Of a DNA stretch of 64,000 nt, positions 1 through 64,000 are shown in pieces. The position numbers and the translations under genes are program-made. How positions within the stretch are numbered: position 1 is the stretch's first letter; every line of letters starts with the position of its first letter. The DNA comes from Actinoplanes couchii (GTDB lineage: Bacteria > Actinomycetota > Actinomycetes > Mycobacteriales > Micromonosporaceae). The notes under the pieces are model-generated. The model ran no database searches. It was given only the letters and a program-made list of their open reading frames with translations, and was not told where the DNA came from. The stretch spans positions 248,001 through 312,000 of the forward strand of contig NZ_BOMG01000042.1 of NCBI RefSeq assembly GCF_016862075.1, given 5' to 3'.

Positions 1-1
1 G

Positions 2-1207
2 GAGCACACCAGCGTGCCGGTCACCGCCGCGCCCGCCACCGCACCGGCCGTGCGGGCCGCGGCTGGTGAGGAGAAGGTCGCCGAGGCCGCCCGGCTGCTG
101 ACCGCCGCGCAGCGCCCGGCGATCGTCGCCGGTGGCGGCGTGCACGTCTCCGGCGCGTACGCCGAACTCAGCCTGCTCGCCGACACCCTCGGCGCGCCGG
201 TCGCGACCAGCATCCACGGGCAGGGCTCGATCCCCACCGGCGATCCCTGGCACGTCGGCATCGTCGGCAACAACTCCGGCCAGCCCGGCGCCAACGCGCT
301 GGTCGCCGCCGCCGACGTGGTGCTGCTGGTCGGCACCCGCGGCAACGCCACCAACACCAACAGCTGGACCGCGCCGAGCCGGACCGGCACCACGGTCATC
401 CAGATCGACATCGAGCAGGCCCGGGCCGGGCGCAACTTCGCCGGTTCGCTGGGCCTGGCCGGGGACTGCGCGACGGTGCTCGGCCAGTTGGCCGCCGCGG
501 TCAAGCCGGTGGCCAGCGACCGGCGCGAGGCCCGGCTGGCCGCCGCGACCGCCGCCCGCGCCGACGGCACCCCGCGTCCCGAGGGTGACGAGTTCGCGCC
601 GGGTGTGCTCTACCCGCGGGCCGTCGTCGAACTGGTCCGTGACCTGCTCGGCGAGGACGTGACAGTGGTCGCCGACCCCGGCACGCCCACCCCGAACGTG
701 GCCGCGTTCTGGACCCAGGAACGCGCCGCGAAGCGGACCGTCATCCCGCGCGGTCACGGCCCGATGGGCTTCGCCATCCCGGCCGCGATCGGCGCCGCCA
801 AGGCCACCACCGGCCGTCCGGTCGTCAGCGTGACCGCCGACGGCAGTTTCGCGATGTCCTGCGGCGAGCTGGAGACCGCCGCCCGGTTCCGGTTGCCGAT
901 CCTGTTCCTGCAGTTCACCAACAACTCGATGGGCTGGATCAAGATGCTCCAGCACCTCTACACCGAGGGCCGCTACTTCGGGGTGGACCCCGGCCCGGTG
1001 GACGCGCCGATGGTGGCGCGGGCGAACGGCATCGAGGGCATCCGGGCCGAGTCGATGGACCAGCTGCGGCAGGCCGTCCAGAGCTTCTCCGACGATCCGC
1101 GGCCGTACTACATCGACATCCAGGTGCCTCACATGATCGACTTTGCGCCGCCGGTGCCCGCCTGGGACTCCGGGCTCGCCGGGAACACCGAACGCCCGGT
1201 TTACTGA
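2..1207 (+). CDS. Thiamine-diphosphate-dependent enzyme, acetolactate synthase-like (5' truncated by window edge)
   Basis: The reading frame is open to the window's first base, so the start lies outside; about 400 residues remain of a family that is normally 530-600 long. What is left is the central TPP_enzyme_M domain (roughly residues 15-150) and the C-terminal diphosphate-binding domain. In the latter the ThDP/Mg2+ motif is visible: ADGSF, then about 25 residues on, TNNSMGW. The N-terminal pyrimidine-binding domain with its catalytic Glu is not in the window. The family decarboxylates 2-oxo acids and transfers the aldehyde. Acetolactate synthase, glyoxylate carboligase or another carboligase are all possible, and the visible part does not decide between them. 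A GntR/FCD regulator follows 30 nt downstream on the same strand, which suggests a regulated catabolic locus rather than housekeeping branched-chain synthesis. Confidence 0.85.
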   Translation, partial: EHTSVPVTAAPATAPAVRAAAGEEKVAEAARLLTAAQRPAIVAGGGVHVSGAYAELSLLADTLGAPVATSIHGQGSIPTGDPWHVGIVGNNSGQPGANALVAAADVVLLVGTRGNATNTNSWTAPSRTGTTVIQIDIEQARAGRNFAGSLGLAGDCATVLGQLAAAVKPVASDRREARLAAATAARADGTPRPEGDEFAPGVLYPRAVVELVRDLLGEDVTVVADPGTPTPNVAAFWTQERAAKRTVIPRGHGPMGFAIPAAIGAAKATTGRPVVSVTADGSFAMSCGELETAARFRLPILFLQFTNNSMGWIKMLQHLYTEGRYFGVDPGPVDAPMVARANGIEGIRAESMDQLRQAVQSFSDDPRPYYIDIQVPHMIDFAPPVPAWDSGLAGNTERPVY

Positions 1208-1237
1208 GCTTCCCCGACGTCCTGAGGAGACGAATCG

Positions 1238-1879
1238 ATGAGTGACGGCGTCAGCCGGTTGCGGTCCGCGGAGGTCTACGCGGTGCTGCGCGAGGAGATC
1301 ACCGACGGGGTCATCACCCCCGGCTCCCCACTCGTCGAGGACGAGATCGCCCAGCGACTCGGCGTCTCCCGGACACCGGTGCGCGAATCGATCCAGCGTC
1401 TCGCCGCCGACGGCCTGGTGGTGTCGCGGCGGCGGCGCTGGATCGTGCACGCCTACTCGGCCGCCGAGATCACCGAGATCTACGAGGTCCGAGCCGGCCT
1501 GGAGTCGCATGCCGCCCGACTCGCGGCGCTCCGGGCGACCGACGAGAAACTCGCCGAGATCGAGGCGCAGCGGACCGAGATGACCAACGAGGACCTGCTC
1601 CTGCTGCCCGAGCGGGCCAAGGCCAACGACCACTTCCATGACCTGATCAGCGGCGCGGCGGGCAGCGCGCGGATGATGCGGGCCATCCGCGACCACCGGC
1701 TGTTCCACTTCAACCGGGGCCTGGCCAAGCTCTACAACCAGGACGAGGTCCGGATCTCGTCACGCCAGCACGCCCAGCTGATCGACGCGGTCACCGCCCG
1801 CGACGCCGGCACGGCCGGCGAGATCGCCCGGGTGCACGTCGAGTTCTCCCTGGGCCTGGTCCTCAAGAAGCTCTACTGA
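1238..1879 (+). CDS. GntR family (FCD/FadR-type) transcriptional regulator
   Basis: This is a 213-residue regulator. The N-terminal winged helix (about residues 10-75) contains RLGVSRTPVRESIQRL, the typical GntR recognition helix. The remainder is an all-helical FCD ligand-binding domain with the metal-site histidines expected of the family (NDHFHDLI, and SSRQHAQLI further on). The ATG start is preceded by a good ribosome binding site (AGGAGA, about 8 nt upstream). It lies 30 nt after the ThDP enzyme and is probably co-transcribed with it. FCD regulators usually bind a small organic acid and repress their own operon; the ligand here is unknown. Confidence 0.9.
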   Translation: MSDGVSRLRSAEVYAVLREEITDGVITPGSPLVEDEIAQRLGVSRTPVRESIQRLAADGLVVSRRRRWIVHAYSAAEITEIYEVRAGLESHAARLAALRATDEKLAEIEAQRTEMTNEDLLLLPERAKANDHFHDLISGAAGSARMMRAIRDHRLFHFNRGLAKLYNQDEVRISSRQHAQLIDAVTARDAGTAGEIARVHVEFSLGLVLKKLY

Positions 1880-1950
1880 CGACCCGGAGGGTTCTGTCTT
1901 ACTTCGGCGCCTCTCCGGTGCCCCGCTGTTGAACTGTTCGGAAACCTGTG

Positions 1951-1987
1951 AGTCCACTATGGACTTGTTGTGTGATCGGCGACACAA
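1951..1987. promoter_or_regulatory. Two adjacent inverted repeats ahead of the giant-protein cluster
   Basis: AGTCCA-CTA-TGGACT occupies 1951-1965 (6-bp arms, 3-nt centre). Three bases further on, TTGTGT (1968-1973) and ACACAA (1982-1987) form a second inverted repeat with an 8-nt centre. The half-site GTCCACT (1952-1958) recurs at 2007-2013, directly against the proposed GTG start. Together they make a dense candidate operator region between the GntR gene and the first cluster gene. No convincing -35/-10 pair was found, so the promoter itself is unplaced. Confidence 0.4.
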
Positions 1988-2013
1988 TGACGTGGACCCT
2001 GGGAGTGTCCACT

Positions 2014-5000
2014 GTGAGCGGTGCCCTGCTCGTTCCGATCCATCTCGACGCGTTGCACCTGACCGAAGAACGTACCGTCACCGCGCCGGCCGCCGACTTC
2101 ACCGGGCTGCCGTACTTCGACGGACAACGGGACGTCAACGGCGACCGGCCCTACCTGGGCGACGCGGTCAACGCTCAGCCCCTGCACGACCAGGGGCTGA
2201 TCCTGCGTCCCGGCGTCCACCTGCACTGGTCCCTGCCCGACGCGCTGACCGGCGGCGCCCACGACGACGAGGGCACCACGTTCCCGGTGGTGCCGACCCG
2301 CTGGCTCGTCACCCGCAGCCGGGCCGACACCACCGGGACCGTGTCGGTCGAGCGGCGCTGGGTGGTGGAGAGCGACTACCTGCGACCTTCCGGGGAGGCC
2401 GACGAAGGGTCGGTGCTGTATCCGCTGCCGCCCGAGGACGGGCGACGGCCGTACCGCGGTCTCGGCCGTACCGTCCCCTTCGAGCAGTGGACCGGATCCG
2501 GGACGGGCGCCGCATACCTGCCCGGCCTGACCGTCGTCGGGTGGGGACACCCCACGTTCGCCGCCCTCTACCCGAACTGCCACAGCGTCTTCGGCTTCCA
2601 CGACCCACAACCCGGAGACACCGGGCCCGGACTTCAGTACGACGTGGCCGGCTGGTACCGCGACCCCGCGGCCGACCCGGCAACCGGGATCACCGACCTG
2701 GCCGGGCTCGGCTGGACGATCCGGGCGCTGGTGAGCCGCGAGGAGATCCTGAAACTGCGCGGCGCGTCGCCGGCACTCTGGACGGAACTGCTGGACCGCC
2801 GGTGGCTGACCGCCGACGGCAGCACCGGAGCCCTGGTCATGTCACCGGCGTGGCGGGCCGGACAGCCGCTCGGCGACGCCTTCCGGGAGTTCGAGGAACC
2901 GGTGAACGCGCTGCTCGACGCCGCTCCGGGAACCGGCACGCCGCCGGCCCGGACGGTCTGCTTCGCCAGGCTGAGGTTCGAAGCCGGCGACGGTACGCCC
3001 GGCGAGCCCACCGGCCCGGCCGTCACCGTCGCCGACAGCGGACCCGAGGCGCTGATCGCATACCTCAGCGACGGCGACGACGAGGCCGCCCGCCGGCTCG
3101 ACGCCCTGCTCGGCGCCGCGGCGGTGGGCCACGACGGGCCGGACACCGAGGCGCTGCTCGCCGACGCCCGCCACGAGCGAACCTTCCAGCCGGTGCCCGG
3201 CCCGGTCCGCTGGACGGTGAGCTCCGAACGGGACGAGGGCGAGCCGGCGCCGCTGCCCACCACGATGCCCGGCCTGCTGGCCCGGCTCAACGACGCCGAG
3301 GAGGCCCGCTACCTCGCCGAGACCGAGATCGCCGAACGCAGCCGACGCCTGTTCGCCGACTGGTGCCGCTTCCAGATGTGCGCCTACCCGCCGCTGGACG
3401 AGGCCGCCGACTATCCGGACCTCGACCTGGTCCGGACCTTTCTGGAGAACCGGGCGCTGGCCCCGCTGGAGGAACGCCGCACCGCCCTCGCCCGGCTGAC
3501 CGCGGCCCGGAACCTGGCCGAGGCCCGGGCCCGCGCCGCCGTCCGTCACCTGCCCGGCCTGTCGCTGAGCAGTGTCGCGGGACCGCGGTTCTACCAGCCC
3601 GCCGAACCGGTGGTGCTGCTGACCGGGGACGGCGTCACCCCGTCACCGCGCTACGGCCGGGACGGGCGGCTGCGCCCGGACGGCATGCTGGAGACCCGGG
3701 TCGCGGCCGCCGCCGACCCCGCCGATCCCGAGGCGCTGTGGCAGATCCTCGACGAGGTGTGGCGGGAACTCGCCGATTCCCCGCGAACCGACGAGATCGG
3801 CTTCGCCCTCCTGCGGCGCCCACCCTGGCACCCCGTGCTGCTGGAGTGGCAGGTCGCGTTCCTGCCCCGCACCGGCGCCACCGACCGCTATCCCCAGGAC
3901 TACCTCGCCACGGCGTACGAACTCGGTCCGGACGGCGACGACCTGATCCCCCGGTCCACGGGACAGCCGGTCGAGCCGGGCGCCACCGAGCACTACTCCG
4001 GAGCGGCCATCCTCACCCCCTTCGTCGCGCCCCAGCTGCGGGAACTCATCGCCCGCTACCTCGTCGACCTGGTTCAGCGCCGCGATCTCGACACGTTCGG
4101 CGCGACCGGATCGGACAGCTCCGACATCGACGCGGTGGTGGCGTTCTACCTGGACCGCGCCGACGACCCGGTGCACACGATCGCCCGGGCGTACCAGCGG
4201 CTCGGTACCGGGTTCGCCGGCCTTTCCCAGGCCCTGGGCGGCTTCAACGAGGCACTGCTCGCCCGGCGCCAGGCGACCCAGCTGCCGATCGCCGACCCCC
4301 TCGGCCATCCGGCGGACCGCGCGCTGGCACACCGGGTCGCGGACGCGATCGGTGACGGCGGCACCAGCGCGCCGGTGCCCGCCAACGACTTCAACCCGAT
4401 CCGGGCCGGTGCGCTGCGCCTGGCCCGGTTACGCCTGGTGGACAGCTTCGGCCAGGCCCGCGACCTGTCCTGGGACCGGATCGTGCTGCCCGAGACGCTG
4501 CGGGAACCCGGAAATCCGGGCTGGATCGCGATGCCGCCCCGGCTCACCCAGCCGGCCCGTCTGCATCTGCGCTGGCTGGCGGCGGCCCAGGACGGGCTCA
4601 CCGAAGCCGGCGCCGACGCCGCCGGCACCCCGATCTGCGGATGGATCGTGCCGAACCACCTGGACGGCAGCCTCGCCTTCCACGACGGCGACGGCGTCGC
4701 CCTCGGAGAGGTGGACCCGTTCGCCAAGTGGCAGCCGGCGCCCGGCGCGGCGGCGCCGATCCTGCCCACTCAGGTCCACGATCCCGGTTTCGGCGGCATG
4801 CCCCCGGCCCTGCGCCGGATCGCGGCCCGGCTCACCGTCACCCCGGGGGCGTCGGACACCGGCCAGGCCGCGTATCTGTCCGCCTTCACCGAGGCCCTGG
4901 AATCCGCTCTGGACACCGTCGACCCGGCCGGCGCCGACCAGCAGCGCGACGGCCTCAGCCTGTTGGTGAGCCGGCCGGTCGCGGTGGTCCGGGCCGCGGT

Positions 5001-6129
5001 GGACCTGCAACTGCGCGAGCCACCGGCGGTCGACCAGTCGTGGACCTCGTTCGACCAGGATCTGCGCCGCACCACCCGGGAGACCCGGGACTTCACCGGA
5101 GTACGGTTCCCGGTCCGGATCGGCGCGGGCGGCCGGGCCGGTGACGGGCTGCTCGGGTTCTGGGCGGAGTCCGGCGGCGACACCTTCCGCGCCGTGGCCC
5201 CCGGCGGCACGGCGCCCGAACGGATCATCGCCGCGGACGGTCCCGCCGCCCTGGTGCAGCAGTCGATCGACGACCCGCCGGAGATCCTGACGATGCTCGT
5301 CGACCCGCGCGGCATCGTCCACGCGTCCTGTGGCGTCCTGCCCACCAAAGCCATCGGCCTGCCGTCCGAGCAGTACACCGCCGGTCTCACCGCGATACAG
5401 ACCTCCTTCCTGACCGCGCCCCTGCTCACCAGCCGGGACCGGCTGCACGTGTCGCTGCCCGGCGAACCGGGCTGGACGTGGTCGTGGCTGGCGCCCGAAC
5501 CGGGCCCGGACGGCCCGGCCTGGCGGGAGACACCCGCCGAGGAGACCATCACCCGTGACGTGTTCCTCCAGCACCTGCCCGATGCCGCGGCGCTGTGGGC
5601 GCACCTGCTGGACCCGGCCGTACGCTGGCTCGCCGACCAGGAACCGGGCGTCGTCGCGCTGAGTGTGGCCCGGCGCCGCCGTCCGCAGCTGAGCGGCGAG
5701 TTCGCCGGGCTGGAGGCGCTCGCCGACGAGCTGCTCGGCATCGACCCGGCGTCCGGCACCGCCCCGGCCGCACCGATCACCGCCGAGCAGTTCGCCAGTG
5801 CGATGCCCGAAGGCGCGGACGTCTGGGATCACCTGTGCGCGGCCGGCACCGGATGGCTCGAACCACTCGACGGCGACCCCGGCCGGTGCCGGGTCGTACC
5901 GCCGGATCAGCGGCCCGGCGCGGCCCCCGACGCCGACCGGCCCGACCGGATGGTCCCGGCCGAGCTGGCCGGGCCGTACCGGGTGCTGACCGGCCGGGTC
6001 GCCCTGATCTTCGACCTGTACGCCACCGGGATCGCCGCGATGCGGACCGACGCGCATCACCCCGGCGCCCAGGAGATCCGCGAGGGCTGGCTCACGCTGC
6101 GCCCCGCCCGAGAAGCGAGGACACTGTGA
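2014..6129 (+). CDS. Giant protein of unknown function, first gene of the five-gene cluster
   Basis: About 1371 residues if translation starts at GTG 2014, which has GGGAG 8 nt upstream; an in-frame ATG at 1987 and one at 1948 are alternatives. I do not recognise a named family. There is no signal peptide, lipobox or transmembrane stretch. The N-terminal part is rich in aromatic and beta-prone segments, with conspicuous blocks such as PGVHLHWSLPDALTGG and FPVVPTRWLVTRS. The middle (about residues 400-650) has long charged helical segments, and the C-terminal third returns to a mixed pattern. The coding character (third-position GC) is strong throughout, and the long antisense frame in this region is a shadow. 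The stop overlaps the GTG of the next gene (GTGA), so translational coupling is likely. Size and company suggest a structural or scaffold component rather than a soluble metabolic enzyme; that is inference. Confidence 0.8.
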   Translation: MSGALLVPIHLDALHLTEERTVTAPAADFTGLPYFDGQRDVNGDRPYLGDAVNAQPLHDQGLILRPGVHLHWSLPDALTGGAHDDEGTTFPVVPTRWLVTRSRADTTGTVSVERRWVVESDYLRPSGEADEGSVLYPLPPEDGRRPYRGLGRTVPFEQWTGSGTGAAYLPGLTVVGWGHPTFAALYPNCHSVFGFHDPQPGDTGPGLQYDVAGWYRDPAADPATGITDLAGLGWTIRALVSREEILKLRGASPALWTELLDRRWLTADGSTGALVMSPAWRAGQPLGDAFREFEEPVNALLDAAPGTGTPPARTVCFARLRFEAGDGTPGEPTGPAVTVADSGPEALIAYLSDGDDEAARRLDALLGAAAVGHDGPDTEALLADARHERTFQPVPGPVRWTVSSERDEGEPAPLPTTMPGLLARLNDAEEARYLAETEIAERSRRLFADWCRFQMCAYPPLDEAADYPDLDLVRTFLENRALAPLEERRTALARLTAARNLAEARARAAVRHLPGLSLSSVAGPRFYQPAEPVVLLTGDGVTPSPRYGRDGRLRPDGMLETRVAAAADPADPEALWQILDEVWRELADSPRTDEIGFALLRRPPWHPVLLEWQVAFLPRTGATDRYPQDYLATAYELGPDGDDLIPRSTGQPVEPGATEHYSGAAILTPFVAPQLRELIARYLVDLVQRRDLDTFGATGSDSSDIDAVVAFYLDRADDPVHTIARAYQRLGTGFAGLSQALGGFNEALLARRQATQLPIADPLGHPADRALAHRVADAIGDGGTSAPVPANDFNPIRAGALRLARLRLVDSFGQARDLSWDRIVLPETLREPGNPGWIAMPPRLTQPARLHLRWLAAAQDGLTEAGADAAGTPICGWIVPNHLDGSLAFHDGDGVALGEVDPFAKWQPAPGAAAPILPTQVHDPGFGGMPPALRRIAARLTVTPGASDTGQAAYLSAFTEALESALDTVDPAGADQQRDGLSLLVSRPVAVVRAAVDLQLREPPAVDQSWTSFDQDLRRTTRETRDFTGVRFPVRIGAGGRAGDGLLGFWAESGGDTFRAVAPGGTAPERIIAADGPAALVQQSIDDPPEILTMLVDPRGIVHASCGVLPTKAIGLPSEQYTAGLTAIQTSFLTAPLLTSRDRLHVSLPGEPGWTWSWLAPEPGPDGPAWRETPAEETITRDVFLQHLPDAAALWAHLLDPAVRWLADQEPGVVALSVARRRRPQLSGEFAGLEALADELLGIDPASGTAPAAPITAEQFASAMPEGADVWDHLCAAGTGWLEPLDGDPGRCRVVPPDQRPGAAPDADRPDRMVPAELAGPYRVLTGRVALIFDLYATGIAAMRTDAHHPGAQEIREGWLTLRPAREARTL

Positions 6130-9100
6130 CCGCTCTGGACCGCGGGCTGGCCGTTCACCTGCCCCTCACCGCATCCGGCGGCGACGTCGTGGTCGACGTC
6201 TCCGGCAACGGCAACGACGTGACACTCGCCGGCGCCGCCACCCCGGCCGCCGACGACCTGCTCGGCGGATGCCTGGCCCTCGGCGCGGGCGGCGGGGTCG
6301 TCCTGCCCGCGCTCGGCGACGCCGACGAGTTCACGATCCTGATGTGGGTCCGGCTGGACACCCTGACCGGGGACCGCCCGCTGGTGAGCGGGGCCGGACC
6401 GGGCCTGGCCCTGAACGGGGGTGTGCCCCGGATCGTCGGCGGCGGGTCGTTCACCGGCGCCCTGCGGGCCGGCGCGTGGCAGCATCTCGCGATCGGGCTG
6501 CACGGCCGGACCGCAACGGTGACGCTCGTGGTGGACGGCGGACCGGAACAGACACTTCCCTCTTCGGGTACGCCCGGGGCACTGCCCGCACCCACCCGTC
6601 TCGGCGCGACAGGCCCGGCCGACTGGCGGGGCCGGATCGGCGGCCTGCGGATCTACCGGCGGGCCCTCGGTACCGAGGAGATCCGGCAGCTCCGGCAGAT
6701 CGACCTGGCAGTGCTCGCGGTCCACCTGCCGCTGACCGAACTGACCGACGGCACCACCCCGGACATCGCCGGCACCCTCGCCCCGGCGGTCGCCGGCGGC
6801 ACCGTGGAATCCCACCTGGACGACGTGTTCGGCGCGTGCCTGCGCTTCGACGGCGACTCCGGAACCCTGACCGGGTCGGCACTGCCCGCGCTCACGGCGT
6901 ACACCGTCTCGCTCTGGGTCCGCCCGGAATCCGGCGCGACGACGTGGCAGGGCATCGCCGGCAGCACCTCACGCGCGTTCCAGGTGTGGCTACACCCGGA
7001 CGGCTCGGTGCGGCACCGGTTCCCGGGCGCGGTCGGCCTGACGTTCCCGGACACCCCGCCCGGCAGCGTCCGGGCCGGGTCCTGGCGGCACGTGACGGTG
7101 ACCAACGACGGGGCCACCGCCACCACCTATGTCGACGGCGTCCTGTCCGCGACCGGCCCGGCCGGAGCGGTTCCGGCCGTCGCCCAGGCGCCTCTGCTGA
7201 TCTCCGCGGATCTCGGTGACAGTGCCGGCGGCCGGTTCCGGGGCAGCCTCGCCCACCTGCGGATCCACCGGGCCGCCCTGCCCGCCGGCGAGTTGCGGCG
7301 ACTCATCGACGGCGACCGGGCCGCGATCCTCGCCTTCCGCCGCGGGCATCCGCTCGGATTCCGGCTGACCAGCGCGGACGAGCCGGTGCTGCCGATCGAC
7401 GACGACCCGGTCGGGCACCAGCTGTTCGCCGAGATCAGCAACACCGCCGACGAACCGGTCACGCTGAGCGCGATCACCGGGCCGCCCACCGCCGCGGCAC
7501 ACCACCTCGCGCTGCGGTTCCGGGCCGGCGCGCTCGCCGCCACCTGTCTCGACCCGGCGTACCCGCAAAGGTTGGTCCGTGTCGCCGCGGACCGGTGGCG
7601 GATGAGCGACCCGGTGATGGAGACCGGCAGTGTGGTGTTCTACCTGGCCAGCACGGTCGACCGGACCCTGGGCAAGGGCGGCGTCTGGCACCTGACACTC
7701 GAACACGCCGTCGCCGACGCGGCCGGTGGGGCCCGCGCCACCCGGGTGGAACTGAGCTACCGGGGCCTCTTCTACGCCGGGCAGGACACCCCGCTGGAGG
7801 GAACCCGGAGCCAGCGGCTGTCGATCGTCGACCGGCTCGGGCGCCCGGACATCCCGCTGCACGTCGGCTTCACCGGTGGCAGCACCGTCCTCAACGACGG
7901 CGACACCGAATCCGTGCTGCTGCTGCACGTGGCGAACCTGTCGGCGACCGACGACGTGCCGTTGGCGCCGAGCGGAGGCAGCGCCGCGCCGACCCGGCTG
8001 CGGATCTCCTTCGATCACGCCCCGGGCAACGCGGGACCGTCCCGCCCCTGGGCTCTGGGCACCGCCGACGACCTGAAGGACGTGGACGTTCCTGACCACC
8101 CCGGATGGAAGCTCGAACGCTCGCCGGGGCTCGCGGAGGCCACCGAACTGGTGCTGACCCCACTGTCGGCGACCGTCCTGGGACCGCGGGAGCTGATGCA
8201 GATCCCGCTGGCCCGGATCCGTTCGTCGCTGCCCACCGGGCCCGCGAACATCACCGTCGAGTACGAGAACGTGCCCGGCTACCAGGACGGCCGTTTTGTG
8301 TGCCAGGTGCAGAAGGGGCCGCTGACCACAGCCGGTCCGCGCGTCGGGATCGGGACGGCCGGGCCCGCCGCGGCCCTGCACCTGCGCGAGCGGATCGGAA
8401 CCCCGCACGGCCCGAACACCGGAACCGTGCTGATCGACCACGAGAACGCCGGAGGAGTGTCGAGCGTCGTCTTCCGCAGCGCCGTGAATCGCGGCGGCGA
8501 CTACGGCTACCTGCAGTATCAGGACTCGGCGACCCCCGGCGCCGCCGGCGAGAGCGCCCGGCTGCTGATCGGGACCTCCAACGACTACAACGACCACGTG
8601 ATCCTCCAGCCGCAGTCGGGCAACGTCGGGATCCGGACCGCCGATCCCAAGGGAACCCTGCACGTGGCGGGCGACTACTACGGCAAGGGCAAGGTCACCC
8701 TGCACGCGAACGAGGGCGACCGGGGCAACGGCACCGCGATCCTCCAGGCCGGCGACGACTCCGGCACCTCGGCGGTGGACCTGGCGCTGCGGGCCCAGTC
8801 CGCCGGCCAGCCGATCGAGGTGGCCCGCATCGGCGCGAACGGCCGGATGACGGTGGGCGCGGTCACCACCCCGAACGCCCGGTTCACCGTGCAGGAGTCG
8901 AGCGCGATCAGCGCGTACGACACCAGTGCGGGATTCGGCAGCGAGTACGTCACGGTGATGTTCCACGGCCGTATCGGCAGCGGCGGAACCCGCGACCACT
9001 ACCTGTTCGTCCTCCCCGATCACGCCACCGCCCACGTCGAGTCGACGGTCCTGATGCACGACGTCAACTCGAACACCAACAGGTACGTGGCCCGGGCCGT

Positions 9101-9308
9101 CTGCATGGTCTACCGCCAGTGGGTCGAGCCCCCGGTCGTCGAGCTGGTGGCCGACGGCTCGTACTCGAAATCCAGCGGCGTGGCAAACCTCTACGGCGCC
9201 CGGGTCATGAACTCCGGCAACGACATCCTGGTCCGGGTGAGCCAGGGCACACACGCCACCACCAGCGTCTACCGGGTGGTCGTCCGCTACCTGAAGGCGA
9301 AGGGGTGA
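6126..9308 (+). CDS. LamG/concanavalin A-like protein with C-terminal tail-fibre-like repeats
   Basis: A 1060-residue protein starting at GTG 6126, overlapping the previous stop. Two LamG/jelly-roll domains are recognisable at about residues 5-190 and 195-395; each carries the FTILMWVR or YTVSLWVRP strand and a closing GRIGGLRIYRRAL or GSLAHLRIHRAAL segment. A beta-rich region follows. Then come repeats of the VGIGT-x-P-x-A-x-LHL type at about residues 740 (VGIGTAGPAAALHL), 834 (VGIRTADPKGTLHV) and 908 (MTVGAVTTPNARFTV), a pattern typical of trimeric phage tail-fibre and adhesin shafts. No signal peptide or S74 chaperone motif was seen. Two carbohydrate-type binding heads plus a fibre-like shaft suggest a binding or receptor-recognition role. 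Whether it is cell-attached or released cannot be told from the sequence. Confidence 0.82.
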   Translation: MTALDRGLAVHLPLTASGGDVVVDVSGNGNDVTLAGAATPAADDLLGGCLALGAGGGVVLPALGDADEFTILMWVRLDTLTGDRPLVSGAGPGLALNGGVPRIVGGGSFTGALRAGAWQHLAIGLHGRTATVTLVVDGGPEQTLPSSGTPGALPAPTRLGATGPADWRGRIGGLRIYRRALGTEEIRQLRQIDLAVLAVHLPLTELTDGTTPDIAGTLAPAVAGGTVESHLDDVFGACLRFDGDSGTLTGSALPALTAYTVSLWVRPESGATTWQGIAGSTSRAFQVWLHPDGSVRHRFPGAVGLTFPDTPPGSVRAGSWRHVTVTNDGATATTYVDGVLSATGPAGAVPAVAQAPLLISADLGDSAGGRFRGSLAHLRIHRAALPAGELRRLIDGDRAAILAFRRGHPLGFRLTSADEPVLPIDDDPVGHQLFAEISNTADEPVTLSAITGPPTAAAHHLALRFRAGALAATCLDPAYPQRLVRVAADRWRMSDPVMETGSVVFYLASTVDRTLGKGGVWHLTLEHAVADAAGGARATRVELSYRGLFYAGQDTPLEGTRSQRLSIVDRLGRPDIPLHVGFTGGSTVLNDGDTESVLLLHVANLSATDDVPLAPSGGSAAPTRLRISFDHAPGNAGPSRPWALGTADDLKDVDVPDHPGWKLERSPGLAEATELVLTPLSATVLGPRELMQIPLARIRSSLPTGPANITVEYENVPGYQDGRFVCQVQKGPLTTAGPRVGIGTAGPAAALHLRERIGTPHGPNTGTVLIDHENAGGVSSVVFRSAVNRGGDYGYLQYQDSATPGAAGESARLLIGTSNDYNDHVILQPQSGNVGIRTADPKGTLHVAGDYYGKGKVTLHANEGDRGNGTAILQAGDDSGTSAVDLALRAQSAGQPIEVARIGANGRMTVGAVTTPNARFTVQESSAISAYDTSAGFGSEYVTVMFHGRIGSGGTRDHYLFVLPDHATAHVESTVLMHDVNSNTNRYVARAVCMVYRQWVEPPVVELVADGSYSKSSGVANLYGARVMNSGNDILVRVSQGTHATTSVYRVVVRYLKAKG

Positions 9309-9312
9309 CCCG

Positions 9313-11094
9313 ATGGCCTGGACTCTGAAGATTCACCACATCGACGTCGTCGGATCGGGAGACGCGACGCTGATCGAGGCCGAGGATCCGACGGTGGCGG
9401 GGGCACGCCGGACCATGTTGATCGACGGCGGTCGCATCGCCCACGCGAACAACCTGCACCAGCACCTGACAACAGTGGGCAATGTGACTGCGGCCAGCCC
9501 CTTGAACATCGTCGCCGTCACCCATTACGACGTGGATCACATGGGTGGGATCTTCTCCCTGTTCAATCAGGGCCACGTCGAGTACGCCAACGTCCGCGTC
9601 TACGACCAGGGCGAACCCCTCGCCGACAACAATCCTTACCTGCGTTACCTGTCCGCGCTGCGCCAGGCGCCCAACCGGCGACGGGTGACCGGCAACGTCA
9701 TGAGCGAGTGGCTGAGGCCCGGACCGTTCCGGACCCGCGCCGGTGTCCAGCTGGCTCCGCCGCAGCTGCCGCCCGGAATGGTCATGACGTCGCAGCCGGT
9801 TCGCCTCATCGCCGGATTGCCGATGCAGGGCATGCCGGCCCTGCAGCCTCAGGTAGCCCCTGGTGTGCCGCTTCCCGCGGCACAGGTCAACGACTGGTGG
9901 TGCCCGCACTGGCTCGTCGGTCGTGAGGTCCTGTGGGCCACCGACACCGGTGATCTGGGCGTCGTTCCGGCCGGAGCTCCGACCGTGCACTGCATCGCCG
10001 CGAACCGGTATGTCCGCAATCCCGCGGGCGGGGCCACCTATCTGGCGGCCGGGCTCGGCATCGCCACCGTGCAGAACGAGAAGAGCCTGGCCTTCGAGGT
10101 TCGGTTCGGCAACTTCCGCTACTACATCGGCGGAGACATCGAGACGGCTCAGGAGACGATGATCGCCGCGAACCTGAACCCCACCAACGATGTCGCCGGG
10201 CGGGTCCAGGTGGTGAAGGCCAGCCATCACGGCGCGGCGACCGCGAGCGCGCCCGGGTTCATCGCCCGGATGCGGCCCGACGCCGTGATGATCTCGAACG
10301 GGCAGAACAACCAGTACGGGCACCCGCTGCCGCCGACCGTCGCCACCTTGGACGGACTGGTCGGCGTCGTTCCCACGCGTCGACGGATCTGGCACTACCT
10401 GACCGGCTACGACGTCCCCTTCGGCGCGGCGCCGCAGACGGCCGGTGGAGTCAACTCCCGGACCGGGGGCAACCCGCCTGCCAACACGGCAGGCGACATT
10501 CTCGTCAGGGTCACGGCCACACAAGCGAATGCCCCGGCGATCGGCTCGGCCGGGACCGCCCTCACCGGAGCCATCACCGCGACCTCCACGATTTCCGGTG
10601 TCGCGGCACCTCCTGGTACCGCGGCCGCTGCCATCGAGGCTCTGTACAGCGCCCCGCACCCGACCACCGCCGCGCAGGACGTGGTCACCGTGGTGCTCAC
10701 CGGACTCGGGCTTGCCGGTCCTGCCGCGACTGCCGTGGCGGCTGCGGCAGTACCCGCCGCCGTAGCGGCCGCGGTGGCTGCGCCCGGGGCACACGTGGAT
10801 GCCTTCGTCGCAGCCATGCGCGCCGCGGTCATGGCACAACCCGGCATTACCCAGAGCCAGGTTTTTGCGGCAGCCGCGACGGCAGCCGTGGCCTGGTATG
10901 GATTCTGCAGGATCGGGTCCGGCGCGAGTATCGATCCGACGATGCTCGCGAGAATCTTGTCGAAGGCCGTGAACATCGACGTCCATGCGGCGATCGTGGC
11001 GGCCGCAGCCGCCATGACTCCCGGTGCGACCGGGATGTTCACCGTCTTCTACGACAACCTCAACGCCCAAACCACGACCATCACCCACTTCTGA
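9313..11094 (+). CDS. Metallo-beta-lactamase-fold (ComEC-like) hydrolase with Ala-rich C-terminal extension
   Basis: A 593-residue protein. The N-terminal 370 residues form an MBL-fold domain: the zinc signature THYDVDH is at residues 70-76, a GGD motif near 275, and SHHGA at 304-308. A downstream ISNGQNNQYGHP block is typical of the ComEC/Rec2-associated MBL branch. The last 190 residues are very rich in Ala and other small residues and resemble a coiled or low-complexity module of unknown role. There is no membrane segment, so it is not ComEC itself. Its codon choice is visibly looser than that of its neighbours (more A/T at third positions), and it is the only member not overlapping the gene before it. 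The substrate is unknown; members of this branch include nucleases and phosphodiesterases. Confidence 0.85.
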   Translation: MAWTLKIHHIDVVGSGDATLIEAEDPTVAGARRTMLIDGGRIAHANNLHQHLTTVGNVTAASPLNIVAVTHYDVDHMGGIFSLFNQGHVEYANVRVYDQGEPLADNNPYLRYLSALRQAPNRRRVTGNVMSEWLRPGPFRTRAGVQLAPPQLPPGMVMTSQPVRLIAGLPMQGMPALQPQVAPGVPLPAAQVNDWWCPHWLVGREVLWATDTGDLGVVPAGAPTVHCIAANRYVRNPAGGATYLAAGLGIATVQNEKSLAFEVRFGNFRYYIGGDIETAQETMIAANLNPTNDVAGRVQVVKASHHGAATASAPGFIARMRPDAVMISNGQNNQYGHPLPPTVATLDGLVGVVPTRRRIWHYLTGYDVPFGAAPQTAGGVNSRTGGNPPANTAGDILVRVTATQANAPAIGSAGTALTGAITATSTISGVAAPPGTAAAAIEALYSAPHPTTAAQDVVTVVLTGLGLAGPAATAVAAAAVPAAVAAAVAAPGAHVDAFVAAMRAAVMAQPGITQSQVFAAAATAAVAWYGFCRIGSGASIDPTMLARILSKAVNIDVHAAIVAAAAAMTPGATGMFTVFYDNLNAQTTTITHF

Positions 11095-11111
11095 CCGGCG
11101 GTGACGTGAGC

Positions 11112-14100
11112 ATGACGTATGACGGGCGGCCTCTGGACGCCATCGAGACCGCGCTGCGCCGGGCCGTCAGCGGGGGAGTGCTGCCACTGAGCGGTGAGAT
11201 CATCGCCGATTCCGGGTTCGTCGCGTTCCTGCGGGCGCTTCCCGGCAAGAAACTCGCCGTCAACGCCCCGGTCATCACCCTGTCCGGCAAGGGCTGGCCC
11301 GCTGTGCTCACCGTCAGCGGGAAGGCGCGGGAGGCCTGGCCGGTGAGCGCGTACGGCCCGGACGCCTTCGCCGTGGACAGCGTCACGGTGACGATCTCGC
11401 GGGCCGACGCCACAGCCCCGGCGCTCGTCGGATTCCAGGCGGTCGGCAAGGTTCGGGCCGGGACCGTCACGCTGCCGGTCACCGCCAGTCTCACCGACAG
11501 CGGCGAACTGGCCTGTGTGCTCACCGACGGCGACCACGGCCCGCTCTCCCTGCCCGCGCTCGTCGAGCAGGTCAGCAACTCCGGCGCCCGGATCGACCTG
11601 CCCGCGGACCTGCCGTTCGCCGATCTCGTCAAGCTCACCGAACTCGACCTGATCGTCGGGTTCGGGGCCACCGCCCGTACCGAAATGCGGGTCGCCGTGG
11701 GGTCCGACCTGGACTGGCCGCTGGTCGGCGACGAGATCGTGCTGCGCTCGGTGGGCGCCGGCCTGGCGATCAGCCGGACCGTGTCGGCGGAGGGGTACAT
11801 CTCCAGCAGCTTCCGTGGCGCGCTCTCCGCGAGCCTGCGGATCGGCGCCGACTTCGACGTGGTGCTCGGGTTCGGCGGCGGGCGGCCCTGGGAGATCGCG
11901 CTGCTGCCCGCCGACGGCGCCCTGCCGACCCTGCCGCAGCTGGCCGCGTTCGCCGGGGGACAGCCCTTGCAGGATCTGGTCCAGGGTGGGCTCGACGCGC
12001 TGGACCTGGAGGAGATGGAGCTGGACGCGGTACGGATCGGTTTCGACCCGGTCACCGCGCCGACCCTGCGGTACGTCCGGATCGCCGCCCACCTGATCTT
12101 CGCCGGAGTCCGCCTCGACCTGTCCGTACGGCTGATGCCCGGTTTTGCGTTCGGCGGTTCGCTGCGCCCACCGTCCACCATCGGCCTGCGTGCCCTGTTC
12201 ACCCACTTCTTCGGCAACGCCGACGGCTTCCCGGACATCACGATCACCCAGCTCGGCCTGACCGCTGACCCGTCGGCGGGAACCTACGAGCTGGTGGTGA
12301 CCGCCGAGGACGACGACCTGACGATCGGGCCGATCGGGCTGCGCGGCCTGCACATCGACATCGCCAAGGACACCACCGGTTTCCACGGCACGATCGGCGC
12401 CGACATCGAACTCGGCGGCGCCACCCTGATCATCACCGCGGGCCGCCCGGCCGCCGCCGGGCCCTGGGTTTTCAGCGGCTCCACCGGCCCGGGCCAGCAG
12501 ATCTCCATCGCCACGCTGCACAGCGATCTGGAGGCGAAGTTCGGCTCCTTCACCCTGCCGCCCGCCGTGCAGGGCCTGACGATCGACAACCTGGACATCG
12601 AGTTCGACACCGCCGGATCGTTCTCGTTCGCCTGCCACCTGATGTTCCCGGTCGGTGCGGACACCACCGTCGACCTCACCCTTCTGCTGGACGTACGCAA
12701 GGACGGCACCGGGCCCGCGACGGTGACCGCCCGCGGCACCCTGCTCGTCGGCGACCTGCGCTTCGACGTGGACTTCGCCCGCAACGACGGCGGCACGGCC
12801 CTGCTTGCCGCCTACACCGCCCAGCCCGGTCAGCAGGCGCTCCGGCTCAAGGACCTGTTCGCCCCGCTGCTCGCCGGTTCCCCGGGGGCAGCCGCGATGA
12901 TCCCGGACAGCCTCACCCTGCAGATCAAGGACGTCTTCGTCCACCTGGACCGGCCTGCTACCCCCGGCGCCGGCGCCACCGTGCTCGCCGCCCTGGACCT
13001 GGGCGCCGCCATCGATCTGACCCAGCTTCCCCTGATCGGCCGGGAGCTTCCCGCCGGGCAGACCCTCACCGTCGACGATCTGCGTGTCGTGATCGCCTCG
13101 GCGCCGGTCGGCACCGCCCGGTTGGCAGTGCTCAACGGCATGCTCCCGCCGGGGATCGCGCCGCTGCCCACCACCGACCCGCTCACCGCCGGGGTCACCT
13201 TCGCCGCCGTGCTGTCCCTCGGCGGCGAGAAACAGCCGCTCACCCTGCCCACGTCGGCCGGATCGGGCACCGGCACGGTGAAAGCCGCCGCGGTTACCGG
13301 GCCCACCGCCGCGCCGGACAGCACGAAGTGGATCACCGTGCAGCGCTCGTTCGGGCCGCTGCGGCTCGGACGGGTCGGGTTCGCCTACACCGGCGGCTCG
13401 CTGTGGTTCCTGCTGGACGCGGGGATCGCCCTCGGCGGCCTCGCCTTCTCGCTGAACGGCCTCGCCGTAGGCTCACCGTTGCAGGAGTTCTCACCCACGT
13501 TCGACCTGCGCGGACTCGGACTCGACTACGCCAACGGCCCGCTGAGCATCGGCGGGGCCCTGATGCGCAGCACTCTCACCGGCACGGACGGCGTCACCTA
13601 CGACGAGTACGAGGGCAGCCTGCTGCTCAAGACCGAACAGCTGACGTTGACCGCGCTCGGGGCGTACGCCTATGTGAGCGGATACCCGTCGCTGTTCGTT
13701 TACGCCGTGCTCGACTACCCGATCGGCGGCCCGGCGTTCCTGTTCGTCACCGGTCTGGCCGCGGGGTTCGGCTACAACCGGCGGCTGATCGTCCCGCCGA
13801 TCGACCAGGTGGCACAGTTCCCCCTGGTCAGTGCGGTGACCGGCGAGACCACCACAGCGCCGGACCCGCTCGCGCAGCTGACCCGGCTGCGGGCTGCGGT
13901 GGTGCCCTCGTCCGGTGACGTGTTCCTCGCGGCCGGCATCCGGTTCACCTCGTTCAAACAGGTCGACACGTTCGCTCTGCTGATCGTGCTGCTCGGCGGC
14001 CGGTTCGAGATCGACGTGCTGGGCCTGTCCACGATGCGGTTGCCGGCCGCGCCGGGCGTGCCGCCGATCGCCGAGATCCAGATGGCGCTCAAGGCCGGGT

Positions 14101-15392
14101 TCGTTCCCGACGAGGGTTATCTCGGCGTACAGGCGCAGCTGACCTCGGCGTCGTTCCTGTTCTCCCGGGACTGCCACCTGACCGGCGGGTTCGCGTTTGC
14201 GGTCTGGTTCAGCGGTGAGCACCGCGGTGACTTCGTCGCCACCGTCGGCGGCTACCGGCCTGGTTTCCGGGTGCCGGCGCACTACCCGCAGGCGCCCCGG
14301 CTCGGGTTCACCTGGCAGGTCAGCGCGGAACTGTCGGTCAAGGGCGAGGTCTACTTCGCGCTGATGCCGGGTGCGCTCACCGCCGGTGGCAACCTGCAGG
14401 CCAACTGGACGAGCGGGCGGCTCGCGGCGTCGTTCTCGGCCGGTGTGGACTTCCTGCTCGCCTGGCAGCCGTACCACTACGAGGCGAGCCTCTACGTCCA
14501 CTTCGCCGCCCGGTACACCTACCAGGCGTTCGGCACGCACACCATCTCGGTCGACGTCGGCGCGGACCTGTCGCTGTGGGGGCCCGAGTTCGCCGGCACC
14601 GCCCGTATCCATCTGTCGCTGATCAGCTTCGACATCGCGTTCGGTGACACCCGGGCCAGGCCCGCACCGCTCGACTGGGGCGCCTTCCAGCAGGCGTTCC
14701 TGCCCGCCGACACGGACGACGCGCCGGTCGGAACCGTGACCGTCGGCGACGGTTTGATGCGGGACGGCGAGACCGGCGTCGACTGGGTGCTCAGCCCGAA
14801 ACGGTTCAGCCTCGTCACCGACTCCGCCGTGCCGGCCAAGACCTACGACCTCGGCGCGGGTACGGTCATCGGCGATCCGGAGGCGCCGAACACCGCCCTG
14901 GGCATCGGGCCGATGGACGTCCGCGCTGGTCGGTTCGCCTCCCGGACCACGGTACGGATCACCCGTGACGGCGTAGACGTCACCGGCGAGTTCGGGTTCG
15001 CCCCGGTTCACAAGCGGGTGCCGCGTGCCCTGTGGGGTGAGTCGGTGGCGCCGAGTCTGGACGGCGACGCTCTCCTCGGGCAGGCACTGACCGGGTTCGT
15101 GATCACCCCGACCGCCCCGGTCCAGCCGGACGACGACCCGCCCCGGACCGTTACCGATGAACGGGCGCGGTACGAGACCGTCGAGGTCCCGGGCGGCTAC
15201 CGCTGGCAGGACCCGGTCGTCTGGCAGGAGGACAAGACGCAGGATCCGGCGGCGGCTTTCGGCCGTACCGCCGCCCGTACCGCACTGCTCGAAGCACTCG
15301 GCGTGCCGGCCGAGGTCACCGTGGACGCGGGCGCCACCGCCGCGTTCCTGGTGGCCCCGGTCTCCGGCCGTCTGACCGGGGGAGACCGATGA
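11112..15392 (+). CDS. Giant DUF6603-type protein
   Basis: About 1426 residues from ATG 11112, with a GGTGA-like site 7 nt upstream; GTG 11106 is an alternative. The region of roughly residues 745-1195 has the highly hydrophobic, beta-rich pattern of DUF6603, with the characteristic block VYAVLDYPIGGPAFLFVTGL and then FGYNR. The N-terminal 740 residues are a long series of beta-strand segments alternating with Gly/Asp turns, with no recognised domain. Neither a signal peptide nor clear alpha-helical membrane spans are present. Amphipathic strands alternating with short polar turns would suit a large beta-solenoid or beta-barrel-like surface, possibly lipid-facing (inference). The stop overlaps the ATG of the following gene. 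Confidence 0.85.
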   Translation: MTYDGRPLDAIETALRRAVSGGVLPLSGEIIADSGFVAFLRALPGKKLAVNAPVITLSGKGWPAVLTVSGKAREAWPVSAYGPDAFAVDSVTVTISRADATAPALVGFQAVGKVRAGTVTLPVTASLTDSGELACVLTDGDHGPLSLPALVEQVSNSGARIDLPADLPFADLVKLTELDLIVGFGATARTEMRVAVGSDLDWPLVGDEIVLRSVGAGLAISRTVSAEGYISSSFRGALSASLRIGADFDVVLGFGGGRPWEIALLPADGALPTLPQLAAFAGGQPLQDLVQGGLDALDLEEMELDAVRIGFDPVTAPTLRYVRIAAHLIFAGVRLDLSVRLMPGFAFGGSLRPPSTIGLRALFTHFFGNADGFPDITITQLGLTADPSAGTYELVVTAEDDDLTIGPIGLRGLHIDIAKDTTGFHGTIGADIELGGATLIITAGRPAAAGPWVFSGSTGPGQQISIATLHSDLEAKFGSFTLPPAVQGLTIDNLDIEFDTAGSFSFACHLMFPVGADTTVDLTLLLDVRKDGTGPATVTARGTLLVGDLRFDVDFARNDGGTALLAAYTAQPGQQALRLKDLFAPLLAGSPGAAAMIPDSLTLQIKDVFVHLDRPATPGAGATVLAALDLGAAIDLTQLPLIGRELPAGQTLTVDDLRVVIASAPVGTARLAVLNGMLPPGIAPLPTTDPLTAGVTFAAVLSLGGEKQPLTLPTSAGSGTGTVKAAAVTGPTAAPDSTKWITVQRSFGPLRLGRVGFAYTGGSLWFLLDAGIALGGLAFSLNGLAVGSPLQEFSPTFDLRGLGLDYANGPLSIGGALMRSTLTGTDGVTYDEYEGSLLLKTEQLTLTALGAYAYVSGYPSLFVYAVLDYPIGGPAFLFVTGLAAGFGYNRRLIVPPIDQVAQFPLVSAVTGETTTAPDPLAQLTRLRAAVVPSSGDVFLAAGIRFTSFKQVDTFALLIVLLGGRFEIDVLGLSTMRLPAAPGVPPIAEIQMALKAGFVPDEGYLGVQAQLTSASFLFSRDCHLTGGFAFAVWFSGEHRGDFVATVGGYRPGFRVPAHYPQAPRLGFTWQVSAELSVKGEVYFALMPGALTAGGNLQANWTSGRLAASFSAGVDFLLAWQPYHYEASLYVHFAARYTYQAFGTHTISVDVGADLSLWGPEFAGTARIHLSLISFDIAFGDTRARPAPLDWGAFQQAFLPADTDDAPVGTVTVGDGLMRDGETGVDWVLSPKRFSLVTDSAVPAKTYDLGAGTVIGDPEAPNTALGIGPMDVRAGRFASRTTVRITRDGVDVTGEFGFAPVHKRVPRALWGESVAPSLDGDALLGQALTGFVITPTAPVQPDDDPPRTVTDERARYETVEVPGGYRWQDPVVWQEDKTQDPAAAFGRTAARTALLEALGVPAEVTVDAGATAAFLVAPVSGRLTGGDR

Positions 15393-17212
15393 CCGACGCC
15401 ACAGTCTTCCGTTCCGCGCACCGGCCCGCGCCGGGCATGGCCGACGGCACCTACACGATCACCGTGCAGCAGGACCTCACTGTCCAGCAGGACCTCACCG
15501 TTCCCGGGGTCCACCGGCCGGTGCGCCCGGTCACCCGTAGCTTCGTCATCGGCGGCAGCCACGGAACCCTCGCGCCGCAGGACGTCGTGGCGGTGTTCCC
15601 GCCGGACGGCAGCATCGGCGACCACTCCACCGCCCTGCCCCACATCCTGCTGGACCGCGGCACCATCCCGTGGGAGCAGTCCGCCGAGGGAACTCTGCCC
15701 TGGCTGGCCCTGCTGCTGTTCGACGAGGCGGACACGACGACCACCGCTGTCATGAGCGTCGCGGAGGCCCGCCTGCTGCCCGGCCTGACCGGTCTCCCGG
15801 TCACGCCCGGTCTGCGGGACACCGACCGGATCACCGTGCTGACCGCCGCACCGGACCTGCTCGCCGCGATCATGCCCACCGGACCGGAACTGGCGGTGCT
15901 GACCCACACCCGGCAGCATCGCACCGGCCAGGTCCCGGACACCGACGAGGTCGCCGCCGTGTCCGGCAACCGGCTGCCCGCACCCGGCCGGACCAGCACC
16001 GTCCACCTGGTCTCGGTCGCCGCTCGCTACCGCGACGGGGCCTTCGACACCGGAGCCGGTGATCAGGTGCACCTGGTGTCGCTGACCAGCTGGCGGTTCG
16101 CGTGCATCGACGACGGCGCCGGCTTCAGCGCCCTGGCGCAGGCACTGGACACCGGTGCGCTCGCGTTGCCGCCCCGGGGAGTCCCGGCCGCTGACGCGTA
16201 CCTGCAGAAGGGTTTTGTGCCGGTGCCGCACGCGCTGCGCCAGGCCGACCGGACGGTGTCGTGGTTCCACGGCCCGCTCACCCCGCAGGCCGGCGCCGAT
16301 CCCGGCCAGGACTACGAGCCGGTACGGGTGGCCGACGAGCTGCTGCGCATCGACAGCGACACCGGGATGCTCGACGTCTCCTACGCCGCCGGGTGGCAGC
16401 TCGGCCGGCTCCTCGCCCTGAACAGCAGGCGCGTCGCCACCGCGTTCGGTGTGTGGCGGCGTGCCCATCGGCGTGCCCGCGACACCGGGATCCCCCCGAT
16501 CCCGTTGCCGGGCGCTCCCGACCCCGACCCGGATCCGCCGGTGATCGTGGAGCAGTGGCTGGCCGGGCTGAACCTGCTGGACGGGGTGCCGTTCAACTAC
16601 CTGGTCCCGGACGAGCGCATGCTTCCACCGGAGTCCCTGCGGGTGTTCCGGCTCGACGGCCGCTGGATCCGGTCCCTGCTGGACGGCGCGCTGAGCCTGG
16701 GCCGGGTCACCGCCGGCGACCTGGCCCACGACAGTGAACACCTGGCTCCGCTCATCGAGAATCGCCACCCGGGCGCGAGCGGGGTGCTGCTCGACTCGGC
16801 GCTTGTCGCGGGCTGGCCGGGACTGATCGTCGACGCCGAGGGGCCGGACGGCACGATCCTGCCGGCACTGCGTGTCCAACGGCTCAGCGGCACGGTCCTG
16901 CTCTGCCTGTTCGACGGCGAACCGGCCCGGCTGCGCCTGCACCTCGCACCGGAGTCCCTGCACCTGGGCGTCGACCACACCGGCGGCGAATACGTCAAGA
17001 AGTTGCGCGACGACGCCGGCATCCCGAAGCAGGGCCCGGAGGTCCCGGTGCCGTGGCGCGGCGCCGCCGTCGGCCGGGTCGTCGACGTCGCCGCGCTGGC
17101 CGCCGCCGTCTCCGCTCCGGTGACGGCGGCCGGATTCGCCCAGGCGATGATCGAGGGCGTGGTGAGTGTGGTCCTGTCCGGGACGGATCAGCGGAGCACA
17201 GCGCGCCCTTAG
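15389..17212 (+). CDS. Protein of unknown function, last gene of the cluster
   Basis: A 607-residue protein starting at ATG 15389, overlapping the DUF6603 gene by 4 nt. I do not recognise a family. It looks globular and mixed alpha/beta, without signal peptide or membrane segments. Pro/Asp-rich turns are frequent (for example PGAPDPDPDPPVI in the middle). Near the N-terminus it carries a short tandem duplication (QQDLTV twice). The overlap with the preceding giant gene argues that it is an obligate partner in the same complex or pathway. Its stop is 3 bp from the stop of the convergent catalase gene. Confidence 0.78.
   Translation: MTDATVFRSAHRPAPGMADGTYTITVQQDLTVQQDLTVPGVHRPVRPVTRSFVIGGSHGTLAPQDVVAVFPPDGSIGDHSTALPHILLDRGTIPWEQSAEGTLPWLALLLFDEADTTTTAVMSVAEARLLPGLTGLPVTPGLRDTDRITVLTAAPDLLAAIMPTGPELAVLTHTRQHRTGQVPDTDEVAAVSGNRLPAPGRTSTVHLVSVAARYRDGAFDTGAGDQVHLVSLTSWRFACIDDGAGFSALAQALDTGALALPPRGVPAADAYLQKGFVPVPHALRQADRTVSWFHGPLTPQAGADPGQDYEPVRVADELLRIDSDTGMLDVSYAAGWQLGRLLALNSRRVATAFGVWRRAHRRARDTGIPPIPLPGAPDPDPDPPVIVEQWLAGLNLLDGVPFNYLVPDERMLPPESLRVFRLDGRWIRSLLDGALSLGRVTAGDLAHDSEHLAPLIENRHPGASGVLLDSALVAGWPGLIVDAEGPDGTILPALRVQRLSGTVLLCLFDGEPARLRLHLAPESLHLGVDHTGGEYVKKLRDDAGIPKQGPEVPVPWRGAAVGRVVDVAALAAAVSAPVTAAGFAQAMIEGVVSVVLSGTDQRSTARP
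15464..15499 (+). repeat. 18-bp tandem duplication inside the 607-residue protein gene
   Basis: GTGCAGCAGGACCTCACT (15464-15481) is followed immediately by GTCCAGCAGGACCTCACC (15482-15499), with two differences. It encodes VQQDLT twice and keeps the frame. It looks like a small, fairly recent in-frame duplication. Confidence 0.8.
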
Positions 17213-17215
17213 ATG

Positions 17216-18739
17216 TCAGGCCTTGCGCTGCATGCTCGACCGGGCCGGATTGCCCTGGTCAGCGGCCTTGGGATCGGTCTCGCCCTGCTTGGCCCGGACC
17301 CCGGCGGCGATCCGGTCGCCGAGGGGCTTGTCGACGTGGCGCCAGTAGTCGAAGGCGCGTTCCAGGATCGGCTCGCTGACCCCGTTGAGCAGGTGACCGA
17401 CCACGTTGTCGACGAGCCGGGTGCGGGCGTCGTCGTCGAGCACCTCGCGGACCAGCGTGCCGGCCTGGCCCCAGTCGTCGTCCTCGGCGTGCAGGGTGTA
17501 CGCCGAGCGGACCATGTCGCCGTCGGAGTACCAGGTGCCGCCGTCGTCGGTCAGTGCCGGATCGGCTTTCGGGCCGCCGTACGAGTTGGGCGCGTACACC
17601 GGGTCGGTGGCGTTCTGCATGCGCATCGCCCCGTCCTTGGTATAGCTGTGCACCGGCGACTTCGGCGCGTTCACCGGGATCTGCCGGTAGTTGACCCCGA
17701 GCCGGGCCCGGTGCGCGTCGGAGTAGCTGAAACCACGGGCGAGCAGCATCTTGTCCGGCGACAACCCCGTACCGGCGACGGTGTTGTTGGGTTCGAAAGC
17801 CGCCTGCTCGATCTCGGTGTGGTAGTCGGTGACGTTCCGGTTCAGCGTCATCCGGCCGACCTCCTGCAGCGGGTAGTCGCCGTGCGGCCACACCTTGGTC
17901 AGGTCGAACGGGTTGAACCGGTAGTTCCGGGCCTCCTCGAACGGCATGATCTGCACGTGCAGCGTCCAGCTCGGGTGCTGCCCGTCGCGGATGTGCTCGA
18001 ACAGGTCCCGCTGGTGGTAATCGGTGTCGGCGGAGGCCATCTGGTCGGCCTCGTCCTGGGTGAAGGTCTCGATGCCCTGGTCGGTCTTGAAGTGGTACTT
18101 GACCCAGAACTTCTCGCCGGCCGCGTTGATCCACATGTAGGTGTGGCTGCCGTACCCGTTCATGTGCCGCCAGGTCCGCGGGATCCCGCGGTCGCCCATC
18201 AGCCAGGTGACCTGGTGCGCCGACTCCGGCGACAGGCTCCAGAAGTCCCACTGCATGTCGTGGTCGCGCAGGTTGTTGTCGGACCGGCGCTTCTGCGAGC
18301 GGATGAAGTGCTGGAACTTCATCGGGTCGCGGATGAAGAAGACCGGGGTGTTGTTGCCGACGATGTCGAGGTTGCCGTCGCGGGTGTAGAACTTCACCGC
18401 GAACCCGCGCGGGTCACGCCAGGTGTCGGGGGAGCCGCGCTCCCCGGCGACGGTGGAGAACCGCACGATCACCTCGGTCTCCTCGGCGGGGGAGAAGACC
18501 GCCGCCCGGGTGTACGCGCTCAGGTCACGTGTCACCCGGAAGGTGCCGAACGCGCCGCCGCCCTTCGCGTGCGGCTGGCGCTCCGGAATGCGTTCCCGGT
18601 TGAAGTTCGCCATCTGCTCGATCAGGTAGTGGTCCTGTAAGAGCAGCGGGCCGTCGGGGCCCACGGTCAGCGAACGTTCGTCGCTGGCTACGGGAACCCC
18701 GGCATCGGTCGTGGTGGGTGGTCTCTGCGAATCGGTCAC
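17216..18739 (-). CDS. katA: Monofunctional haem catalase
   Basis: A 507-residue catalase that converts hydrogen peroxide to water and oxygen in the cytoplasm; the length is typical of small-subunit clade 3 enzymes. The distal haem histidine lies in [13 protein letters not shown] (about residue 57), the catalytic Asn in [12 protein letters not shown], and the proximal tyrosine signature reads [13 protein letters not shown] (about residue 335). The start is GTG 18739. It is convergent with the giant-protein cluster (3 bp between stops) and divergent from the M28 peptidase gene, with a 64-bp shared upstream region. No OxyR or CatR gene is adjacent, so regulation cannot be assigned. The symbol is by family and does not assert orthology to a specific strain's gene. 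Confidence 0.95.
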
Positions 18740-18803
18740 CTACAGCCACTACCCGCCCAGGAGGCAGACACACATTCATCGACAGTCATGGAATAGTGGG
18801 GGC

Positions 18804-20129
18804 ATGCCGAAGAGACGAACGTTGCTGGCGGCCGGCGCTTTCCTCCCCTTCGCCGACGCGAGACCCGACGCCGGTCTCGCCGGGATCCAGCGCGAGATCG
18901 ACCCCGCCCGGATCGAGGCGATCGTCCGGAAACTGGTCTCGTTCGGCACCCGGCACACCCTGTCGGTGCAGGACGACCCGGCCCGCGGCATCGGCGCCGC
19001 CCGCGACTGGATCTTCGCCGAGCTGCAGCGGTACGCCGCGGCCAGCCAGGGCCGGATGACCGTCGAGCTGCAGTCGTTCGTCCAGCCGGTGTCGCCCCGG
19101 GTTCCGGTCCCGACCCGGATCACCAACGTCATCGCCACCCTGACCGGGCGCACCACCCCCGAGCGTGTGTACGTGGTGACCGGCCACTACGACTCCCGGG
19201 TCAGCGACGTGATGGACGCGGTCAAGGACGCCCCGGGCGCCGACGACGACGCGTCCGGAGTCGCGGTGATCATGGAGCTGGCCCGGGTGCTGGCCGGCCG
19301 GCAACCCGAGTCGACGCTGGTGTTCGCCGCGGTGGCCGGCGAGGAGCAGGGCCTCTACGGCTCCGACCACATGGCCCAGGTCTACAAGGACGCCGGCACC
19401 GACATCCAGGCCATGTTCAGCAACGACATCGTCGGCACCGGCAGCGGCCACGATGGCACCCGCGACGAGCCGCGGACCGTCCGGCTGTTCGTCGAGGGGG
19501 TGCCCACCGCGGAGACCGCCGCCGAGGCGACCGTCCGCAAGAGTGTCGGCGGCGAGAACGACGGCCCGTCCCGGCAGCTGGGCCGCTTCGTCAAGTCGGT
19601 CGAGCCGGCCGACATGAAGGTGCGCGTCATCTGGCGCCGCGACCGCTACCTGCGCGGCAGCGACCACATCTCGTTCCTGCTGCGCGGTTACCCGGCGGCC
19701 CGTTTCACCGAGCCGAGAGAGAACTTCAACCACGAGCACCAGGACGTACGGGTGGAGAACGGCGTCCAGTACGGCGACCTCCCGCGGTTCTGCGACTGGG
19801 CGTACATCGCCAGGGTGGCCAAGGTGAACCTGGCGGCGCTGTGGTCGCTGGCGCAGGCCCCCGGCACCCCGAAGGGCGTGGTCATCGACACCACCCGCCT
19901 GACCAACGACACCACCCTGCGCTGGCAGCCGAGCACCGAACCGGACCTGGCCGGTTACGAGGTGGTCTGGCGCGAGACGACGGCCCCCGACTGGCAGCAC
20001 ACCCTCCCGGTCGGCAAGGTTGACACGGCCACGGTCGACCTCTCCAAGGACAACGTCTTCTTCGGCGTACGAGCCGTCGACAGCACCGGCCGCCGCAGCC
20101 CGGTCGCCGCCCCGAAACCCTCCTCCTGA
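18804..20129 (+). CDS. M28 family zinc metallopeptidase with C-terminal fibronectin III-like domain
   Basis: A 441-residue protein starting at ATG 18804, just after a G-rich stretch. All M28 zinc ligands are in order: TGHYDSR, APGADDDASG, AGEEQGLYGSD (catalytic Glu plus ligand), FSNDIVG, and a late His in NHEHQDV. The N-terminus MPKRRTLLAAGAFLPFA looks like a short, possibly Tat-type export signal (two Arg, then a hydrophobic run). The last 80 residues form an Fn3-like module, as in secreted aminopeptidases of actinomycetes. It probably removes N-terminal residues from peptides outside the cell. It is convergent with the histidine kinase gene, 7 bp away. Confidence 0.88.
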   Translation: MPKRRTLLAAGAFLPFADARPDAGLAGIQREIDPARIEAIVRKLVSFGTRHTLSVQDDPARGIGAARDWIFAELQRYAAASQGRMTVELQSFVQPVSPRVPVPTRITNVIATLTGRTTPERVYVVTGHYDSRVSDVMDAVKDAPGADDDASGVAVIMELARVLAGRQPESTLVFAAVAGEEQGLYGSDHMAQVYKDAGTDIQAMFSNDIVGTGSGHDGTRDEPRTVRLFVEGVPTAETAAEATVRKSVGGENDGPSRQLGRFVKSVEPADMKVRVIWRRDRYLRGSDHISFLLRGYPAARFTEPRENFNHEHQDVRVENGVQYGDLPRFCDWAYIARVAKVNLAALWSLAQAPGTPKGVVIDTTRLTNDTTLRWQPSTEPDLAGYEVVWRETTAPDWQHTLPVGKVDTATVDLSKDNVFFGVRAVDSTGRRSPVAAPKPSS

Positions 20130-20136
20130 CCGACGT

Positions 20137-21294
20137 TCAGCGGGGCTGAGCCGGATCGGTGACCGGCAGGGTGGCGTGCACGGTGTAGGTGCCGTCCGCC
20201 CGCATCTCCGCGGTCAGGGCGCCGCCGGCGGCTTCGGCCCGTTCGCGCATGCCGGTCAGGCCGTGGCCGGTGCCGGGGCCGTGGTGGCCGGGGCGTGCCG
20301 GGTTGACGACGGTGATCCCCAGGTGGGCCTGGTGGTAGTCGATGCGCACGTCGGCCCGGCGGGCGGTGGCGTGTTTGCCGGCGTTGGTCAGGGACTCCTG
20401 CACGATCCGGTACGCGGCCAGGTCACCGGCACCGGTCAGGGGACGGGGCGTGCCGGTCCGGGTGACCCGGATGTCGTAGCCGGCCTGACGGAAACCGTCG
20501 ATCAGGAGGTCCACCTCGGCGAACGACGGGGCCGGGCGCAGGCTGTCCGGGGGATCGTCGTCGGTGCGCAGCAGGCCCACCGTGGCGCGTAGCTCGTCCA
20601 GCGCCGCCCGGCTCGTGTCGCGGATCCCGGCCAGGGCGTCGCGGGCCTTGTCGGGATGCGCGGCCATCAGGTGGTGGGCCACCCCGGCCTGGGCGTTGAC
20701 CAGGGTGATGTGGTGGGCCACCACGTCGTGCAGGTCCCGGGCGATGCGGATGCGCTCCTCCCGGACCTGGCGGTGGGCCTCCTGTTCGCGGGTGCGTTCG
20801 GCCAGTTCGGCGCGCTCGCGGACCTGGGCCAGCAGCGCCTGCCGGTCACTGGCCGCCACCCCCAGGGCCACCGCGATCAGGGCGTAGTTCGCCGGGACCA
20901 GGTTGGCCAGGTCGAACAGGCCGCCGGGCTGCCACGGGATCGCCGCCGCGGTCAGCGCCACGGCGGCCAGGCCCCCGGCGGTCCACGCGGTCCGCCTGTC
21001 GCACCGCGTCGCCACCGTGTACAGGGCGACCACCGCCGCCACGTCGATCAGCACGATGTGCCCGGCCGCCAGGGGCAGCAGCACCCCGGCCAGCACCGCG
21101 GTCGTCGTGACGGCCACCGGCCGGTGCAGCCGGAACAGCAGCGCCACCGAGCCGGTCAGGATCAGGACCAGCTGGGCCGTGGTGGGGGAGCGCAGCAGGT
21201 GGCCGCGCTGGTACGCCACCGTGGCCATCATGATCATGATGGTGAGCAGCGGCGGCAGCCAGATCCGCCACGCCCACCGGCCCCGCTCGGTCAC
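20137..21294 (-). CDS. Sensor histidine kinase, NarL-partner (HisKA_3) type
   Basis: A 385-residue membrane kinase. The N-terminal 150 residues contain four to six hydrophobic spans, with almost no extracytoplasmic sensor loop. The dimerisation/phospho-acceptor helix reads RIARDLHDVVAHHITL, and a HATPase_c domain with GTGHGLTGMRERA follows. Its GTG start overlaps the stop of the response regulator gene (GTGA), so the two are co-translated. With little outside loop it likely senses the membrane or a membrane-associated ligand, which would fit control of the MMPL transporter encoded first in the operon. Confidence 0.92.
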   Translation of the reverse strand: MTERGRWAWRIWLPPLLTIMIMMATVAYQRGHLLRSPTTAQLVLILTGSVALLFRLHRPVAVTTTAVLAGVLLPLAAGHIVLIDVAAVVALYTVATRCDRRTAWTAGGLAAVALTAAAIPWQPGGLFDLANLVPANYALIAVALGVAASDRQALLAQVRERAELAERTREQEAHRQVREERIRIARDLHDVVAHHITLVNAQAGVAHHLMAAHPDKARDALAGIRDTSRAALDELRATVGLLRTDDDPPDSLRPAPSFAEVDLLIDGFRQAGYDIRVTRTGTPRPLTGAGDLAAYRIVQESLTNAGKHATARRADVRIDYHQAHLGITVVNPARPGHHGPGTGHGLTGMRERAEAAGGALTAEMRADGTYTVHATLPVTDPAQPR

Positions 21295-21962
21295 CGGTTG
21301 CCTGCCCGGACCAGGCCGTTCTCGTACGCGAAGACCACCAGCTGGGCACGGTCGCGGGCGCCGGTCTTCATCATCGCCCGGTTGACGTGTGTCTTCGCGG
21401 TCGCCGGGCTGATCACCAGACGGTCGGCGATCTCGGTGTTGGACAGGCCGGCGCCGACCATCGCGGTGATCTCCCGCTCCCGGCCGGTCAGGTCGCCCAG
21501 GGCGGCGGCCACCGCCACCTGCGTCGGGTCGGGCTGGGCCAGGAAACGGCCGATCAACGCGGTCGTCGCGGACGGGGACAGCAGCGACTCACCGGCGGCG
21601 ATCGTGCGTACGGCGGCAAGAAGGTCTGCGGGGTCGACGCCCTTGCCGAGGAAACCACTGGCGCCGGCCCGGAGCGCGGCCACCACGAACTCGTCGGTCT
21701 CGAACGTGGTCAGGATCAGCACCCGGACCCCGGCCAGGTCCTCGTCGGCGGTGATCCGGCGGGTGGCCTCGATGCCATCCATGTCCGGCATCCGGATGTC
21801 CATCAGCACCACGTCGGCCCGATCCGCCCTGGTCATGGCCACGGCTTCGGCCCCGGTCGCCGCCTCGCCGACGACGTCGATGTCCGGTTCGGCGTCCAGC
21901 AGCAGCCGGAACGTCGCCCGCAACAGGGCCTGGTCATCGGCGAGGAGCACTCGGATGGTCAC
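21291..21962 (-). CDS. NarL/LuxR-family response regulator
   Basis: A 223-residue regulator. The receiver domain has the acidic pair LLADD near the start and phospho-acceptor Asp in VVLMDIRMPDMDG. The C-terminal LuxR helix-turn-helix reads LTGREREITAMV, then SNTEIADRLVISPATAKTH. The correct start is GTG 21962; the open frame extends further upstream only because it is antisense-like across the MMPL gene. The start overlaps the MMPL stop (GTGA) and the stop overlaps the kinase start. It most likely controls its own operon. Confidence 0.93.
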   Translation of the reverse strand: MTIRVLLADDQALLRATFRLLLDAEPDIDVVGEAATGAEAVAMTRADRADVVLMDIRMPDMDGIEATRRITADEDLAGVRVLILTTFETDEFVVAALRAGASGFLGKGVDPADLLAAVRTIAAGESLLSPSATTALIGRFLAQPDPTQVAVAAALGDLTGREREITAMVGAGLSNTEIADRLVISPATAKTHVNRAMMKTGARDRAQLVVFAYENGLVRAGNR

Positions 21963-24007
21963 GACTTGATTGTTTCCAAGACAGGACCTTCGATCGACAC
22001 GCGTGGGGTCACCCGGTCCGCCCAGCGGGGGTAGGACCAGTTGGCGCGGCCGATCAGGCGCATCAGGGCCGGGATCAGCGTCAGCCGGACCACGAACGCG
22101 TCGACCAGGACCGCCAGGCCCAGACCGATACCGATGCCGGAGACGATCCGTTCGCCGCTGAAGCCGAAGGACGCGAACACGCACAGCATGATGGTGGCCG
22201 CGGCGGCGATCACCTGACCGGTTTCGGTCAGGCCGACCCGGATCGCGCGGCGGTTGTCGCGGGTGTGCGCCCACTCCTCGTGCATCCGGCTGACCAGGAA
22301 CACCTGGTAGTCCATCGACAGGCCGAAGACCACACCGACGATCAGGACCGGGATCAGGTACATGATCGGAGCGCCGGAGCCGACCCCGAGCAGCGCGGAA
22401 CCCCAACCGAACTGGAAGATCGCGGTGACCGCGCCGAGCCCGACCAGGATCGTCGCCAGGTTGCTGAGCGCGCCGACCAGCGGCACCAGGATGCTGCGGA
22501 ACGCGACGGCCAGGAGCAGGAAACCGAGCAGGGCGATCAGGCCCAGGTACAGCGGCAGTTTGCCGAGCAGCGCGTCGGACAGGTCGATGCTGGTCGCGGT
22601 GGTGCCACCGACGTACACCCGCAGGCCGCTGCCCCTTTCGGCGGCGGGGATGACTTCGTCACGCAGGCGGTGCACCAGGTCGGCGGTCTCCTCGGTCTGC
22701 GCACTCGTCTCCGGTACGACCGTCAGAACGGTCCTGCCGGCCGCGGCGACCGTCGCGACTCCGGGAACCTCGGCGAGCGACGTGGCGAGATTGGTGAAGG
22801 CAGTGCTCGATGCGGCGTCCGGGACCTGAGCCACCAGCAGCAGCGACGCGTCGAAGCCGTCGCCGAACGCGGGCGCCATCAGGTCGTGGTAAGCGCGGGC
22901 GGGAGTGCCGACCGGGTCACTGCTGGCGTCGGCGTCCCCGACCCGCATCATCGTGACCGGCGCGGCGATCAGCGCGATGACCAGCAGCGCGGCCGTCGCG
23001 GCCCGCTTCGGTGCCCGGTCGATCAGGTCGGCCCACCGGGCGGAGAGTGTCGGCCGATGTGACGTGACCTGCTGCCTCTTCGACAGGACACGGGTGCCGA
23101 GGATGGCCAGCAACGCGGGCAGCAGGGTGATCGCGGCCAGGATCGTGAACAGGACGGTCACCGCGGCGGCCCGGGCCATCCCGGTCAGCAGGCCGAGGTC
23201 GACCACGAACATGCCGAGCAGGGCGACGATCACCGTGGCGCCGGCGAAGACGACGGCGCGACCGGAGGTGTCGAGGGCGTCGGCGATGCTGTCGGTGATC
23301 GTACGGCCGCGGGAAAGGTTCTTGCGGTGGCGGTTGACGATGAACAACGCGTAGTCGATGCCGACACCGAGGCCGATCAGGGCGCCCATGGTGAGGCTGG
23401 TCGCGGCCAGGTCCACCGCGTGCGAGGCGATCATCACGAGCAGCAGCGACGCGGCGACACCGACGACGCCGACCACGATCGGCAGGGCGGCGGCCCAGCC
23501 GGAGCGGAACATCAGCACCAGGATGACCAGGGCGGCGATGATCCCGACCGCTTCGGTGCCGTGTGAGGCGCCGGGCAACTCGGTGAACGCCTGCCCACCG
23601 ACCTCGACGTCGAAATCGGGGGAGTCGTAGGCGAGCGCCGCCTCGGTGACCGGCGCGGTGTCGGCGTCCTTGTCGAGCACCACCGTGGCGTACGCGGTGC
23701 CGGTCCCGGTGTCCACCCGGGGTTCGGTCACGTCCACCACCCCGGGCAGAGTCCTGATCTTGGCGAGCATCTCGCCGGCCGGGTCACCGCTCGGCTTCCA
23801 GACGATGTTTCCGCTGGTGGTGGGAGTGCCACCGTCCTCGGCAAGCAGGGCGTAGGCGGTGGCCGATTCACTGTCCGGCAGGTCGGCGCCGTCGGTGAAG
23901 GCGGTGCCCCCGGCGAGCGCGATCGCGGCCAGGGCCACCAGGGCGACGATCCATGCTCCGACGACGGCGAACCGCCGACGGGAGCACCAGTGCGCGAGAG
24001 TCGACAA
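21959..24007 (-). CDS. MMPL/RND-superfamily membrane transporter
   Basis: About 682 residues from TTG 24007, chosen because GGAAGG sits 8 nt upstream; TTG 24076 would add 23 residues and lacks a good ribosome binding site. It has the two-fold MMPL layout: one hydrophobic span, a 130-residue external domain, five to six spans, a second external domain, and a final group of spans. The signature DY segments GIDYALFIVNRHRKN and SMDYQVFLVSRMHEEW occur once in each half. The family exports lipids or hydrophobic compounds using the proton gradient. It is the first gene of a three-gene operon with overlapping stops and starts followed by a two-component system, so a self-regulated efflux or envelope-stress pump is a reasonable guess. 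Confidence 0.9.
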   Translation of the reverse strand: MSTLAHWCSRRRFAVVGAWIVALVALAAIALAGGTAFTDGADLPDSESATAYALLAEDGGTPTTSGNIVWKPSGDPAGEMLAKIRTLPGVVDVTEPRVDTGTGTAYATVVLDKDADTAPVTEAALAYDSPDFDVEVGGQAFTELPGASHGTEAVGIIAALVILVLMFRSGWAAALPIVVGVVGVAASLLLVMIASHAVDLAATSLTMGALIGLGVGIDYALFIVNRHRKNLSRGRTITDSIADALDTSGRAVVFAGATVIVALLGMFVVDLGLLTGMARAAAVTVLFTILAAITLLPALLAILGTRVLSKRQQVTSHRPTLSARWADLIDRAPKRAATAALLVIALIAAPVTMMRVGDADASSDPVGTPARAYHDLMAPAFGDGFDASLLLVAQVPDAASSTAFTNLATSLAEVPGVATVAAAGRTVLTVVPETSAQTEETADLVHRLRDEVIPAAERGSGLRVYVGGTTATSIDLSDALLGKLPLYLGLIALLGFLLLAVAFRSILVPLVGALSNLATILVGLGAVTAIFQFGWGSALLGVGSGAPIMYLIPVLIVGVVFGLSMDYQVFLVSRMHEEWAHTRDNRRAIRVGLTETGQVIAAAATIMLCVFASFGFSGERIVSGIGIGLGLAVLVDAFVVRLTLIPALMRLIGRANWSYPRWADRVTPRVSIEGPVLETIKS

Positions 24008-24095
24008 GACGATGACCTTCCAGGCGGTCGAACAGGGCCTGATCAGAGTCGTCCGGCGGCGCCCCGGAAACGTCAACCCGGCGTGGTGATGACGT

Positions 24096-24113
24096 GTACC
24101 GCGGTTGCGGTAC
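24096..24113. promoter_or_regulatory. Inverted repeat upstream of the MMPL operon
   Basis: GTACCGC (24096-24102) and GCGGTAC (24107-24113) form a perfect 7-bp inverted repeat with a 4-nt centre, about 90 bp ahead of the MMPL start. NarL-type response regulators often bind such sites, so it is a candidate operator. The rest of the 24008-24269 gap holds nothing else I can support. Confidence 0.35.
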
Positions 24114-24269
24114 GTCCCCTGACCACGAACAAGCCGAGGCCCACCCTCGAGCCCGGACGCTACCGCCCACCTACGACAATTTCGGCGGCACCGGACGCGG
24201 CAGCGGAAGCGGCGATGGCCAACTTCGGGGAGTCGCTGCAGCCGGAGATGCTGCGTCGCGGCGAGGCGG

Positions 24270-25598
24270 TCAGGAACTGACCGCGGCCAGGACCGCGTCC
24301 CGGGAAGCCAGCACCTCCTCGTGCAGGCGGGACACGTCGACTCCGACCAACCGGCCGGCGGACTTGCGGATCACGCCTGCCACCAGGACCGTTTCGATGT
24401 TTCGGGGGTCGGCTCCCAGGACCAGGGTGCCGACCGCGTCGTTCAGGGGCATCGTGTTGATGTCGGAGGCGTTCACGACGAGCAGGTCGGCCTGTTTGCC
24501 GGGGGTCAGGGAACCGGTGACCGCGCCCAGGCCGTTGGTGTGGGCGCCCTGGAGAGTGGCGAAGTCCAGCATGTCCCGGGTGGTGATCCGGTTCGGGACC
24601 GCATCCGTGCCGTAGGCGGCATTGACCGCGCGCATCCGCTGGATCGTGTGCAGCGCCCGCATCTGGGTGAACATGTCGCTGGCCAGCGCCACCTCGACGT
24701 CGATGCTCAGGCCGGGGCGCACCCCTACGGCCAGCGCCTCGTCGACCGCCGGGATCGCGGTTTCCAGCCCGATCTGGGCGTCCGACGTCGGAGCCAGCGA
24801 GATGGTGGTGCCGGTGTCGCCGATCGCCCGCCACGCCTCCGGGGTCAGGCCGGTGGCGTGGATCAGCGTGACGTGCGGGCCGAGCAGCCCGGCCCGGGCC
24901 CAGTCCACGATCGCCGTGGACGACGACTCGCCGAAGACCGCGTCGACGCTGACACCGATGCCCAGATATCGGGAGACCAAGGCCAATTGCGGCCCGTACG
25001 CCAGCAAGGGTCCGGAGATCTCCCCGGTGGCAAGCGTGGCCAGCCGCACCGACACCAGGCCCGACGAGTGCGCGGCGTGCAGTCGCTCCACGTCTTTCGG
25101 CCACTGGCCGTCCCAGTCGCCGAAGTGCGGGGCCATCGACGCGTGTACGCCCCGGATGCCGGTGTCCAGCAGCGCCTGGATCGCGGCGTCGGAGTGGGCG
25201 GCGCTGCGCGAGTTGTGCGAGAAGTCGAGCATCGTGGTGATGCCGGCGTCCAGGGCGGACAGCGCGGCCAGCCGGGTGCCGACGTACACGTCGTGCGGGC
25301 AGTAGGCGGGGGCGATCCGGGCCAGGGTGTTCGTCACGTACGCGCCCAGGTCGGTCACGTCGGGGATGCTGCGCCGGAACTGTGCCTGCCAGGCGTGCCG
25401 GTGCGTGTCGACAAATCCGGGGCTGACGATCCGGCCGGTGGTGTCGACGATCGACGCGCCCCGGGCCAGCGGGTGCTCGCGCAGGTCGGGGCCGACGGCC
25501 GCGATCCGGTCGCCGTCGATCAGCACGTCGCCGCGGGCCAGGTCGCCCAGGGCCGGATCCATGGTGACGACGGTGCCGCCGGTGAAGAGCATGGTCAT
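24270..25598 (-). CDS. Amidohydrolase of the TRZ/ATZ (chlorohydrolase/deaminase-like) family
   Basis: A 442-residue cytoplasmic metal-dependent hydrolase. It has the N-terminal urease-like beta-sandwich (MTMLFTGGTVVTMD), then the metal motif PGFVDTHRHAWQ, a later TLIHATG (His ligand) with a TISLAPTSDAQ metal/catalytic region, and the closing GSLTPGKQADLLVV segment of the family. These enzymes deaminate or dechlorinate N-heterocycles or hydrolyse related C-N bonds; the substrate cannot be read here. ATG 25598 overlaps the stop of the Atu4866-like gene (ATGA) and has GGAG in the preceding codons, so the pair is translationally coupled. Confidence 0.88.
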   Translation of the reverse strand: MTMLFTGGTVVTMDPALGDLARGDVLIDGDRIAAVGPDLREHPLARGASIVDTTGRIVSPGFVDTHRHAWQAQFRRSIPDVTDLGAYVTNTLARIAPAYCPHDVYVGTRLAALSALDAGITTMLDFSHNSRSAAHSDAAIQALLDTGIRGVHASMAPHFGDWDGQWPKDVERLHAAHSSGLVSVRLATLATGEISGPLLAYGPQLALVSRYLGIGVSVDAVFGESSSTAIVDWARAGLLGPHVTLIHATGLTPEAWRAIGDTGTTISLAPTSDAQIGLETAIPAVDEALAVGVRPGLSIDVEVALASDMFTQMRALHTIQRMRAVNAAYGTDAVPNRITTRDMLDFATLQGAHTNGLGAVTGSLTPGKQADLLVVNASDINTMPLNDAVGTLVLGADPRNIETVLVAGVIRKSAGRLVGVDVSRLHEEVLASRDAVLAAVSS

Positions 25599-26125
25599 TT
25601 TTTCTCCAGGAAGTAGCCGGCGTGGTGCAGGACGCCGTCGCGGATTTCGCCGTACGCCCAGAAGCCCAGGTCGTCGAGGTAGACGATGCGGTCGCCGTGG
25701 ATCCAGAAGCGGCCCTGGTAGGCGTGCCGCCGCCCGTTGCGGGTCTCGTCGTAGCGGCCGTCGGCGGTGAGTTCCTGGTGCAGGAAACCGGTCGTGTCGA
25801 TCCACATGCCGAGGTGCGGGCTGTCCGACGGTTGCGCCGGGGTGTCGGGGACGGTCTTCTGCCGGCGTCCGTCGACGACCACCATGACGGCTTGTTCGGG
25901 GCGCCAGAGGACGTACTCGAAAGGCTTCTGAAGGTCGATTCTGATCACCGTGAAGGTGGCCGGGCTGCCGGGTGCGAGACTGCTGAACCCGGCGATCGGG
26001 ACGATGCTCAGGCCGGTGCAGTCGATGACCTCGCCGCCGCCGCTCACGGCGATCAAGCCGTCGGAGACCGAGAGATCGCGGAGACCGGGATCCGGGCCGT
26101 GGATCATCGCGTTGACAAATTTCAT
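25595..26125 (-). CDS. Atu4866-domain protein
   Basis: About 176 residues from ATG 26125; an upstream in-frame start would add 16 poorly supported residues. The C-terminal 75 residues match the small Atu4866 domain: LGMWIDTTGFLHQELTADGRYDE, in two parts, followed by AYQGRFWIHGDRI and GVLHHAGYFLEKK. The N-terminal 100 residues resemble the beta-sandwich edge of an amidohydrolase (VNAMIHGP, LIAVSGGGEVIDCTG, APGSPATFTV). That suggests a fusion or leftover of an amidohydrolase N-terminus joined to Atu4866. Function unknown. It directly precedes and overlaps a full amidohydrolase gene. Confidence 0.82.
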   Translation of the reverse strand: MKFVNAMIHGPDPGLRDLSVSDGLIAVSGGGEVIDCTGLSIVPIAGFSSLAPGSPATFTVIRIDLQKPFEYVLWRPEQAVMVVVDGRRQKTVPDTPAQPSDSPHLGMWIDTTGFLHQELTADGRYDETRNGRRHAYQGRFWIHGDRIVYLDDLGFWAYGEIRDGVLHHAGYFLEKK

Positions 26126-26151
26126 GCCACTACCGTCGCCGCTGTGCGCGG

Positions 26152-26184
26152 CGGTAACCAGGGCGGGACGCACCCTGGTTACCG
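26152..26184 (-). terminator. 12-bp perfect stem-loop between the LacI gene and the Atu4866-like gene
   Basis: CGGTAACCAGGG (26152-26163) pairs perfectly with CCCTGGTTACCG (26173-26184) around a 9-nt loop. It lies 5 nt after the LacI stop and 27 nt before the start of the next gene on the same strand. There is no T tract, as in many actinobacterial terminators. Because it contains the palindromic arm GGTAACC it could equally be an operator for the downstream pair. Confidence 0.5.
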
Positions 26185-26188
26185 ACCG

Positions 26189-27169
26189 TCAGGTGGAGGA
26201 CCGCTCGACGAGTCCGGCACTGATCTCGGACTCCGTGGCCGCGGGCGCGTCGTGGCCGGTCAGCCCGGCGACGACCAGCTCGGCGCGGCGCCGGGCGACG
26301 GCGTGCAGGTCGAAACGCACGGTGGTCAGGGGCGGGTTGGTCAGGGGCGCGACCAGGATGTCGTCGACGCCGATGACGGCCAGCTCCTCAGGCACCCGGA
26401 CCGCCCGGCTCTGTGCCCCGGCGAGCACCGCCACCGCGGTCTCGTCGTTGAACGCGCAGATCCCGGTCACGCCCTGGCCGATCCAGTTCGTGACGGCGTC
26501 GGCGGCGACACCGACGTCCAGGCTGACGGTGGCCGTGACAGGTGGTTGCAGGCCGGTCTCGACACAGGCCTGTTCGACGCCGCGGAGTCGTTCGGCGGCC
26601 ATCTGCTGGAACCGGGGATGTGCCGGGAGGGCGTACCCGAGCCGCTGGTGTCCGCGCCCGATCAGGTGTTCGGCCTGGATGCTGCCGATCGGCAACATGA
26701 TGTCCGGGACGTCGGTGGGGGAGGGCAGGACCACCTCGGCGCCGGCGGCGCGAAGTGCCCGGGCGGTGTCGGCGTCGAACGGGGCGAACCCGGTGACCGC
26801 TGTCGCGCCGACGGTCGCGCACACGTCCGGGAGTGGCCGGCCCCGTGCCGCGGCCAGGTGGGTGACCAGGGTCAGGCCGTGCTCGGCGAGGGCGGCGGCG
26901 AACTCCTCGACGAACCGGCTGATGCCGGTGCCGATCGGCAGGTCGGGGACCGACAGCAGGACGATGTCGCTGCGCCCGGAGACCAGCGAGCGGGCGTTGC
27001 CGTGCGGGCGGTATTCGAGGCTTTCGGCGGCTTCCAGCACCCGGCGGCGGGTGGTGTCCGGGATGGACTGGTCGGGGCGGTTGTTGAGCACGTAGCTGAC
27101 GGTGGCGCGGGAGACTCCGGCGGCACGGGCTACGTCGGCGCTGGTGGCGCGCTTGGCTGGGCGGGGCAT
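26189..27169 (-). CDS. LacI family transcriptional regulator
   Basis: A 326-residue regulator. The N-terminal helix-turn-helix and hinge read TSADVARAAGVSRATVSYVLN and EAAESLEYRPHGNARSL, the classic LacI arrangement. A periplasmic-binding-protein-like sugar sensor domain follows (about residues 62-325). It is transcribed divergently from the glycosidase operon that starts at 27274, so it most likely represses that operon until the sugar released by its enzymes binds. Confidence 0.93.
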   Translation of the reverse strand: MPRPAKRATSADVARAAGVSRATVSYVLNNRPDQSIPDTTRRRVLEAAESLEYRPHGNARSLVSGRSDIVLLSVPDLPIGTGISRFVEEFAAALAEHGLTLVTHLAAARGRPLPDVCATVGATAVTGFAPFDADTARALRAAGAEVVLPSPTDVPDIMLPIGSIQAEHLIGRGHQRLGYALPAHPRFQQMAAERLRGVEQACVETGLQPPVTATVSLDVGVAADAVTNWIGQGVTGICAFNDETAVAVLAGAQSRAVRVPEELAVIGVDDILVAPLTNPPLTTVRFDLHAVARRRAELVVAGLTGHDAPAATESEISAGLVERSST

Positions 27170-27243
27170 GGCCTCTCATCGATGTTACGCAGACGTTACA
27201 AAACCGGGTCGTCCGATGATGTTACCTTGCTTACACGTGTCAG

Positions 27244-27255
27244 TTACTCGAGTAA
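27244..27255. promoter_or_regulatory. Candidate LacI operator before the GH3 operon
   Basis: TTACTCGAGTAA is a perfect 12-bp palindrome with the central CG usual for LacI-family operators. It lies 19 nt before the GH3 start and 75 nt from the LacI start. The surrounding 27170-27273 region also contains three GTTAC elements (near 27184, 27194 and 27222). Repression of the operon and possibly autoregulation are inferred. Confidence 0.5.
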
Positions 27256-27273
27256 GTAAGCGGTGATCCTGAT

Positions 27274-29334
27274 ATGAAACGATTCACCCGCGATGGAAAC
27301 CTTGACGAGAAGGCGGCGCTGCTCTCCGGCGCCACCGCCTGGACCACCACCCCCGTCGACCGGCTCGGCATCCCCTCGATCGTGCTCACCGACGGCCCGC
27401 ACGGCGTCCGCCTGGAGAAACCCGACTCCGAACGCTTCAGCTTCGAGAACAGCTTCCCCGCCACCTGCTTCCCGACCGCCGCCGCACTCGGCTCCAGCTG
27501 GGATCCCGACCTGCTGACCCGGATCGGCGAGGCCCTCGGCCGGGAGGGCCGCGCGCTGGGTGTCAACGTGCTGCTCGGCCCGGGTGTCAACATCAAGCGG
27601 TCACCGCTGTGCGGGCGCAACTTCGAGTACCTGTCCGAGGACCCGTACCTGACCGGCCGCCTGGGTGCCGCTCTGGTCCGCGGCGTGCAGAGCCAGGGTG
27701 TCGGCGCCTCGGTGAAACACTTCGCCGCCAACAATCAGGAGACCGAACGGCTGCGGGTCAGTGCCGAGGTCGACGAGCGGACCCTGCGCGAGATCTACCT
27801 GCCCGCCTTCGAACACATCGTGACCGAGGCGAAGCCGTGGACGGTGATGGCCGCCTACAACCGGATCAACGGCGTGCACGCCACCCAGAACCGGTGGCTG
27901 CTCACGCAGGTGCTGCGCGAGGAGTGGGGCTTCGACGGCCTGGTGGTGTCCGACTGGTGCGCGGTCACCGATCCGGTCGAGGCGGTCACCGCCGGGCTCG
28001 ACCTGGAGATGCCGGCCAACGCGGGCAGCCCCGGGCGGCTGGTCACGGCGGTCCGCGAGGGACGTCTCGACGAGGCGCTCCTGGACCGGGCCGTGGACCG
28101 GGTGCTCGCCCTGATCGAGCGGGCACAGCCGGCGAACGGCAGCCCGGACTTCGAAGCCCACCACGCGCTCGCCCGGCAGGCCGCCGCCGAGTCTGCGGTC
28201 CTGCTCAAGAACGAGGGCGCCCTCCTGCCGCTGGCCCCGGGTACGCGGGTCGCGGTCTTCGGCGAAACCCATCGTCACCAGGGCGCCGGCAGCTCCAAGA
28301 TTGTTCCCACGCGACTGGACAGGGCCGTCGATCACCTGGAGATCGCCGAGATCGCCGCCGACGCCGACGTGGCGGTTCTCTTTCTCGGACTGCCCGAGGG
28401 GGAAGAGTCCGAAGGCTTCGATCGCACCCATATCGACCTGCCCGCCGACCAGATCCGGCTGCTGGAGGAGGTCGCCGCCGTCCACCCGAACACCGTGGTG
28501 GTGCTCGCCAACGGTGGTGTCGTGCGCACCGGTGACTGGGAACGGCACGCCACGGCCGTACTGGAGATGTGGTTGCCCGGTCAGGCCGGTGGCGCGGCGG
28601 TGGCCGACCTGCTCTACGGGCGGGTCAACCCGTCCGGACGGCTCGCCGAGACCATCCCGCTGCGGCTTCCGGACACCCCCGCCTACCTGGACTTTCCCGG
28701 TTCGGAAGGCGCGGTGCGATACGGCGAGCGGCTCTACGTCGGATATCGCCACCACGACGCCCGGGATCTCGACGTGGCGTACCCGTTCGGGCACGGCCTG
28801 TCCTACACGACGTTCGAGTACTCCGACCTGGACGTCACCGGCCTGACCGTGGAGGTGACGGTCACCAACACCGGCGACCGGCCCGGCAAAGAAGTCGTCC
28901 AGCTGTACGTCCGCGACGTGGAATCCACCGTCGACCGGCCCGTCCGGGAACTCAAGGGCTTCCGCAAGGTCCACCTGGAGCCCGCTGAATCGAAACGGGT
29001 GACGTTCATTATTCAGCCCCGTGACCTGTGCTTCTACAGCGTGGCCCGCGAGGACTGGGTGCAGGAGACCGGTGACTTCGAGTTCTCGGTCGGCGCGTCG
29101 TCCCGTGATCTGCGCCTGTCGGCCACCGTCCACATCGCCGGCCCCGAGGACACCACGCCGCTGACCCTGGCGAACACCCTCGCCGAATGGCTCGCCGACC
29201 CGCGCGGCGCGGCAGTCGTCGGCGAGATGGCCGAACTGGGCGACCCGCAGATCCGCGCCATGGTGGAACACCTGCCACTGGACCGGCTGATCGCGATGAG
29301 CAACGGGCGTATCGACGCGGCGAGGTTCGTATGA
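27274..29334 (+). CDS. Glycoside hydrolase family 3 beta-glycosidase
   Basis: A 686-residue cytoplasmic enzyme; no signal peptide. The GH3 N-terminal barrel holds the catalytic nucleophile Asp227 in VVSDWCAV and the substrate-binding block KHFAANNQE. The GH3 C-terminal alpha/beta domain and an Fn3-like domain (VEVTVTNTGDRPGKEVVQLY) follow. The PA14 insertion found in some relatives is absent. The last 55 residues, beyond the Fn3 domain, form a helical module that reappears at the N-terminus of the GH43-like protein four genes down the operon. It hydrolyses terminal beta-linked sugars from imported oligosaccharides; beta-glucosidase or beta-xylosidase activity is possible. First gene of a five-gene operon; its stop overlaps the MFS start (ATGA). 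Confidence 0.93.
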   Translation: MKRFTRDGNLDEKAALLSGATAWTTTPVDRLGIPSIVLTDGPHGVRLEKPDSERFSFENSFPATCFPTAAALGSSWDPDLLTRIGEALGREGRALGVNVLLGPGVNIKRSPLCGRNFEYLSEDPYLTGRLGAALVRGVQSQGVGASVKHFAANNQETERLRVSAEVDERTLREIYLPAFEHIVTEAKPWTVMAAYNRINGVHATQNRWLLTQVLREEWGFDGLVVSDWCAVTDPVEAVTAGLDLEMPANAGSPGRLVTAVREGRLDEALLDRAVDRVLALIERAQPANGSPDFEAHHALARQAAAESAVLLKNEGALLPLAPGTRVAVFGETHRHQGAGSSKIVPTRLDRAVDHLEIAEIAADADVAVLFLGLPEGEESEGFDRTHIDLPADQIRLLEEVAAVHPNTVVVLANGGVVRTGDWERHATAVLEMWLPGQAGGAAVADLLYGRVNPSGRLAETIPLRLPDTPAYLDFPGSEGAVRYGERLYVGYRHHDARDLDVAYPFGHGLSYTTFEYSDLDVTGLTVEVTVTNTGDRPGKEVVQLYVRDVESTVDRPVRELKGFRKVHLEPAESKRVTFIIQPRDLCFYSVAREDWVQETGDFEFSVGASSRDLRLSATVHIAGPEDTTPLTLANTLAEWLADPRGAAVVGEMAELGDPQIRAMVEHLPLDRLIAMSNGRIDAARFV

Positions 29335-30539
29335 GGAGATACGTCTGGCTCCTGCTCGCCGCCCAGTTCGGGGTCTTCCTGGCCCTGGTCACCCCGATCG
29401 CGATCTCCCTGGCCATCAAGGTCGAGCAGGTCGCACCCGGCAACCCGGAGTATCTCGGTTACGCCACCGGCTGCGGAGCCCTTGCCGCGATCGTCTCGGC
29501 GCCGCTGTTCGGGATGCTCAGCGACCGCACCCGCTCCCGGTTCGGCCGCCGCCGCCCGTGGTTCGCGCTCGGCACCCTGATCGGTGCGGTGGCCCTGGTC
29601 GTGATGGCCCTGGCCGGCGACATCGTCACGCTCGGCCTCGGCTGGGTGCTCGCACAGATCGGCTGGGGTTCGCTGATCGCTCTGCTGCTGACCTCGATGG
29701 CCGACCGGCTGCCCGAGGACCAGCGGGGCAGGATATCCGGCCTCGGTGGCATGGTCTCCCAGCTCGCCCCGATCCTGGGCGCGATCCTGGCCGGTGGCCT
29801 GGCCGGAAACGATCTGCTGCTGTTCCTGGTGCCCGGTGGCGTCGGGATCGTCACGATGGCCCTGTTCCTGCTGTTCGTGAGCGAACCCGACAGCCGCGAA
29901 CTACCGCCGGGCGCTCCGATGAGCCTGGCCGAACTGCGGCACACCTACCTCTTCGACGTACGCCGCCACACCGACTTCGCCTGGAACTGGCTCGGCAAGT
30001 TCCTGTTCTTCTTCGGGCTCACGCTGAACACCACGTTCTCCGCGTTCTTCCTCGCCGACCGGATGGGCACCACCGTGCAGGAGGTCGCCGGGACGGTGGC
30101 GATCCTCGGGATCGGTGGCATCGTCACGGCGATGATCGGCGCGATCGGCGGCGGTTTCCTCTCCGACCGGTTGAAGCGCCGCCGGATCTTCGTGCTGCTC
30201 GGCGCGGCAGTCTTCGCCACCGGTACCACCGGGATGGTGCTCGCGCCGACGCTGCCACTGATCATCGGCGCGGCCATGATCAGCAACCTCGGCATCGGGC
30301 TGTTCGCCAGCGTCGACCAGGCCCTCGCCCTGGACGTGCTGCCGGACCGGGAGACCGACGCCGGTCGCTACGTCGGCATCTACGCCTTCTCCACCACGCT
30401 CGGCCAGGGCCTGGCCCCGTTCCTCGCCCCGGTGCTGCTCGGCGGCGACCGGAACTACACGGTCCTCTACCTCGCCGCGGCCGCGATCACCCTGGTCGGC
30501 GGCCTGACGGTGTTCTTCAAGATCAAGGCGGTGCGCTGA
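29331..30539 (+). CDS. MFS sugar transporter (SLC45/GPH-like)
   Basis: A 402-residue inner-membrane protein with about 12 hydrophobic spans, starting at ATG 29331. The conserved cytoplasmic loop GMLSDRTRSRFGRRRPW is the A-motif of sucrose/oligosaccharide symporters, and GGFLSDRLKRRR is its counterpart in the second half. Located between two glycosidase genes and overlapping both, it probably imports the oligosaccharide that the operon's enzymes degrade, driven by a cation gradient. Confidence 0.9.
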   Translation: MRRYVWLLLAAQFGVFLALVTPIAISLAIKVEQVAPGNPEYLGYATGCGALAAIVSAPLFGMLSDRTRSRFGRRRPWFALGTLIGAVALVVMALAGDIVTLGLGWVLAQIGWGSLIALLLTSMADRLPEDQRGRISGLGGMVSQLAPILGAILAGGLAGNDLLLFLVPGGVGIVTMALFLLFVSEPDSRELPPGAPMSLAELRHTYLFDVRRHTDFAWNWLGKFLFFFGLTLNTTFSAFFLADRMGTTVQEVAGTVAILGIGGIVTAMIGAIGGGFLSDRLKRRRIFVLLGAAVFATGTTGMVLAPTLPLIIGAAMISNLGIGLFASVDQALALDVLPDRETDAGRYVGIYAFSTTLGQGLAPFLAPVLLGGDRNYTVLYLAAAAITLVGGLTVFFKIKAVR

Positions 30540-32884
30540 TGAAGCGGGAATCGTTCAACCACGGCTGGGAGTTCCGGCCCAAGGTCAACCCGTTCGCCGA
30601 GCTGGCCGGGGCGTCCACACCCTGGCAGCCGGTGACGCTGCCGCACGACGCGATGATCATCCAGGACCGGGATCCGGCCGCCGACCCCGCCGGCGCCTAC
30701 TTTCCGGGCGGCGTGTGGGAGTACCGCAAGACGTTCGAGCACCCGGGGGACCGGTGTGTCGTCCTGGAGTTCGACGGCGTCCACCGGGACGCGACCGTGT
30801 ACGTCAACGGCGCCTACGCCGGGCAACGGCCCTACGGCTACTCGCTGTTCCGGATCGACGCCGGACGCCACCTGCGGCCCGGCGTCAATCAGATCCGCGT
30901 CGAAGCCCGCGCCCACCAGGACTCGCGCTGGTACACCGGCGCCGGCATCTACCGCGACACCTGGCTGCTCACCGGCGACCTGATCCGGATCGCCCCGGAC
31001 GGCGTCGTGGTCACCACCCCGGACGTCGATGCCGAGCGCGCGGTCGTCGAGGTCGCCACCACCGTCGTCAACGACACGGTCACCGTCCACACCACCGACG
31101 TGACCACCACCCTGAGCAGCGGCATCACCCGGACCGCCCCGCTGACGATCATGCCGGGGGAGCGGGCCACCCTGCGGCAGCGCTTCTACGTCGACGACCC
31201 GCGCCGGTGGAGCGTCGACGACCCGCAGCTCCACACCGCCACCGTCTCGTTGAGTGACCACGACACCGAGACGGTCACGTTCGGCATCCGGGACCTGCGC
31301 CTCGACCCCCGGCACGGGCTGCGGATCAACGGTGAGACCGTCAAGCTGCGCGGCGCCTGCATCCACCACGACAACGGCATCCTCGGTGCCGCCACCCATC
31401 CGCATTCCGAACGCCGCCGGATCGAGAAACTCAAGGCGGCCGGCTTCAACGCGATCCGGATGTCGCACCACCCGGCCGGCAGCGCTCTGATCGACGCCTG
31501 CGACCGGATCGGCATGCTCGTCGTCGACGAGGCCTTCGACATGTGGACGTCGGCCAAGACCGGATTCGACTACAGCCTGCACTTCGAACAGTGGTGGGAA
31601 CGCGACGTCGAGGCGATGGTCGCCAAGGACCGCAACCACCCGAGCGTGATCATGTACTCGATCGGCAACGAGATCCCGGAGACCGGCTCACCGGCCGGCG
31701 CGGTCTGGGGCCGGCGCCTCGCCGAGAAGGTCCGCGACCTCGACCCCACCCGGTACGTCACCAACGGCGTCAACAACATGCTCGCCGTCCTCGACGCGGT
31801 CATCGCCGGACGGCAGGCCCGCGGCGAGGAACAGGCCGGCGGCATCAACACCGCGATGGCCGACGCGGGCGCCATGATGAACATGATCGGACAGTCCGAG
31901 ATGGTCACCCAGCGCACCGCCGAGTCGTACGGGCTGCTCGACGTGGCCGGGATGAACTACTCGGAGAGCCGCTACGCCCTGGACGCCGAACTGTTCCCGG
32001 AACGGATCATCCTCGGCACCGAGACGTTCCCGACCCGGATCGGCGACCTGTGGAAACTCGTCGAGCAGCACGACCACGTGATCGGTGACTTCACCTGGAC
32101 CGGCTGGGACTACCTCGGCGAGGTCGGCATCGGACGCCCGCAGTACGACGACCCGGACGCCGTGCGCCAGTTCGCCGCGCCCTACCCCTACCTGCTGGCC
32201 GGATGCGGCGACATCGACATCATCGGCGACCGCCGGCCGGTCTCCTACTACCGGGAGATCGTCTTCGGGTTGCGGTCCGCCCCCTACCTCGCGGTTCGCC
32301 GGCCCCGACACCACGGCAGATCCAGCGTCGGTACGCCCTGGGCCTGGTCGGACAGCATCAACTCGTGGACCTGGCCCGGTTTCGAGGGCCGGCCGATCGC
32401 CGTCGAGGTGTATGCCGCCGCCGACGAGGCCGAACTGCTCGTCAACGGCGTCTCCGCGGGACGGCGGCCGATCGAGGACTTCCGCACCGAGTTCGACATC
32501 ACCTACGAGCCCGGCGAGCTGGTCGTCATCGCGTACCGGCAAGGGAACGAAATCGGCCGCGACCAGCTGCGGACCGCAACCGGACCGGACACCCTGCACG
32601 CCGTCGCGGAGCAGACCGTGATCGGCGCCGGCGACCTCGCCCACGTGATCCTGACCCTGACCGGTCCCGATCAGCCGGTCACCGTGCAGGTCACCGGCGG
32701 CGAACTGATCGGTTTCGGTAGCGCCGACCCGTCGACCGAGGAACGCTTCGACACGACCACCCGCACCACCTACGAAGGGCGCGCGCTCGCCGTCATCCGG
32801 CCGGCCGGACCGGGACACATCCGGCTGACCGCGTCGGCACCCGGACACACCGACGCCGGCGTGCAGATCACCGTGGAGGACTGA
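30539..32884 (+). CDS. Glycoside hydrolase family 2 (beta-galactosidase-like)
   Basis: A 781-residue enzyme; the ATG overlaps the MFS stop. It has a sugar-binding jelly roll (about 1-170), an immunoglobulin-like domain (170-270), a TIM barrel with acid/base Glu378 in SIGNEI and nucleophile Glu495 in GTETF, and C-terminal beta domains including a DUF4982-like region. The motif MSHHPAGSALIDACDRIG is typical for GH2. No signal peptide, so it acts in the cytoplasm. GH2 covers beta-galactosidase, beta-mannosidase, beta-glucuronidase and others; the sequence does not settle which. Confidence 0.92.
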   Translation: MKRESFNHGWEFRPKVNPFAELAGASTPWQPVTLPHDAMIIQDRDPAADPAGAYFPGGVWEYRKTFEHPGDRCVVLEFDGVHRDATVYVNGAYAGQRPYGYSLFRIDAGRHLRPGVNQIRVEARAHQDSRWYTGAGIYRDTWLLTGDLIRIAPDGVVVTTPDVDAERAVVEVATTVVNDTVTVHTTDVTTTLSSGITRTAPLTIMPGERATLRQRFYVDDPRRWSVDDPQLHTATVSLSDHDTETVTFGIRDLRLDPRHGLRINGETVKLRGACIHHDNGILGAATHPHSERRRIEKLKAAGFNAIRMSHHPAGSALIDACDRIGMLVVDEAFDMWTSAKTGFDYSLHFEQWWERDVEAMVAKDRNHPSVIMYSIGNEIPETGSPAGAVWGRRLAEKVRDLDPTRYVTNGVNNMLAVLDAVIAGRQARGEEQAGGINTAMADAGAMMNMIGQSEMVTQRTAESYGLLDVAGMNYSESRYALDAELFPERIILGTETFPTRIGDLWKLVEQHDHVIGDFTWTGWDYLGEVGIGRPQYDDPDAVRQFAAPYPYLLAGCGDIDIIGDRRPVSYYREIVFGLRSAPYLAVRRPRHHGRSSVGTPWAWSDSINSWTWPGFEGRPIAVEVYAAADEAELLVNGVSAGRRPIEDFRTEFDITYEPGELVVIAYRQGNEIGRDQLRTATGPDTLHAVAEQTVIGAGDLAHVILTLTGPDQPVTVQVTGGELIGFGSADPSTEERFDTTTRTTYEGRALAVIRPAGPGHIRLTASAPGHTDAGVQITVED

Positions 32885-32886
32885 CG

Positions 32887-34005
32887 ATGCTCACCGCACG
32901 CACCACCCTCGGTGACTGGCTCGACGATCCGGTCGGCGGGCCGCTCGTCCGTGACCTGCTCGGCGACGTGTCAGATTTGGGGCCGGCGCGCGTGTTCGCC
33001 CTGGACGACCTGGTGGCGCTCAGCCAGGGGCGGCTCACCCGGGCGAACGTCGACGACATGGTCCGGGCCGCGAACGGCGGCGAACTCGTGGTCGCCGCCG
33101 TGCCGAAGAAGGCCGCCGTGCCGATGCCGGTCCGCGACGATCTCACCCTGGCCGACATCCAGATTCGGGATCCGTTTCTGCTGCGTCATGGCGACAACTA
33201 CTGGCTGTACGGCAGCACGGACAGCAACATCTGGGCCGGTCCCGGAACCGGGTTCGACACCTACCGCAGCGCCGATCTGCACACCTGGGAAGGGCCGGTC
33301 CCGGCGTTCCGGCCACCCGCCGGGTTCTGGAGCGACGGCATGTTCTGGGCCCCGGAGGTGCACTCCTACCAGGGGCGATGGTTCATGTTCGCGACGTTCA
33401 CCGCGCCGGACGGCTACCGTGGAACCCAGATTCTGGTCGCCGGCGAACCCCAGGGCCCGTTCGAGCCGTGGAGCGCGGGGGCGATCACTCCGCGTGAGTG
33501 GCAGTGCCTCGACGGGACGCTGTTCGTCGACCCGGACGCCCAGCCGTGGATCGTGTTCTGTCAGGAGTGGACACAGATCCAGGACGGGGCGATCTGGGCG
33601 CAACGCCTCGCTCCTGACCTGCGCGCTCCCGTCGGGGAGCCGGTGCTGCTCTTTCACGCCTCCGCGGCGCCCTGGGCACGGACGCTGCCGCATGCGCCGG
33701 GCTCCTACGTCACCGACGGGCCGTTCCTGTTCCGCCTCGACAGCGGGAACCTGATCATGCTGTGGTCCAGTTTCGGCGACCAGGGTTACGCGATGGGTGT
33801 CGCCCACTCCTCGTCCGGGCTGGTCACCGGCCCGTGGACGCAGGAGGACCACGCGCTGTGGGCCACCGACGGCGGCCACGGCATGATCCTGCGCCACCCG
33901 GACGGGCGGCTCCTGCTGACCCTGCACCAGCCCAACACCACACCGCACGAACGGGCCGTCATCCATCCGCTCACCGAAGACTCCCTCGAGAAGGACCACC
34001 AGTGA
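32887..34005 (+). CDS. GH43-like five-bladed beta-propeller glycosidase with N-terminal helical module
   Basis: A 372-residue protein 2 nt after the GH2 gene. Residues 1-60 (TTLGDWLDDPVGGPLV, then DDLVALSQGRLTRA) copy the helical module at the C-terminus of the GH3 protein. From about residue 90 the propeller begins: IQIRDPFLLRHGDNYWLYG carries the first catalytic Asp, MFWAPEVHSYQGRWFMFATF follows, and DGTLFVDPDAQPWIVFCQEW matches later blades. Such enzymes release arabinose, xylose or galactose from side chains. No signal peptide is visible. Confidence 0.85.
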   Translation: MLTARTTLGDWLDDPVGGPLVRDLLGDVSDLGPARVFALDDLVALSQGRLTRANVDDMVRAANGGELVVAAVPKKAAVPMPVRDDLTLADIQIRDPFLLRHGDNYWLYGSTDSNIWAGPGTGFDTYRSADLHTWEGPVPAFRPPAGFWSDGMFWAPEVHSYQGRWFMFATFTAPDGYRGTQILVAGEPQGPFEPWSAGAITPREWQCLDGTLFVDPDAQPWIVFCQEWTQIQDGAIWAQRLAPDLRAPVGEPVLLFHASAAPWARTLPHAPGSYVTDGPFLFRLDSGNLIMLWSSFGDQGYAMGVAHSSSGLVTGPWTQEDHALWATDGGHGMILRHPDGRLLLTLHQPNTTPHERAVIHPLTEDSLEKDHQ

Positions 34006-36047
34006 TCGACCGAGAAGCCCTCGTCCGCCGGCACGACGTCGTGCTGACCAGCCCCGATCCGGCGCACGCGATCACCGTCGGCAACGGCGACTTCGCCTAC
34101 ACCGCTGACATCACCGGGATGCAGACCTTCACCGGCCACCACGATCAGGCGGCCGCCTATCGGGAGCAGCGGCTCGCCGTCAACACCAGCACCATGTCCA
34201 ACTGGGGCTGGCACTCGATGCCCAACCCGGACGGATTTGTCCTCGCCGACGCCATGTCCACCTACCGGACGGCTCGCGGGCCGGTCGAGTACCCGGACCG
34301 GTTCGACATGGCCGGCACCATGCGCGGACAGGTGGCCGACGAATTCCGGGCCGGCGCGTGGCTGCACGTCAACCCGCAGCGGCTCGACCTCGGCCGGATC
34401 GGGCTGCTGCTGCGGCCCGCCGTGGACTCCGCACCGTCGACCGATCCCGCCGACCTGACCGACTGTCATCAGCGGCTCGACCTGTGGACCGGCACGCTGA
34501 CCAGTGTTTTCACCTACGCCGGCGAACGGGTGCGGGTCACCACCGTGGCCGATCCCAGCAGCTCCCGGGTCGCGTTCCGCATCGAGACGCCACTGCTCAC
34601 CGACGGACGAGCCAAGATCAACATCCGGTTTCCGTACGCCGACGCGGGGTTCTTCCAGACGGCGGACTGGACCGTCCCCGATCGGCACGAGACGACCTAC
34701 GCCGACGGGGTGTTCACCCGGGTCGTGGACGACACCACCTATCGCGTGCGCCTCGATCACTCCGGTGGCACGATCACCTCGGTCGAGCCGCACCACTACG
34801 TGCTCACCACCTCGTCGGACTCGCTTTTGCTGGTGGCCACCTTCGACGGCGGTGACTCCGGCTCCTTCGACGGCACTCTCGCGGCGGCCACCCGCTGGTG
34901 GCGTGACTTCTGGACCTCCGGAGCCGCCGTCGACTTCAGCGGCAGCACCGATCCGCGCGCCGCTGAACTGGAACGACGCGTGGTGCTGTCCCAGTACCTG
35001 ACCGCGGTCAACAGCTCCGGTGTGCTCCCGCCCGCCGAGACCGGGCTGACCACCAACGCGTGGCAGGGCAAGTTCCACCTGGAGATGCACTGGTGGCACG
35101 CCGCCCACTTCGCCGCCTGGGGCCGCCCGCAGCTGCTGGAGAAGAGCCTCGACTGGTACCTGTCCCGGCTCGACGTGGCCCGGGACACCGCCCGGCGCCA
35201 GCACTACGCGGGAGCGCGCTGGCCGAAACACGTCGGCCCGGACGGGCGGGAGAGCCCCTCGGACATCGGGTCGCTCCTGATCTGGCAGCAGGCGCATCCG
35301 CTCTATCTGCTGGAACTGCTGCACCGGGCGGGTCGTGACGTGACCCGGTTCGCTGAACTGGTCGACGAGACCGCCACCTTCATGGCCGATTTTGCCCGTG
35401 ACGGTCACCTCAGCGCGCCGGTGATGCCGGCGCAGGAGTTCTACGACGCCGCGACCACGGCGGATCCGACGTTCGAGCTCGCCTACTGGTGGTGGGGCCT
35501 GGAGATCGCCCAGCGCTGGCGGGACCGCGCCGGTCAGGGGCGGCGGGCCGACTGGCAGCGGGTCCAGGACAGCCTGGTGCGGCCCCGGCAGAGCGGCGGC
35601 ACCTACTCGGCCGTCGCCACCGAGCCGTACCTGCGCCGCGACGACCATCCGGCGCTGCTCTGCGCGCTCGGCGTCGTCCCGGCTACCCCACTCATCGACC
35701 CGTCCGTGATGGCGGCGACCCTGGTGGACGTACTCGATGATTGGGATTGGGACAGTGCCTGGGGTTGGGATTTTCCGGCGATGGCGATGACGGCGACCCG
35801 GGTCGGCCGCCCTGACCTGGCCGTCGACGCGCTGCTTGCCGACCGGGTGAAGAACCGGTATCTGCCGACCGGGCACTGCCCGCAGATGGGCAGCCTGCTG
35901 CCGCTGTACCTGCCGGCCAACGGCGGCCTGCTCGCCGCGGTGTCGTTGATGGCCGCGGGCTGGGACGGAGCAGATCGGGACATCCCGGGTTTCCCCGCCG
36001 ACGGCACCTGGACCGTCCGCCACGAAGGGTTCCGGGCCTGGCCCTAA
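34002..36047 (+). CDS. Putative (alpha/alpha)6-barrel glycoside hydrolase (clan GH-L-like)
   Basis: A 681-residue protein; GTG 34002 overlaps the previous stop (GTGA). The N-terminal 270 residues look like a beta-sandwich (NGDFAYTADITG, LDLWTGTLTSVFTYAGERV). The second half has the helical-barrel hallmark NAWQGKFHLEMHWWHAAHFAAWGR, comparable to the DMHWW region of GH65 and GH95 enzymes. Trp-rich helices follow, including DDWDWDSAWGWDFP. I cannot assign a CAZy family, and substrate and mechanism are open. Last gene of the operon; its stop overlaps the stop of the convergent DUF4352-like gene. Confidence 0.75.
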   Translation: MIDREALVRRHDVVLTSPDPAHAITVGNGDFAYTADITGMQTFTGHHDQAAAYREQRLAVNTSTMSNWGWHSMPNPDGFVLADAMSTYRTARGPVEYPDRFDMAGTMRGQVADEFRAGAWLHVNPQRLDLGRIGLLLRPAVDSAPSTDPADLTDCHQRLDLWTGTLTSVFTYAGERVRVTTVADPSSSRVAFRIETPLLTDGRAKINIRFPYADAGFFQTADWTVPDRHETTYADGVFTRVVDDTTYRVRLDHSGGTITSVEPHHYVLTTSSDSLLLVATFDGGDSGSFDGTLAAATRWWRDFWTSGAAVDFSGSTDPRAAELERRVVLSQYLTAVNSSGVLPPAETGLTTNAWQGKFHLEMHWWHAAHFAAWGRPQLLEKSLDWYLSRLDVARDTARRQHYAGARWPKHVGPDGRESPSDIGSLLIWQQAHPLYLLELLHRAGRDVTRFAELVDETATFMADFARDGHLSAPVMPAQEFYDAATTADPTFELAYWWWGLEIAQRWRDRAGQGRRADWQRVQDSLVRPRQSGGTYSAVATEPYLRRDDHPALLCALGVVPATPLIDPSVMAATLVDVLDDWDWDSAWGWDFPAMAMTATRVGRPDLAVDALLADRVKNRYLPTGHCPQMGSLLPLYLPANGGLLAAVSLMAAGWDGADRDIPGFPADGTWTVRHEGFRAWP

Positions 36048-36640
36048 AGGCCGGTCTTCACCCCGCCGGAGAGCGGGGAGTCGTGCAGTTCGAGGGTGGT
36101 CAGTTCGACACCCTTCGGTACGTCGAAGACCAGCTTGCCGGTGACCTTCGTGCCGGGGCTGAGTTTCTGCACGAAGGCCTCGACACCGCGGTTGGCGTAC
36201 AGGCCGGCCAGTTTGTCGCTGTCGTATTCGGTTCCGGCGGCGTCGTACGCCGTCTGGGCCTGGCCGATGAAGTATTTGTCGTCGTCGCCGACGTTCCGCA
36301 CCGACAGGGTGATCACGCAGAACCTGCCGTCGGCGGTGCGTTTCAGCTGTTCGAGGGCGACGGTGCTGCGGGAACAGTCCGTCTTGGTGACGGTGAACTC
36401 GAACTGGCCGTCGCGCACCGCCTTCCCCGCACTGAGCCGCGCCGCGGTGGCGGGACCGTTGGTCGCGGCGGCCGTCGTGGCGGTCAGGTCGCCGTGGTTG
36501 TACTGCTCGGCCGCGATACCGATCGCGAACAGCAGCACCACCACTGCTACCGACACCAGGACCACCAGGGTCAGCTTGGCCGGGGAGGGGCGCCGGGCGG
36601 CACGCACCGGTCGGCGCCGCTGACGAAGGTTGTTCGACAT
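36044..36640 (-). CDS. Membrane-anchored DUF4352-like protein
   Basis: A 198-residue protein starting at ATG 36640, chosen for GGGGAG 8 nt upstream; an earlier in-frame start adds 10 residues. A basic N-terminus (RQRRRPVRAARRP) is followed by one transmembrane segment (about 25-47) and then an external beta-rich domain with VRDGQFEFTVTKTDC, ITLSVRNVGDDDKYF and a late LVFDVPKG block. This is the DUF4352/telokin-like immunoglobulin fold found in small actinobacterial surface proteins. Two cysteines may form a disulfide. Function unknown. Confidence 0.82.
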   Translation of the reverse strand: MSNNLRQRRRPVRAARRPSPAKLTLVVLVSVAVVVLLFAIGIAAEQYNHGDLTATTAAATNGPATAARLSAGKAVRDGQFEFTVTKTDCSRSTVALEQLKRTADGRFCVITLSVRNVGDDDKYFIGQAQTAYDAAGTEYDSDKLAGLYANRGVEAFVQKLSPGTKVTGKLVFDVPKGVELTTLELHDSPLSGGVKTGL

Positions 36641-36772
36641 TCTGACCACTCCCCGGTTCGCTCTACTCACTCTCAGCTACTTCGGGCCGGTGGGCCAGTA
36701 AACCGGCATGATCGGCGGCATTCTTCGCTCGAAAGGACAAATCGGCCTGACGGTGACCTGGCTCTCGCCAAC

Positions 36773-36801
36773 TTGAACTTCACACTGGTGTCAGCTTTTA
36801 C
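36773..36801 (+). promoter_or_regulatory. Candidate promoter of the Old Yellow Enzyme gene
   Basis: TTGAAC (36773-36778), a 17-nt spacer and TTTTAC (36796-36801). Only 9 nt separate the -10 box from the ATG, so the transcript would be leaderless or nearly so; there is no recognisable Shine-Dalgarno. The -10 match is weak. Nothing else is supported in the 36641-36810 gap. Confidence 0.35.
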
Positions 36802-36810
36802 CGTGGCGGC

Positions 36811-37887
36811 ATGAACCTGTTCGAACCCGTCGCCGTCGGCTCCCTGAAACTCCCCAACCGCCTGGTGATCGCCCCGATGACCCGCAACCGTGCGGCCGCC
36901 GACGGCACGCCGACCGACCTGGTCGCCGAGTACTACCGGCAGCGCGCCACGGCCGGGCTGATCATCGCCGAGGCGGCCACCCCCAGCGCGGTCGGCCGCA
37001 CGTACCCGAACATCACCGCCCTCTACACCGACGCCCACGTCACCGGATGGCGCCGGGTCACCGACGCGGTGCGGGACGCGGGCGGCCGGATGTTCCTGCA
37101 GATCCAGCACGGCGGCCGGGTCGGGCACCCGGACACCAGCGGGCACCAGCCGATCGCGCCGTCGCCGATCCCGCTGCCCGAGACCATCCACACGCCCCGC
37201 GGCCGTCAGGATCCGGTGGTCCCGAAGGAGATGACCGCCGAGGACATCCGCATGACGATCGCCGACTTCGCCGCTGCCGCCCGCCGCGCGATCGACGCCG
37301 GTTTCGAGGGCGTCGAGGTGCACAGCGCCAACGGATACCTGCTGCACCAGTTCTTGAGTGCCAACACCAACAAGCGCACTGATCGGTACGGGGGACCGGC
37401 CGAGTCCCGGGTCCGTTTCACCACTGAGGTCGTCGAGGCGGTCGTCCGGGAGATCGGCGCCGACCGTGTCGGGCTACGGATCTCACCCGGCAACACCGTC
37501 AACGGCATCGCCGAGGACGACGGTATCGAGCTGTACACCACCCTGGTCAACGCTGTTGCCGACCACGACCTGGCGTATCTGCACGTGGCGTTCGCCGCCC
37601 CGGACCAGCCCGCCTACCAGCGGATCTGGAAACTGTGGACCGGCACCCTGATCGCCAACCCGGTACTGCCCGCCGACCACATCCCCACCGACGGCGGCCG
37701 CGAGGCGGCGGACCGGCTCCTCGACTCGGGCGCCGACCTGATCGCCCTGGGCCGCCCGTTCCTGGCCAACCCGGACCTGGTCGAGCGCCTGCGAACCGGC
37801 GCCCCGGTCAACCAGGTCCGCAACAGCTACCTGATGTATGTGGGCGGCCCGACCGGTTACACCGACTATCCGGCCCTGCCGGTTTAG
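36811..37887 (+). CDS. Old Yellow Enzyme family alkene reductase (NADH:flavin oxidoreductase)
   Basis: A 358-residue FMN enzyme of the NemA/xenobiotic reductase group. It shows the family's ordered motifs: LKLPNRLVIAPMTRNRA, QIQHGGRVGHPD (substrate-binding histidine environment), EGVEVHSANGYLLHQFLS, NKRTDRYGG and the late phosphate-binding LGRPFLANPDLVERL. It reduces activated C=C bonds or nitro compounds with NAD(P)H in the cytoplasm. It stands alone and is convergent with a TetR gene 9 bp away, so TetR control is possible but not shown. Confidence 0.93.
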   Translation: MNLFEPVAVGSLKLPNRLVIAPMTRNRAAADGTPTDLVAEYYRQRATAGLIIAEAATPSAVGRTYPNITALYTDAHVTGWRRVTDAVRDAGGRMFLQIQHGGRVGHPDTSGHQPIAPSPIPLPETIHTPRGRQDPVVPKEMTAEDIRMTIADFAAAARRAIDAGFEGVEVHSANGYLLHQFLSANTNKRTDRYGGPAESRVRFTTEVVEAVVREIGADRVGLRISPGNTVNGIAEDDGIELYTTLVNAVADHDLAYLHVAFAAPDQPAYQRIWKLWTGTLIANPVLPADHIPTDGGREAADRLLDSGADLIALGRPFLANPDLVERLRTGAPVNQVRNSYLMYVGGPTGYTDYPALPV

Positions 37888-37896
37888 CCCCGAGGC

Positions 37897-38475
37897 TCAA
37901 CCGTCGACTCTGCTGTCCGGGCTGATCTGCGCCAGGAAGGTGCGGGCCAGGTCGGCCGGGTCGATCCGGGCCGGGTCGCGGCCGCTGAGGATCCAGAAGA
38001 ACATCGGGCCGATCAGCAGCGCGGTCGCCCGGTCGTGGTCGGCGTCCGGTGCGACCCGGGAGACGACAGCCCGTGCGGTGTCGCCGAGGATGTCGCGGCC
38101 GGCGAGCAGCGCGGCGACCGCCGGGTCGTGTTGCGCCTCGCCGAGCAGCGCCCGGTAGGCGGCCCCGGCGTGTGAGCGGGTCAGAAAGTAGTGCAGCGCC
38201 TCGAGGTAGCGGGTCACGTCCTCGAACGGGTCGTCGTCCGGCGGAACGGTGAGTTCCTCCTCGGCGTCCAGGGCGCTCGCCTCGAACAGGATCTCCGCCT
38301 TGGTCGACCACCAGCGGTACACGGTCATCCGGGAGACCCCGGCCAACTCGGCGATGCCCTTCATCGTCATCGCCGCGTAGCCCACCTTTGCCAGCAGGTC
38401 GTCCACGGCCCAGAGGACGGCGGCCCGGGCCGGCTCGCTGCGTGGGCGGCCACCTCTGTCCCGGCCCTGACTCAT
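37897..38475 (-). CDS. TetR family transcriptional regulator
   Basis: A 192-residue regulator. The N-terminal helix-turn-helix reads MTMKGIAELAGVSRMTVYRWW, then STKAEIL; the helical ligand-binding domain ends in FLAQISPDSR. It is divergent from the flavoprotein gene at 38536 with a 60-bp gap, the usual arrangement for a TetR repressor and its target. Confidence 0.92.
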   Translation of the reverse strand: MSQGRDRGGRPRSEPARAAVLWAVDDLLAKVGYAAMTMKGIAELAGVSRMTVYRWWSTKAEILFEASALDAEEELTVPPDDDPFEDVTRYLEALHYFLTRSHAGAAYRALLGEAQHDPAVAALLAGRDILGDTARAVVSRVAPDADHDRATALLIGPMFFWILSGRDPARIDPADLARTFLAQISPDSRVDG

Positions 38476-38492
38476 AGGTGTAGCCTAGCCGC

Positions 38493-38523
38493 CGAGTTTC
38501 GATACACCGTGCTACGTAACTCG
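38493..38523. promoter_or_regulatory. Inverted repeat between TetR and the flavoprotein gene
   Basis: CGAGTT (38493-38498) and AACTCG (38518-38523) are inverted across 19 nt in the 60-bp divergent region. It is a possible TetR operator, but the arms are short and spacing is longer than usual. No classic actinobacterial iron box is present despite the flavoprotein's family. Confidence 0.25.
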
Positions 38524-38535
38524 CGAGGGAGTTCC

Positions 38536-39243
38536 ATGCGCAGGCTCAGCGACACGTTCCTGACCGAGGCCGTCGTCACGCGGGCCGTCCCGCTCGAGGG
38601 CCGGATGCGGGCGGTCACCCTGGGCGGTCCCGCTCTCGCGGGCCTGAGCGTCCGGCCCGGTCAGCAGGTGCGGATCCAGGTGCCCGCCGCCAACCGGTTC
38701 GTCGATCGGCTCGGCGGGGTGCTCCGGACGTACTCGATCTGGGAGTACGACGGGGAAAGCATGCACCTGCGCGTCTTCGACCACGGCGACGGCCCCGGCG
38801 CGCAGTGGGGGCGTGAGGCCCGGCCCGGCGACGTCGTGCACCTGATGAAGCCGCAGGGCGACTTCGTCTGCCGCCCCAGCGAGTACCACCTGTTCGCCGG
38901 GGACGAGACGGCCTCGGTCGCGTTCGGCCCGATGATCCGCGGCCTGGCCGGCGACGCCGCTGTCCACACCGTCGTCGAAGTGGACACCGAGCACGAGCAG
39001 CTGCCGCTCCCCACCGGCACCGTCTGGCTGCACCGGAAGGGCCGGCCCGCGAACCGGTCGGCCGAACTGGTCGCGGCGGTCGCCGCCCTCGACCTGCCCG
39101 ACCGTCCCGGCACCGCCTACCTGGCAGGCGAGGCCGGCACCATCCAGATGATCCGGGCCCACCTGGTCCGCGACCGCGGCTGGAACCGCCGCGACGTGCT
39201 GACCAAGCCGTTCTGGGCACCCGGCAAGACCGGCATGGATTAG
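38536..39243 (+). CDS. Siderophore-interacting-protein family FAD-dependent reductase
   Basis: A 235-residue protein; ATG 38536 has GAGGGA 5 nt upstream. It contains the FAD-binding barrel with LRTYSIWEYD (the R-x-Y-[ST] flavin motif) and a C-terminal nicotinamide-type domain with FAGDETASVAFGPMIRGL and YLAGEAGTIQMIRAHL. Family members (ViuB/YqjH-like) reduce ferric siderophores or act as general NAD(P)H flavin reductases. Its stop overlaps that of the broken SDR gene. Confidence 0.9.
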   Translation: MRRLSDTFLTEAVVTRAVPLEGRMRAVTLGGPALAGLSVRPGQQVRIQVPAANRFVDRLGGVLRTYSIWEYDGESMHLRVFDHGDGPGAQWGREARPGDVVHLMKPQGDFVCRPSEYHLFAGDETASVAFGPMIRGLAGDAAVHTVVEVDTEHEQLPLPTGTVWLHRKGRPANRSAELVAAVAALDLPDRPGTAYLAGEAGTIQMIRAHLVRDRGWNRRDVLTKPFWAPGKTGMD

Positions 39244-39950
39244 GCCGGGAAGTCGGTCGAGCGGGACAGATGCTCCCAGGCGGCCATGTCGTGGTCGACG
39301 GCATCCCGGCCGGCCCGGACGACCTTCAGCGCGTCCGATCCGAGGATCAGATGGCGGGGCGGCTCCGGTACGTCCAGGATGTGCAGGACAGCGGCCGCCG
39401 CGCGGGCCGGGTCGCCGAGCTGCCGGCCGCTGGCGTCGCGGCGGGCGTCGCGGATCGGGCCGAAGAGGTCGTCGTAGTCCGCGATGGTCCGCGGCGCCCG
39501 GGTCATCGAACGTCCGGCCCAGTCGGTGCGGAACGAACCGGGTTCGATCGCGGTGACGTGGATGCCGAACGCCGCGACCTCCTTGCCGAGGGACTCGAGG
39601 ATGCCTTCGAGCGCGAACTTGCTGCCGCAGTACGCGGAGACGCCGGGAAAGCCGGACAGCCCGCCCATCGAGGTGACGGCCAGGATGTGGCCCCGGCGGC
39701 GCCGAAGACGTTCGCGTCGAACTGGGCGCGCAGGGCCGACAGCGGGGTCTCCTCGAAGGTGCCCTCCAGGCCGTACCCGGCGTTGGCGATCAGCACGTCG
39801 GCCGGGACGTCGCGCAGCGCGGCGAAGACGGCGCCGTCGTCGGTGACGTCGAGGATCCGGGCGTGTGCCCGCCGCGGGTGCCGGGCCTCGAAGGCGGCCG
39901 CGTCGGCGTCCGTGCGGACGGTCCCGACGACGGTGTGCCCGGCGCCCCGC
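39240..39950 (-). pseudogene. Short-chain dehydrogenase remnant (5' deletion plus internal frameshifting deletion)
   Basis: Two frames together encode a classical SDR. The upstream piece runs from GHTVVGTVRTD through NAGYGLEGTFEETP to QFDANVFGA; the downstream piece runs from GHILAVTSMGGLSG through YCGSKFALEGIL (catalytic Tyr-x-x-x-Lys) to the stop at 39240. Between them, around 39695, about 15 codons are missing and the frame shifts. The first 25 residues, including the GxxxGxG cofactor loop and start codon, are also missing: the coding match ends abruptly near 39950, where the neighbouring + strand regulator remnant begins. The gene cannot make a working enzyme. Confidence 0.85.
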
Positions 39951-39951
39951 G

Positions 39952-40481
39952 AGACGGTCACCCGGCCGCTGCGGCAGCTGCTCGACGGGTACACCGCGGC
40001 CCCCGCGTTCGTTCTCAACCCGGCCAAGGACGTCATGGCGGTCAACCCGCTCGCCGAGGCGCTGTTCGCCCCGTTCGCGACGGCCGGCAACCTGGCCCGG
40101 ATGACGTTCCTCGATCCGGCCGCCCGGCGGTTCTTCCGGCGGTGGGACCGGTTCGCCGAGTCGATCGTGGCCGGGCTGCGCCACGCCGGTGGACTCGACC
40201 CGGACTACCCCCGCCTGCACGAGGTGGTGGGGTCGCTGCGCGCGGAGAGCGAGGAGTTCGCCGCGCTGTGGGCGTCGCCGACCGTGTACGGCAAAACCCA
40301 GGACCCCACCGAGCTGGAGCACCCGGACGTCGGGCCGCTCGCCCTGGTGTCGCAGTCCTTTGACGTCCGTGGGGCGGCGGGCCAGCTCCTGGTCGTCTAC
40401 CAGCCCGAACCCGGCAGCCGCTCGGCCGAGGCACTCGCCCTGCTCGGCTCCTTGCACGCACATCCCGGGAAACGGGCCTAG
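39952..40481 (+). pseudogene. MmyB-like ligand-binding domain of a helix-turn-helix regulator, N-terminal part deleted
   Basis: The frame encodes only the C-terminal sensor half of an actinobacterial XRE/MmyB-type regulator, from RPLRQLLDGYTAAPAFVLN through RFFRRWDRFAESIV and FAALWASPTVYGKTQ to QLLVVYQPEPGSRS. The roughly 90-residue helix-turn-helix that should precede it is gone; no DNA-binding domain is encoded upstream in any frame. A GTG at 39933 could start a short product, but no ribosome binding site is visible. It is head-to-head with the SDR remnant, and both lose their 5' ends at the same point. Confidence 0.82.
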
Positions 40482-40485
40482 CACT

Positions 40486-41229
40486 TCAGATCGCCTGCAC
40501 GTCCACCAGGACCTTTGTCGGTCTGCTCGAATCCAGGTCGTCGAAGGCATCTTGGAATTCGGCCAGCGGGACCAAGCGGGAGATGAGCAGGTCGGACGGG
40601 ATGATGCCGTCGGCCAGTAAGGTGACCGCGGTTTCGAAGTCGCCGCGGTGGTGGCACGGGGTGCCGGACGGCTGGAGGGCCGGGTCGGCGCCGGTGTCGC
40701 CCCGGCGCGGGTCGATCACCGGGAAACCCAACGTGGTGAGCAGACGTCGCCGGAACGGGTCGGGCTCGGCGACGGTGATCTCGGCTCCGGCGTGCCGGGC
40801 CACGACGGCCAGGAGCACGCCGCTGGGGTCGCCGCCGAACACGACCCGCCGGGCACCGGGTTCGAGGTGCGCGTGGCGGACCGCGTGGACGGCGACGGCG
40901 ACCGGCTCGATCAGGGCGGCGGCGTCGAGCGCGAGCCCGTCGGGAATGGCGACCAGCCGGTCCGCGGGAACGTTCCACAGGGTTCGCAGGGCTCCACCGC
41001 CGGCCATGACCGTGACGGCATCACCGCGCTGCCAGCCCTGGACGCCGCCGCCGACCGCGTCGACCAGCCCGGACATCTCGTGCCCGGGCGATCCGTGGAG
41101 AGCGTCGAGATCGTCGGCGCAGAGGCCGACGTAGGCGACCCGGACCCGCACCTCACCGACCGCGGGCGGCAGCGCCGCCGACGAGGTGACGCTGAGTGTC
41201 ATGTCGTCGGCGTAGCACACGCTCAGCAT
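40486..41229 (-). pseudogene. Zinc-type medium-chain alcohol dehydrogenase with three in-frame deletions
   Basis: The frame is open for 247 codons from ATG 41229 (AAGGAGG 7 nt upstream), but the family is about 340 long. Against the usual plan three blocks are missing. One is the residues between the catalytic Cys segment (VGLCADDLDALHG) and GHEMSG. The second is the four-cysteine structural-zinc loop after RGDAVTVM. The third is about 55 residues between the cofactor-binding half (VVFGGDPSGVLLAVVARHAG) and GDFETAVTLLADGIIP. The catalytic-site CGTDLH pattern is also degraded. It may still be translated but is unlikely to be active. The alternative is a highly reduced MDR-like protein. Confidence 0.65.
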
Positions 41230-41249
41230 CACCCGGCCTCCTTCGATTG

Positions 41250-41280
41250 ATCATACTAATGTCGGCTTCAGTAAGCGCTT
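41250..41280 (-). promoter_or_regulatory. Promoter with LacI-type operator for the dehydrogenase remnant
   Basis: On the minus strand a good -10, TATGAT (41255-41250), lies 20 nt before the start. Upstream, AAGCGCTT (41273-41280) is a perfect palindrome of the kind bound by LacI-family sugar repressors and would cover the -35 region. The broken gene therefore seems to keep an intact, regulated promoter. Confidence 0.45.
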
Positions 41281-41358
41281 TCCCACTGGAAGGCGCCAGG
41301 AAGCCGAGATTAGTCATATCTTTGCCGTCTGATCAACACGGGGAACCTGTGAAAACCA

Positions 41359-41392
41359 AGAGCGGCCCCGGGGGTGACCCCGGGGCCGCTCT
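41359..41392 (-). terminator. Strong hairpin terminator after the GntR gene
   Basis: A perfect 15-bp stem (41359-41373 with 41378-41392) closed by a GTGA tetraloop; the stem core is GCGGCCCCGGGG. It starts 13 nt beyond the GntR stop. It probably ends the minus-strand operon that begins with the sugar-binding protein at 49045. No T run follows. Confidence 0.8.
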
Positions 41393-41405
41393 GTGAAGAA
41401 CCGCG

Positions 41406-42125
41406 TCAGACCGCGTGATCGACCGCGAACTCCTCCACGCCGAGGAGGTGGACCGACATCCGTAGGCGGGCTCGGTCGGAATCCCGGCGGCGCAGCGCGG
41501 TCAGGATCGCCCGGTGCTCGGACTGGGCCTCGTCGACGGCGTCACGCTCGACCAGGGCCCGCCACATCCGGGTGCGGAAGGTGTGACTGAACAGGCCTTC
41601 GACCAGGGCTGCCATCACCGGGTTGCCGCCGGCGCGGGCGATCAGCCGGTGGAACTCGGTGTCCGCCTCGATGAACGCGGTCAGATCCACGTCGGTGCCG
41701 GCGGCGAGCAGGCCGTCGATGGTGTCGAGCAGCCGCTCCAGCTCGTCGAGTTGCTCGTCGGTCAGGGCGAGCGCGGCCCGGGCGGCGGTCTCCGCCTCCA
41801 GCACCCGGCGCACCTCCAGCAGGTGGGCGCTGGTGGCGGGGGAGTGCAGTTCGGACAGGAACCCGACCGGGCTCAGCAGCCGGGCCGGGTCCAACGCGGT
41901 GACGTAGGTGCCGTCGCCGCGCCGGGTGCCCAGCACGCCGAGGATCACCAGGGCCCGGACGCCCTCCCGCAACGGGCCCCGGGACACCCCGAGCCGCGCG
42001 GCCAGCTCTTTCTCGACCGGCAGCCGGTCACCCGGCCCCAGCTGCCCACCGGTGATCATCGCCTTGATGCCCTCGATGACGACATCCGTCTGCGAGCGCC
42101 CGTCGTCGGGATCCATGACGTTCAT
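41406..42125 (-). CDS. GntR family (FadR/FCD) regulator of the fucosidase operon
   Basis: A 239-residue regulator with winged helix RLGVSRGPLREGVRALV and wing TRRGDGTYVT, then an FCD helical domain with metal-site residues (EADTEFHRLIARAGG, SEHRAIL). It starts 1 nt after the GH95 stop and is the last gene of the operon, followed by a strong hairpin. A likely ligand is an acid intermediate of fucose breakdown such as fuconate or a keto-deoxy acid (inference). An ATG three codons in is an alternative start. Confidence 0.9.
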   Translation of the reverse strand: MNVMDPDDGRSQTDVVIEGIKAMITGGQLGPGDRLPVEKELAARLGVSRGPLREGVRALVILGVLGTRRGDGTYVTALDPARLLSPVGFLSELHSPATSAHLLEVRRVLEAETAARAALALTDEQLDELERLLDTIDGLLAAGTDVDLTAFIEADTEFHRLIARAGGNPVMAALVEGLFSHTFRTRMWRALVERDAVDEAQSEHRAILTALRRRDSDRARLRMSVHLLGVEEFAVDHAV

Positions 42126-42126
42126 C

Positions 42127-44391
42127 CTATGAAAGCGTCCAGATGTGACCGGTCACCAGGTCCAGGTCGAGGCTCTCACCGCCCGGCAGCAGGAGGTGGA
42201 CCCGGACCGGTGCGGACGCCGTCAGCGAAGCCGCCGTCACCCGCCCGTCCTGCCAGGTGAAGTCCACGGTCAGGCCGCCGCGGGCCCGGAGACCACGGAC
42301 CGATCCGTCCGGCCAGGGGCAGGCGGGCAACAGCCGGACCCGGCGGCTGCCGTCCGGCTCCACGGCGTGCGACTGCAGCAGCGCCTCGGCGACTCCCGCG
42401 GTGAACCCGAGGTTGCCGTCGATCTGGAACGGGGGATGGGCACAGAGCAGCCCCCGGTAGACGCCTCCGCTCAAGTGGTGGCCGTCGTCGGCGACCGGTT
42501 GCAGGAAACGCCTGGTCAGCGCGGCGACCTGGGCCGGGTCGTGCAGGCGGGCCCACAGCGCGATCCGCCAGGCCAGCGACCAGCCGGTGGACTCGGCGCC
42601 CCGGGCCTCCAGGGTGCGGCGGGCGGCGCGAGCCAGGTCGGGGGTTTCCTCGGCGTCGATCGACGCTCGGGGGAACAGGCCGACCAGATGGGTCTGGTGC
42701 CGGTGAAGCGGTTCAGCATCGGGGACGTCGGTGTACCACTCCATGATCCGGCCGTCCGTGCCGATCCGCTCGCCGGGGATGCGCTCCAAGGCGGTGTCGA
42801 TCCGGTCGTCCAGCTCGGAGGAGCCGCAGCGGCGAACACCGGCGAGCAGGGTGCGGATCAGCACCCGATCCGCGGTGGTCGACACCCCGACCGAGGCCGG
42901 CTGCCCGTCGGCCGCCACGTAGGTGTTCTCCGGGCTGGTGGACGGCGCGGTGCCGAGACTGCCGTCCGGTAGTTCGACCAGAGCGTCCAGCGCGAACCGG
43001 GCGGCACCGATCAGAATCGGCCGGGACCGCAGAAGTTCAGCGGAGTCGCCGGTCATCTCGTAGTGGTCCAGCAGGTGCAACGACAGCCAGACGCCACCGA
43101 GCGGCCAGAACGACCAGGACGGGTCGTCGGATCCACGGCCGGTCGGCCCGGTGAAACCCCAGATGTCGGCGTTGTGGTGGGCCACCCAGCCGTCCGCGTC
43201 GTACAGACGCCGGGCAGTTCGTGCCCCTGACCTGCTGAGCAGTTCCAGCCAGGTGTGCAGCGGCTCGGTCAGCTCGGTCAGGCCGGTCACCAGCGCCGGC
43301 CAGTAGTTCATCTGCGTGTTGATGTTGATGGTGTAGTTGCTGCTCCACGGCGGCCGCACCTGGTCGTTCCAGATGCCTTGCAGGTTCATCGGCCGGGTGC
43401 CGGGCCGGGATCCGGCGATCAGCAGATACCGCCCGAAGTGAAAGGCCAGCGCGACCAGATCCGGATCCTGCCCGTCGTGGGTGCGCAGCCGTTCATCGGT
43501 CGGCGTCCCGGTGCGGGCCGGCCCCAGTTCCAGGTCGGCACGATCAAAAAAGGCCCGATGATCTTGTACGTGCCGGGAACGCAGCAGACTGCTCGGCGTC
43601 GAGGCCACGAGCTGGGCGCGGTCCACCGCATCGCCGTGCGCGTGGGTGTCGGTGGTGAGAACCAGCAGCACCGAGCGGGTGCCCGTGATGATCAGGTCGG
43701 CGCCATCGGCGCGGACTTGACCGTCGGTGGTCACGGCGAGGGCCGCGGTGGCGGTGACAGTGGCGGAGTCGTCGTAGCAGACGGCCTCGGCGAAGGGGAT
43801 GGACACGTAGCTCGGTTCGACGTGCGACGGCATGCGCACCTGCCCGGTCCACCGCCCGTCGCTCACTGAAGCGGTCAAGGTGGGATGCGGCGACGTCACC
43901 CGGATCCGGACCGTGACGGGCTCCCCGTCGACCACGGTGCGATGCACGACGAGCGCCTGGTCGGGCGCCGAGGCGAACGTCTCCTGACACATCCGGCTGC
44001 CACCCGCCGACCACGTGTGCCGTGCGACGGCCTCGGTGAGATCCAGGCTGCGTTCCACCTCCGGATCGCTGCCCTCCTGGTCCAACCAGAGATCGATCAG
44101 CGGCTGGTACGACTGGGTATAGCCCTGCTGCGCCCGCTTGACCTCGGCCTCAGCCGTGCGCACGTCTCCGGCGAGTGCGGCCTCTCGAGCGGCCATGACC
44201 GCGGCTCGCGCCAGGTCGTCAGGAACCTTCTCAAAAGACGTACCAGACCAGCAGTTGTCGTCGTTGATCTGAAGCCTGTCGACATCGGTGCCGCCGAAGC
44301 ACATCGCCCCGAGCCGCCCGTTGCCGACCGGCAGGGCGTCGGTCCAGCGCTCGGCCGGTCCGTGCAGGTCGATCGCCCACCGCGCGCTCAT
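42127..44391 (-). CDS. GH95 family alpha-L-fucosidase (cytoplasmic)
   Basis: A 754-residue enzyme. The N-terminal beta domain reads ALPVGNGRLGAMCFGGTDVDRLQIND in two parts and the (alpha/alpha)6 barrel contains NLQGIWNDQVRPPWSSNYTIN, INTQMNYWPA and VAHHNADIWGFTGP, all hallmarks of GH95. Family members remove alpha-1,2-linked L-fucose or L-galactose by inversion. There is no signal peptide, so it acts on oligosaccharides brought in by the ABC importer encoded upstream. Its ATG overlaps the stop of the preceding unknown gene (ATGA). Confidence 0.93.
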   Translation of the reverse strand: MSARWAIDLHGPAERWTDALPVGNGRLGAMCFGGTDVDRLQINDDNCWSGTSFEKVPDDLARAAVMAAREAALAGDVRTAEAEVKRAQQGYTQSYQPLIDLWLDQEGSDPEVERSLDLTEAVARHTWSAGGSRMCQETFASAPDQALVVHRTVVDGEPVTVRIRVTSPHPTLTASVSDGRWTGQVRMPSHVEPSYVSIPFAEAVCYDDSATVTATAALAVTTDGQVRADGADLIITGTRSVLLVLTTDTHAHGDAVDRAQLVASTPSSLLRSRHVQDHRAFFDRADLELGPARTGTPTDERLRTHDGQDPDLVALAFHFGRYLLIAGSRPGTRPMNLQGIWNDQVRPPWSSNYTININTQMNYWPALVTGLTELTEPLHTWLELLSRSGARTARRLYDADGWVAHHNADIWGFTGPTGRGSDDPSWSFWPLGGVWLSLHLLDHYEMTGDSAELLRSRPILIGAARFALDALVELPDGSLGTAPSTSPENTYVAADGQPASVGVSTTADRVLIRTLLAGVRRCGSSELDDRIDTALERIPGERIGTDGRIMEWYTDVPDAEPLHRHQTHLVGLFPRASIDAEETPDLARAARRTLEARGAESTGWSLAWRIALWARLHDPAQVAALTRRFLQPVADDGHHLSGGVYRGLLCAHPPFQIDGNLGFTAGVAEALLQSHAVEPDGSRRVRLLPACPWPDGSVRGLRARGGLTVDFTWQDGRVTAASLTASAPVRVHLLLPGGESLDLDLVTGHIWTLS

Positions 44392-45983
44392 GCGCCACCC
44401 CGGGCGCTGACCCGCAGCCGGACGACCCGATCACTCCACGCTCCCAGTACCACCCGCTGCCCCTCGATCCGGTCGTCGCCGTGTACATAGGTGAAGAGTT
44501 CCCCGTCGTCGAACCGCGGCGGGAGTTCGTCGTCGCATCCCTCGGTCTCGACCGTGAGGACGGCATCCCCGGCCCGCAGCACGCAGGGGGCGATCAGTTC
44601 ACCGTCGCCGAAGACCAGTTCCACCCCGACGCGGGTACGCGGTCCGTCCATGCGCAGCTCCAGCTCGGCGGTGTCGCCGGACTCGGTGATACGCAGAGTG
44701 GTGACGAGCCGCATCGGGGACAGCGTACGGGCCGGGAAGTCCATGCTCGCCCAGAACCGCCCGTCGTGGGTCAGCGGATAGGCGCCGTCCGGGCGGGTGG
44801 CCGAGCCCGCGAGGGGCTGGTAGTAGCCGCTGACCCGCTCCTCGGTCAGCAGCACGGCGCCGTCCCCGTCGACCTGCAGTGTCGTGGGCCGGAACGCGCC
44901 CATCCCGAAGAACGCCGGGCTGATCCGCAGCGACCGCAGCCGAGCCGCACCGTGCCGGAACTGGAAGACGTTCGCGCTGTTGGCGAGCCCGGACCCGATG
45001 CTGCCGGTGCTCCGGGTGTCCGCCCCGGCGAAGACGGTGCTGGTGGTGGCACCGCTACGACGCCGGGCCAGCCCGACCGTGGGCCAGACCGTCCGGCCTT
45101 CCGGGGCGGGCGCGGCGACGGGAAGCGGCTCGGTGAGCACCGGATCGACGAGCGCCTCGGCGAGATGCCGGGCGGCTTCCGGCGGCCCGCCCGCAGCGGC
45201 GATGGTGGCCAGCCGGGCGAACTGAGTGTCACCGTCGGTGATCGCGAACCGCCGCAACAGACTGAGATACCGGTGTGCGTGGTACGTCTCCCGCTGGTCC
45301 TGCCGCCGCGAGTGGACGGTGGTCACCTCTCCGTCGTCGTCGACCAGGCTGACCAGGGTGCGCAGGTGAGCACGCACCGGTACGAGCAGCGCCGGCCACT
45401 CCAGCAGCCGGGCCAGGTGGACCAGCGCCGGCCCGGTCACGATCGAGCCGTAGACGGCGCTGCGCTCGGAGAAGAACCCGTCCGCGTCGATGTCGATGCC
45501 TTCGGCCAGCCACTCGTCGATCCGGGGCAGCAGCCGCTCGTCCCCGGTGACCCGGCGCAACCCGGCGAGGGCGCCGGCGAGTTCCCAGCGGTGATTCGGC
45601 GTATGGACACCGCCGGTGATCATCGCGTCGAGCGACCGTTCCGCGATCGTCTTCAGGACAGTGGCCTCGTCGGTCCAGCGCTCGGACCGTTCGAGGATCT
45701 CCAGGACCAGGCAGACGTCGTTGATGGTGAACGCGCTGTCCGGCGGCGACACGAGGTTGTCCCCGTCGAAGAGTCCACTGGGTCCTTGCAGGCTGGTCAG
45801 GTGTTGAAGCAGATCACCGACGGTTTCCGCAACGCCGCCGAAACCGGTCAGGTCAGCGACGATCAAGGTCTTGACCGCGCTCATCGTGTCCCGATGCGAC
45901 AGGCCAGGCGCCGGAAGAGCGAGAAGGGCGGAAGCGGAAGCATGCGTGCTGCGCACGAGACGGTCGTAGTAGAGGGAGTCCAC
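44388..45983 (-). CDS. Unknown protein with helical-toroid N-terminus and beta-sandwich C-terminus
   Basis: A 531-residue protein from GTG 45983, 5 nt after the permease stop, with AAGGA about 9 nt upstream; the longer open frame is an overprint of the permease. The first 300 residues are helix repeats with a conserved-looking TPNHRWELAGALAGL segment; the rest is beta-strand rich. This layout resembles heparinase- or lyase-like (alpha/alpha) toroid enzymes, but I see no diagnostic catalytic motif. Position between importer and GH95 implies a role in processing the imported fucosylated sugar. Confidence 0.75.
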   Translation of the reverse strand: MDSLYYDRLVRSTHASASALLALPAPGLSHRDTMSAVKTLIVADLTGFGGVAETVGDLLQHLTSLQGPSGLFDGDNLVSPPDSAFTINDVCLVLEILERSERWTDEATVLKTIAERSLDAMITGGVHTPNHRWELAGALAGLRRVTGDERLLPRIDEWLAEGIDIDADGFFSERSAVYGSIVTGPALVHLARLLEWPALLVPVRAHLRTLVSLVDDDGEVTTVHSRRQDQRETYHAHRYLSLLRRFAITDGDTQFARLATIAAAGGPPEAARHLAEALVDPVLTEPLPVAAPAPEGRTVWPTVGLARRRSGATTSTVFAGADTRSTGSIGSGLANSANVFQFRHGAARLRSLRISPAFFGMGAFRPTTLQVDGDGAVLLTEERVSGYYQPLAGSATRPDGAYPLTHDGRFWASMDFPARTLSPMRLVTTLRITESGDTAELELRMDGPRTRVGVELVFGDGELIAPCVLRAGDAVLTVETEGCDDELPPRFDDGELFTYVHGDDRIEGQRVVLGAWSDRVVRLRVSARGGA

Positions 45984-45988
45984 CCCGA

Positions 45989-46843
45989 TCAGTCCTTCAG
46001 CCCGGAGTTGAGGTCGGAGCTCATGATGTACCGCTGCGCGACCAGGAAGATCACCAGCAGCGGCAGGATCGAGATCACCGAGGCGGGCAGCAGAATCGTC
46101 CAGTCGATGTTCTCGGCGCCGAGCAGCGAGCGCAGCGCGACCTGGAGGGTGAACTTGTCCGGGTCGTTGAGGACCAGCAGCGGCCAGATGTAGTCGTTCC
46201 ACCGCCACTGGAAACTGAAGATCGCCAAGGTGATCACGATCGGGCGGGCCAGCGGCAGCATGATCCGGAAGAAGATGCCGATCTCGCCGGCGCCGTCGAT
46301 CCGGGCGGCCTCGATCAGCTCGTCCGGGACGGTCTGGAAGAACTGGCGGAACATGAAGATGCCGCTGGCGGTCAGGATGCTCGGCACGATGATGCCGGCC
46401 AGGGTGTCGTACAGGCCTAGGTCCCGGATCACCACGAAGGTCGGGCTGAGGATGACCTCGGTCGGCAGCATGGTCGTGGACAGCACGCACATGAACAGCG
46501 CGGTCAGCCACCACGCCTTGTACTTGGCCAGGGCGTACCCGGTGGCGGCGCTGACGATCACGGTCAGCGTGGTGGTGACGGTGGCGACGACGAACGTGTT
46601 GCGGAAGTAGAGCGAGAAGTCGACCCGGTCCCAGGCGCGCAGGTAGCCGTCGAGGGTCCAGGTGTCCGGCAGGAACGTCAGCGGGAACCGGAACAGCTCC
46701 CCGCCGGGCTTGAACGAGCTGAGCAGGAACCACAGGATGGGCAGCACGAACAGCGCCGCGATCACCCACAGCGGAACGGTCGGCAGCGACGCCCGCACGA
46801 TCCGGGTCAGGCGGCTTGCTTCGCGCGGTTTCTCAGAAGTCAC
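45989..46843 (-). CDS. Sugar ABC transporter permease, MalG type
   Basis: A 284-residue inner-membrane protein with six spans and the permease coupling loop EAARIDGAGEIGIFFRIMLPLARP. GTG 46843 has GAGG 7 nt upstream and lies inside the end of the preceding permease gene (11-nt overlap). No ATPase gene is in the window; actinomycete importers of this class usually share a single MsiK-type ATPase encoded elsewhere. Confidence 0.94.
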   Translation of the reverse strand: MTSEKPREASRLTRIVRASLPTVPLWVIAALFVLPILWFLLSSFKPGGELFRFPLTFLPDTWTLDGYLRAWDRVDFSLYFRNTFVVATVTTTLTVIVSAATGYALAKYKAWWLTALFMCVLSTTMLPTEVILSPTFVVIRDLGLYDTLAGIIVPSILTASGIFMFRQFFQTVPDELIEAARIDGAGEIGIFFRIMLPLARPIVITLAIFSFQWRWNDYIWPLLVLNDPDKFTLQVALRSLLGAENIDWTILLPASVISILPLLVIFLVAQRYIMSSDLNSGLKD

Positions 46844-47735
46844 GGTTGGCCCTCTTCTCCACGCGGGTCTGGACGAACGCGATGATCAGCAGCAGGACCA
46901 TCAGGACCATCGAGACGGCACTGGCGTATCCGACGTTCGCGCGGTTGAAGCCGGTCTCGTAGATGTACTGGACGATCAGCCGGTTGGAGGTGCCCGGCCC
47001 GCCGCCGTTCAGGGCCTGGACCATGGCGAACTCCTTCATGTGCCCGATCGTGCTGAGCAGGATGACCATGAAGGAGGTCGGGGCGATGCCGGGCAGGGTG
47101 ATGTTGCGGAACCGCTGCCAGGCGTTGGCGCCGTCCAGCGAGGCGGCCTCGTAGTAGGAGGTGGGCACGTTCCGGATCGCCGCGATGAACAGCAGCATGT
47201 TGAAGGCCATCCCGGCCCAGGCGGACGCGACCACGACGACGGCCAGGGACAGGTCGGCGTTGGAGGACCACGGGACCGCCCCGGCGCCCAGTTGGTCGAG
47301 GAGGAAGTTGACGGCGCCGAAGCTCTCGCCGAACATCCAGCGCCAGATGACGCCGATGACGATCGGGGAGATCAACCAGGGCAGGAAGAACACGACCTTC
47401 GCCGCCGTACGGCCTTTCGCGTACTTGGACGTGAGCAGCACCGCGATGGCCAGTGCGGACACGTAGACCAGTGGCACGGAGGCGCACACGTACAGCAGGG
47501 TGCGGGTCAGTGAGTGCCAGAAGTCGTCGTCGCTGAACAGGTCGGTGTAGTTCTCCATCCCGATGAACTCGGGTTCGCCGATGCCCCGGTAGTCGGTGAA
47601 GGAGTAGAACAGGCCGAGCGCGCCCGGCCAGACGAAGAACAGCCCGTACAGCACGGCGGCGACCGCGGTGAACAGCAGTGGTGCGAGGGTGTAGCGGCCG
47701 AGTCGGCGCCCGCCACGTGTCGGGACAGTGGTCAT
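46833..47735 (-). CDS. Sugar ABC transporter permease, MalF type
   Basis: A 300-residue permease with six membrane spans and the coupling motif EAASLDGANAWQRFRNITLPGIAP. It pairs with the overlapping MalG-type gene and the binding-protein gene upstream. A 56-nt spacer with a strong stem-loop separates it from the binding-protein gene. Confidence 0.94.
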   Translation of the reverse strand: MTTVPTRGGRRLGRYTLAPLLFTAVAAVLYGLFFVWPGALGLFYSFTDYRGIGEPEFIGMENYTDLFSDDDFWHSLTRTLLYVCASVPLVYVSALAIAVLLTSKYAKGRTAAKVVFFLPWLISPIVIGVIWRWMFGESFGAVNFLLDQLGAGAVPWSSNADLSLAVVVVASAWAGMAFNMLLFIAAIRNVPTSYYEAASLDGANAWQRFRNITLPGIAPTSFMVILLSTIGHMKEFAMVQALNGGGPGTSNRLIVQYIYETGFNRANVGYASAVSMVLMVLLLIIAFVQTRVEKRANRDF

Positions 47736-47753
47736 CAGTTCCTCCGTGCCGTC

Positions 47754-47785
47754 GGGCCGGCGGGGTGTGCAGACCCCGCCGGCCC
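47754..47785 (-). promoter_or_regulatory. Stem-loop between binding-protein and permease genes
   Basis: A perfect 13-bp GC-rich stem (47754-47766 with 47773-47785, arm GGGCCGGCGGGGT) and a 6-nt loop. In sugar-importer operons such a hairpin commonly lowers expression of the permeases and stabilises the binding-protein mRNA. That role is inferred from position. Confidence 0.7.
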
Positions 47786-47791
47786 CGGTGG

Positions 47792-49045
47792 CTACTTCTT
47801 GTAGAACTCGGTCGCCTGGTCGTTGATGGCCTTCACCGTGGTCGCCAGGTCCTGCTCACCGGCGAGGTACTTGACGGTGTCCTCCTTGAGCGCCTCGGTC
47901 TCCAACATCCGGCCGGCGATGGTATCGGTGATGCCGGACGTGGACTGGAAGCCGGAGATCGGGTCGGACGCGGCGATCTCGGCGTTGAACATGGCGAACG
48001 CGTCGGCGTTGGCGGTGTACTTGATGTCCAGGCCCTGCTCGGCGGGGAGGAAGCCGGAGATCTGCGACAGCTCGGTGTAGTTCTCCGGCTGGTACAGCCA
48101 GTCGACGAACGCCTTGGCCTTGTCCTCGACGCCGCTGCCCTTGAAGACGACCATCCAGTTGGTGCCGAGGTTGGTGGCGCGGGTGGGCTGGGCCGGCATC
48201 AGCGCGGTGGTCCACTCGAAGTCGGTGATGTTCTTGGAGAAGTCGGTGACCTGCCAGACGCCTGAGTAGTAGGCGGCGACCTGACCGGTCTTGAACAGGG
48301 CGGATGCGTCGTCGCCGGAGGTCCAGACCGACTTGGGCATGATGTCGTCGTCGTTGAGCTTCTTGAAGTACTCCAGGGCGGTGGTGCCGCCCGCGTCCAG
48401 CGCGTAGCTGCCGTCGGCCTGCTTCTGGGTGCCCTTGGAGCCGAACTGGTACATGAACGACCGGAGCCGGTGGGTGGAGCCGTCCATCACCATGCCGTAC
48501 TTGGCGCCGGAACCCTCCTTGACCTTCGTCAGCGCGGCCACGAACTCGTCCCAGGTCCACGGGGTGTCGCCGACCCCCGGGTACTTGACGCCGGCCTTGT
48601 CGAACAGGGTCTTGTTGATGAACAGGCCGACCGCGGTGAGGTCGCTGGGCAGGGCCGGGACCTCGTTCTTGTCGTTGCGGACCACCAGCGACGGGATGAC
48701 CTTGTTCTTCTCGGCGGTGTCGGCGAGGTCGACCACGTTGTCGATCCAGAGCGGGTCGACGCCGGAGGTGCGGGCCAGGGCGGGCAGGTCGTCGGCCTGG
48801 GCGCCGCTGCGCAGCCGGGTCAGCATGTCCGAGTACGGGATGTCGACGATCTTGATTTTGACGCCGGTCTCGGCCTCGTACTTGGTGGCCATGGCCTGGT
48901 AGCCGCCGCCCTGGTTGGCGTCGCCGGAGAGCAGGAACTGCAGGGGTTCGTTGTCGTCGGCCTCGGAGGAGCCGCCGGAGCAGCCCGCGAGGGTGAGGGT
49001 GACGGCCATGGCGGCCGCGGCGAAACGAAATATGCGTGAGTTCAC
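47792..49045 (-). CDS. Sugar ABC transporter substrate-binding lipoprotein (system 1)
   Basis: A 417-residue family 1 extracellular solute-binding protein. The signal peptide ends in the lipobox LAGC (Cys about 22), so it is lipid-anchored outside the membrane. It probably captures fucosylated oligosaccharide for the MalF/MalG-type permeases downstream. First gene of the operon 49045-41406; start GTG 49045. A promoter with overlapping operator lies 40-70 nt upstream, and a ROK regulator is divergent. Confidence 0.92.
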   Translation of the reverse strand: MNSRIFRFAAAAMAVTLTLAGCSGGSSEADDNEPLQFLLSGDANQGGGYQAMATKYEAETGVKIKIVDIPYSDMLTRLRSGAQADDLPALARTSGVDPLWIDNVVDLADTAEKNKVIPSLVVRNDKNEVPALPSDLTAVGLFINKTLFDKAGVKYPGVGDTPWTWDEFVAALTKVKEGSGAKYGMVMDGSTHRLRSFMYQFGSKGTQKQADGSYALDAGGTTALEYFKKLNDDDIMPKSVWTSGDDASALFKTGQVAAYYSGVWQVTDFSKNITDFEWTTALMPAQPTRATNLGTNWMVVFKGSGVEDKAKAFVDWLYQPENYTELSQISGFLPAEQGLDIKYTANADAFAMFNAEIAASDPISGFQSTSGITDTIAGRMLETEALKEDTVKYLAGEQDLATTVKAINDQATEFYKK

Positions 49046-49085
49046 GGTGATGTTCGACCTCTCGAAGGCGAATCCGGGATGGGTT

Positions 49086-49115
49086 AAGTATCAACGTGAC
49101 CAGAAAGTGGTCAAG
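49086..49115 (-). promoter_or_regulatory. Promoter of the importer operon with overlapping palindromic operator
   Basis: On the minus strand, TTGACC (-35) is followed after 17 nt by ATACTT (-10). The palindrome TGACCA-GAAAG-TGGTCA (49097-49113) overlaps the -35 box and the spacer. Binding there would block polymerase. The divergent ROK gene is the natural candidate repressor. Confidence 0.55.
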
Positions 49116-49240
49116 ACTTTGTTGCCGAAGTTTTTCCTGGGGATGAGCAGACGATGTCGTCGCCGCCTGGGCCGGTAGCGCGGAAACCAGTAGGCTTGAC
49201 GAGCGGATTTGAGTATCAGGTGGATACGAAAGAGGTGGCG

Positions 49241-50401
49241 ATGGTCGACAAGGCCACGGCTCGGACGGCGACCGCCCGGGTGGTTACCGACATCAACCGC
49301 ACCGCCGTCCTCGACGCGCTGGCCCACGCCGGGCCGCTGTCCCGCAACGCGCTGCGCGAGCACACCGGCCTCAGCCCGGTCACCATCAAACGGCTGTGCA
49401 CGGCCCTGCTCGACGAGGGGCTGATCGTCCAGGTCGGCACCGAGAAGTCACAGGGCGGCCGGCCCTCCCACCTGTACCGGTTCGCCAGCGAACGACGGGT
49501 GATCATCACCGCCGAGGTCACCGTCGACGGGCCGCGCGCCATGCTGGTCGGCGTGGACGGCTCCGCGGGCGACCGAGAGTCCCGGCCGGTCCAGCCCGAC
49601 ACCGGCGCCGACGTCATGCTGGCGACCACCCTCGAGCTGATCGGCACGCTGCTGACCAGGGCACAGACCCTGAACCGGACCGTGCTCGGCATCGCCCTGT
49701 CCGTCCCCGGTGTCGTCGACCGGGAGGGGCGGGTCTCCAACTCGGTCGAGCTGGGCTGGCAGCAGCTCGCCGTCGGGCCGGTCGTCGAGCACCGGTTCGG
49801 GCTGCCCTGCCTGGTCGAGAACGACGCCAACGCGATAGCCATCGGCGAGTGGGCGCACGGCGCGGGCGCCGGAACCGACAGCCTGGTGTCGGTGGTCCTC
49901 GGCGTCGGCATCGGCGCCGGGCTGGTCTCCGACGGCCGGCTGGTCCGGGGCACCCGCTCCGGTGCCGGCAAGATCGGGCACCTGCTCACCGGCCTGGACT
50001 CGTTCGACAAGCTGTTCGTGCAGCAGGGCGACCTGGAGTCACACATCGGCGACACCGCCGCCCGCTACCGCGGTGACCGGCGGGTCCTCGGGGTGGCCCG
50101 GGTCCTCGATGCCGCCGACGCCGGGCACGCCAGCGCGCGCGGGCTCGCCGACAAGCTGCTGAACTATCTCGCGCTGTCGGTGGCCGCGCTCTCCACCGTG
50201 CTCGACCCGGAGGTGATCGTCTTCAGCGGGCAGCTGCCGCAGGACCCGGCGGGGCTGGTGCGGGCGCTGGAGCAGCGGCTGACCGGCCGCATCCCGTTCA
50301 TTCCGCGCCTGGTCGCCGGGCGGCTGGGCGCCGACGCCGCGATGCTGGGCGTCGGCGAGCTGCTGGCCCGGCGTACCAAAGGCGCGGTCTATCTCTCCTG
50401 A
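49241..50401 (+). CDS. ROK family transcriptional regulator (NagC/XylR-like)
   Basis: A 386-residue protein from ATG 49241 (AGAGG 6 nt upstream; an earlier in-frame start is less likely). The N-terminal winged helix ([25 protein letters not shown]) is followed by a ROK sugar-kinase-like domain with [11 protein letters not shown] and [10 protein letters not shown]. The CxCGxxGCxE zinc-binding motif usual after GHLL is absent; the segment reads [17 protein letters not shown], so the fold must manage without that zinc site. It is divergent from the importer operon and likely its sugar-responsive repressor. Its 3' end overlaps the lactate dehydrogenase gene by 13 nt. Confidence 0.9.
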
Positions 50402-51627
50402 ATCCTCCCCAGACGGGTCAGCTGGGTGACGTGACCCGGGGTCAGCTCGTCGAGGCTGTGCACGCCGAGTAGTTTCATCGTGCGGACGATCTGCTCGGTG
50501 AGGATCGCGATGGTGCGGTCGACGCCTTCCCGGCCGCCGGCCATCAGGCCGTAGAGGTAGGCCCGGCCGATCAGGGTGAACTTCGCGCCCAGGGCGATGC
50601 AGGCGACGATGTCGGCGCCGTTCATGATGCCGGTGTCGACGGTGATCTCGATGTCGCCGCCGACCTCGCGGACCACCGACGGCAGCAGGTGGAACGGGAT
50701 CGGCGCACGGTCCAGCTGGCGGCCGCCGTGGTTGGACAGCACGATGCCGTCGACCCCGAAGTCGGCCAGTTTGCGGGCGTCCTCGACGGTCTGCACACCC
50801 TTGACGGCGAGTCTGCCGGGCCACATCTCGCGGATGATGCGCAGGTCCTCGTAGCTGATGGTGGGGTCCATCGCGGCGTTCAGCAGCTCACCGACGGTGC
50901 CGCCGGTGGCCGACAGGGACGCGAACTCGAGTTTCGGGGTGGTCAGGAAGTCGTACCACCACCAGGGCCGGGGGATGGCGTTGGCGACGGTGCTCAGGCT
51001 GAGCTGCGGCGGGATGGAGAAGCCGTTGCGCTTGTCCCGCAGCCGGGCGCCCGCGACCGGGGTGTCGACGGTGAAGAAGAGCGTGTCGAAACCGGCCGCG
51101 GCGGCCCGTTCGACGAGCGCGTACGAGATCTCGCGCTTGTTCATCACGTAGAGCTGGAACCAGTTGCGGCCGCTCGGGTTGGCCTCCTTGACCGTCTCGA
51201 TGCTGGTGGTGCCCAGCGTCGACAGGGTGAACGGGATCCCGGCCGCGCCCGCCGCACCGGCCCCGGCGGTCTCGCCCTCGGTCTGCATCAGCCGGGTGAA
51301 CCCGGTCGGGGCGATCCCGAACGGCAGCGCCGACGGCCCGCCGAACACCGTCGCGCTGGTGTCGACGTTCGCCACGTCGCGCAGCACCCGCGGGTGGAAC
51401 TCGATGTCCTGGAACGCCTGCCGCGCCCGGGTCAGCGACAGCTCGCCCTCGGCGGCGCCGTCGGTGTAGTCGAACGCCGCCCGCGGGGTGCGCCGCTTGG
51501 CGATCAGCCGCAGATCCTCGATGGTCAGGGCGGCGTCCAGACGGCGCTTCTTACCGTCCAGCTCCGGTTTCTTGAACCGCATCAGCTCGAAGATCTCGGC
51601 GGGTCGGGGGAACTGGCGCTGCACCAT
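50389..51627 (-). CDS. lldD: FMN-dependent L-lactate dehydrogenase (alpha-hydroxy acid oxidase family)
   Basis: A 412-residue enzyme from ATG 51627 (AGGAG 5 nt upstream). It contains [11 protein letters not shown], the substrate/flavin motif [11 protein letters not shown], and the catalytic-His signature [11 protein letters not shown]. It oxidises L-lactate to pyruvate, passing electrons to the respiratory chain. It lies 2 nt after the GntR gene in the fucosidase/importer operon. Since non-phosphorylative fucose breakdown ends in pyruvate plus L-lactate, the location gives it a clear job. Mycofactocin-linked and glycolate-specific relatives exist, so lactate specificity is partly a contextual inference. 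Confidence 0.88.
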
Positions 51628-51629
51628 GC

Positions 51630-52319
51630 CTACTCCTGAGGGTCCTGGGTGAGGGTCCGCCGCAGCCATTGTTCGACCCCGGCGACGTGCACACTCGCCC
51701 AGGCCTGCGCCACATCGGGCTGACGCTGGGCGAGGGCGAGCTGGATCGCGCGGTGTTCGTCCAGGGTGCGCGTGGTGGCGGAGTCCTGGGTGAGCCCGCG
51801 CCAGACCCGGGCCCGGTGGGTCTGCCCGGAGACACTTTCGATCAGCGACGCCAGTACGTCGTTGCCCGATGCCCGTGCGATCCGGCGATGGAACTCCTGA
51901 TCGTTCTTCACCAGCGCGTCGAGTGTCGGGCTGTCACCCAGCTCGTCGAGCAGATCGGCGAGCCCGGCGATGTCGGCGTCGCTCATCCGGTACGCGGCCA
52001 TGCTGGTGGCCGCCGGCTCCAGCAGCCGGCGCACCTCGAGGAACTCCAGCATCGACTTGTCGTGCTGCAGATCGACCATGAACGAGATGGCCTCGGACAG
52101 CAGGCTGGGGGCCAGACTGGTGACGTAGGTGCCGGCCCCCTGCCGGACGTCGAGCACGTTGATCAGGGCCAGCGCGCGCACCGCCTCGCGCAGCGAGTTG
52201 CGGGACAGGCCGAGCTGGGCCGCCAGATCGGCCTCCCGGGGGAGCCGGTCACCGGGCGCCAGCTGACCCGAGGCGATCATCTGTTTGATCTTGTCGATGG
52301 CGGCGTCGGTCAGGGCCAC
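51630..52319 (-). CDS. GntR family (FadR/FCD) regulator of the GH29 operon
   Basis: A 229-residue regulator with recognition helix [18 protein letters not shown] and wing [10 protein letters not shown], then an FCD domain ([27 protein letters not shown]). It is similar in layout to the GntR at 41406, and the two may answer the same or related acids. GTG 52319 begins 2 nt after the GH29 stop, and the lactate dehydrogenase gene follows 2 nt after its own stop, so all three are co-transcribed. Confidence 0.92.
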
Positions 52320-52321
52320 GT

Positions 52322-53590
52322 CTACATCCGTTCCGTGCTGTCCAGAGGCTCCGTGGGGGCGGTGTACTCGATCTCGCCGGTCCAGTCTGTACCAGCGGCG
52401 AACGCGGTGACCACACGGATCCGGGGTGCGTCGCCGGTCAGCCGGAGGTGCAGGCGGCGGGTCCGCATGCCGGCCCGGACGTGGATGCGCTGCATGCCGA
52501 TCGTGCCGGCGGTGATCAGTTCGGTGCCGTCGTCGTCGATGACGACATGCTGCTGGACGCGCTGTCCTTCGTCCAGTTCTTCCTCGATGACGAGATGGTC
52601 GAAGCTGATCTCCCGCCCGAAGTCGGCGACCACGGTCGTGCCTGTGGAGGACAAATCGGACGGGATGGGGGTGGCGAAGCGCTTCTCCATCTCGCGGCGC
52701 ACCGTGAGAAGACGCGCCACGTCGCGGGCATCCAGCTCACCGTCAGCCGTCGGCGGCACGTTGAGCAGCAGATTCGCGCCCAGCCCGATCGAGCGGTAGA
52801 AGACGGCCAGCAGATGGTCGACCGACTTGGGGTCCTCGTTCGCGTGCCAGAACCAGCCGGGCCGCACCGACACGTCGCACTCCGGCGGCAGGTACTGGCT
52901 GGTCGTGAGGCTGTCGGTGGCGTCGGTGTAGTTGGAGACGTGCGTGGACGACACCACGTACTCCACCGGGTCGGCGGCGACCCCGTCCTCGTTACCGACC
53001 CAGCGGATCGTCGGGCGGCCCATGTTGAAGACCATCGCCCCCGGCTGGAGTTCGTCGATGACGGCCATCGCGGCATCCCAGTCGTAGGCCTGGTGCTCGG
53101 ACCCGGCCCCGTCGAACCAGATCTCGCACAGCTCGCCGTATTTCGTGCACAGCTCCCGCAGCTGCCCGGTGAAGATCCGGTTGTACGCGTCCGGCTCGGT
53201 ACCCCAGGTCGGTTCGTGCCGGTCCCAGGGTGAGAGGTAGACCCCGAACCGGACGCCGTGCCGGGCACACGCGTCGGCGACCTCCCGCACGACGTCGCCG
53301 GTCCCGTCACGCCACGTGCTGGAAGCCACGGAATAGTTCGTGGTCGCCGTGGGCCACAGGCAGAACCCGTCGTGGTGCTTCGCGGTCAGCACCACGTAAC
53401 GGGCGCCCAGCTCAGCGGCGGTCCGGACCCAGCCGTCGGCGTCCAGTTTCGCCGGGTTGAAGACGTCGACACCGGCCGTGCCGTCACCCCATTCCAGGTC
53501 GAGGGCGGTGTTCGGGCCGAAGTGGAAGAACAGTCCGAACCGGTCGCGCTGCCAGCGCAACTGCTCCGGGGTGGGTACGACGGAACTCAT
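52322..53590 (-). CDS. GH29 family alpha-L-fucosidase (cytoplasmic)
   Basis: A 422-residue retaining fucosidase from ATG 53590, which overlaps the permease stop (ATGA). The family pattern is clear: GLFFHFGPNTALDLEWGDG, LTAKHHDGFCLWPT, FGVYLSPWDRHE and the nucleophile Asp160 in EIWFDGAGSE. A small C-terminal beta domain follows. It has no signal peptide and therefore cleaves fucosides after import. The open frame reading through from the permease is not a fusion. Confidence 0.94.
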   Translation of the reverse strand: MSSVVPTPEQLRWQRDRFGLFFHFGPNTALDLEWGDGTAGVDVFNPAKLDADGWVRTAAELGARYVVLTAKHHDGFCLWPTATTNYSVASSTWRDGTGDVVREVADACARHGVRFGVYLSPWDRHEPTWGTEPDAYNRIFTGQLRELCTKYGELCEIWFDGAGSEHQAYDWDAAMAVIDELQPGAMVFNMGRPTIRWVGNEDGVAADPVEYVVSSTHVSNYTDATDSLTTSQYLPPECDVSVRPGWFWHANEDPKSVDHLLAVFYRSIGLGANLLLNVPPTADGELDARDVARLLTVRREMEKRFATPIPSDLSSTGTTVVADFGREISFDHLVIEEELDEGQRVQQHVVIDDDGTELITAGTIGMQRIHVRAGMRTRRLHLRLTGDAPRIRVVTAFAAGTDWTGEIEYTAPTEPLDSTERM

Positions 53591-54420
53591 TTGGAGACTC
53601 CTCCGAGGGCGATGCCCTTGGTGATGGTCCGGTGGAAGCCCAGGAACAGGGCGATCACCGGGATGGCGATGATGGTCAGGCCGGCGAACAGCGGGCCGAG
53701 CTGGGCGGTGAACCGGCCCTTGAACCCGAGGATGCCGACGGCGGCGGTCTGCGAGTCGGCGTTCTGCAGCAGCACGATGCCGATCTGGGTCTCGCTCCAC
53801 ACCCAGACCGCCAGCAGCAGCCCGGCGGTGGTGAGCGCGCCCAGCGACAACGGCACCACGATACGCAGGAAGATCGCGAACTCGCCCAGCCCGTCGACCT
53901 TGGCGGCTTCGATGACCTCTTCGGGGAACGCGGTGAAGAAGCCGTGCAGCACGATCACCGTGGTCGGCAGCGTCATCAGGCCGTAGACCACACCGAGCGC
54001 CCACGGGCTGTTCAGTGCGTTCAGGCTGTTGAACGTGCGGTACAGCGGGACCAGCAGCAGCACCGCCGGGACGACCGTGCCAAGGACGAAGAACGACAGG
54101 TAGACGTGTTTGGCCCGGCCCGGCAGGCGGGAGCCGAAGAACGCGCCGAGCGACCCGAGGCCCAAGTTCAGGATCAGGGCGACCACAAAGGCGGACAGCG
54201 AGTTCAGCAGCATGCCCTGCAACCCGGAGCTGCCGACCGGCCCGTTCCAGGCGGTGGCGAAGTTCTCCGGCAGGAAGTCGCCGCCCAGCCCGAGCGGGTT
54301 GGCGAAGATGCCGGTGTTGTCGCGGAACCCGAGGGTGGCGATCAGCAGGAACGGCACCACGGCGACGGCGGTCCACAGCGCCAGCGGCGTCTGGGTGAGG
54401 AAACCTCGTAGGGCCTTCAC
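53587..54420 (-). CDS. Sugar ABC transporter permease, MalG type (system 2)
   Basis: A 277-residue six-span permease with coupling loop EAAKVDGLGEFAIFLRIVVPLSL. GTG 54420 overlaps the stop of the partner permease (GTGA) and its own stop overlaps the GH29 start, so the chain SBP-permease-permease-GH29 is translationally coupled throughout. Confidence 0.94.
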   Translation of the reverse strand: MKALRGFLTQTPLALWTAVAVVPFLLIATLGFRDNTGIFANPLGLGGDFLPENFATAWNGPVGSSGLQGMLLNSLSAFVVALILNLGLGSLGAFFGSRLPGRAKHVYLSFFVLGTVVPAVLLLVPLYRTFNSLNALNSPWALGVVYGLMTLPTTVIVLHGFFTAFPEEVIEAAKVDGLGEFAIFLRIVVPLSLGALTTAGLLLAVWVWSETQIGIVLLQNADSQTAAVGILGFKGRFTAQLGPLFAGLTIIAIPVIALFLGFHRTITKGIALGGVSK

Positions 54421-55295
54421 TGTTCTTTCCCTCGCGACAGGCGCAGGCCGACCAGCCCGAGCAGCAGCAGGACGGCTCCGCTGAGCACGGCCATCGCACC
54501 GGCGGTGCCGTAGTCGGTGAAGCTGAACGCCTCCTTGTAGATCAGCACCGGCAGGGTGGCCGTCGACGATCCGGGGCCGCCGTTGGTCATCGCCCAGACC
54601 ACCGAGAAGTCGTTGGCGGTCCAGATCGCCTCCAGCATCAGCGTCAGGATCAGCACCGGACGGATGTTCGGCAGGGTCATCGAGAAGAACTGCCGGATCG
54701 GGCCGGCGCCGTCGATCCCGGCCGCCTCGTACACCGAGATCGGCACCTGCTCCATCGCACCGAGCACGATCAGGAACGCGAAACCGAGGTTGGCCCAGAT
54801 CGCCACCACGATGATCACCGGGATGGCGGTCTCCGGGGTGACCAGCCACGCGTGCTGGTCACCGAAGCCGAGGAAACCGAGGACGCTGTTGACCGCTCCG
54901 TAGCCGGGCTGGAAGGCGGTGGACCAGAAGAGGCCGGCCGCCGCGGTCGGCACCACGCTGGGCAGGAACCAGACCACCCGGTAGAACCCGGAGCCGCGCA
55001 CTCCCCGGCTGATCGGGGCGGCGAGCGCGCAGGCCAGCGCCACCACCCCGATCGAAACCCCGGCGGAGTACGCGACGGTGATCAGGATGCTGTGCCGGAA
55101 GTCGGCGTCGTCCAGCAGCGCCGTGTAGTTGTCCAGGCCGGCCCAGTCCAGCGGGCCGACCCCACTCCAGTGGCTGAGGCTGATCCGGACCCCGTCCAGG
55201 ACGGGGTAGACGAAGACGGCCAGCAGCCCGAGCAGGGCCGGCGTCGCGGCGATCCAGGCGACCCGCGACTTTCTGGTTGCGGTCGAGGTGGTCAC
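54417..55295 (-). CDS. Sugar ABC transporter permease, MalF type (system 2)
   Basis: A 292-residue permease with six membrane spans and coupling motif EAAGIDGAGPIRQFFSMTLPNIRP. GTG 55295 overlaps the binding-protein stop (GTGA). Unlike system 1 there is no spacer or hairpin between binding protein and permease. Confidence 0.94.
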   Translation of the reverse strand: MTTSTATRKSRVAWIAATPALLGLLAVFVYPVLDGVRISLSHWSGVGPLDWAGLDNYTALLDDADFRHSILITVAYSAGVSIGVVALACALAAPISRGVRGSGFYRVVWFLPSVVPTAAAGLFWSTAFQPGYGAVNSVLGFLGFGDQHAWLVTPETAIPVIIVVAIWANLGFAFLIVLGAMEQVPISVYEAAGIDGAGPIRQFFSMTLPNIRPVLILTLMLEAIWTANDFSVVWAMTNGGPGSSTATLPVLIYKEAFSFTDYGTAGAMAVLSGAVLLLLGLVGLRLSRGKEQ

Positions 55296-56602
55296 TTGGT
55301 GCGGGTCGTCTCCAGCGCGGCCTGCACCTTGGCCTGGATCGCCGCCGCGTCGGTGTCACCGGCGAGCAGCGCCTGGATCTGCGGGTCGACCAGGGCCTGG
55401 CCCAGCGTGGACGGGACCGTGCTGGTCCAGCCGCTCTGCAGGCCGGTGGTCTTGCTGTCGGCGATCATCTGCTGGACGTTCTCGTCCAGGGAGGCGAGCG
55501 CGGTGTCGGCGACGGTGTTCACCGCGGGCAGGTAACCGCCGACCTTGAGACCGGCCTCGACCTGCTGCTCGTCACTGAGCATGAAGTTGAGGTACTTCTC
55601 GGCCAGTTCCGGGTTCTTGGCCTTGGTGGGGATCGAGAACTGCGGTGTCGCCGAGCCGGTCAGCTGGGTCTTGCCGGCCGGGTCGACCGGCGGCAGCAGC
55701 ATCCAGCCGAACTTGAGGTTCGGGTTGGCCTCCTTGATCATCGCCGCGAACCAGGAGCCCTCCAGGCGCATGCCGGTCTGGCCCTGCTGGAACTGGGCGT
55801 CGGTCTGCAGGTTGTCGGCGCCCAGGTAGCCCTCCTGGAAGACCTTCGCGTCGCCGAGCGCCTTGATCTGGTTGAGCGCGCCGGCGAAGCCCGGGTCGGT
55901 GTACTTCGCGGTGACGTCGGTGCCGGCCCGCCACGACTGCAGGTAGTTCGTCATCTGCTCGGGGGTGGTGGCGGTGGGCAGCAGCGCGTCGAGCATCCAG
56001 CTGATCTCCCAGCCGCTCTTGCCGCCGACGGCGAGGGGCTGGATCTTCTGGGCGCGCAGGGCGGTGGCCATGTCGGCGAGCTGCTGGACCGAGGTGATCC
56101 GGTGGTCGGCCGGGGCGGTGATGCCGGCCTTCTGGAACAGGTCGACGTTGTAGTAGACGACGCTGTAGTACGAGGTGCTGTCGGCGATCGCGTAGTGCTT
56201 GCCGTCGAACTCGGTCAGCGCGTTGGTCGCCTCCGGGTACCGCTTGTCCAGGTCGGAAGCGGTCCAGACGGCGCTCAGGTCACGCAGCCCGCCCTGCGAG
56301 ACCAGGCTGGTGTACGCGGGGGAGTTGCCCGGGACCAGCGCGACGTCCGGCGCGTTGTCCGAGGTGATCACGGTCAGGTTGGAGCCGGTCGACGTCGCGG
56401 TGGCGATCGCCTGCAGGTTCACCTTGACGCCGGGGTTGGCCTTCTCGAAGTTCTGGGCGTACGCCTGGTAGACGGCCTCCTGCCCCTGGGAGAACTGCAC
56501 GGTAAGGGTCTTGTCCGGGTCGCTGTCGCTGCCGGAGCAGCCGGCGGTGACGAGGCCGAGGGCGCAGAGCCCGCTGATGAATTTCAATGATCGTGATATC
56601 AC
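55292..56602 (-). CDS. Sugar ABC transporter substrate-binding lipoprotein (system 2)
   Basis: A 436-residue extracellular solute-binding lipoprotein from GTG 56602 (CTGGAG 6 nt upstream). The signal peptide ends in a lipobox-like LVTAGC (Cys about 23). First gene of the operon 56602-50389, which continues with two permeases, GH29, GntR and lactate dehydrogenase. It is divergent from the fucose catabolic genes across a 278-bp control region, so import and catabolism are probably controlled together. Confidence 0.92.
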   Translation of the reverse strand: MISRSLKFISGLCALGLVTAGCSGSDSDPDKTLTVQFSQGQEAVYQAYAQNFEKANPGVKVNLQAIATATSTGSNLTVITSDNAPDVALVPGNSPAYTSLVSQGGLRDLSAVWTASDLDKRYPEATNALTEFDGKHYAIADSTSYYSVVYYNVDLFQKAGITAPADHRITSVQQLADMATALRAQKIQPLAVGGKSGWEISWMLDALLPTATTPEQMTNYLQSWRAGTDVTAKYTDPGFAGALNQIKALGDAKVFQEGYLGADNLQTDAQFQQGQTGMRLEGSWFAAMIKEANPNLKFGWMLLPPVDPAGKTQLTGSATPQFSIPTKAKNPELAEKYLNFMLSDEQQVEAGLKVGGYLPAVNTVADTALASLDENVQQMIADSKTTGLQSGWTSTVPSTLGQALVDPQIQALLAGDTDAAAIQAKVQAALETTRTK

Positions 56603-56680
56603 GGCAAACTCCAGGGGGAAAGTCCGGTTTTGGTACGAAAAAAGACTAGGGTCCGTGCGGCTCGTGGCGCGCCGGATCGC

Positions 56681-56867
56681 GTCGGCAAGACATCCGATGA
56701 CTGGCTTTTCGCCTGGTCCGGCCTGCCGGTGATCCGAGAGTTGCACCGATCTTGAGAGGTCGGCAAGCCATCGGGGGTAACAAAAACGTAACAGACACCC
56801 GATCACCTGTCCGTTTTGCCGTGAGTAGGCGAGGTGAAGGGCTTGATTTACCCCAAGTCATCGGATG
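56681..56867. repeat. Repeated candidate operator elements between the importer and catabolic operons
   Basis: GTCGGCAAG(A/C)CATC occurs at 56681-56694 and 56759-56772 (one mismatch). The near-palindrome CATCCGATG (56691-56699) recurs in reverse orientation as CATCGGATG at 56859-56867, where it overlaps the -10 box of the catabolic promoter. These repeats are the main structure in the 278-bp gap and fit binding by one or both FadR-type regulators. Confidence 0.5.
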
Positions 56868-56871
56868 TATT
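56843..56871 (+). promoter_or_regulatory. Candidate promoter of the fucose catabolic operon
   Basis: TTGATT (56843-56848), 17 nt, TGTATT (56866-56871). The ATG at 56881 would be at or within 3 nt of the transcription start and there is no Shine-Dalgarno sequence, so the first gene probably has a leaderless mRNA. Confidence 0.5.
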
Positions 56872-56880
56872 GTCGTCCCC

Positions 56881-57849
56881 ATGACCTTGGACCCCCTCGA
56901 ACGTGTCCGGATCGGCGGCACCGACGTGTCGGTGACCCGGCTCGGCCTGGGACTGGCCCCGATCGGCGGCCTGTTCACCGCCGTCAGCGACCAGCAGGCG
57001 CACGACACCGTCCGGCGCGGCTGGGACCTCGGCCTGCGCTACTTCGACGTGGCCCCGCTCTACGGCAACGGCCTGGCCGAGACCCGCGCCGGAGCCGTGC
57101 TCGCCGGCAAGCCGCAGGCGGAGTTCACCCTGTCTACCAAGGTCGGCCGGCTGCTGCGGCCCGGCGGCGACGGCGACCAGGAATTCTGGGCCGAACCGGC
57201 GGCGCTGGCCCCGGTCTTCGACTATTCCGCGGACGGGATCCGTACGTCGTACGCGGAAAGCCTGGCTCGTCTCGGTCTTTCCCGCACCGGCCTGCTGCAC
57301 CTGCACGACCCGGACGACCACTTCGACCAGGCCGCCGGCGAGGCGCTGCCGGCGATGACCACGCTGCGCGACGAAGGCCGGATCGGCGCGGTGTCGGCCG
57401 GCATGAACCAGGCGCCGATGCTCGCCGACTTCGTCCGCACCGGGCACCTGGACGCGGTCCTGCTGGCCGGCCGGTTCACCCTGCTGGACCGCTCCGGCGC
57501 CGACGAGCTGCTGCCGCTGTGCCGGGAGAAGGGCGTGTCGGTGATCGCTGGCGGGGTGTTCAATTCCGGTCTGCTCGCCGACCCGCGGCCCGGCGCGATG
57601 TTCGACTACGCCCCCGCCGACGCGCACCTGGTCGAGCGGGCCCTGGAGATCCGCGACGTGTGCGGGCACCATGGAGTCCCGTTGCGCGCCGCCGCGATCC
57701 AGTTCCCCCTGACCCACCCGGCCGTCACGTCCGTCCTGGTCGGCGTGCGCTCCCCGGCCGAAGTCGACGACGCCGTCGCGATGGCGTCCGTCCCGATCCC
57801 CGCGGCCCTCTGGCAAGACCTCGGCATCAACCCCTTGGAGTACTCGTGA
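56881..57849 (+). CDS. Aldo/keto reductase, probable L-fucose dehydrogenase
   Basis: A 322-residue aldo/keto reductase from ATG 56881. It shows the barrel opening [15 protein letters not shown], the catalytic region [19 protein letters not shown] (Asp and Tyr of the tetrad), STKVGR (Lys) and [10 protein letters not shown] (His region). Enzymes of this branch include D-threo-aldose 1-dehydrogenase (L-fucose dehydrogenase), which oxidises L-fucose to its lactone with NAD(P)+. As the first gene of an operon with fuconate dehydratase this is the best assignment, though substrate is inferred from context. Stop overlaps the next start (GTGA). Confidence 0.85.
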
Positions 57850-58679
57850 AATACCTGCGCATCGGACCCGCCGGCCAGGAGAGACCGGTCGCCTCGTACG
57901 ACGGCCGGTTCTTCGATCTGTCCGCTGTCACGCCCGACATCACCGGGGCGTTCCTGGCCGCCGGCGGGATCGGAACCGTCGACGGCCTGCCCGAGATCGA
58001 CATCGCCGGGCAGCGGATCGGCGCCCCGATCGCCCGGCCCGGGGTGGTGCTCTGTGTCGGGCAGAACTACGCCGCGCACGCCGCCGAGTCCGGCGCCACC
58101 CCGCCCGAGCAGCCGATCATCTTCTACAAGGCGCCGAACACGGTGATCGGGCCGGACGACGACGTGCTCATCCCGCGCGGTTCCACCCGTACCGACTGGG
58201 AGGTGGAACTCGGTGTCGTGATCGGCCGGACCGCCCGCTACCTGGCGTCACCCGACGACGCGGCCGCGCACATCGCCGGGTACGTGCTGTCCAACGACGT
58301 CAGCGAGCGCACCTTCCAGCTCGACGACTCCGGCGGCCAGTGGTCCAAGGGCAAGTCGTGCGAGACGTTCAACCCGCTCGGTCCGTGGCTGGCCACCGCC
58401 GACGAGCTGGCCGACCCGGCCCGGATCGGGTTGCGCAGCCGGGTCAACGGCGAGGTACGGCAGGACTCCACCAGCGCCGACATGATCTTCGACGTGCATT
58501 ACCTGATCTGGCACCTGTCCCAGTACACGGTTCTGGAACCCGGCGACCTGATCAACACCGGCACCCCGCAGGGTGTGGCACTGTCCGGCCGCTTCCCCTA
58601 TCTGGCGCCCGGCGACGTGATGGAGATCGAGGCCGACGGTCTGGGCCGTCAGCGCGGCACGGTGCGGGCCGCCGGATGA
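57846..58679 (+). CDS. Fumarylacetoacetate hydrolase family, probable 2,4-diketo-3-deoxy-L-fuconate hydrolase
   Basis: A 277-residue enzyme from GTG 57846. The metal-binding residues lie in [25 protein letters not shown] and [13 protein letters not shown], with [16 protein letters not shown] after them, all typical FAH C-terminal domain. In the non-phosphorylative pathway it cleaves the diketo acid to pyruvate and L-lactate. Position between aldo/keto reductase and dehydratase, with overlaps on both sides, supports that role. Confidence 0.88.
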
Positions 58680-59971
58680 GGATCGTCGCGGTCGACACGT
58701 ACGACATCCGCTTCCCGACGTCCCGGGACCTCGACGGCTCCGACGCCATGAACCCGGACCCGGACTACTCGGCCGCCTACGTGGTGCTGCGTACCGAGGA
58801 CGGCAGCGAGGGCTACGGGCTCACCTTCACCATCGGCCGCGGCAACGAGGTGTGCCGCGCCGCGATCGACGCCCTCGCCCCGTTGGTGATCGGCGACGGC
58901 ATCGACGACCTCGGCGAGTTCGCCCGCCGGCTCACCCACGACTCGCAGATCCGCTGGCTCGGCCCGGAGAAGGGTGTCATGCACCTGGCCGCCGCCGCCC
59001 TGATCAACGCGGCCTGGGACCTCACCGCCCGGGCCGCCGGGAAACCGGTGTGGCGGCTGCTCGCCGACATGGAACCCGAGCAGATCGTCGATCTCGTCGA
59101 CTGGCGTTATCTCAGCGACGCGCTCACCCGCGACGAGGCCCTGGCACTGCTGCACGCCGCCCGCCCCGGCCGGGAGCAGCGCATCGCCCGGTTGATGGCC
59201 GACGGATACCCGGCCTACACGACCTCGCCCGGCTGGCTCGGCTACCACGACGACAAACTCGTGCGGCTGGCGAAGGAGGCGGTCGCCGACGGCTACCAGC
59301 AGATCAAACTCAAGGTCGGAGCAGACCTCGCCGATGACGTACGGCGGATGGAACTGGCTCGCCGGACCGTCGGCGACGACATCCGCATCGCGGTCGACGC
59401 CAACCAGCGATGGGACGTCGGCACAGCGCTGGAGTGGATGACGGCGCTCGCCCCGTACCGGCCGTGGTGGATCGAGGAACCGACCAGCCCCGACGACATC
59501 CTCGGCCACGCCGCGATCCGCCGCGGACTGCTCCCGGCCGGCATCAAGGTCGCCACCGGCGAACACGTGCAGAACCGGATCGTCTTCAAACAGCTGCTGC
59601 AGGCCGAGGCCGTCGACATCGTCCAGATCGACGCGTGCCGGGTCGCCGGGGTCAACGAGAACATCGCGATCCTGCTGCTCGCCGCCAAGTTCGGTAAACC
59701 GGTCTGCCCGCACGCCGGGGGAGTCGGCCTCTGCGAGCTGGTCCAGCACCTGTCGATGTTCGATTACGCGGCGGTCTCCGGGCGCCTCGACGACCGGGTC
59801 ATCGAATTCGTCGACCACCTGCACGAACACTTCGAGGACCCGGCCGTGATCGTGAACGGCGCGTACCGGGCGCCCACGGCCCCGGGCTTCTCGGCCCGGA
59901 TCCGCCCCGCGACGCTGCGGGAGTTCTCCTACCCGGACGGTCCGGCGTGGGCATCGGAAGGAGACGCCTGA
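58676..59971 (+). CDS. L-fuconate dehydratase (enolase superfamily)
   Basis: A 431-residue mandelate racemase-type dehydratase; ATG 58676 overlaps the FAH stop. The catalytic set is complete: base Lys in QIKLKVGA, metal ligands in [18 protein letters not shown] and ATGEHVQN, and the acid/base His in CPHAGGVG. Length and these motifs match L-fuconate dehydratase, which converts L-fuconate to 2-keto-3-deoxy-L-fuconate. It acts in the cytoplasm. Confidence 0.92.
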
Positions 59972-60717
59972 TGGGTACGTTCGACGGGCTGGTCGCGGTG
60001 GTGACCGGCGGTGGTTCGGGCATCGGCGCGGCAGTCGTGGCGGCGCTGCGTTCCGGTGGCGCCCGGGTGGCGTCGTTCGATCTGCATCCCGGCGAGCCCG
60101 CCGACGGCCTGCTCCCGATCACGGCCGACGTCAGCGACCGGGCGAGTCTGGAGCGCGGCGCCGATCGTACGGCCGCGGAGTTCGGGGTCATCGACATCCT
60201 GGTCAACTGTGCCGGGGTCAGCGCGGTCGGCGGTGTGGACGGCAACGACGACGACGAGTGGCGACGGGTCCTGGACATCAACGTCACCGGCATCGCCCGC
60301 AGCACCGCCGCGGTCCTGCCCCACCTGCGGCGCAGCTCGCACGCGTCGATCGTGAACATCTCGTCGATCGCCGCGACGGCCGGGTTGCCGCAGCGGGCGC
60401 TGTACTCGGCGTCCAAGGGCGCGGTTCACGCGTTGACCCTGGCCACGGCCGCCGACCTGATCGCCGACGGGATCCGGGTCAACTGCGTGGCGCCGGGCAC
60501 CGTGGACACCCCGTGGGTGGCACGGCTGCTGGCCCGGACCGACGATCCGGTGGGGGAGAAGGCGCGGCTGGCCGCCCGGCAGCCCACCGGCCGTCTCGTC
60601 ACAGCTGAGGAAGTGGCCGCCGCGGTGCTGTACCTCGCCTCGCCGGCCGCCGGCGCGACCACCGGAACGTCACTGGCGGTCGACGGCGGCATGTCCGGGC
60701 TGCGGCTCCCGAAGTAG
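59971..60717 (+). CDS. Short-chain dehydrogenase, probable 2-keto-3-deoxy-L-fuconate dehydrogenase
   Basis: A 248-residue SDR from ATG 59971 (AAGGAG 8 nt upstream). It shows the cofactor motif TGGGSGIG, NCAG, and active-site YSASKG preceded by the Ser region IVNISS. It likely oxidises 2-keto-3-deoxy-L-fuconate to the 2,4-diketo acid for the FAH-family hydrolase. L-fucose dehydrogenase activity is the alternative, because SDRs serve both steps in different bacteria. Last gene of the operon; its stop directly abuts the convergent kinase stop. Confidence 0.9.
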   Translation: MGTFDGLVAVVTGGGSGIGAAVVAALRSGGARVASFDLHPGEPADGLLPITADVSDRASLERGADRTAAEFGVIDILVNCAGVSAVGGVDGNDDDEWRRVLDINVTGIARSTAAVLPHLRRSSHASIVNISSIAATAGLPQRALYSASKGAVHALTLATAADLIADGIRVNCVAPGTVDTPWVARLLARTDDPVGEKARLAARQPTGRLVTAEEVAAAVLYLASPAAGATTGTSLAVDGGMSGLRLPK

Positions 60718-61857
60718 TCAGCCGGGCAGATGTAACGTCACGTGCCCGTGCGCGGCCGCTTCGATGTGGATGCGGCCGCGATGACGGTGGGTGATCTCGG
60801 CGGCTATGGCCAGGCCAAGCCCGGAATGGCCGCCGGGATCCTCCGCCCCACGGTCCGTCACGAACGGTTCGAACGCGTGCCGCACCATGGCCGGCGCGAA
60901 CCCGGGGCCGTCGTCGATCACGTGCACGGTCGCCGTCCGGCCGGCCTCGATCCGGACGGTCACCGTGGTTGTCGCGTAGTCGACGGCGTTCGCGATCAGC
61001 GCGGTGAGCAGCCGCTCGATCGCGGGCGCCGACCCGGGGACGACCACCCGGTCCGCCGTGGCCGACAGCACGATCGCCACGTCGTCGCTGGTCATCGACG
61101 CCACCACCGGCCCGGCGACCGCGACCAGATCGACGACCCCGTCCGGCGGCGTGCCGCGGGGATCGGCGGCGATCAGCAGGTCGTCCAGGATCCGGGTCAG
61201 CGCGCGGGTGTCGCGCGTCATCTCGTCGATACCGGCCGCGACGTCGGCGGGAACGTCGGCGCGGCGGCGGGACAGCAGCTGGGTGCGGGTGCTGAGCAGG
61301 GTGAGCGGGCTGCGCAGTTCGTGACTCGCGTCCGCGACGAACCGCCGCTGCACGGCGAGCGCCTCGGCCATCGGCACGATCGCCCGCCGGGCCATCACGT
61401 GCGCGGTGACCGCCGCCAGACCCAGGGCGGCGACCCCGACCAGCAGCAGCACGGACGCCAGCCTGCGCAGGGTCGCCTCGTCGCGGTGGTCCTCGGCCGT
61501 GACCTGGACGACCACCCCGTCCCGGCGAATCGTCCGGGTCGTGTAGTCCCGCCCGCCGACGACTCTCTCCCTGGTGACCGGCCCGGCGCCGCCGAGCACC
61601 CGCCGCGCCGTCTCCTGATCGACCAGCCCGGACGGCTGGCCCGCGGCCGTCGTCACGGTGTCGCCCCGGAAGACCGTCACGAAGATGCCACCCGGTGCGA
61701 TCTGCGCGGACGTCAACCGGGAGGCGGCCCGCAGATCCCGCTCGGTGGTCGCGTCGGCGCCGATCTTGAACAGCACGAGGATCGCACCGAGCACGATGAC
61801 CAGCAGCAGCGTGATCAGCGCGGTGAACTGCACGGTCAGCCGAGTCGTGACAGTCAT
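60718..61857 (-). CDS. Sensor histidine kinase (OmpR-partner type)
   Basis: A 379-residue membrane kinase. Two transmembrane spans (about 12-32 and 135-157) flank a 100-residue external domain. The phospho-acceptor helix reads FVADASHELRSPLTLL and the ATP-binding domain has NAVDYA, DDGPGF and GGHSGLGLAIA. No HAMP domain is evident. Its ATG overlaps the stop of the response regulator (ATGA). Confidence 0.93.
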   Translation of the reverse strand: MTVTTRLTVQFTALITLLLVIVLGAILVLFKIGADATTERDLRAASRLTSAQIAPGGIFVTVFRGDTVTTAAGQPSGLVDQETARRVLGGAGPVTRERVVGGRDYTTRTIRRDGVVVQVTAEDHRDEATLRRLASVLLLVGVAALGLAAVTAHVMARRAIVPMAEALAVQRRFVADASHELRSPLTLLSTRTQLLSRRRADVPADVAAGIDEMTRDTRALTRILDDLLIAADPRGTPPDGVVDLVAVAGPVVASMTSDDVAIVLSATADRVVVPGSAPAIERLLTALIANAVDYATTTVTVRIEAGRTATVHVIDDGPGFAPAMVRHAFEPFVTDRGAEDPGGHSGLGLAIAAEITHRHRGRIHIEAAAHGHVTLHLPG

Positions 61858-62501
61858 GTCACGCGCCCGAGCCGGTAGCCGATGCCCCGCACGGTGTCGA
61901 TCACGGTGCGCCCCAGTTTGCGGCGCAGATAGTGGACGTACGTGTCGACCATGCCCTGATCCGTGGCGTCCGGAAAGGCGACAGCCAGCAATTCCGCCCG
62001 CTCGAACACCTGCCGTGGACGGCGTGCCAGATGCTCCAGCAGCCGGGCCTCACCGTCGGACAGGGCGATCCGTCCCACCGACCGGCTCACCGTGTCGAGT
62101 GTGCCGCCCGGCACCAGGAGCGCCGCCGATGTGTCCTCGTGCCGCCGGAGCAGCGCCCGGATCCGGGCCAGCAACTCGCCGATGTCGAACGGTTTGGCGA
62201 GATAGTCCTCGGCTCCGCGGTCCAGGCCTTCGATCCGGTCGGCCGGATTCCCCAGGGCGGACAGAATCAGAGCCGGCGTCCGTACGCCCCGGCTGCGCAG
62301 CCGGGTCAGAACGTCGAGTCCTTCCAGCGCGGGCAGCCCACGGTCGAGAATCAGCACGTCGAACGACCGGGTGAGCCCCTCGTGCAGCGCCCGTTGCCCG
62401 TCCCCGACCCGGACGACCTCGTAGTCCTCCTCGGTCAGCAGCCCGACGAGCATCCCCGCGAGCCGGGAGTCGTCCTCGACCAGCAGCACCCGGGCCCTCA
62501 C
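61854..62501 (-). CDS. OmpR/PhoB family response regulator
   Basis: A 215-residue regulator from GTG 62501. Receiver: LLVEDD, phospho-acceptor in VLILDRGLP, conserved Lys in DYLAKPF. The C-terminal winged helix ends VDTYVHYLRRKLG, then TVRGIGYRL. The start overlaps the reductase stop (GTGA), so it is made together with the ferric-reductase-like protein and the kinase. Confidence 0.94.
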   Translation of the reverse strand: MRARVLLVEDDSRLAGMLVGLLTEEDYEVVRVGDGQRALHEGLTRSFDVLILDRGLPALEGLDVLTRLRSRGVRTPALILSALGNPADRIEGLDRGAEDYLAKPFDIGELLARIRALLRRHEDTSAALLVPGGTLDTVSRSVGRIALSDGEARLLEHLARRPRQVFERAELLAVAFPDATDQGMVDTYVHYLRRKLGRTVIDTVRGIGYRLGRVT

Positions 62502-63874
62502 CAGTCGAATCTTTCCATGTGGATCCGGGTGGCCGGCAGCCCGGCGGCCCGGGCGTCCCGGACGACCAGGTCGGACCAGGCGGGCGGGCCGCAGACGTAC
62601 AGGTCGGAGTCCAGCAGGTCGGGGAACACGTCCCCGATGGTCTGCCCCTCGGTGGACATCCAGGTGCCGGCCTCGGCCGGCCGGGGCCCGATCATGTGGA
62701 CGACCCGGCTTCCGGTGGCCTCGGCCAGGGCCTCCACCTCGTCCCAGAGGTAGCGGTCGTCGGCGCCGCGCCCGCGCAGCACGACGGTCGCCTCGCCGGG
62801 GGTCAGCGGGGAGTCCTCCAGCAGGGCGCGTACCGGTGTCACCCCGACTCCGGCGGCCACCACCGACAGCCGGGGGCTGGTCCGGCCGGCGTCGGTGAAG
62901 ATGCCGAACAGGCCGGCGAAACCCACGCGGGTGCCCGGGCGTACCCGGCTGATCCTGGCACTGCCTTTGCCGAGCGTGCGGACCGTGATGCGTGCGGTGG
63001 TGTCGGTGGGCACCGCGGAGAGGGAGATCGGATGTCCGTGGAACCAGGTCGCGCGGGACCAGAAACGCCAGATCGCGTACTGTCCGCCGGCCGCGCGCAG
63101 CCGGGTCAGGCGACGGCCGGAGAGGTGGATCGACACCACGCCGGGCGCGATCGGTTCGACGCCGGTGACCCGGACGTCGTGCCACAGGCTGCGGCCGATC
63201 GGCATCAGCACCCGGAAGACGAGCATCGCACCGAAGGCGATCGCGTACAGGGTGAGCCAGTAGGCGTACCGCCAGGACGCCGGATCGAGTACCGCGCCGT
63301 CCTGGCTCTGGTGCGGCAGGGCCATCACGATGCCGAGGTAGCTGAGGGCGTGCACCGCGAACCACATCTCGTGGGTGAACCACCGCCGGATCACGGTCAC
63401 CGCCGAGGTCACCACGACGACCACGAACAGACCCAGCCCGATGTACGCGAGACCGGTGTCCTCCCCGTCGCCGATCAGCGCCAGGGTCTCGCCGACGACG
63501 TCACGCCCGTTCTCGACCGACCGTCCGACGGTCAGCAGGGCGAAGTGGGCGAGGATCAGATAGAGCGCGGGCTCGCCCAGCCTGCGGTGGTACGCCAGAG
63601 CCACGTCGTGGCCGATGACCCGGTCCAGGTACGGCACCCGGGCCGCCAGGAACACCATGACCAGCACCAGGTTCGTGCCGAGCAGCCCGGCCATGGTCCC
63701 GAGCGAGCTGAGCGCGGTGCCCGGGTTCAGTGTCGCGGGGCCGCCCCAGAGGGCGAACAGCACGAACGGCATCGCCACGGTCAGCCAGAACCCGGCTTTC
63801 AATACGGTCACCGTCACGGCCCGGCGGCCGGAGCGTCGCCGGCGTTCGACGTCCAGGGTGGTTGTCGGCATCAT
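62498..63874 (-). CDS. Ferric reductase-like transmembrane flavoprotein
   Basis: About 458 residues from ATG 63874 (AGGGTG 6 nt upstream; GTG 63883 is possible). The N-terminal half has six spans, with haem-ligand histidines in AYHRRLGEPALYLILAHF and WFAVHALSYLGIVMALPH. The C-terminal half is FAD- and NAD-binding: HPISLSAVP, RVGFAGLFGIF, AAGVGVTPVRALL and DLYVCGPPAW. It moves electrons from NAD(P)H across the membrane to ferric iron or another acceptor. It heads an overlapping operon with a two-component system, so it is probably expressed with, and perhaps monitored by, that pair. Confidence 0.9.
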   Translation of the reverse strand: MMPTTTLDVERRRRSGRRAVTVTVLKAGFWLTVAMPFVLFALWGGPATLNPGTALSSLGTMAGLLGTNLVLVMVFLAARVPYLDRVIGHDVALAYHRRLGEPALYLILAHFALLTVGRSVENGRDVVGETLALIGDGEDTGLAYIGLGLFVVVVVTSAVTVIRRWFTHEMWFAVHALSYLGIVMALPHQSQDGAVLDPASWRYAYWLTLYAIAFGAMLVFRVLMPIGRSLWHDVRVTGVEPIAPGVVSIHLSGRRLTRLRAAGGQYAIWRFWSRATWFHGHPISLSAVPTDTTARITVRTLGKGSARISRVRPGTRVGFAGLFGIFTDAGRTSPRLSVVAAGVGVTPVRALLEDSPLTPGEATVVLRGRGADDRYLWDEVEALAEATGSRVVHMIGPRPAEAGTWMSTEGQTIGDVFPDLLDSDLYVCGPPAWSDLVVRDARAAGLPATRIHMERFDW

Positions 63875-63909
63875 GGACGTCACCCTGACGCCGGATTCTC
63901 CACGGATTC

Positions 63910-64000
63910 TTAGAAGATCAACGGCAGCCGCGCCCGTACGCTGATGCTCTGCGCCCTCGGGACATAGCCGAGCCGTACGTTCAGTTCGCGCATGGCGGTG
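63910..64000 (-). CDS. C-terminal end of a GNAT-family N-acetyltransferase (runs off the window)
   Basis: The last 30 codons of a minus-strand gene, ending at TAA 63912-63910. The peptide contains AMRELNVRLGYVPRAQS, the usual C-terminal N-x-x-LGY motif of GNAT acetyltransferases. The 5' part is outside the window. It stops 36 nt before the ferric-reductase-like gene's start and is transcribed in the same direction. Confidence 0.65.
   Translation of the reverse strand, partial: TAMRELNVRLGYVPRAQSISVRARLPLIF

What the first reader, a model, noticed from the sequence alone, without database searches (positions are those of the whole stretch)
1951..17212. Five-gene cluster of giant proteins with an MBL-fold enzyme: candidate undescribed system
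Five collinear genes spanning 15.2 kb, with three 4-nt overlaps and gaps of 4 and 17 nt, encode proteins of about 1371, 1060, 593, 1426 and 607 residues. Only the LamG/fibre-like, MBL-fold and DUF6603-type regions are recognisable. None of the five has a signal peptide or clear membrane spans. There is no sheath, tube, AAA ATPase or baseplate gene nearby, so it is not a standard contractile injection system. The tight organisation implies one machine or particle with a receptor-binding fibre, large beta-rich components and a hydrolase.
Basis: partly seen in the sequence, partly recalled or inferred. Interest (0 to 1): 0.85.

Follow-up and report, generated by a model that had tools for sequence, protein, structure and literature searches.

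The report
Toxin-delivery-like cassette with swappable cargo enzyme
Five neighbouring genes form a cassette found in many bacterial phyla, in which four large constant proteins, one with relatives built like virus tail fibres, travel with one enzyme that is swapped again and again, which looks like an undescribed machine for delivering enzymes or toxins to other cells.

Summary
The five-gene cluster is real and recurs in at least eleven phyla (by record title). The commonest order is g1-g2-X-g4-g5; g4-g5-g1 and g1-g4-g2-g5 orders also occur. The window's genome has no contractile-sheath gene. Four genes are constant: g1 (no known domain), g2 (LamG lectin; many relatives carry phage tail-fibre domains), g4 (DUF6603; predicted giant amphipathic beta-sheet protein, barrel-like in part) and g5 (confident model, no significant fold match). 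The gene just upstream of g4 varies: a ComEC-type MBL-fold enzyme here, elsewhere a deaminase, DNase-I-like protein, lipase, subtilase, M64 peptidase, PhoD phosphatase, LanM-dehydratase-like or domainless protein. On a g4-core tree the cargo class changes at least 29 times among 61 loci, with only mild clustering. Sister loci with 76-95% identical g4 cores carry unrelated cargo, and the g4 N-terminal region usually diverges with it. Best reading: an undescribed, non-contractile, cytoplasm-assembled particle that delivers a swappable effector, working like a Tc toxin but without Tc sequence features. Export, targets and membrane passage are inferred, not shown.

The parts
1987..6129 (+). g1, 1380 aa, constant component of unknown fold
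   Evidence: no Pfam at E<=1; 536 homologues; present in 27 of 27 genomes searched, all chosen for carrying g5; a 28th was not held; 2 of 34 homologues carry LamG
6126..9308 (+). g2, 1060 aa, lectin / tail-fibre-like receptor-binding protein
   Evidence: Laminin_G_3, two stretches; of 45 proteins scanned (window included) 24 have LamG_3, 11 phage tail Collar, 8 Peptidase_S74, 6 Gp10_C; phrog_1800 tail collar fibre in 13, best 5.3e-83. The window's own g2 matches only LamG-type models
6861..7292 (+). best-scoring LamG stretch of g2 (residues 246-389)
9313..11094 (+). g3 = slot X, variable cargo; here a ComEC-type MBL-fold enzyme, 593 aa, with THYDVDH, SHHG and NQYGHP motifs
   Evidence: ComEC model 5.4e-12, far below its cut-off; ComEC chains in the PDB, best 1.3e-8; motifs
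9520..9540 (+). MBL metal-binding motif THYDVDH (residues 70-76)
   Evidence: meaning of the motif recalled
11106..15392 (+). g4, 1428 aa, DUF6603 protein, giant amphipathic beta-strand protein
11106..12785 (+). g4 N-terminal region (about residues 1-560) that in relatives usually diverges together with the cargo
   Evidence: border taken from L007 and its kin, not from the window itself
13338..14753 (+). DUF6603 core of g4 (residues 745-1216)
15389..17212 (+). g5, 607 aa, constant component; confident AlphaFold model (pLDDT 91), no fold match at E<=0.001 in PDB or BFVD

Best explanation
The cluster is one cassette for an undescribed effector-delivery particle. Shown by comparison: four constant components (g1, g2, g4, g5) travel together, while the gene just upstream of g4, usually an enzyme where a domain is known, is replaced repeatedly, mostly together with the N-terminal part of g4. 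Inferred mechanism: the proteins lack export signals, so they assemble in the cytoplasm and are released, probably by lysis. g2 binds surface glycans of a target cell through LamG and fibre domains. g4 holds the cargo through its N-terminal region, and its amphipathic beta-strands form a hydrophobic shell or insert as a beta-barrel-like pore. g5 docks on g4, and g1 is a further structural part. The cargo (here a ComEC-like MBL-fold protein, probably a nuclease) then acts inside the target.
For: Linkage: g5 in 78, g4 in 71, g1 in 56 and g2 in 55 of 81 loci; order g1-g2-g4-g5 in 38 (loci). In 40 regions fetched from DUF6603 hits, 24 have a g4 of at least 200 bits; of these g5 lies nearby in 23 and g1 in 21. 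Slot X: 74 proteins fall into 30 BLAST clusters, while all labelled g1, g4 and g5 proteins fall into one cluster each. Of 40 slot-X proteins or pieces scanned with Pfam, 16 passed a gathering score: deaminase, Exo_endo_phos, Lipase_3, DUF4135, Lactamase_B, S8, M64, PhoD, WD40. The cargo class changes at least 29 times on a g4-core tree of 61 loci with 21 classes. Sister loci with different cargo: L074/L077 (g4 core 95%), L007/L105 (90%), L009/L012 (89%), L044/L049 (76%). Among pairs with g4 core over 68% identical, the N-terminal region aligns over 500 residues or more in 14 of 17 same-cargo pairs but 2 of 25 different-cargo pairs. Tail-fibre domains in g2 relatives. g4 resembles ApoB, LptD and outer-membrane barrels, with 22 of 45 strands amphipathic at shuffle p<0.1. 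g4-g5 fusions in 6 of the 16 longest of 120 listed g4 homologues. Signal-like N-termini in 0-3.4% of components against 15.5% of flanking genes. No sheath in the window's own genome.
Against: No particle, secretion, target or toxicity has been observed. The g4 model has pTM 0.57, Foldseek TM-scores to its matches are 0.05-0.23, and the barrel match has rmsd 11 A, so a closed pore is not shown. Several cargos (subtilase, M64, PhoD, WD40) are not typical toxins, and 24 of 40 scanned slot-X proteins or pieces have no Pfam domain over its cut-off. Cargo is mildly clustered on the tree: 29 changes against a shuffled mean of 31.2 (9 of 300 shuffles as low), MBL against others 14 against 20.5 (2 of 300). 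Exceptions to co-divergence: L012 aligns poorly with its same-cargo kin L015, L105 and L106, and L043 aligns well with L033 and L062 despite a different cargo class. 21 of 45 g2 proteins have no LamG_3 hit and the window's g2 shows no tail-fibre domain. Sheath genes do occur elsewhere in 20 of 28 cassette genomes.
Confidence: 0.62

Rival explanations
1. An intracellular conflict or anti-phage system with a swappable effector: the large proteins sense infection and release a nuclease, protease or lipase that kills the cell.
For: The g3 MBL matches defence MBL models (LmuA 1.8e-16, RTasMBL, Avs1a) and ComEC/Avs1a/6A-MBL models below their cut-offs. Effector diversity resembles known defence systems (recalled). 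No signal peptides.
Against: No NTPase, nucleotide cyclase or other signalling domain found in any of the five proteins. g2 relatives carry phage tail Collar, S74 and lectin domains, which suit an external target. The ten genes scanned around the window's cassette are ordinary.
Confidence: 0.15
2. A non-toxic extracellular enzyme-display or degradation complex: the fibre binds polysaccharide and the enzyme processes nutrients.
For: LamG, B_lectin and CBM-like domains in g2 relatives. Subtilase, M64, PhoD and lipase cargos.
Against: No export signals. Deaminase and DNase-like cargos are expected to act on nucleic acids inside cells (inference). At least 29 cargo changes on the tree would be unusual for nutrition.
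Confidence: 0.12
3. An accessory of an extracellular contractile injection system, or a degenerate phage tail, using a sheath encoded elsewhere.
For: Tail-fibre relatives of g2. Sheath homologues exist elsewhere in 20 of 28 cassette-bearing genomes at E<=0.001, 14 over the cut-off.
Against: The window's own genome (100% complete, 11.46 Mb) has no sheath match, nor do 7 others of the 28, whose completeness is not told. No g5 relative in viral contigs or in 50,697 phage records. No sheath, tube, baseplate or AAA domain in the five proteins or in ten neighbours of the window's cassette.
Confidence: 0.06

Closest known systems
Tc (ABC) toxin complexes
   Same: Multi-protein set with constant machinery and a variable enzyme, glycan-type receptor binding, a cocoon and translocation, as a working analogy (starts of abstracts of PMC6868009 and PMC7264150 seen in the search listing)
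   Different: No Tc, SpvB or Rhs domain in any of the five at E<=1. The cargo is a separate gene upstream of g4, not the C-terminus of a TcC. g1, g4 and g5 have no sequence match to any solved structure.
Extracellular contractile injection systems (PVC, Afp, MAC)
   Same: Tail fibres and variable cargo; frequent in environmental bacteria (search listing only)
   Different: No sheath, tube, baseplate spike or AAA ATPase in the cassette; own genome lacks a sheath.
Polymorphic toxin systems
   Same: Effector domains recombined onto constant trafficking parts; HNH and deaminase folds and Laminin-G domains occur there too (passages of PMC3482391 seen)
   Different: No trafficking domain of that survey recognised here; no immunity gene identified; the variable part is a whole gene plus the N-terminal region of the next gene.
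ComEC-type MBL nucleases and defence MBL proteins (Avs1a, LmuA)
   Same: g3 matches their models weakly and has the HxDxDH, HHG and YGHP motifs
   Different: Scores far below curated cut-offs; no membrane-channel domain; sits in this cassette.

Membership tests
Extracellular contractile injection system | sheath protein (PF04984) in the locus or genome | tested here: not met
   no match in the window's own genome; none in the five proteins
Extracellular contractile injection system | tube, baseplate and AAA ATPase genes in the locus | tested here: not met
   none in the five proteins; none in ten neighbours scanned. Neighbours of other loci were clustered but not annotated: apart from slot-X families no neighbour cluster is in more than 11 of 81 loci, and that one holds regulators
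Extracellular contractile injection system | tail-fibre receptor-binding protein | tested here: met
   in relatives of g2; the window's g2 itself shows only LamG-type matches
Tc (ABC) toxin | TcA/TcB/TcC (SpvB, TcdB-mid, Rhs) homology | tested here: not met
   no such Pfam family at E<=1 in any of the five proteins
Tc (ABC) toxin | variable enzyme on constant machinery | tested here: met
Tc (ABC) toxin | cargo enclosed in a beta-shell and translocated through a pore | tested here: inconclusive
   amphipathic beta protein; closure and cargo packing not seen
Polymorphic toxin system | variable effector domains | tested here: met
Polymorphic toxin system | adjacent immunity gene | tested here: inconclusive
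   no gene fits between cargo and g4 in most loci (gap 67 nt or less in 45 of 47), but small genes lie between g2 and X in some loci (L007, L050, L106) and were not tested
Phage or prophage tail module | presence in phage genomes | tested here: not met
   for g5 only: 18 stretches matched a pattern, none a relative; no match
Anti-phage defence system | reduced phage infection | not testable with these tools
   needs a bench test; g3 resembles defence MBLs, no NTPase found
Outer-membrane beta-barrel proteins (g4) | signal peptide and assembly in an outer membrane | tested here: not met
   2 of 104 g4 proteins or fragments look signal-like by a crude screen; many hosts are actinobacteria
Outer-membrane beta-barrel proteins (g4) | closed barrel fold | tested here: inconclusive

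The most novel reading that the evidence does not exclude
A new class of non-contractile, non-phage protein-delivery particle, spread over at least eleven phyla. A DUF6603 protein forms the cargo-holding shell or translocon, a phage-tail-fibre-like lectin aims it, and a cargo-plus-adaptor module (slot X plus the g4 N-terminal region) is exchanged as a unit.
Probability: 0.5. Interest if true: 0.93.

Novelty: categorically new. Interest (0 to 1): 0.86.

Why it matters
If right, it adds a delivery machine to the short list of known ones (Tc toxins, contractile injectors, secretion-system effectors), one scattered over large-genome environmental bacteria. It would give a function to DUF6603, for which the searched library holds no paper, and to two large families without any Pfam name (g1, g5). 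Slot X would also be a finder's guide: whatever protein is encoded just upstream of a DUF6603 gene is a candidate effector, including many here without a known domain.
Full report
What is in the window. Five plus-strand genes run from 1987 to 17212 with spacings of -4, +4, +11 and -4 nt. They lie between a GntR/FCD regulator (1238-1879) and a convergent catalase (17216-18739, minus strand). Ten neighbours scanned are ordinary: TPP enzyme, GntR, catalase, M28 peptidase, histidine kinase, response regulator, MMPL, amidohydrolase, LacI, GH3. Pfam finds LamG in g2, DUF6603 in g4 (8.5e-137), a sub-threshold Lactamase_B in g3 and nothing in g1 or g5, even at E<=1. g3 looks like a ComEC-type MBL: NCBIfam ComEC 5.4e-12, far below its cut-off, PDB ComEC chains to 1.3e-8, motifs THYDVDH, SHHG and NQYGHP. 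The own genome (11.46 Mb) has a single DUF6603 match. Of 60 genomes searched with g1 (the own one included), 3 matched: the own one and two partial matches at 34-36% identity. The cassette is therefore rare among its kin.

It recurs as a unit. A scan of a collection of 84,980 species genomes with a g5 profile gave 445 relatives, of which the best 80 were kept. By record title they come from Actinomycetota, Cyanobacteriota, Chloroflexota, Acidobacteriota, Myxococcota, Bacteroidota, Balneolota, Verrucomicrobiota, Pseudomonadota, KSB1, Nitrospira and Desulfuromonadales. In these 80 plus the window, g5 is labelled in 78, g4 in 71, g1 in 56 and g2 in 55 of 81, with contig ends and the 10-kb limit counted as misses. 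The order (slot X left aside) is g1-g2-g4-g5 in 38, g1-g4-g2-g5 in 4 and g4-g5-g1(-g2) in 5, the rest partial or mixed. Other than slot-X families, no neighbour cluster is in more than 11 of 81 loci, and that one includes the window's response regulator. All 27 genomes searched again contain g1 (28 asked, one not held).

To lessen the bias of a g5 query, DUF6603 was sought in phylum-wide draws, centre genome included. Genomes over the cut-off: Chloroflexota 3 of 151, Cyanobacteriota 7 of 339, Bacteroidota 14 of 345, Myxococcota 7 of 188, Actinomycetota 12 of 396. Forty regions from these hits were fetched, not every hit; three of them (L112, L114, L123) are second loci of genomes known from the g5 scan. 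24 have a g4 of at least 200 bits; of these g5 is present in 23, g1 in 21 and g2 in 10. 13 have a weak g4 and 3 gave no g4 call. In 7 of the 13 weak ones g4 is followed by a protein of about 870-1160 aa and one of about 1550-1940 aa. The first is g5-like (hhalign of nine such proteins: probability 95, E 3.7e-8, over about the first 200 residues of g5); the second is unrelated to g1. Among the 16 g4 homologues of at least 1640 aa in a list of 120, 6 are g4-g5 fusions. No g5 relative lies in viral contigs or phage records; 10 of 72,556 plasmid records hold one: Streptomyces 6, Embleya 2, Paenibacillus 2.

One slot is variable. The gene just upstream of g4 differs from locus to locus, although it is tightly packed: 67 nt or less to g4 in 45 of 47 loci, a 4-nt overlap in 10. 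74 slot-X proteins form 30 BLAST clusters: 29 MBL, 8 of about 1000 aa without a known domain, the rest 3 or fewer. 25 of the 29 MBL-cluster proteins have [ST]HxDxDH. Pfam was run on 40 slot-X proteins or pieces. Over the gathering score, 16: Bd3614-like deaminase (L044), Exo_endo_phos (L050), Lipase_3 (L074), DUF4135 (L084, L109), Lactamase_B (L054, L046, L015), Peptidase_S8 (L115, L117, L124), Peptidase_M64 (L128, L129), PhoD (L137, L140) and WD40 (L133). Below it: HNH (L059), GIY-YIG (L110), PhoD (L130). The others have none over the cut-off. That DUF4135 is the LanM dehydratase domain is recalled.

The cargo is swapped on a conserved chassis. On a quick tree of the g4 core (61 loci; 25 of 58 inner branches weakly supported) the 21 cargo classes need at least 29 changes, and MBL against all others needs 14. 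Shuffled labels on all 61 rows need 31.2 on average (9 of 300 as low as 29) and 20.5 (2 of 300 as low as 14), so cargo is mildly clustered but far from inherited with the machinery. Between the MBL and ~1000-aa classes alone there is no clustering (246 and 226 of 500 shuffles as low). Starred sister pairs with different cargo include L074/L077, L044/L049, L009/L012, L007/L105, L050/L075 and L109/L111. Yet the cargo is a 1061-aa protein in L007 and an MBL-cluster protein in the others, and the first ~556 codons of g4 no longer align as DNA.

By protein, among the 42 locus pairs with g4 cores over 68% identical, the g4 N-terminal region aligns over at least 500 residues in 14 of 17 pairs with the same cargo class and in 2 of 25 with different classes. 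The exceptions are L012 with L015, L105 and L106 (same class, 225-281 residues) and L043 with L033 and L062 (different class, 515-526 residues). In every core-identity band same-class pairs have the higher median N-terminal score. Pairs are not independent. So the cargo and the g4 N-terminal region mostly behave as one exchangeable module.

Mechanism, step by step. Shown: recurrent cassette, variable cargo, co-diverging g4 N-terminus, fibre-type g2 relatives, amphipathic g4 model, no sheath in the own genome. Inferred: assembly in the cytoplasm; release without a signal peptide; binding through g2; cargo held by the g4 N-terminal region; membrane passage through or with g4; action of the cargo in the target. 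No immunity gene was identified, which may point to targets other than kin (protists, fungi, animals), but small genes between g2 and X in some loci were not tested.

Comparison. It works like Tc toxins or contractile injectors in logic (constant carrier, variable enzyme, receptor binder), but fails their defining membership tests: no Tc/Rhs domains, no sheath. The polymorphic-toxin survey PMC3482391 (passages only) mentions Laminin-G domains in toxins but shows no such cassette in the passages seen. No paper in the held library contains DUF6603.

Noticed in passing
L113, L127: Two g4 proteins of about 3220 aa carry a long N-terminal extension related to each other, without a Pfam domain in the first 1600 residues; possible natural cargo-g4 fusions.
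   Followed up: partly
L115, L116, L117, L120, L129, L130, L133: A distant DUF6603 clade has g4, a g5-like protein and a third protein of about 1550-1940 aa unrelated to g1: a second type of the cassette.
   Followed up: partly
L105: At the Microcystis site the cassette looks decayed: transposase-like open frames (by eye), no g1 or g2, and g5 interrupted by another open frame.
   Followed up: no
L036, L028: Two myxobacterial loci (by title) have no slot-X gene and carry two g2-like genes before g4.
   Followed up: no
L046: Herpetosiphon aurantiacus carries two g4-g5 pairs within about 40 kb, the second with the full cassette.
   Followed up: no
P0159, P0166, P0174, P0192, P0208, P0215, P0222: Some g5 homologues carry extra stretches of roughly 100-230 residues at differing places.
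   Followed up: no
window 26189-36047: A LacI-type regulator beside a GH3 gene begins a run of large ORFs that may be a glycoside-utilisation cluster (the rest by eye); a tRNA-Gly lies at 35833-35928.
   Followed up: partly
H1-H8 (plasmid records): g5 relatives (24-33% identity) lie on very large Streptomyces clavuligerus and Embleya plasmids and on Paenibacillus plasmids.
   Followed up: no
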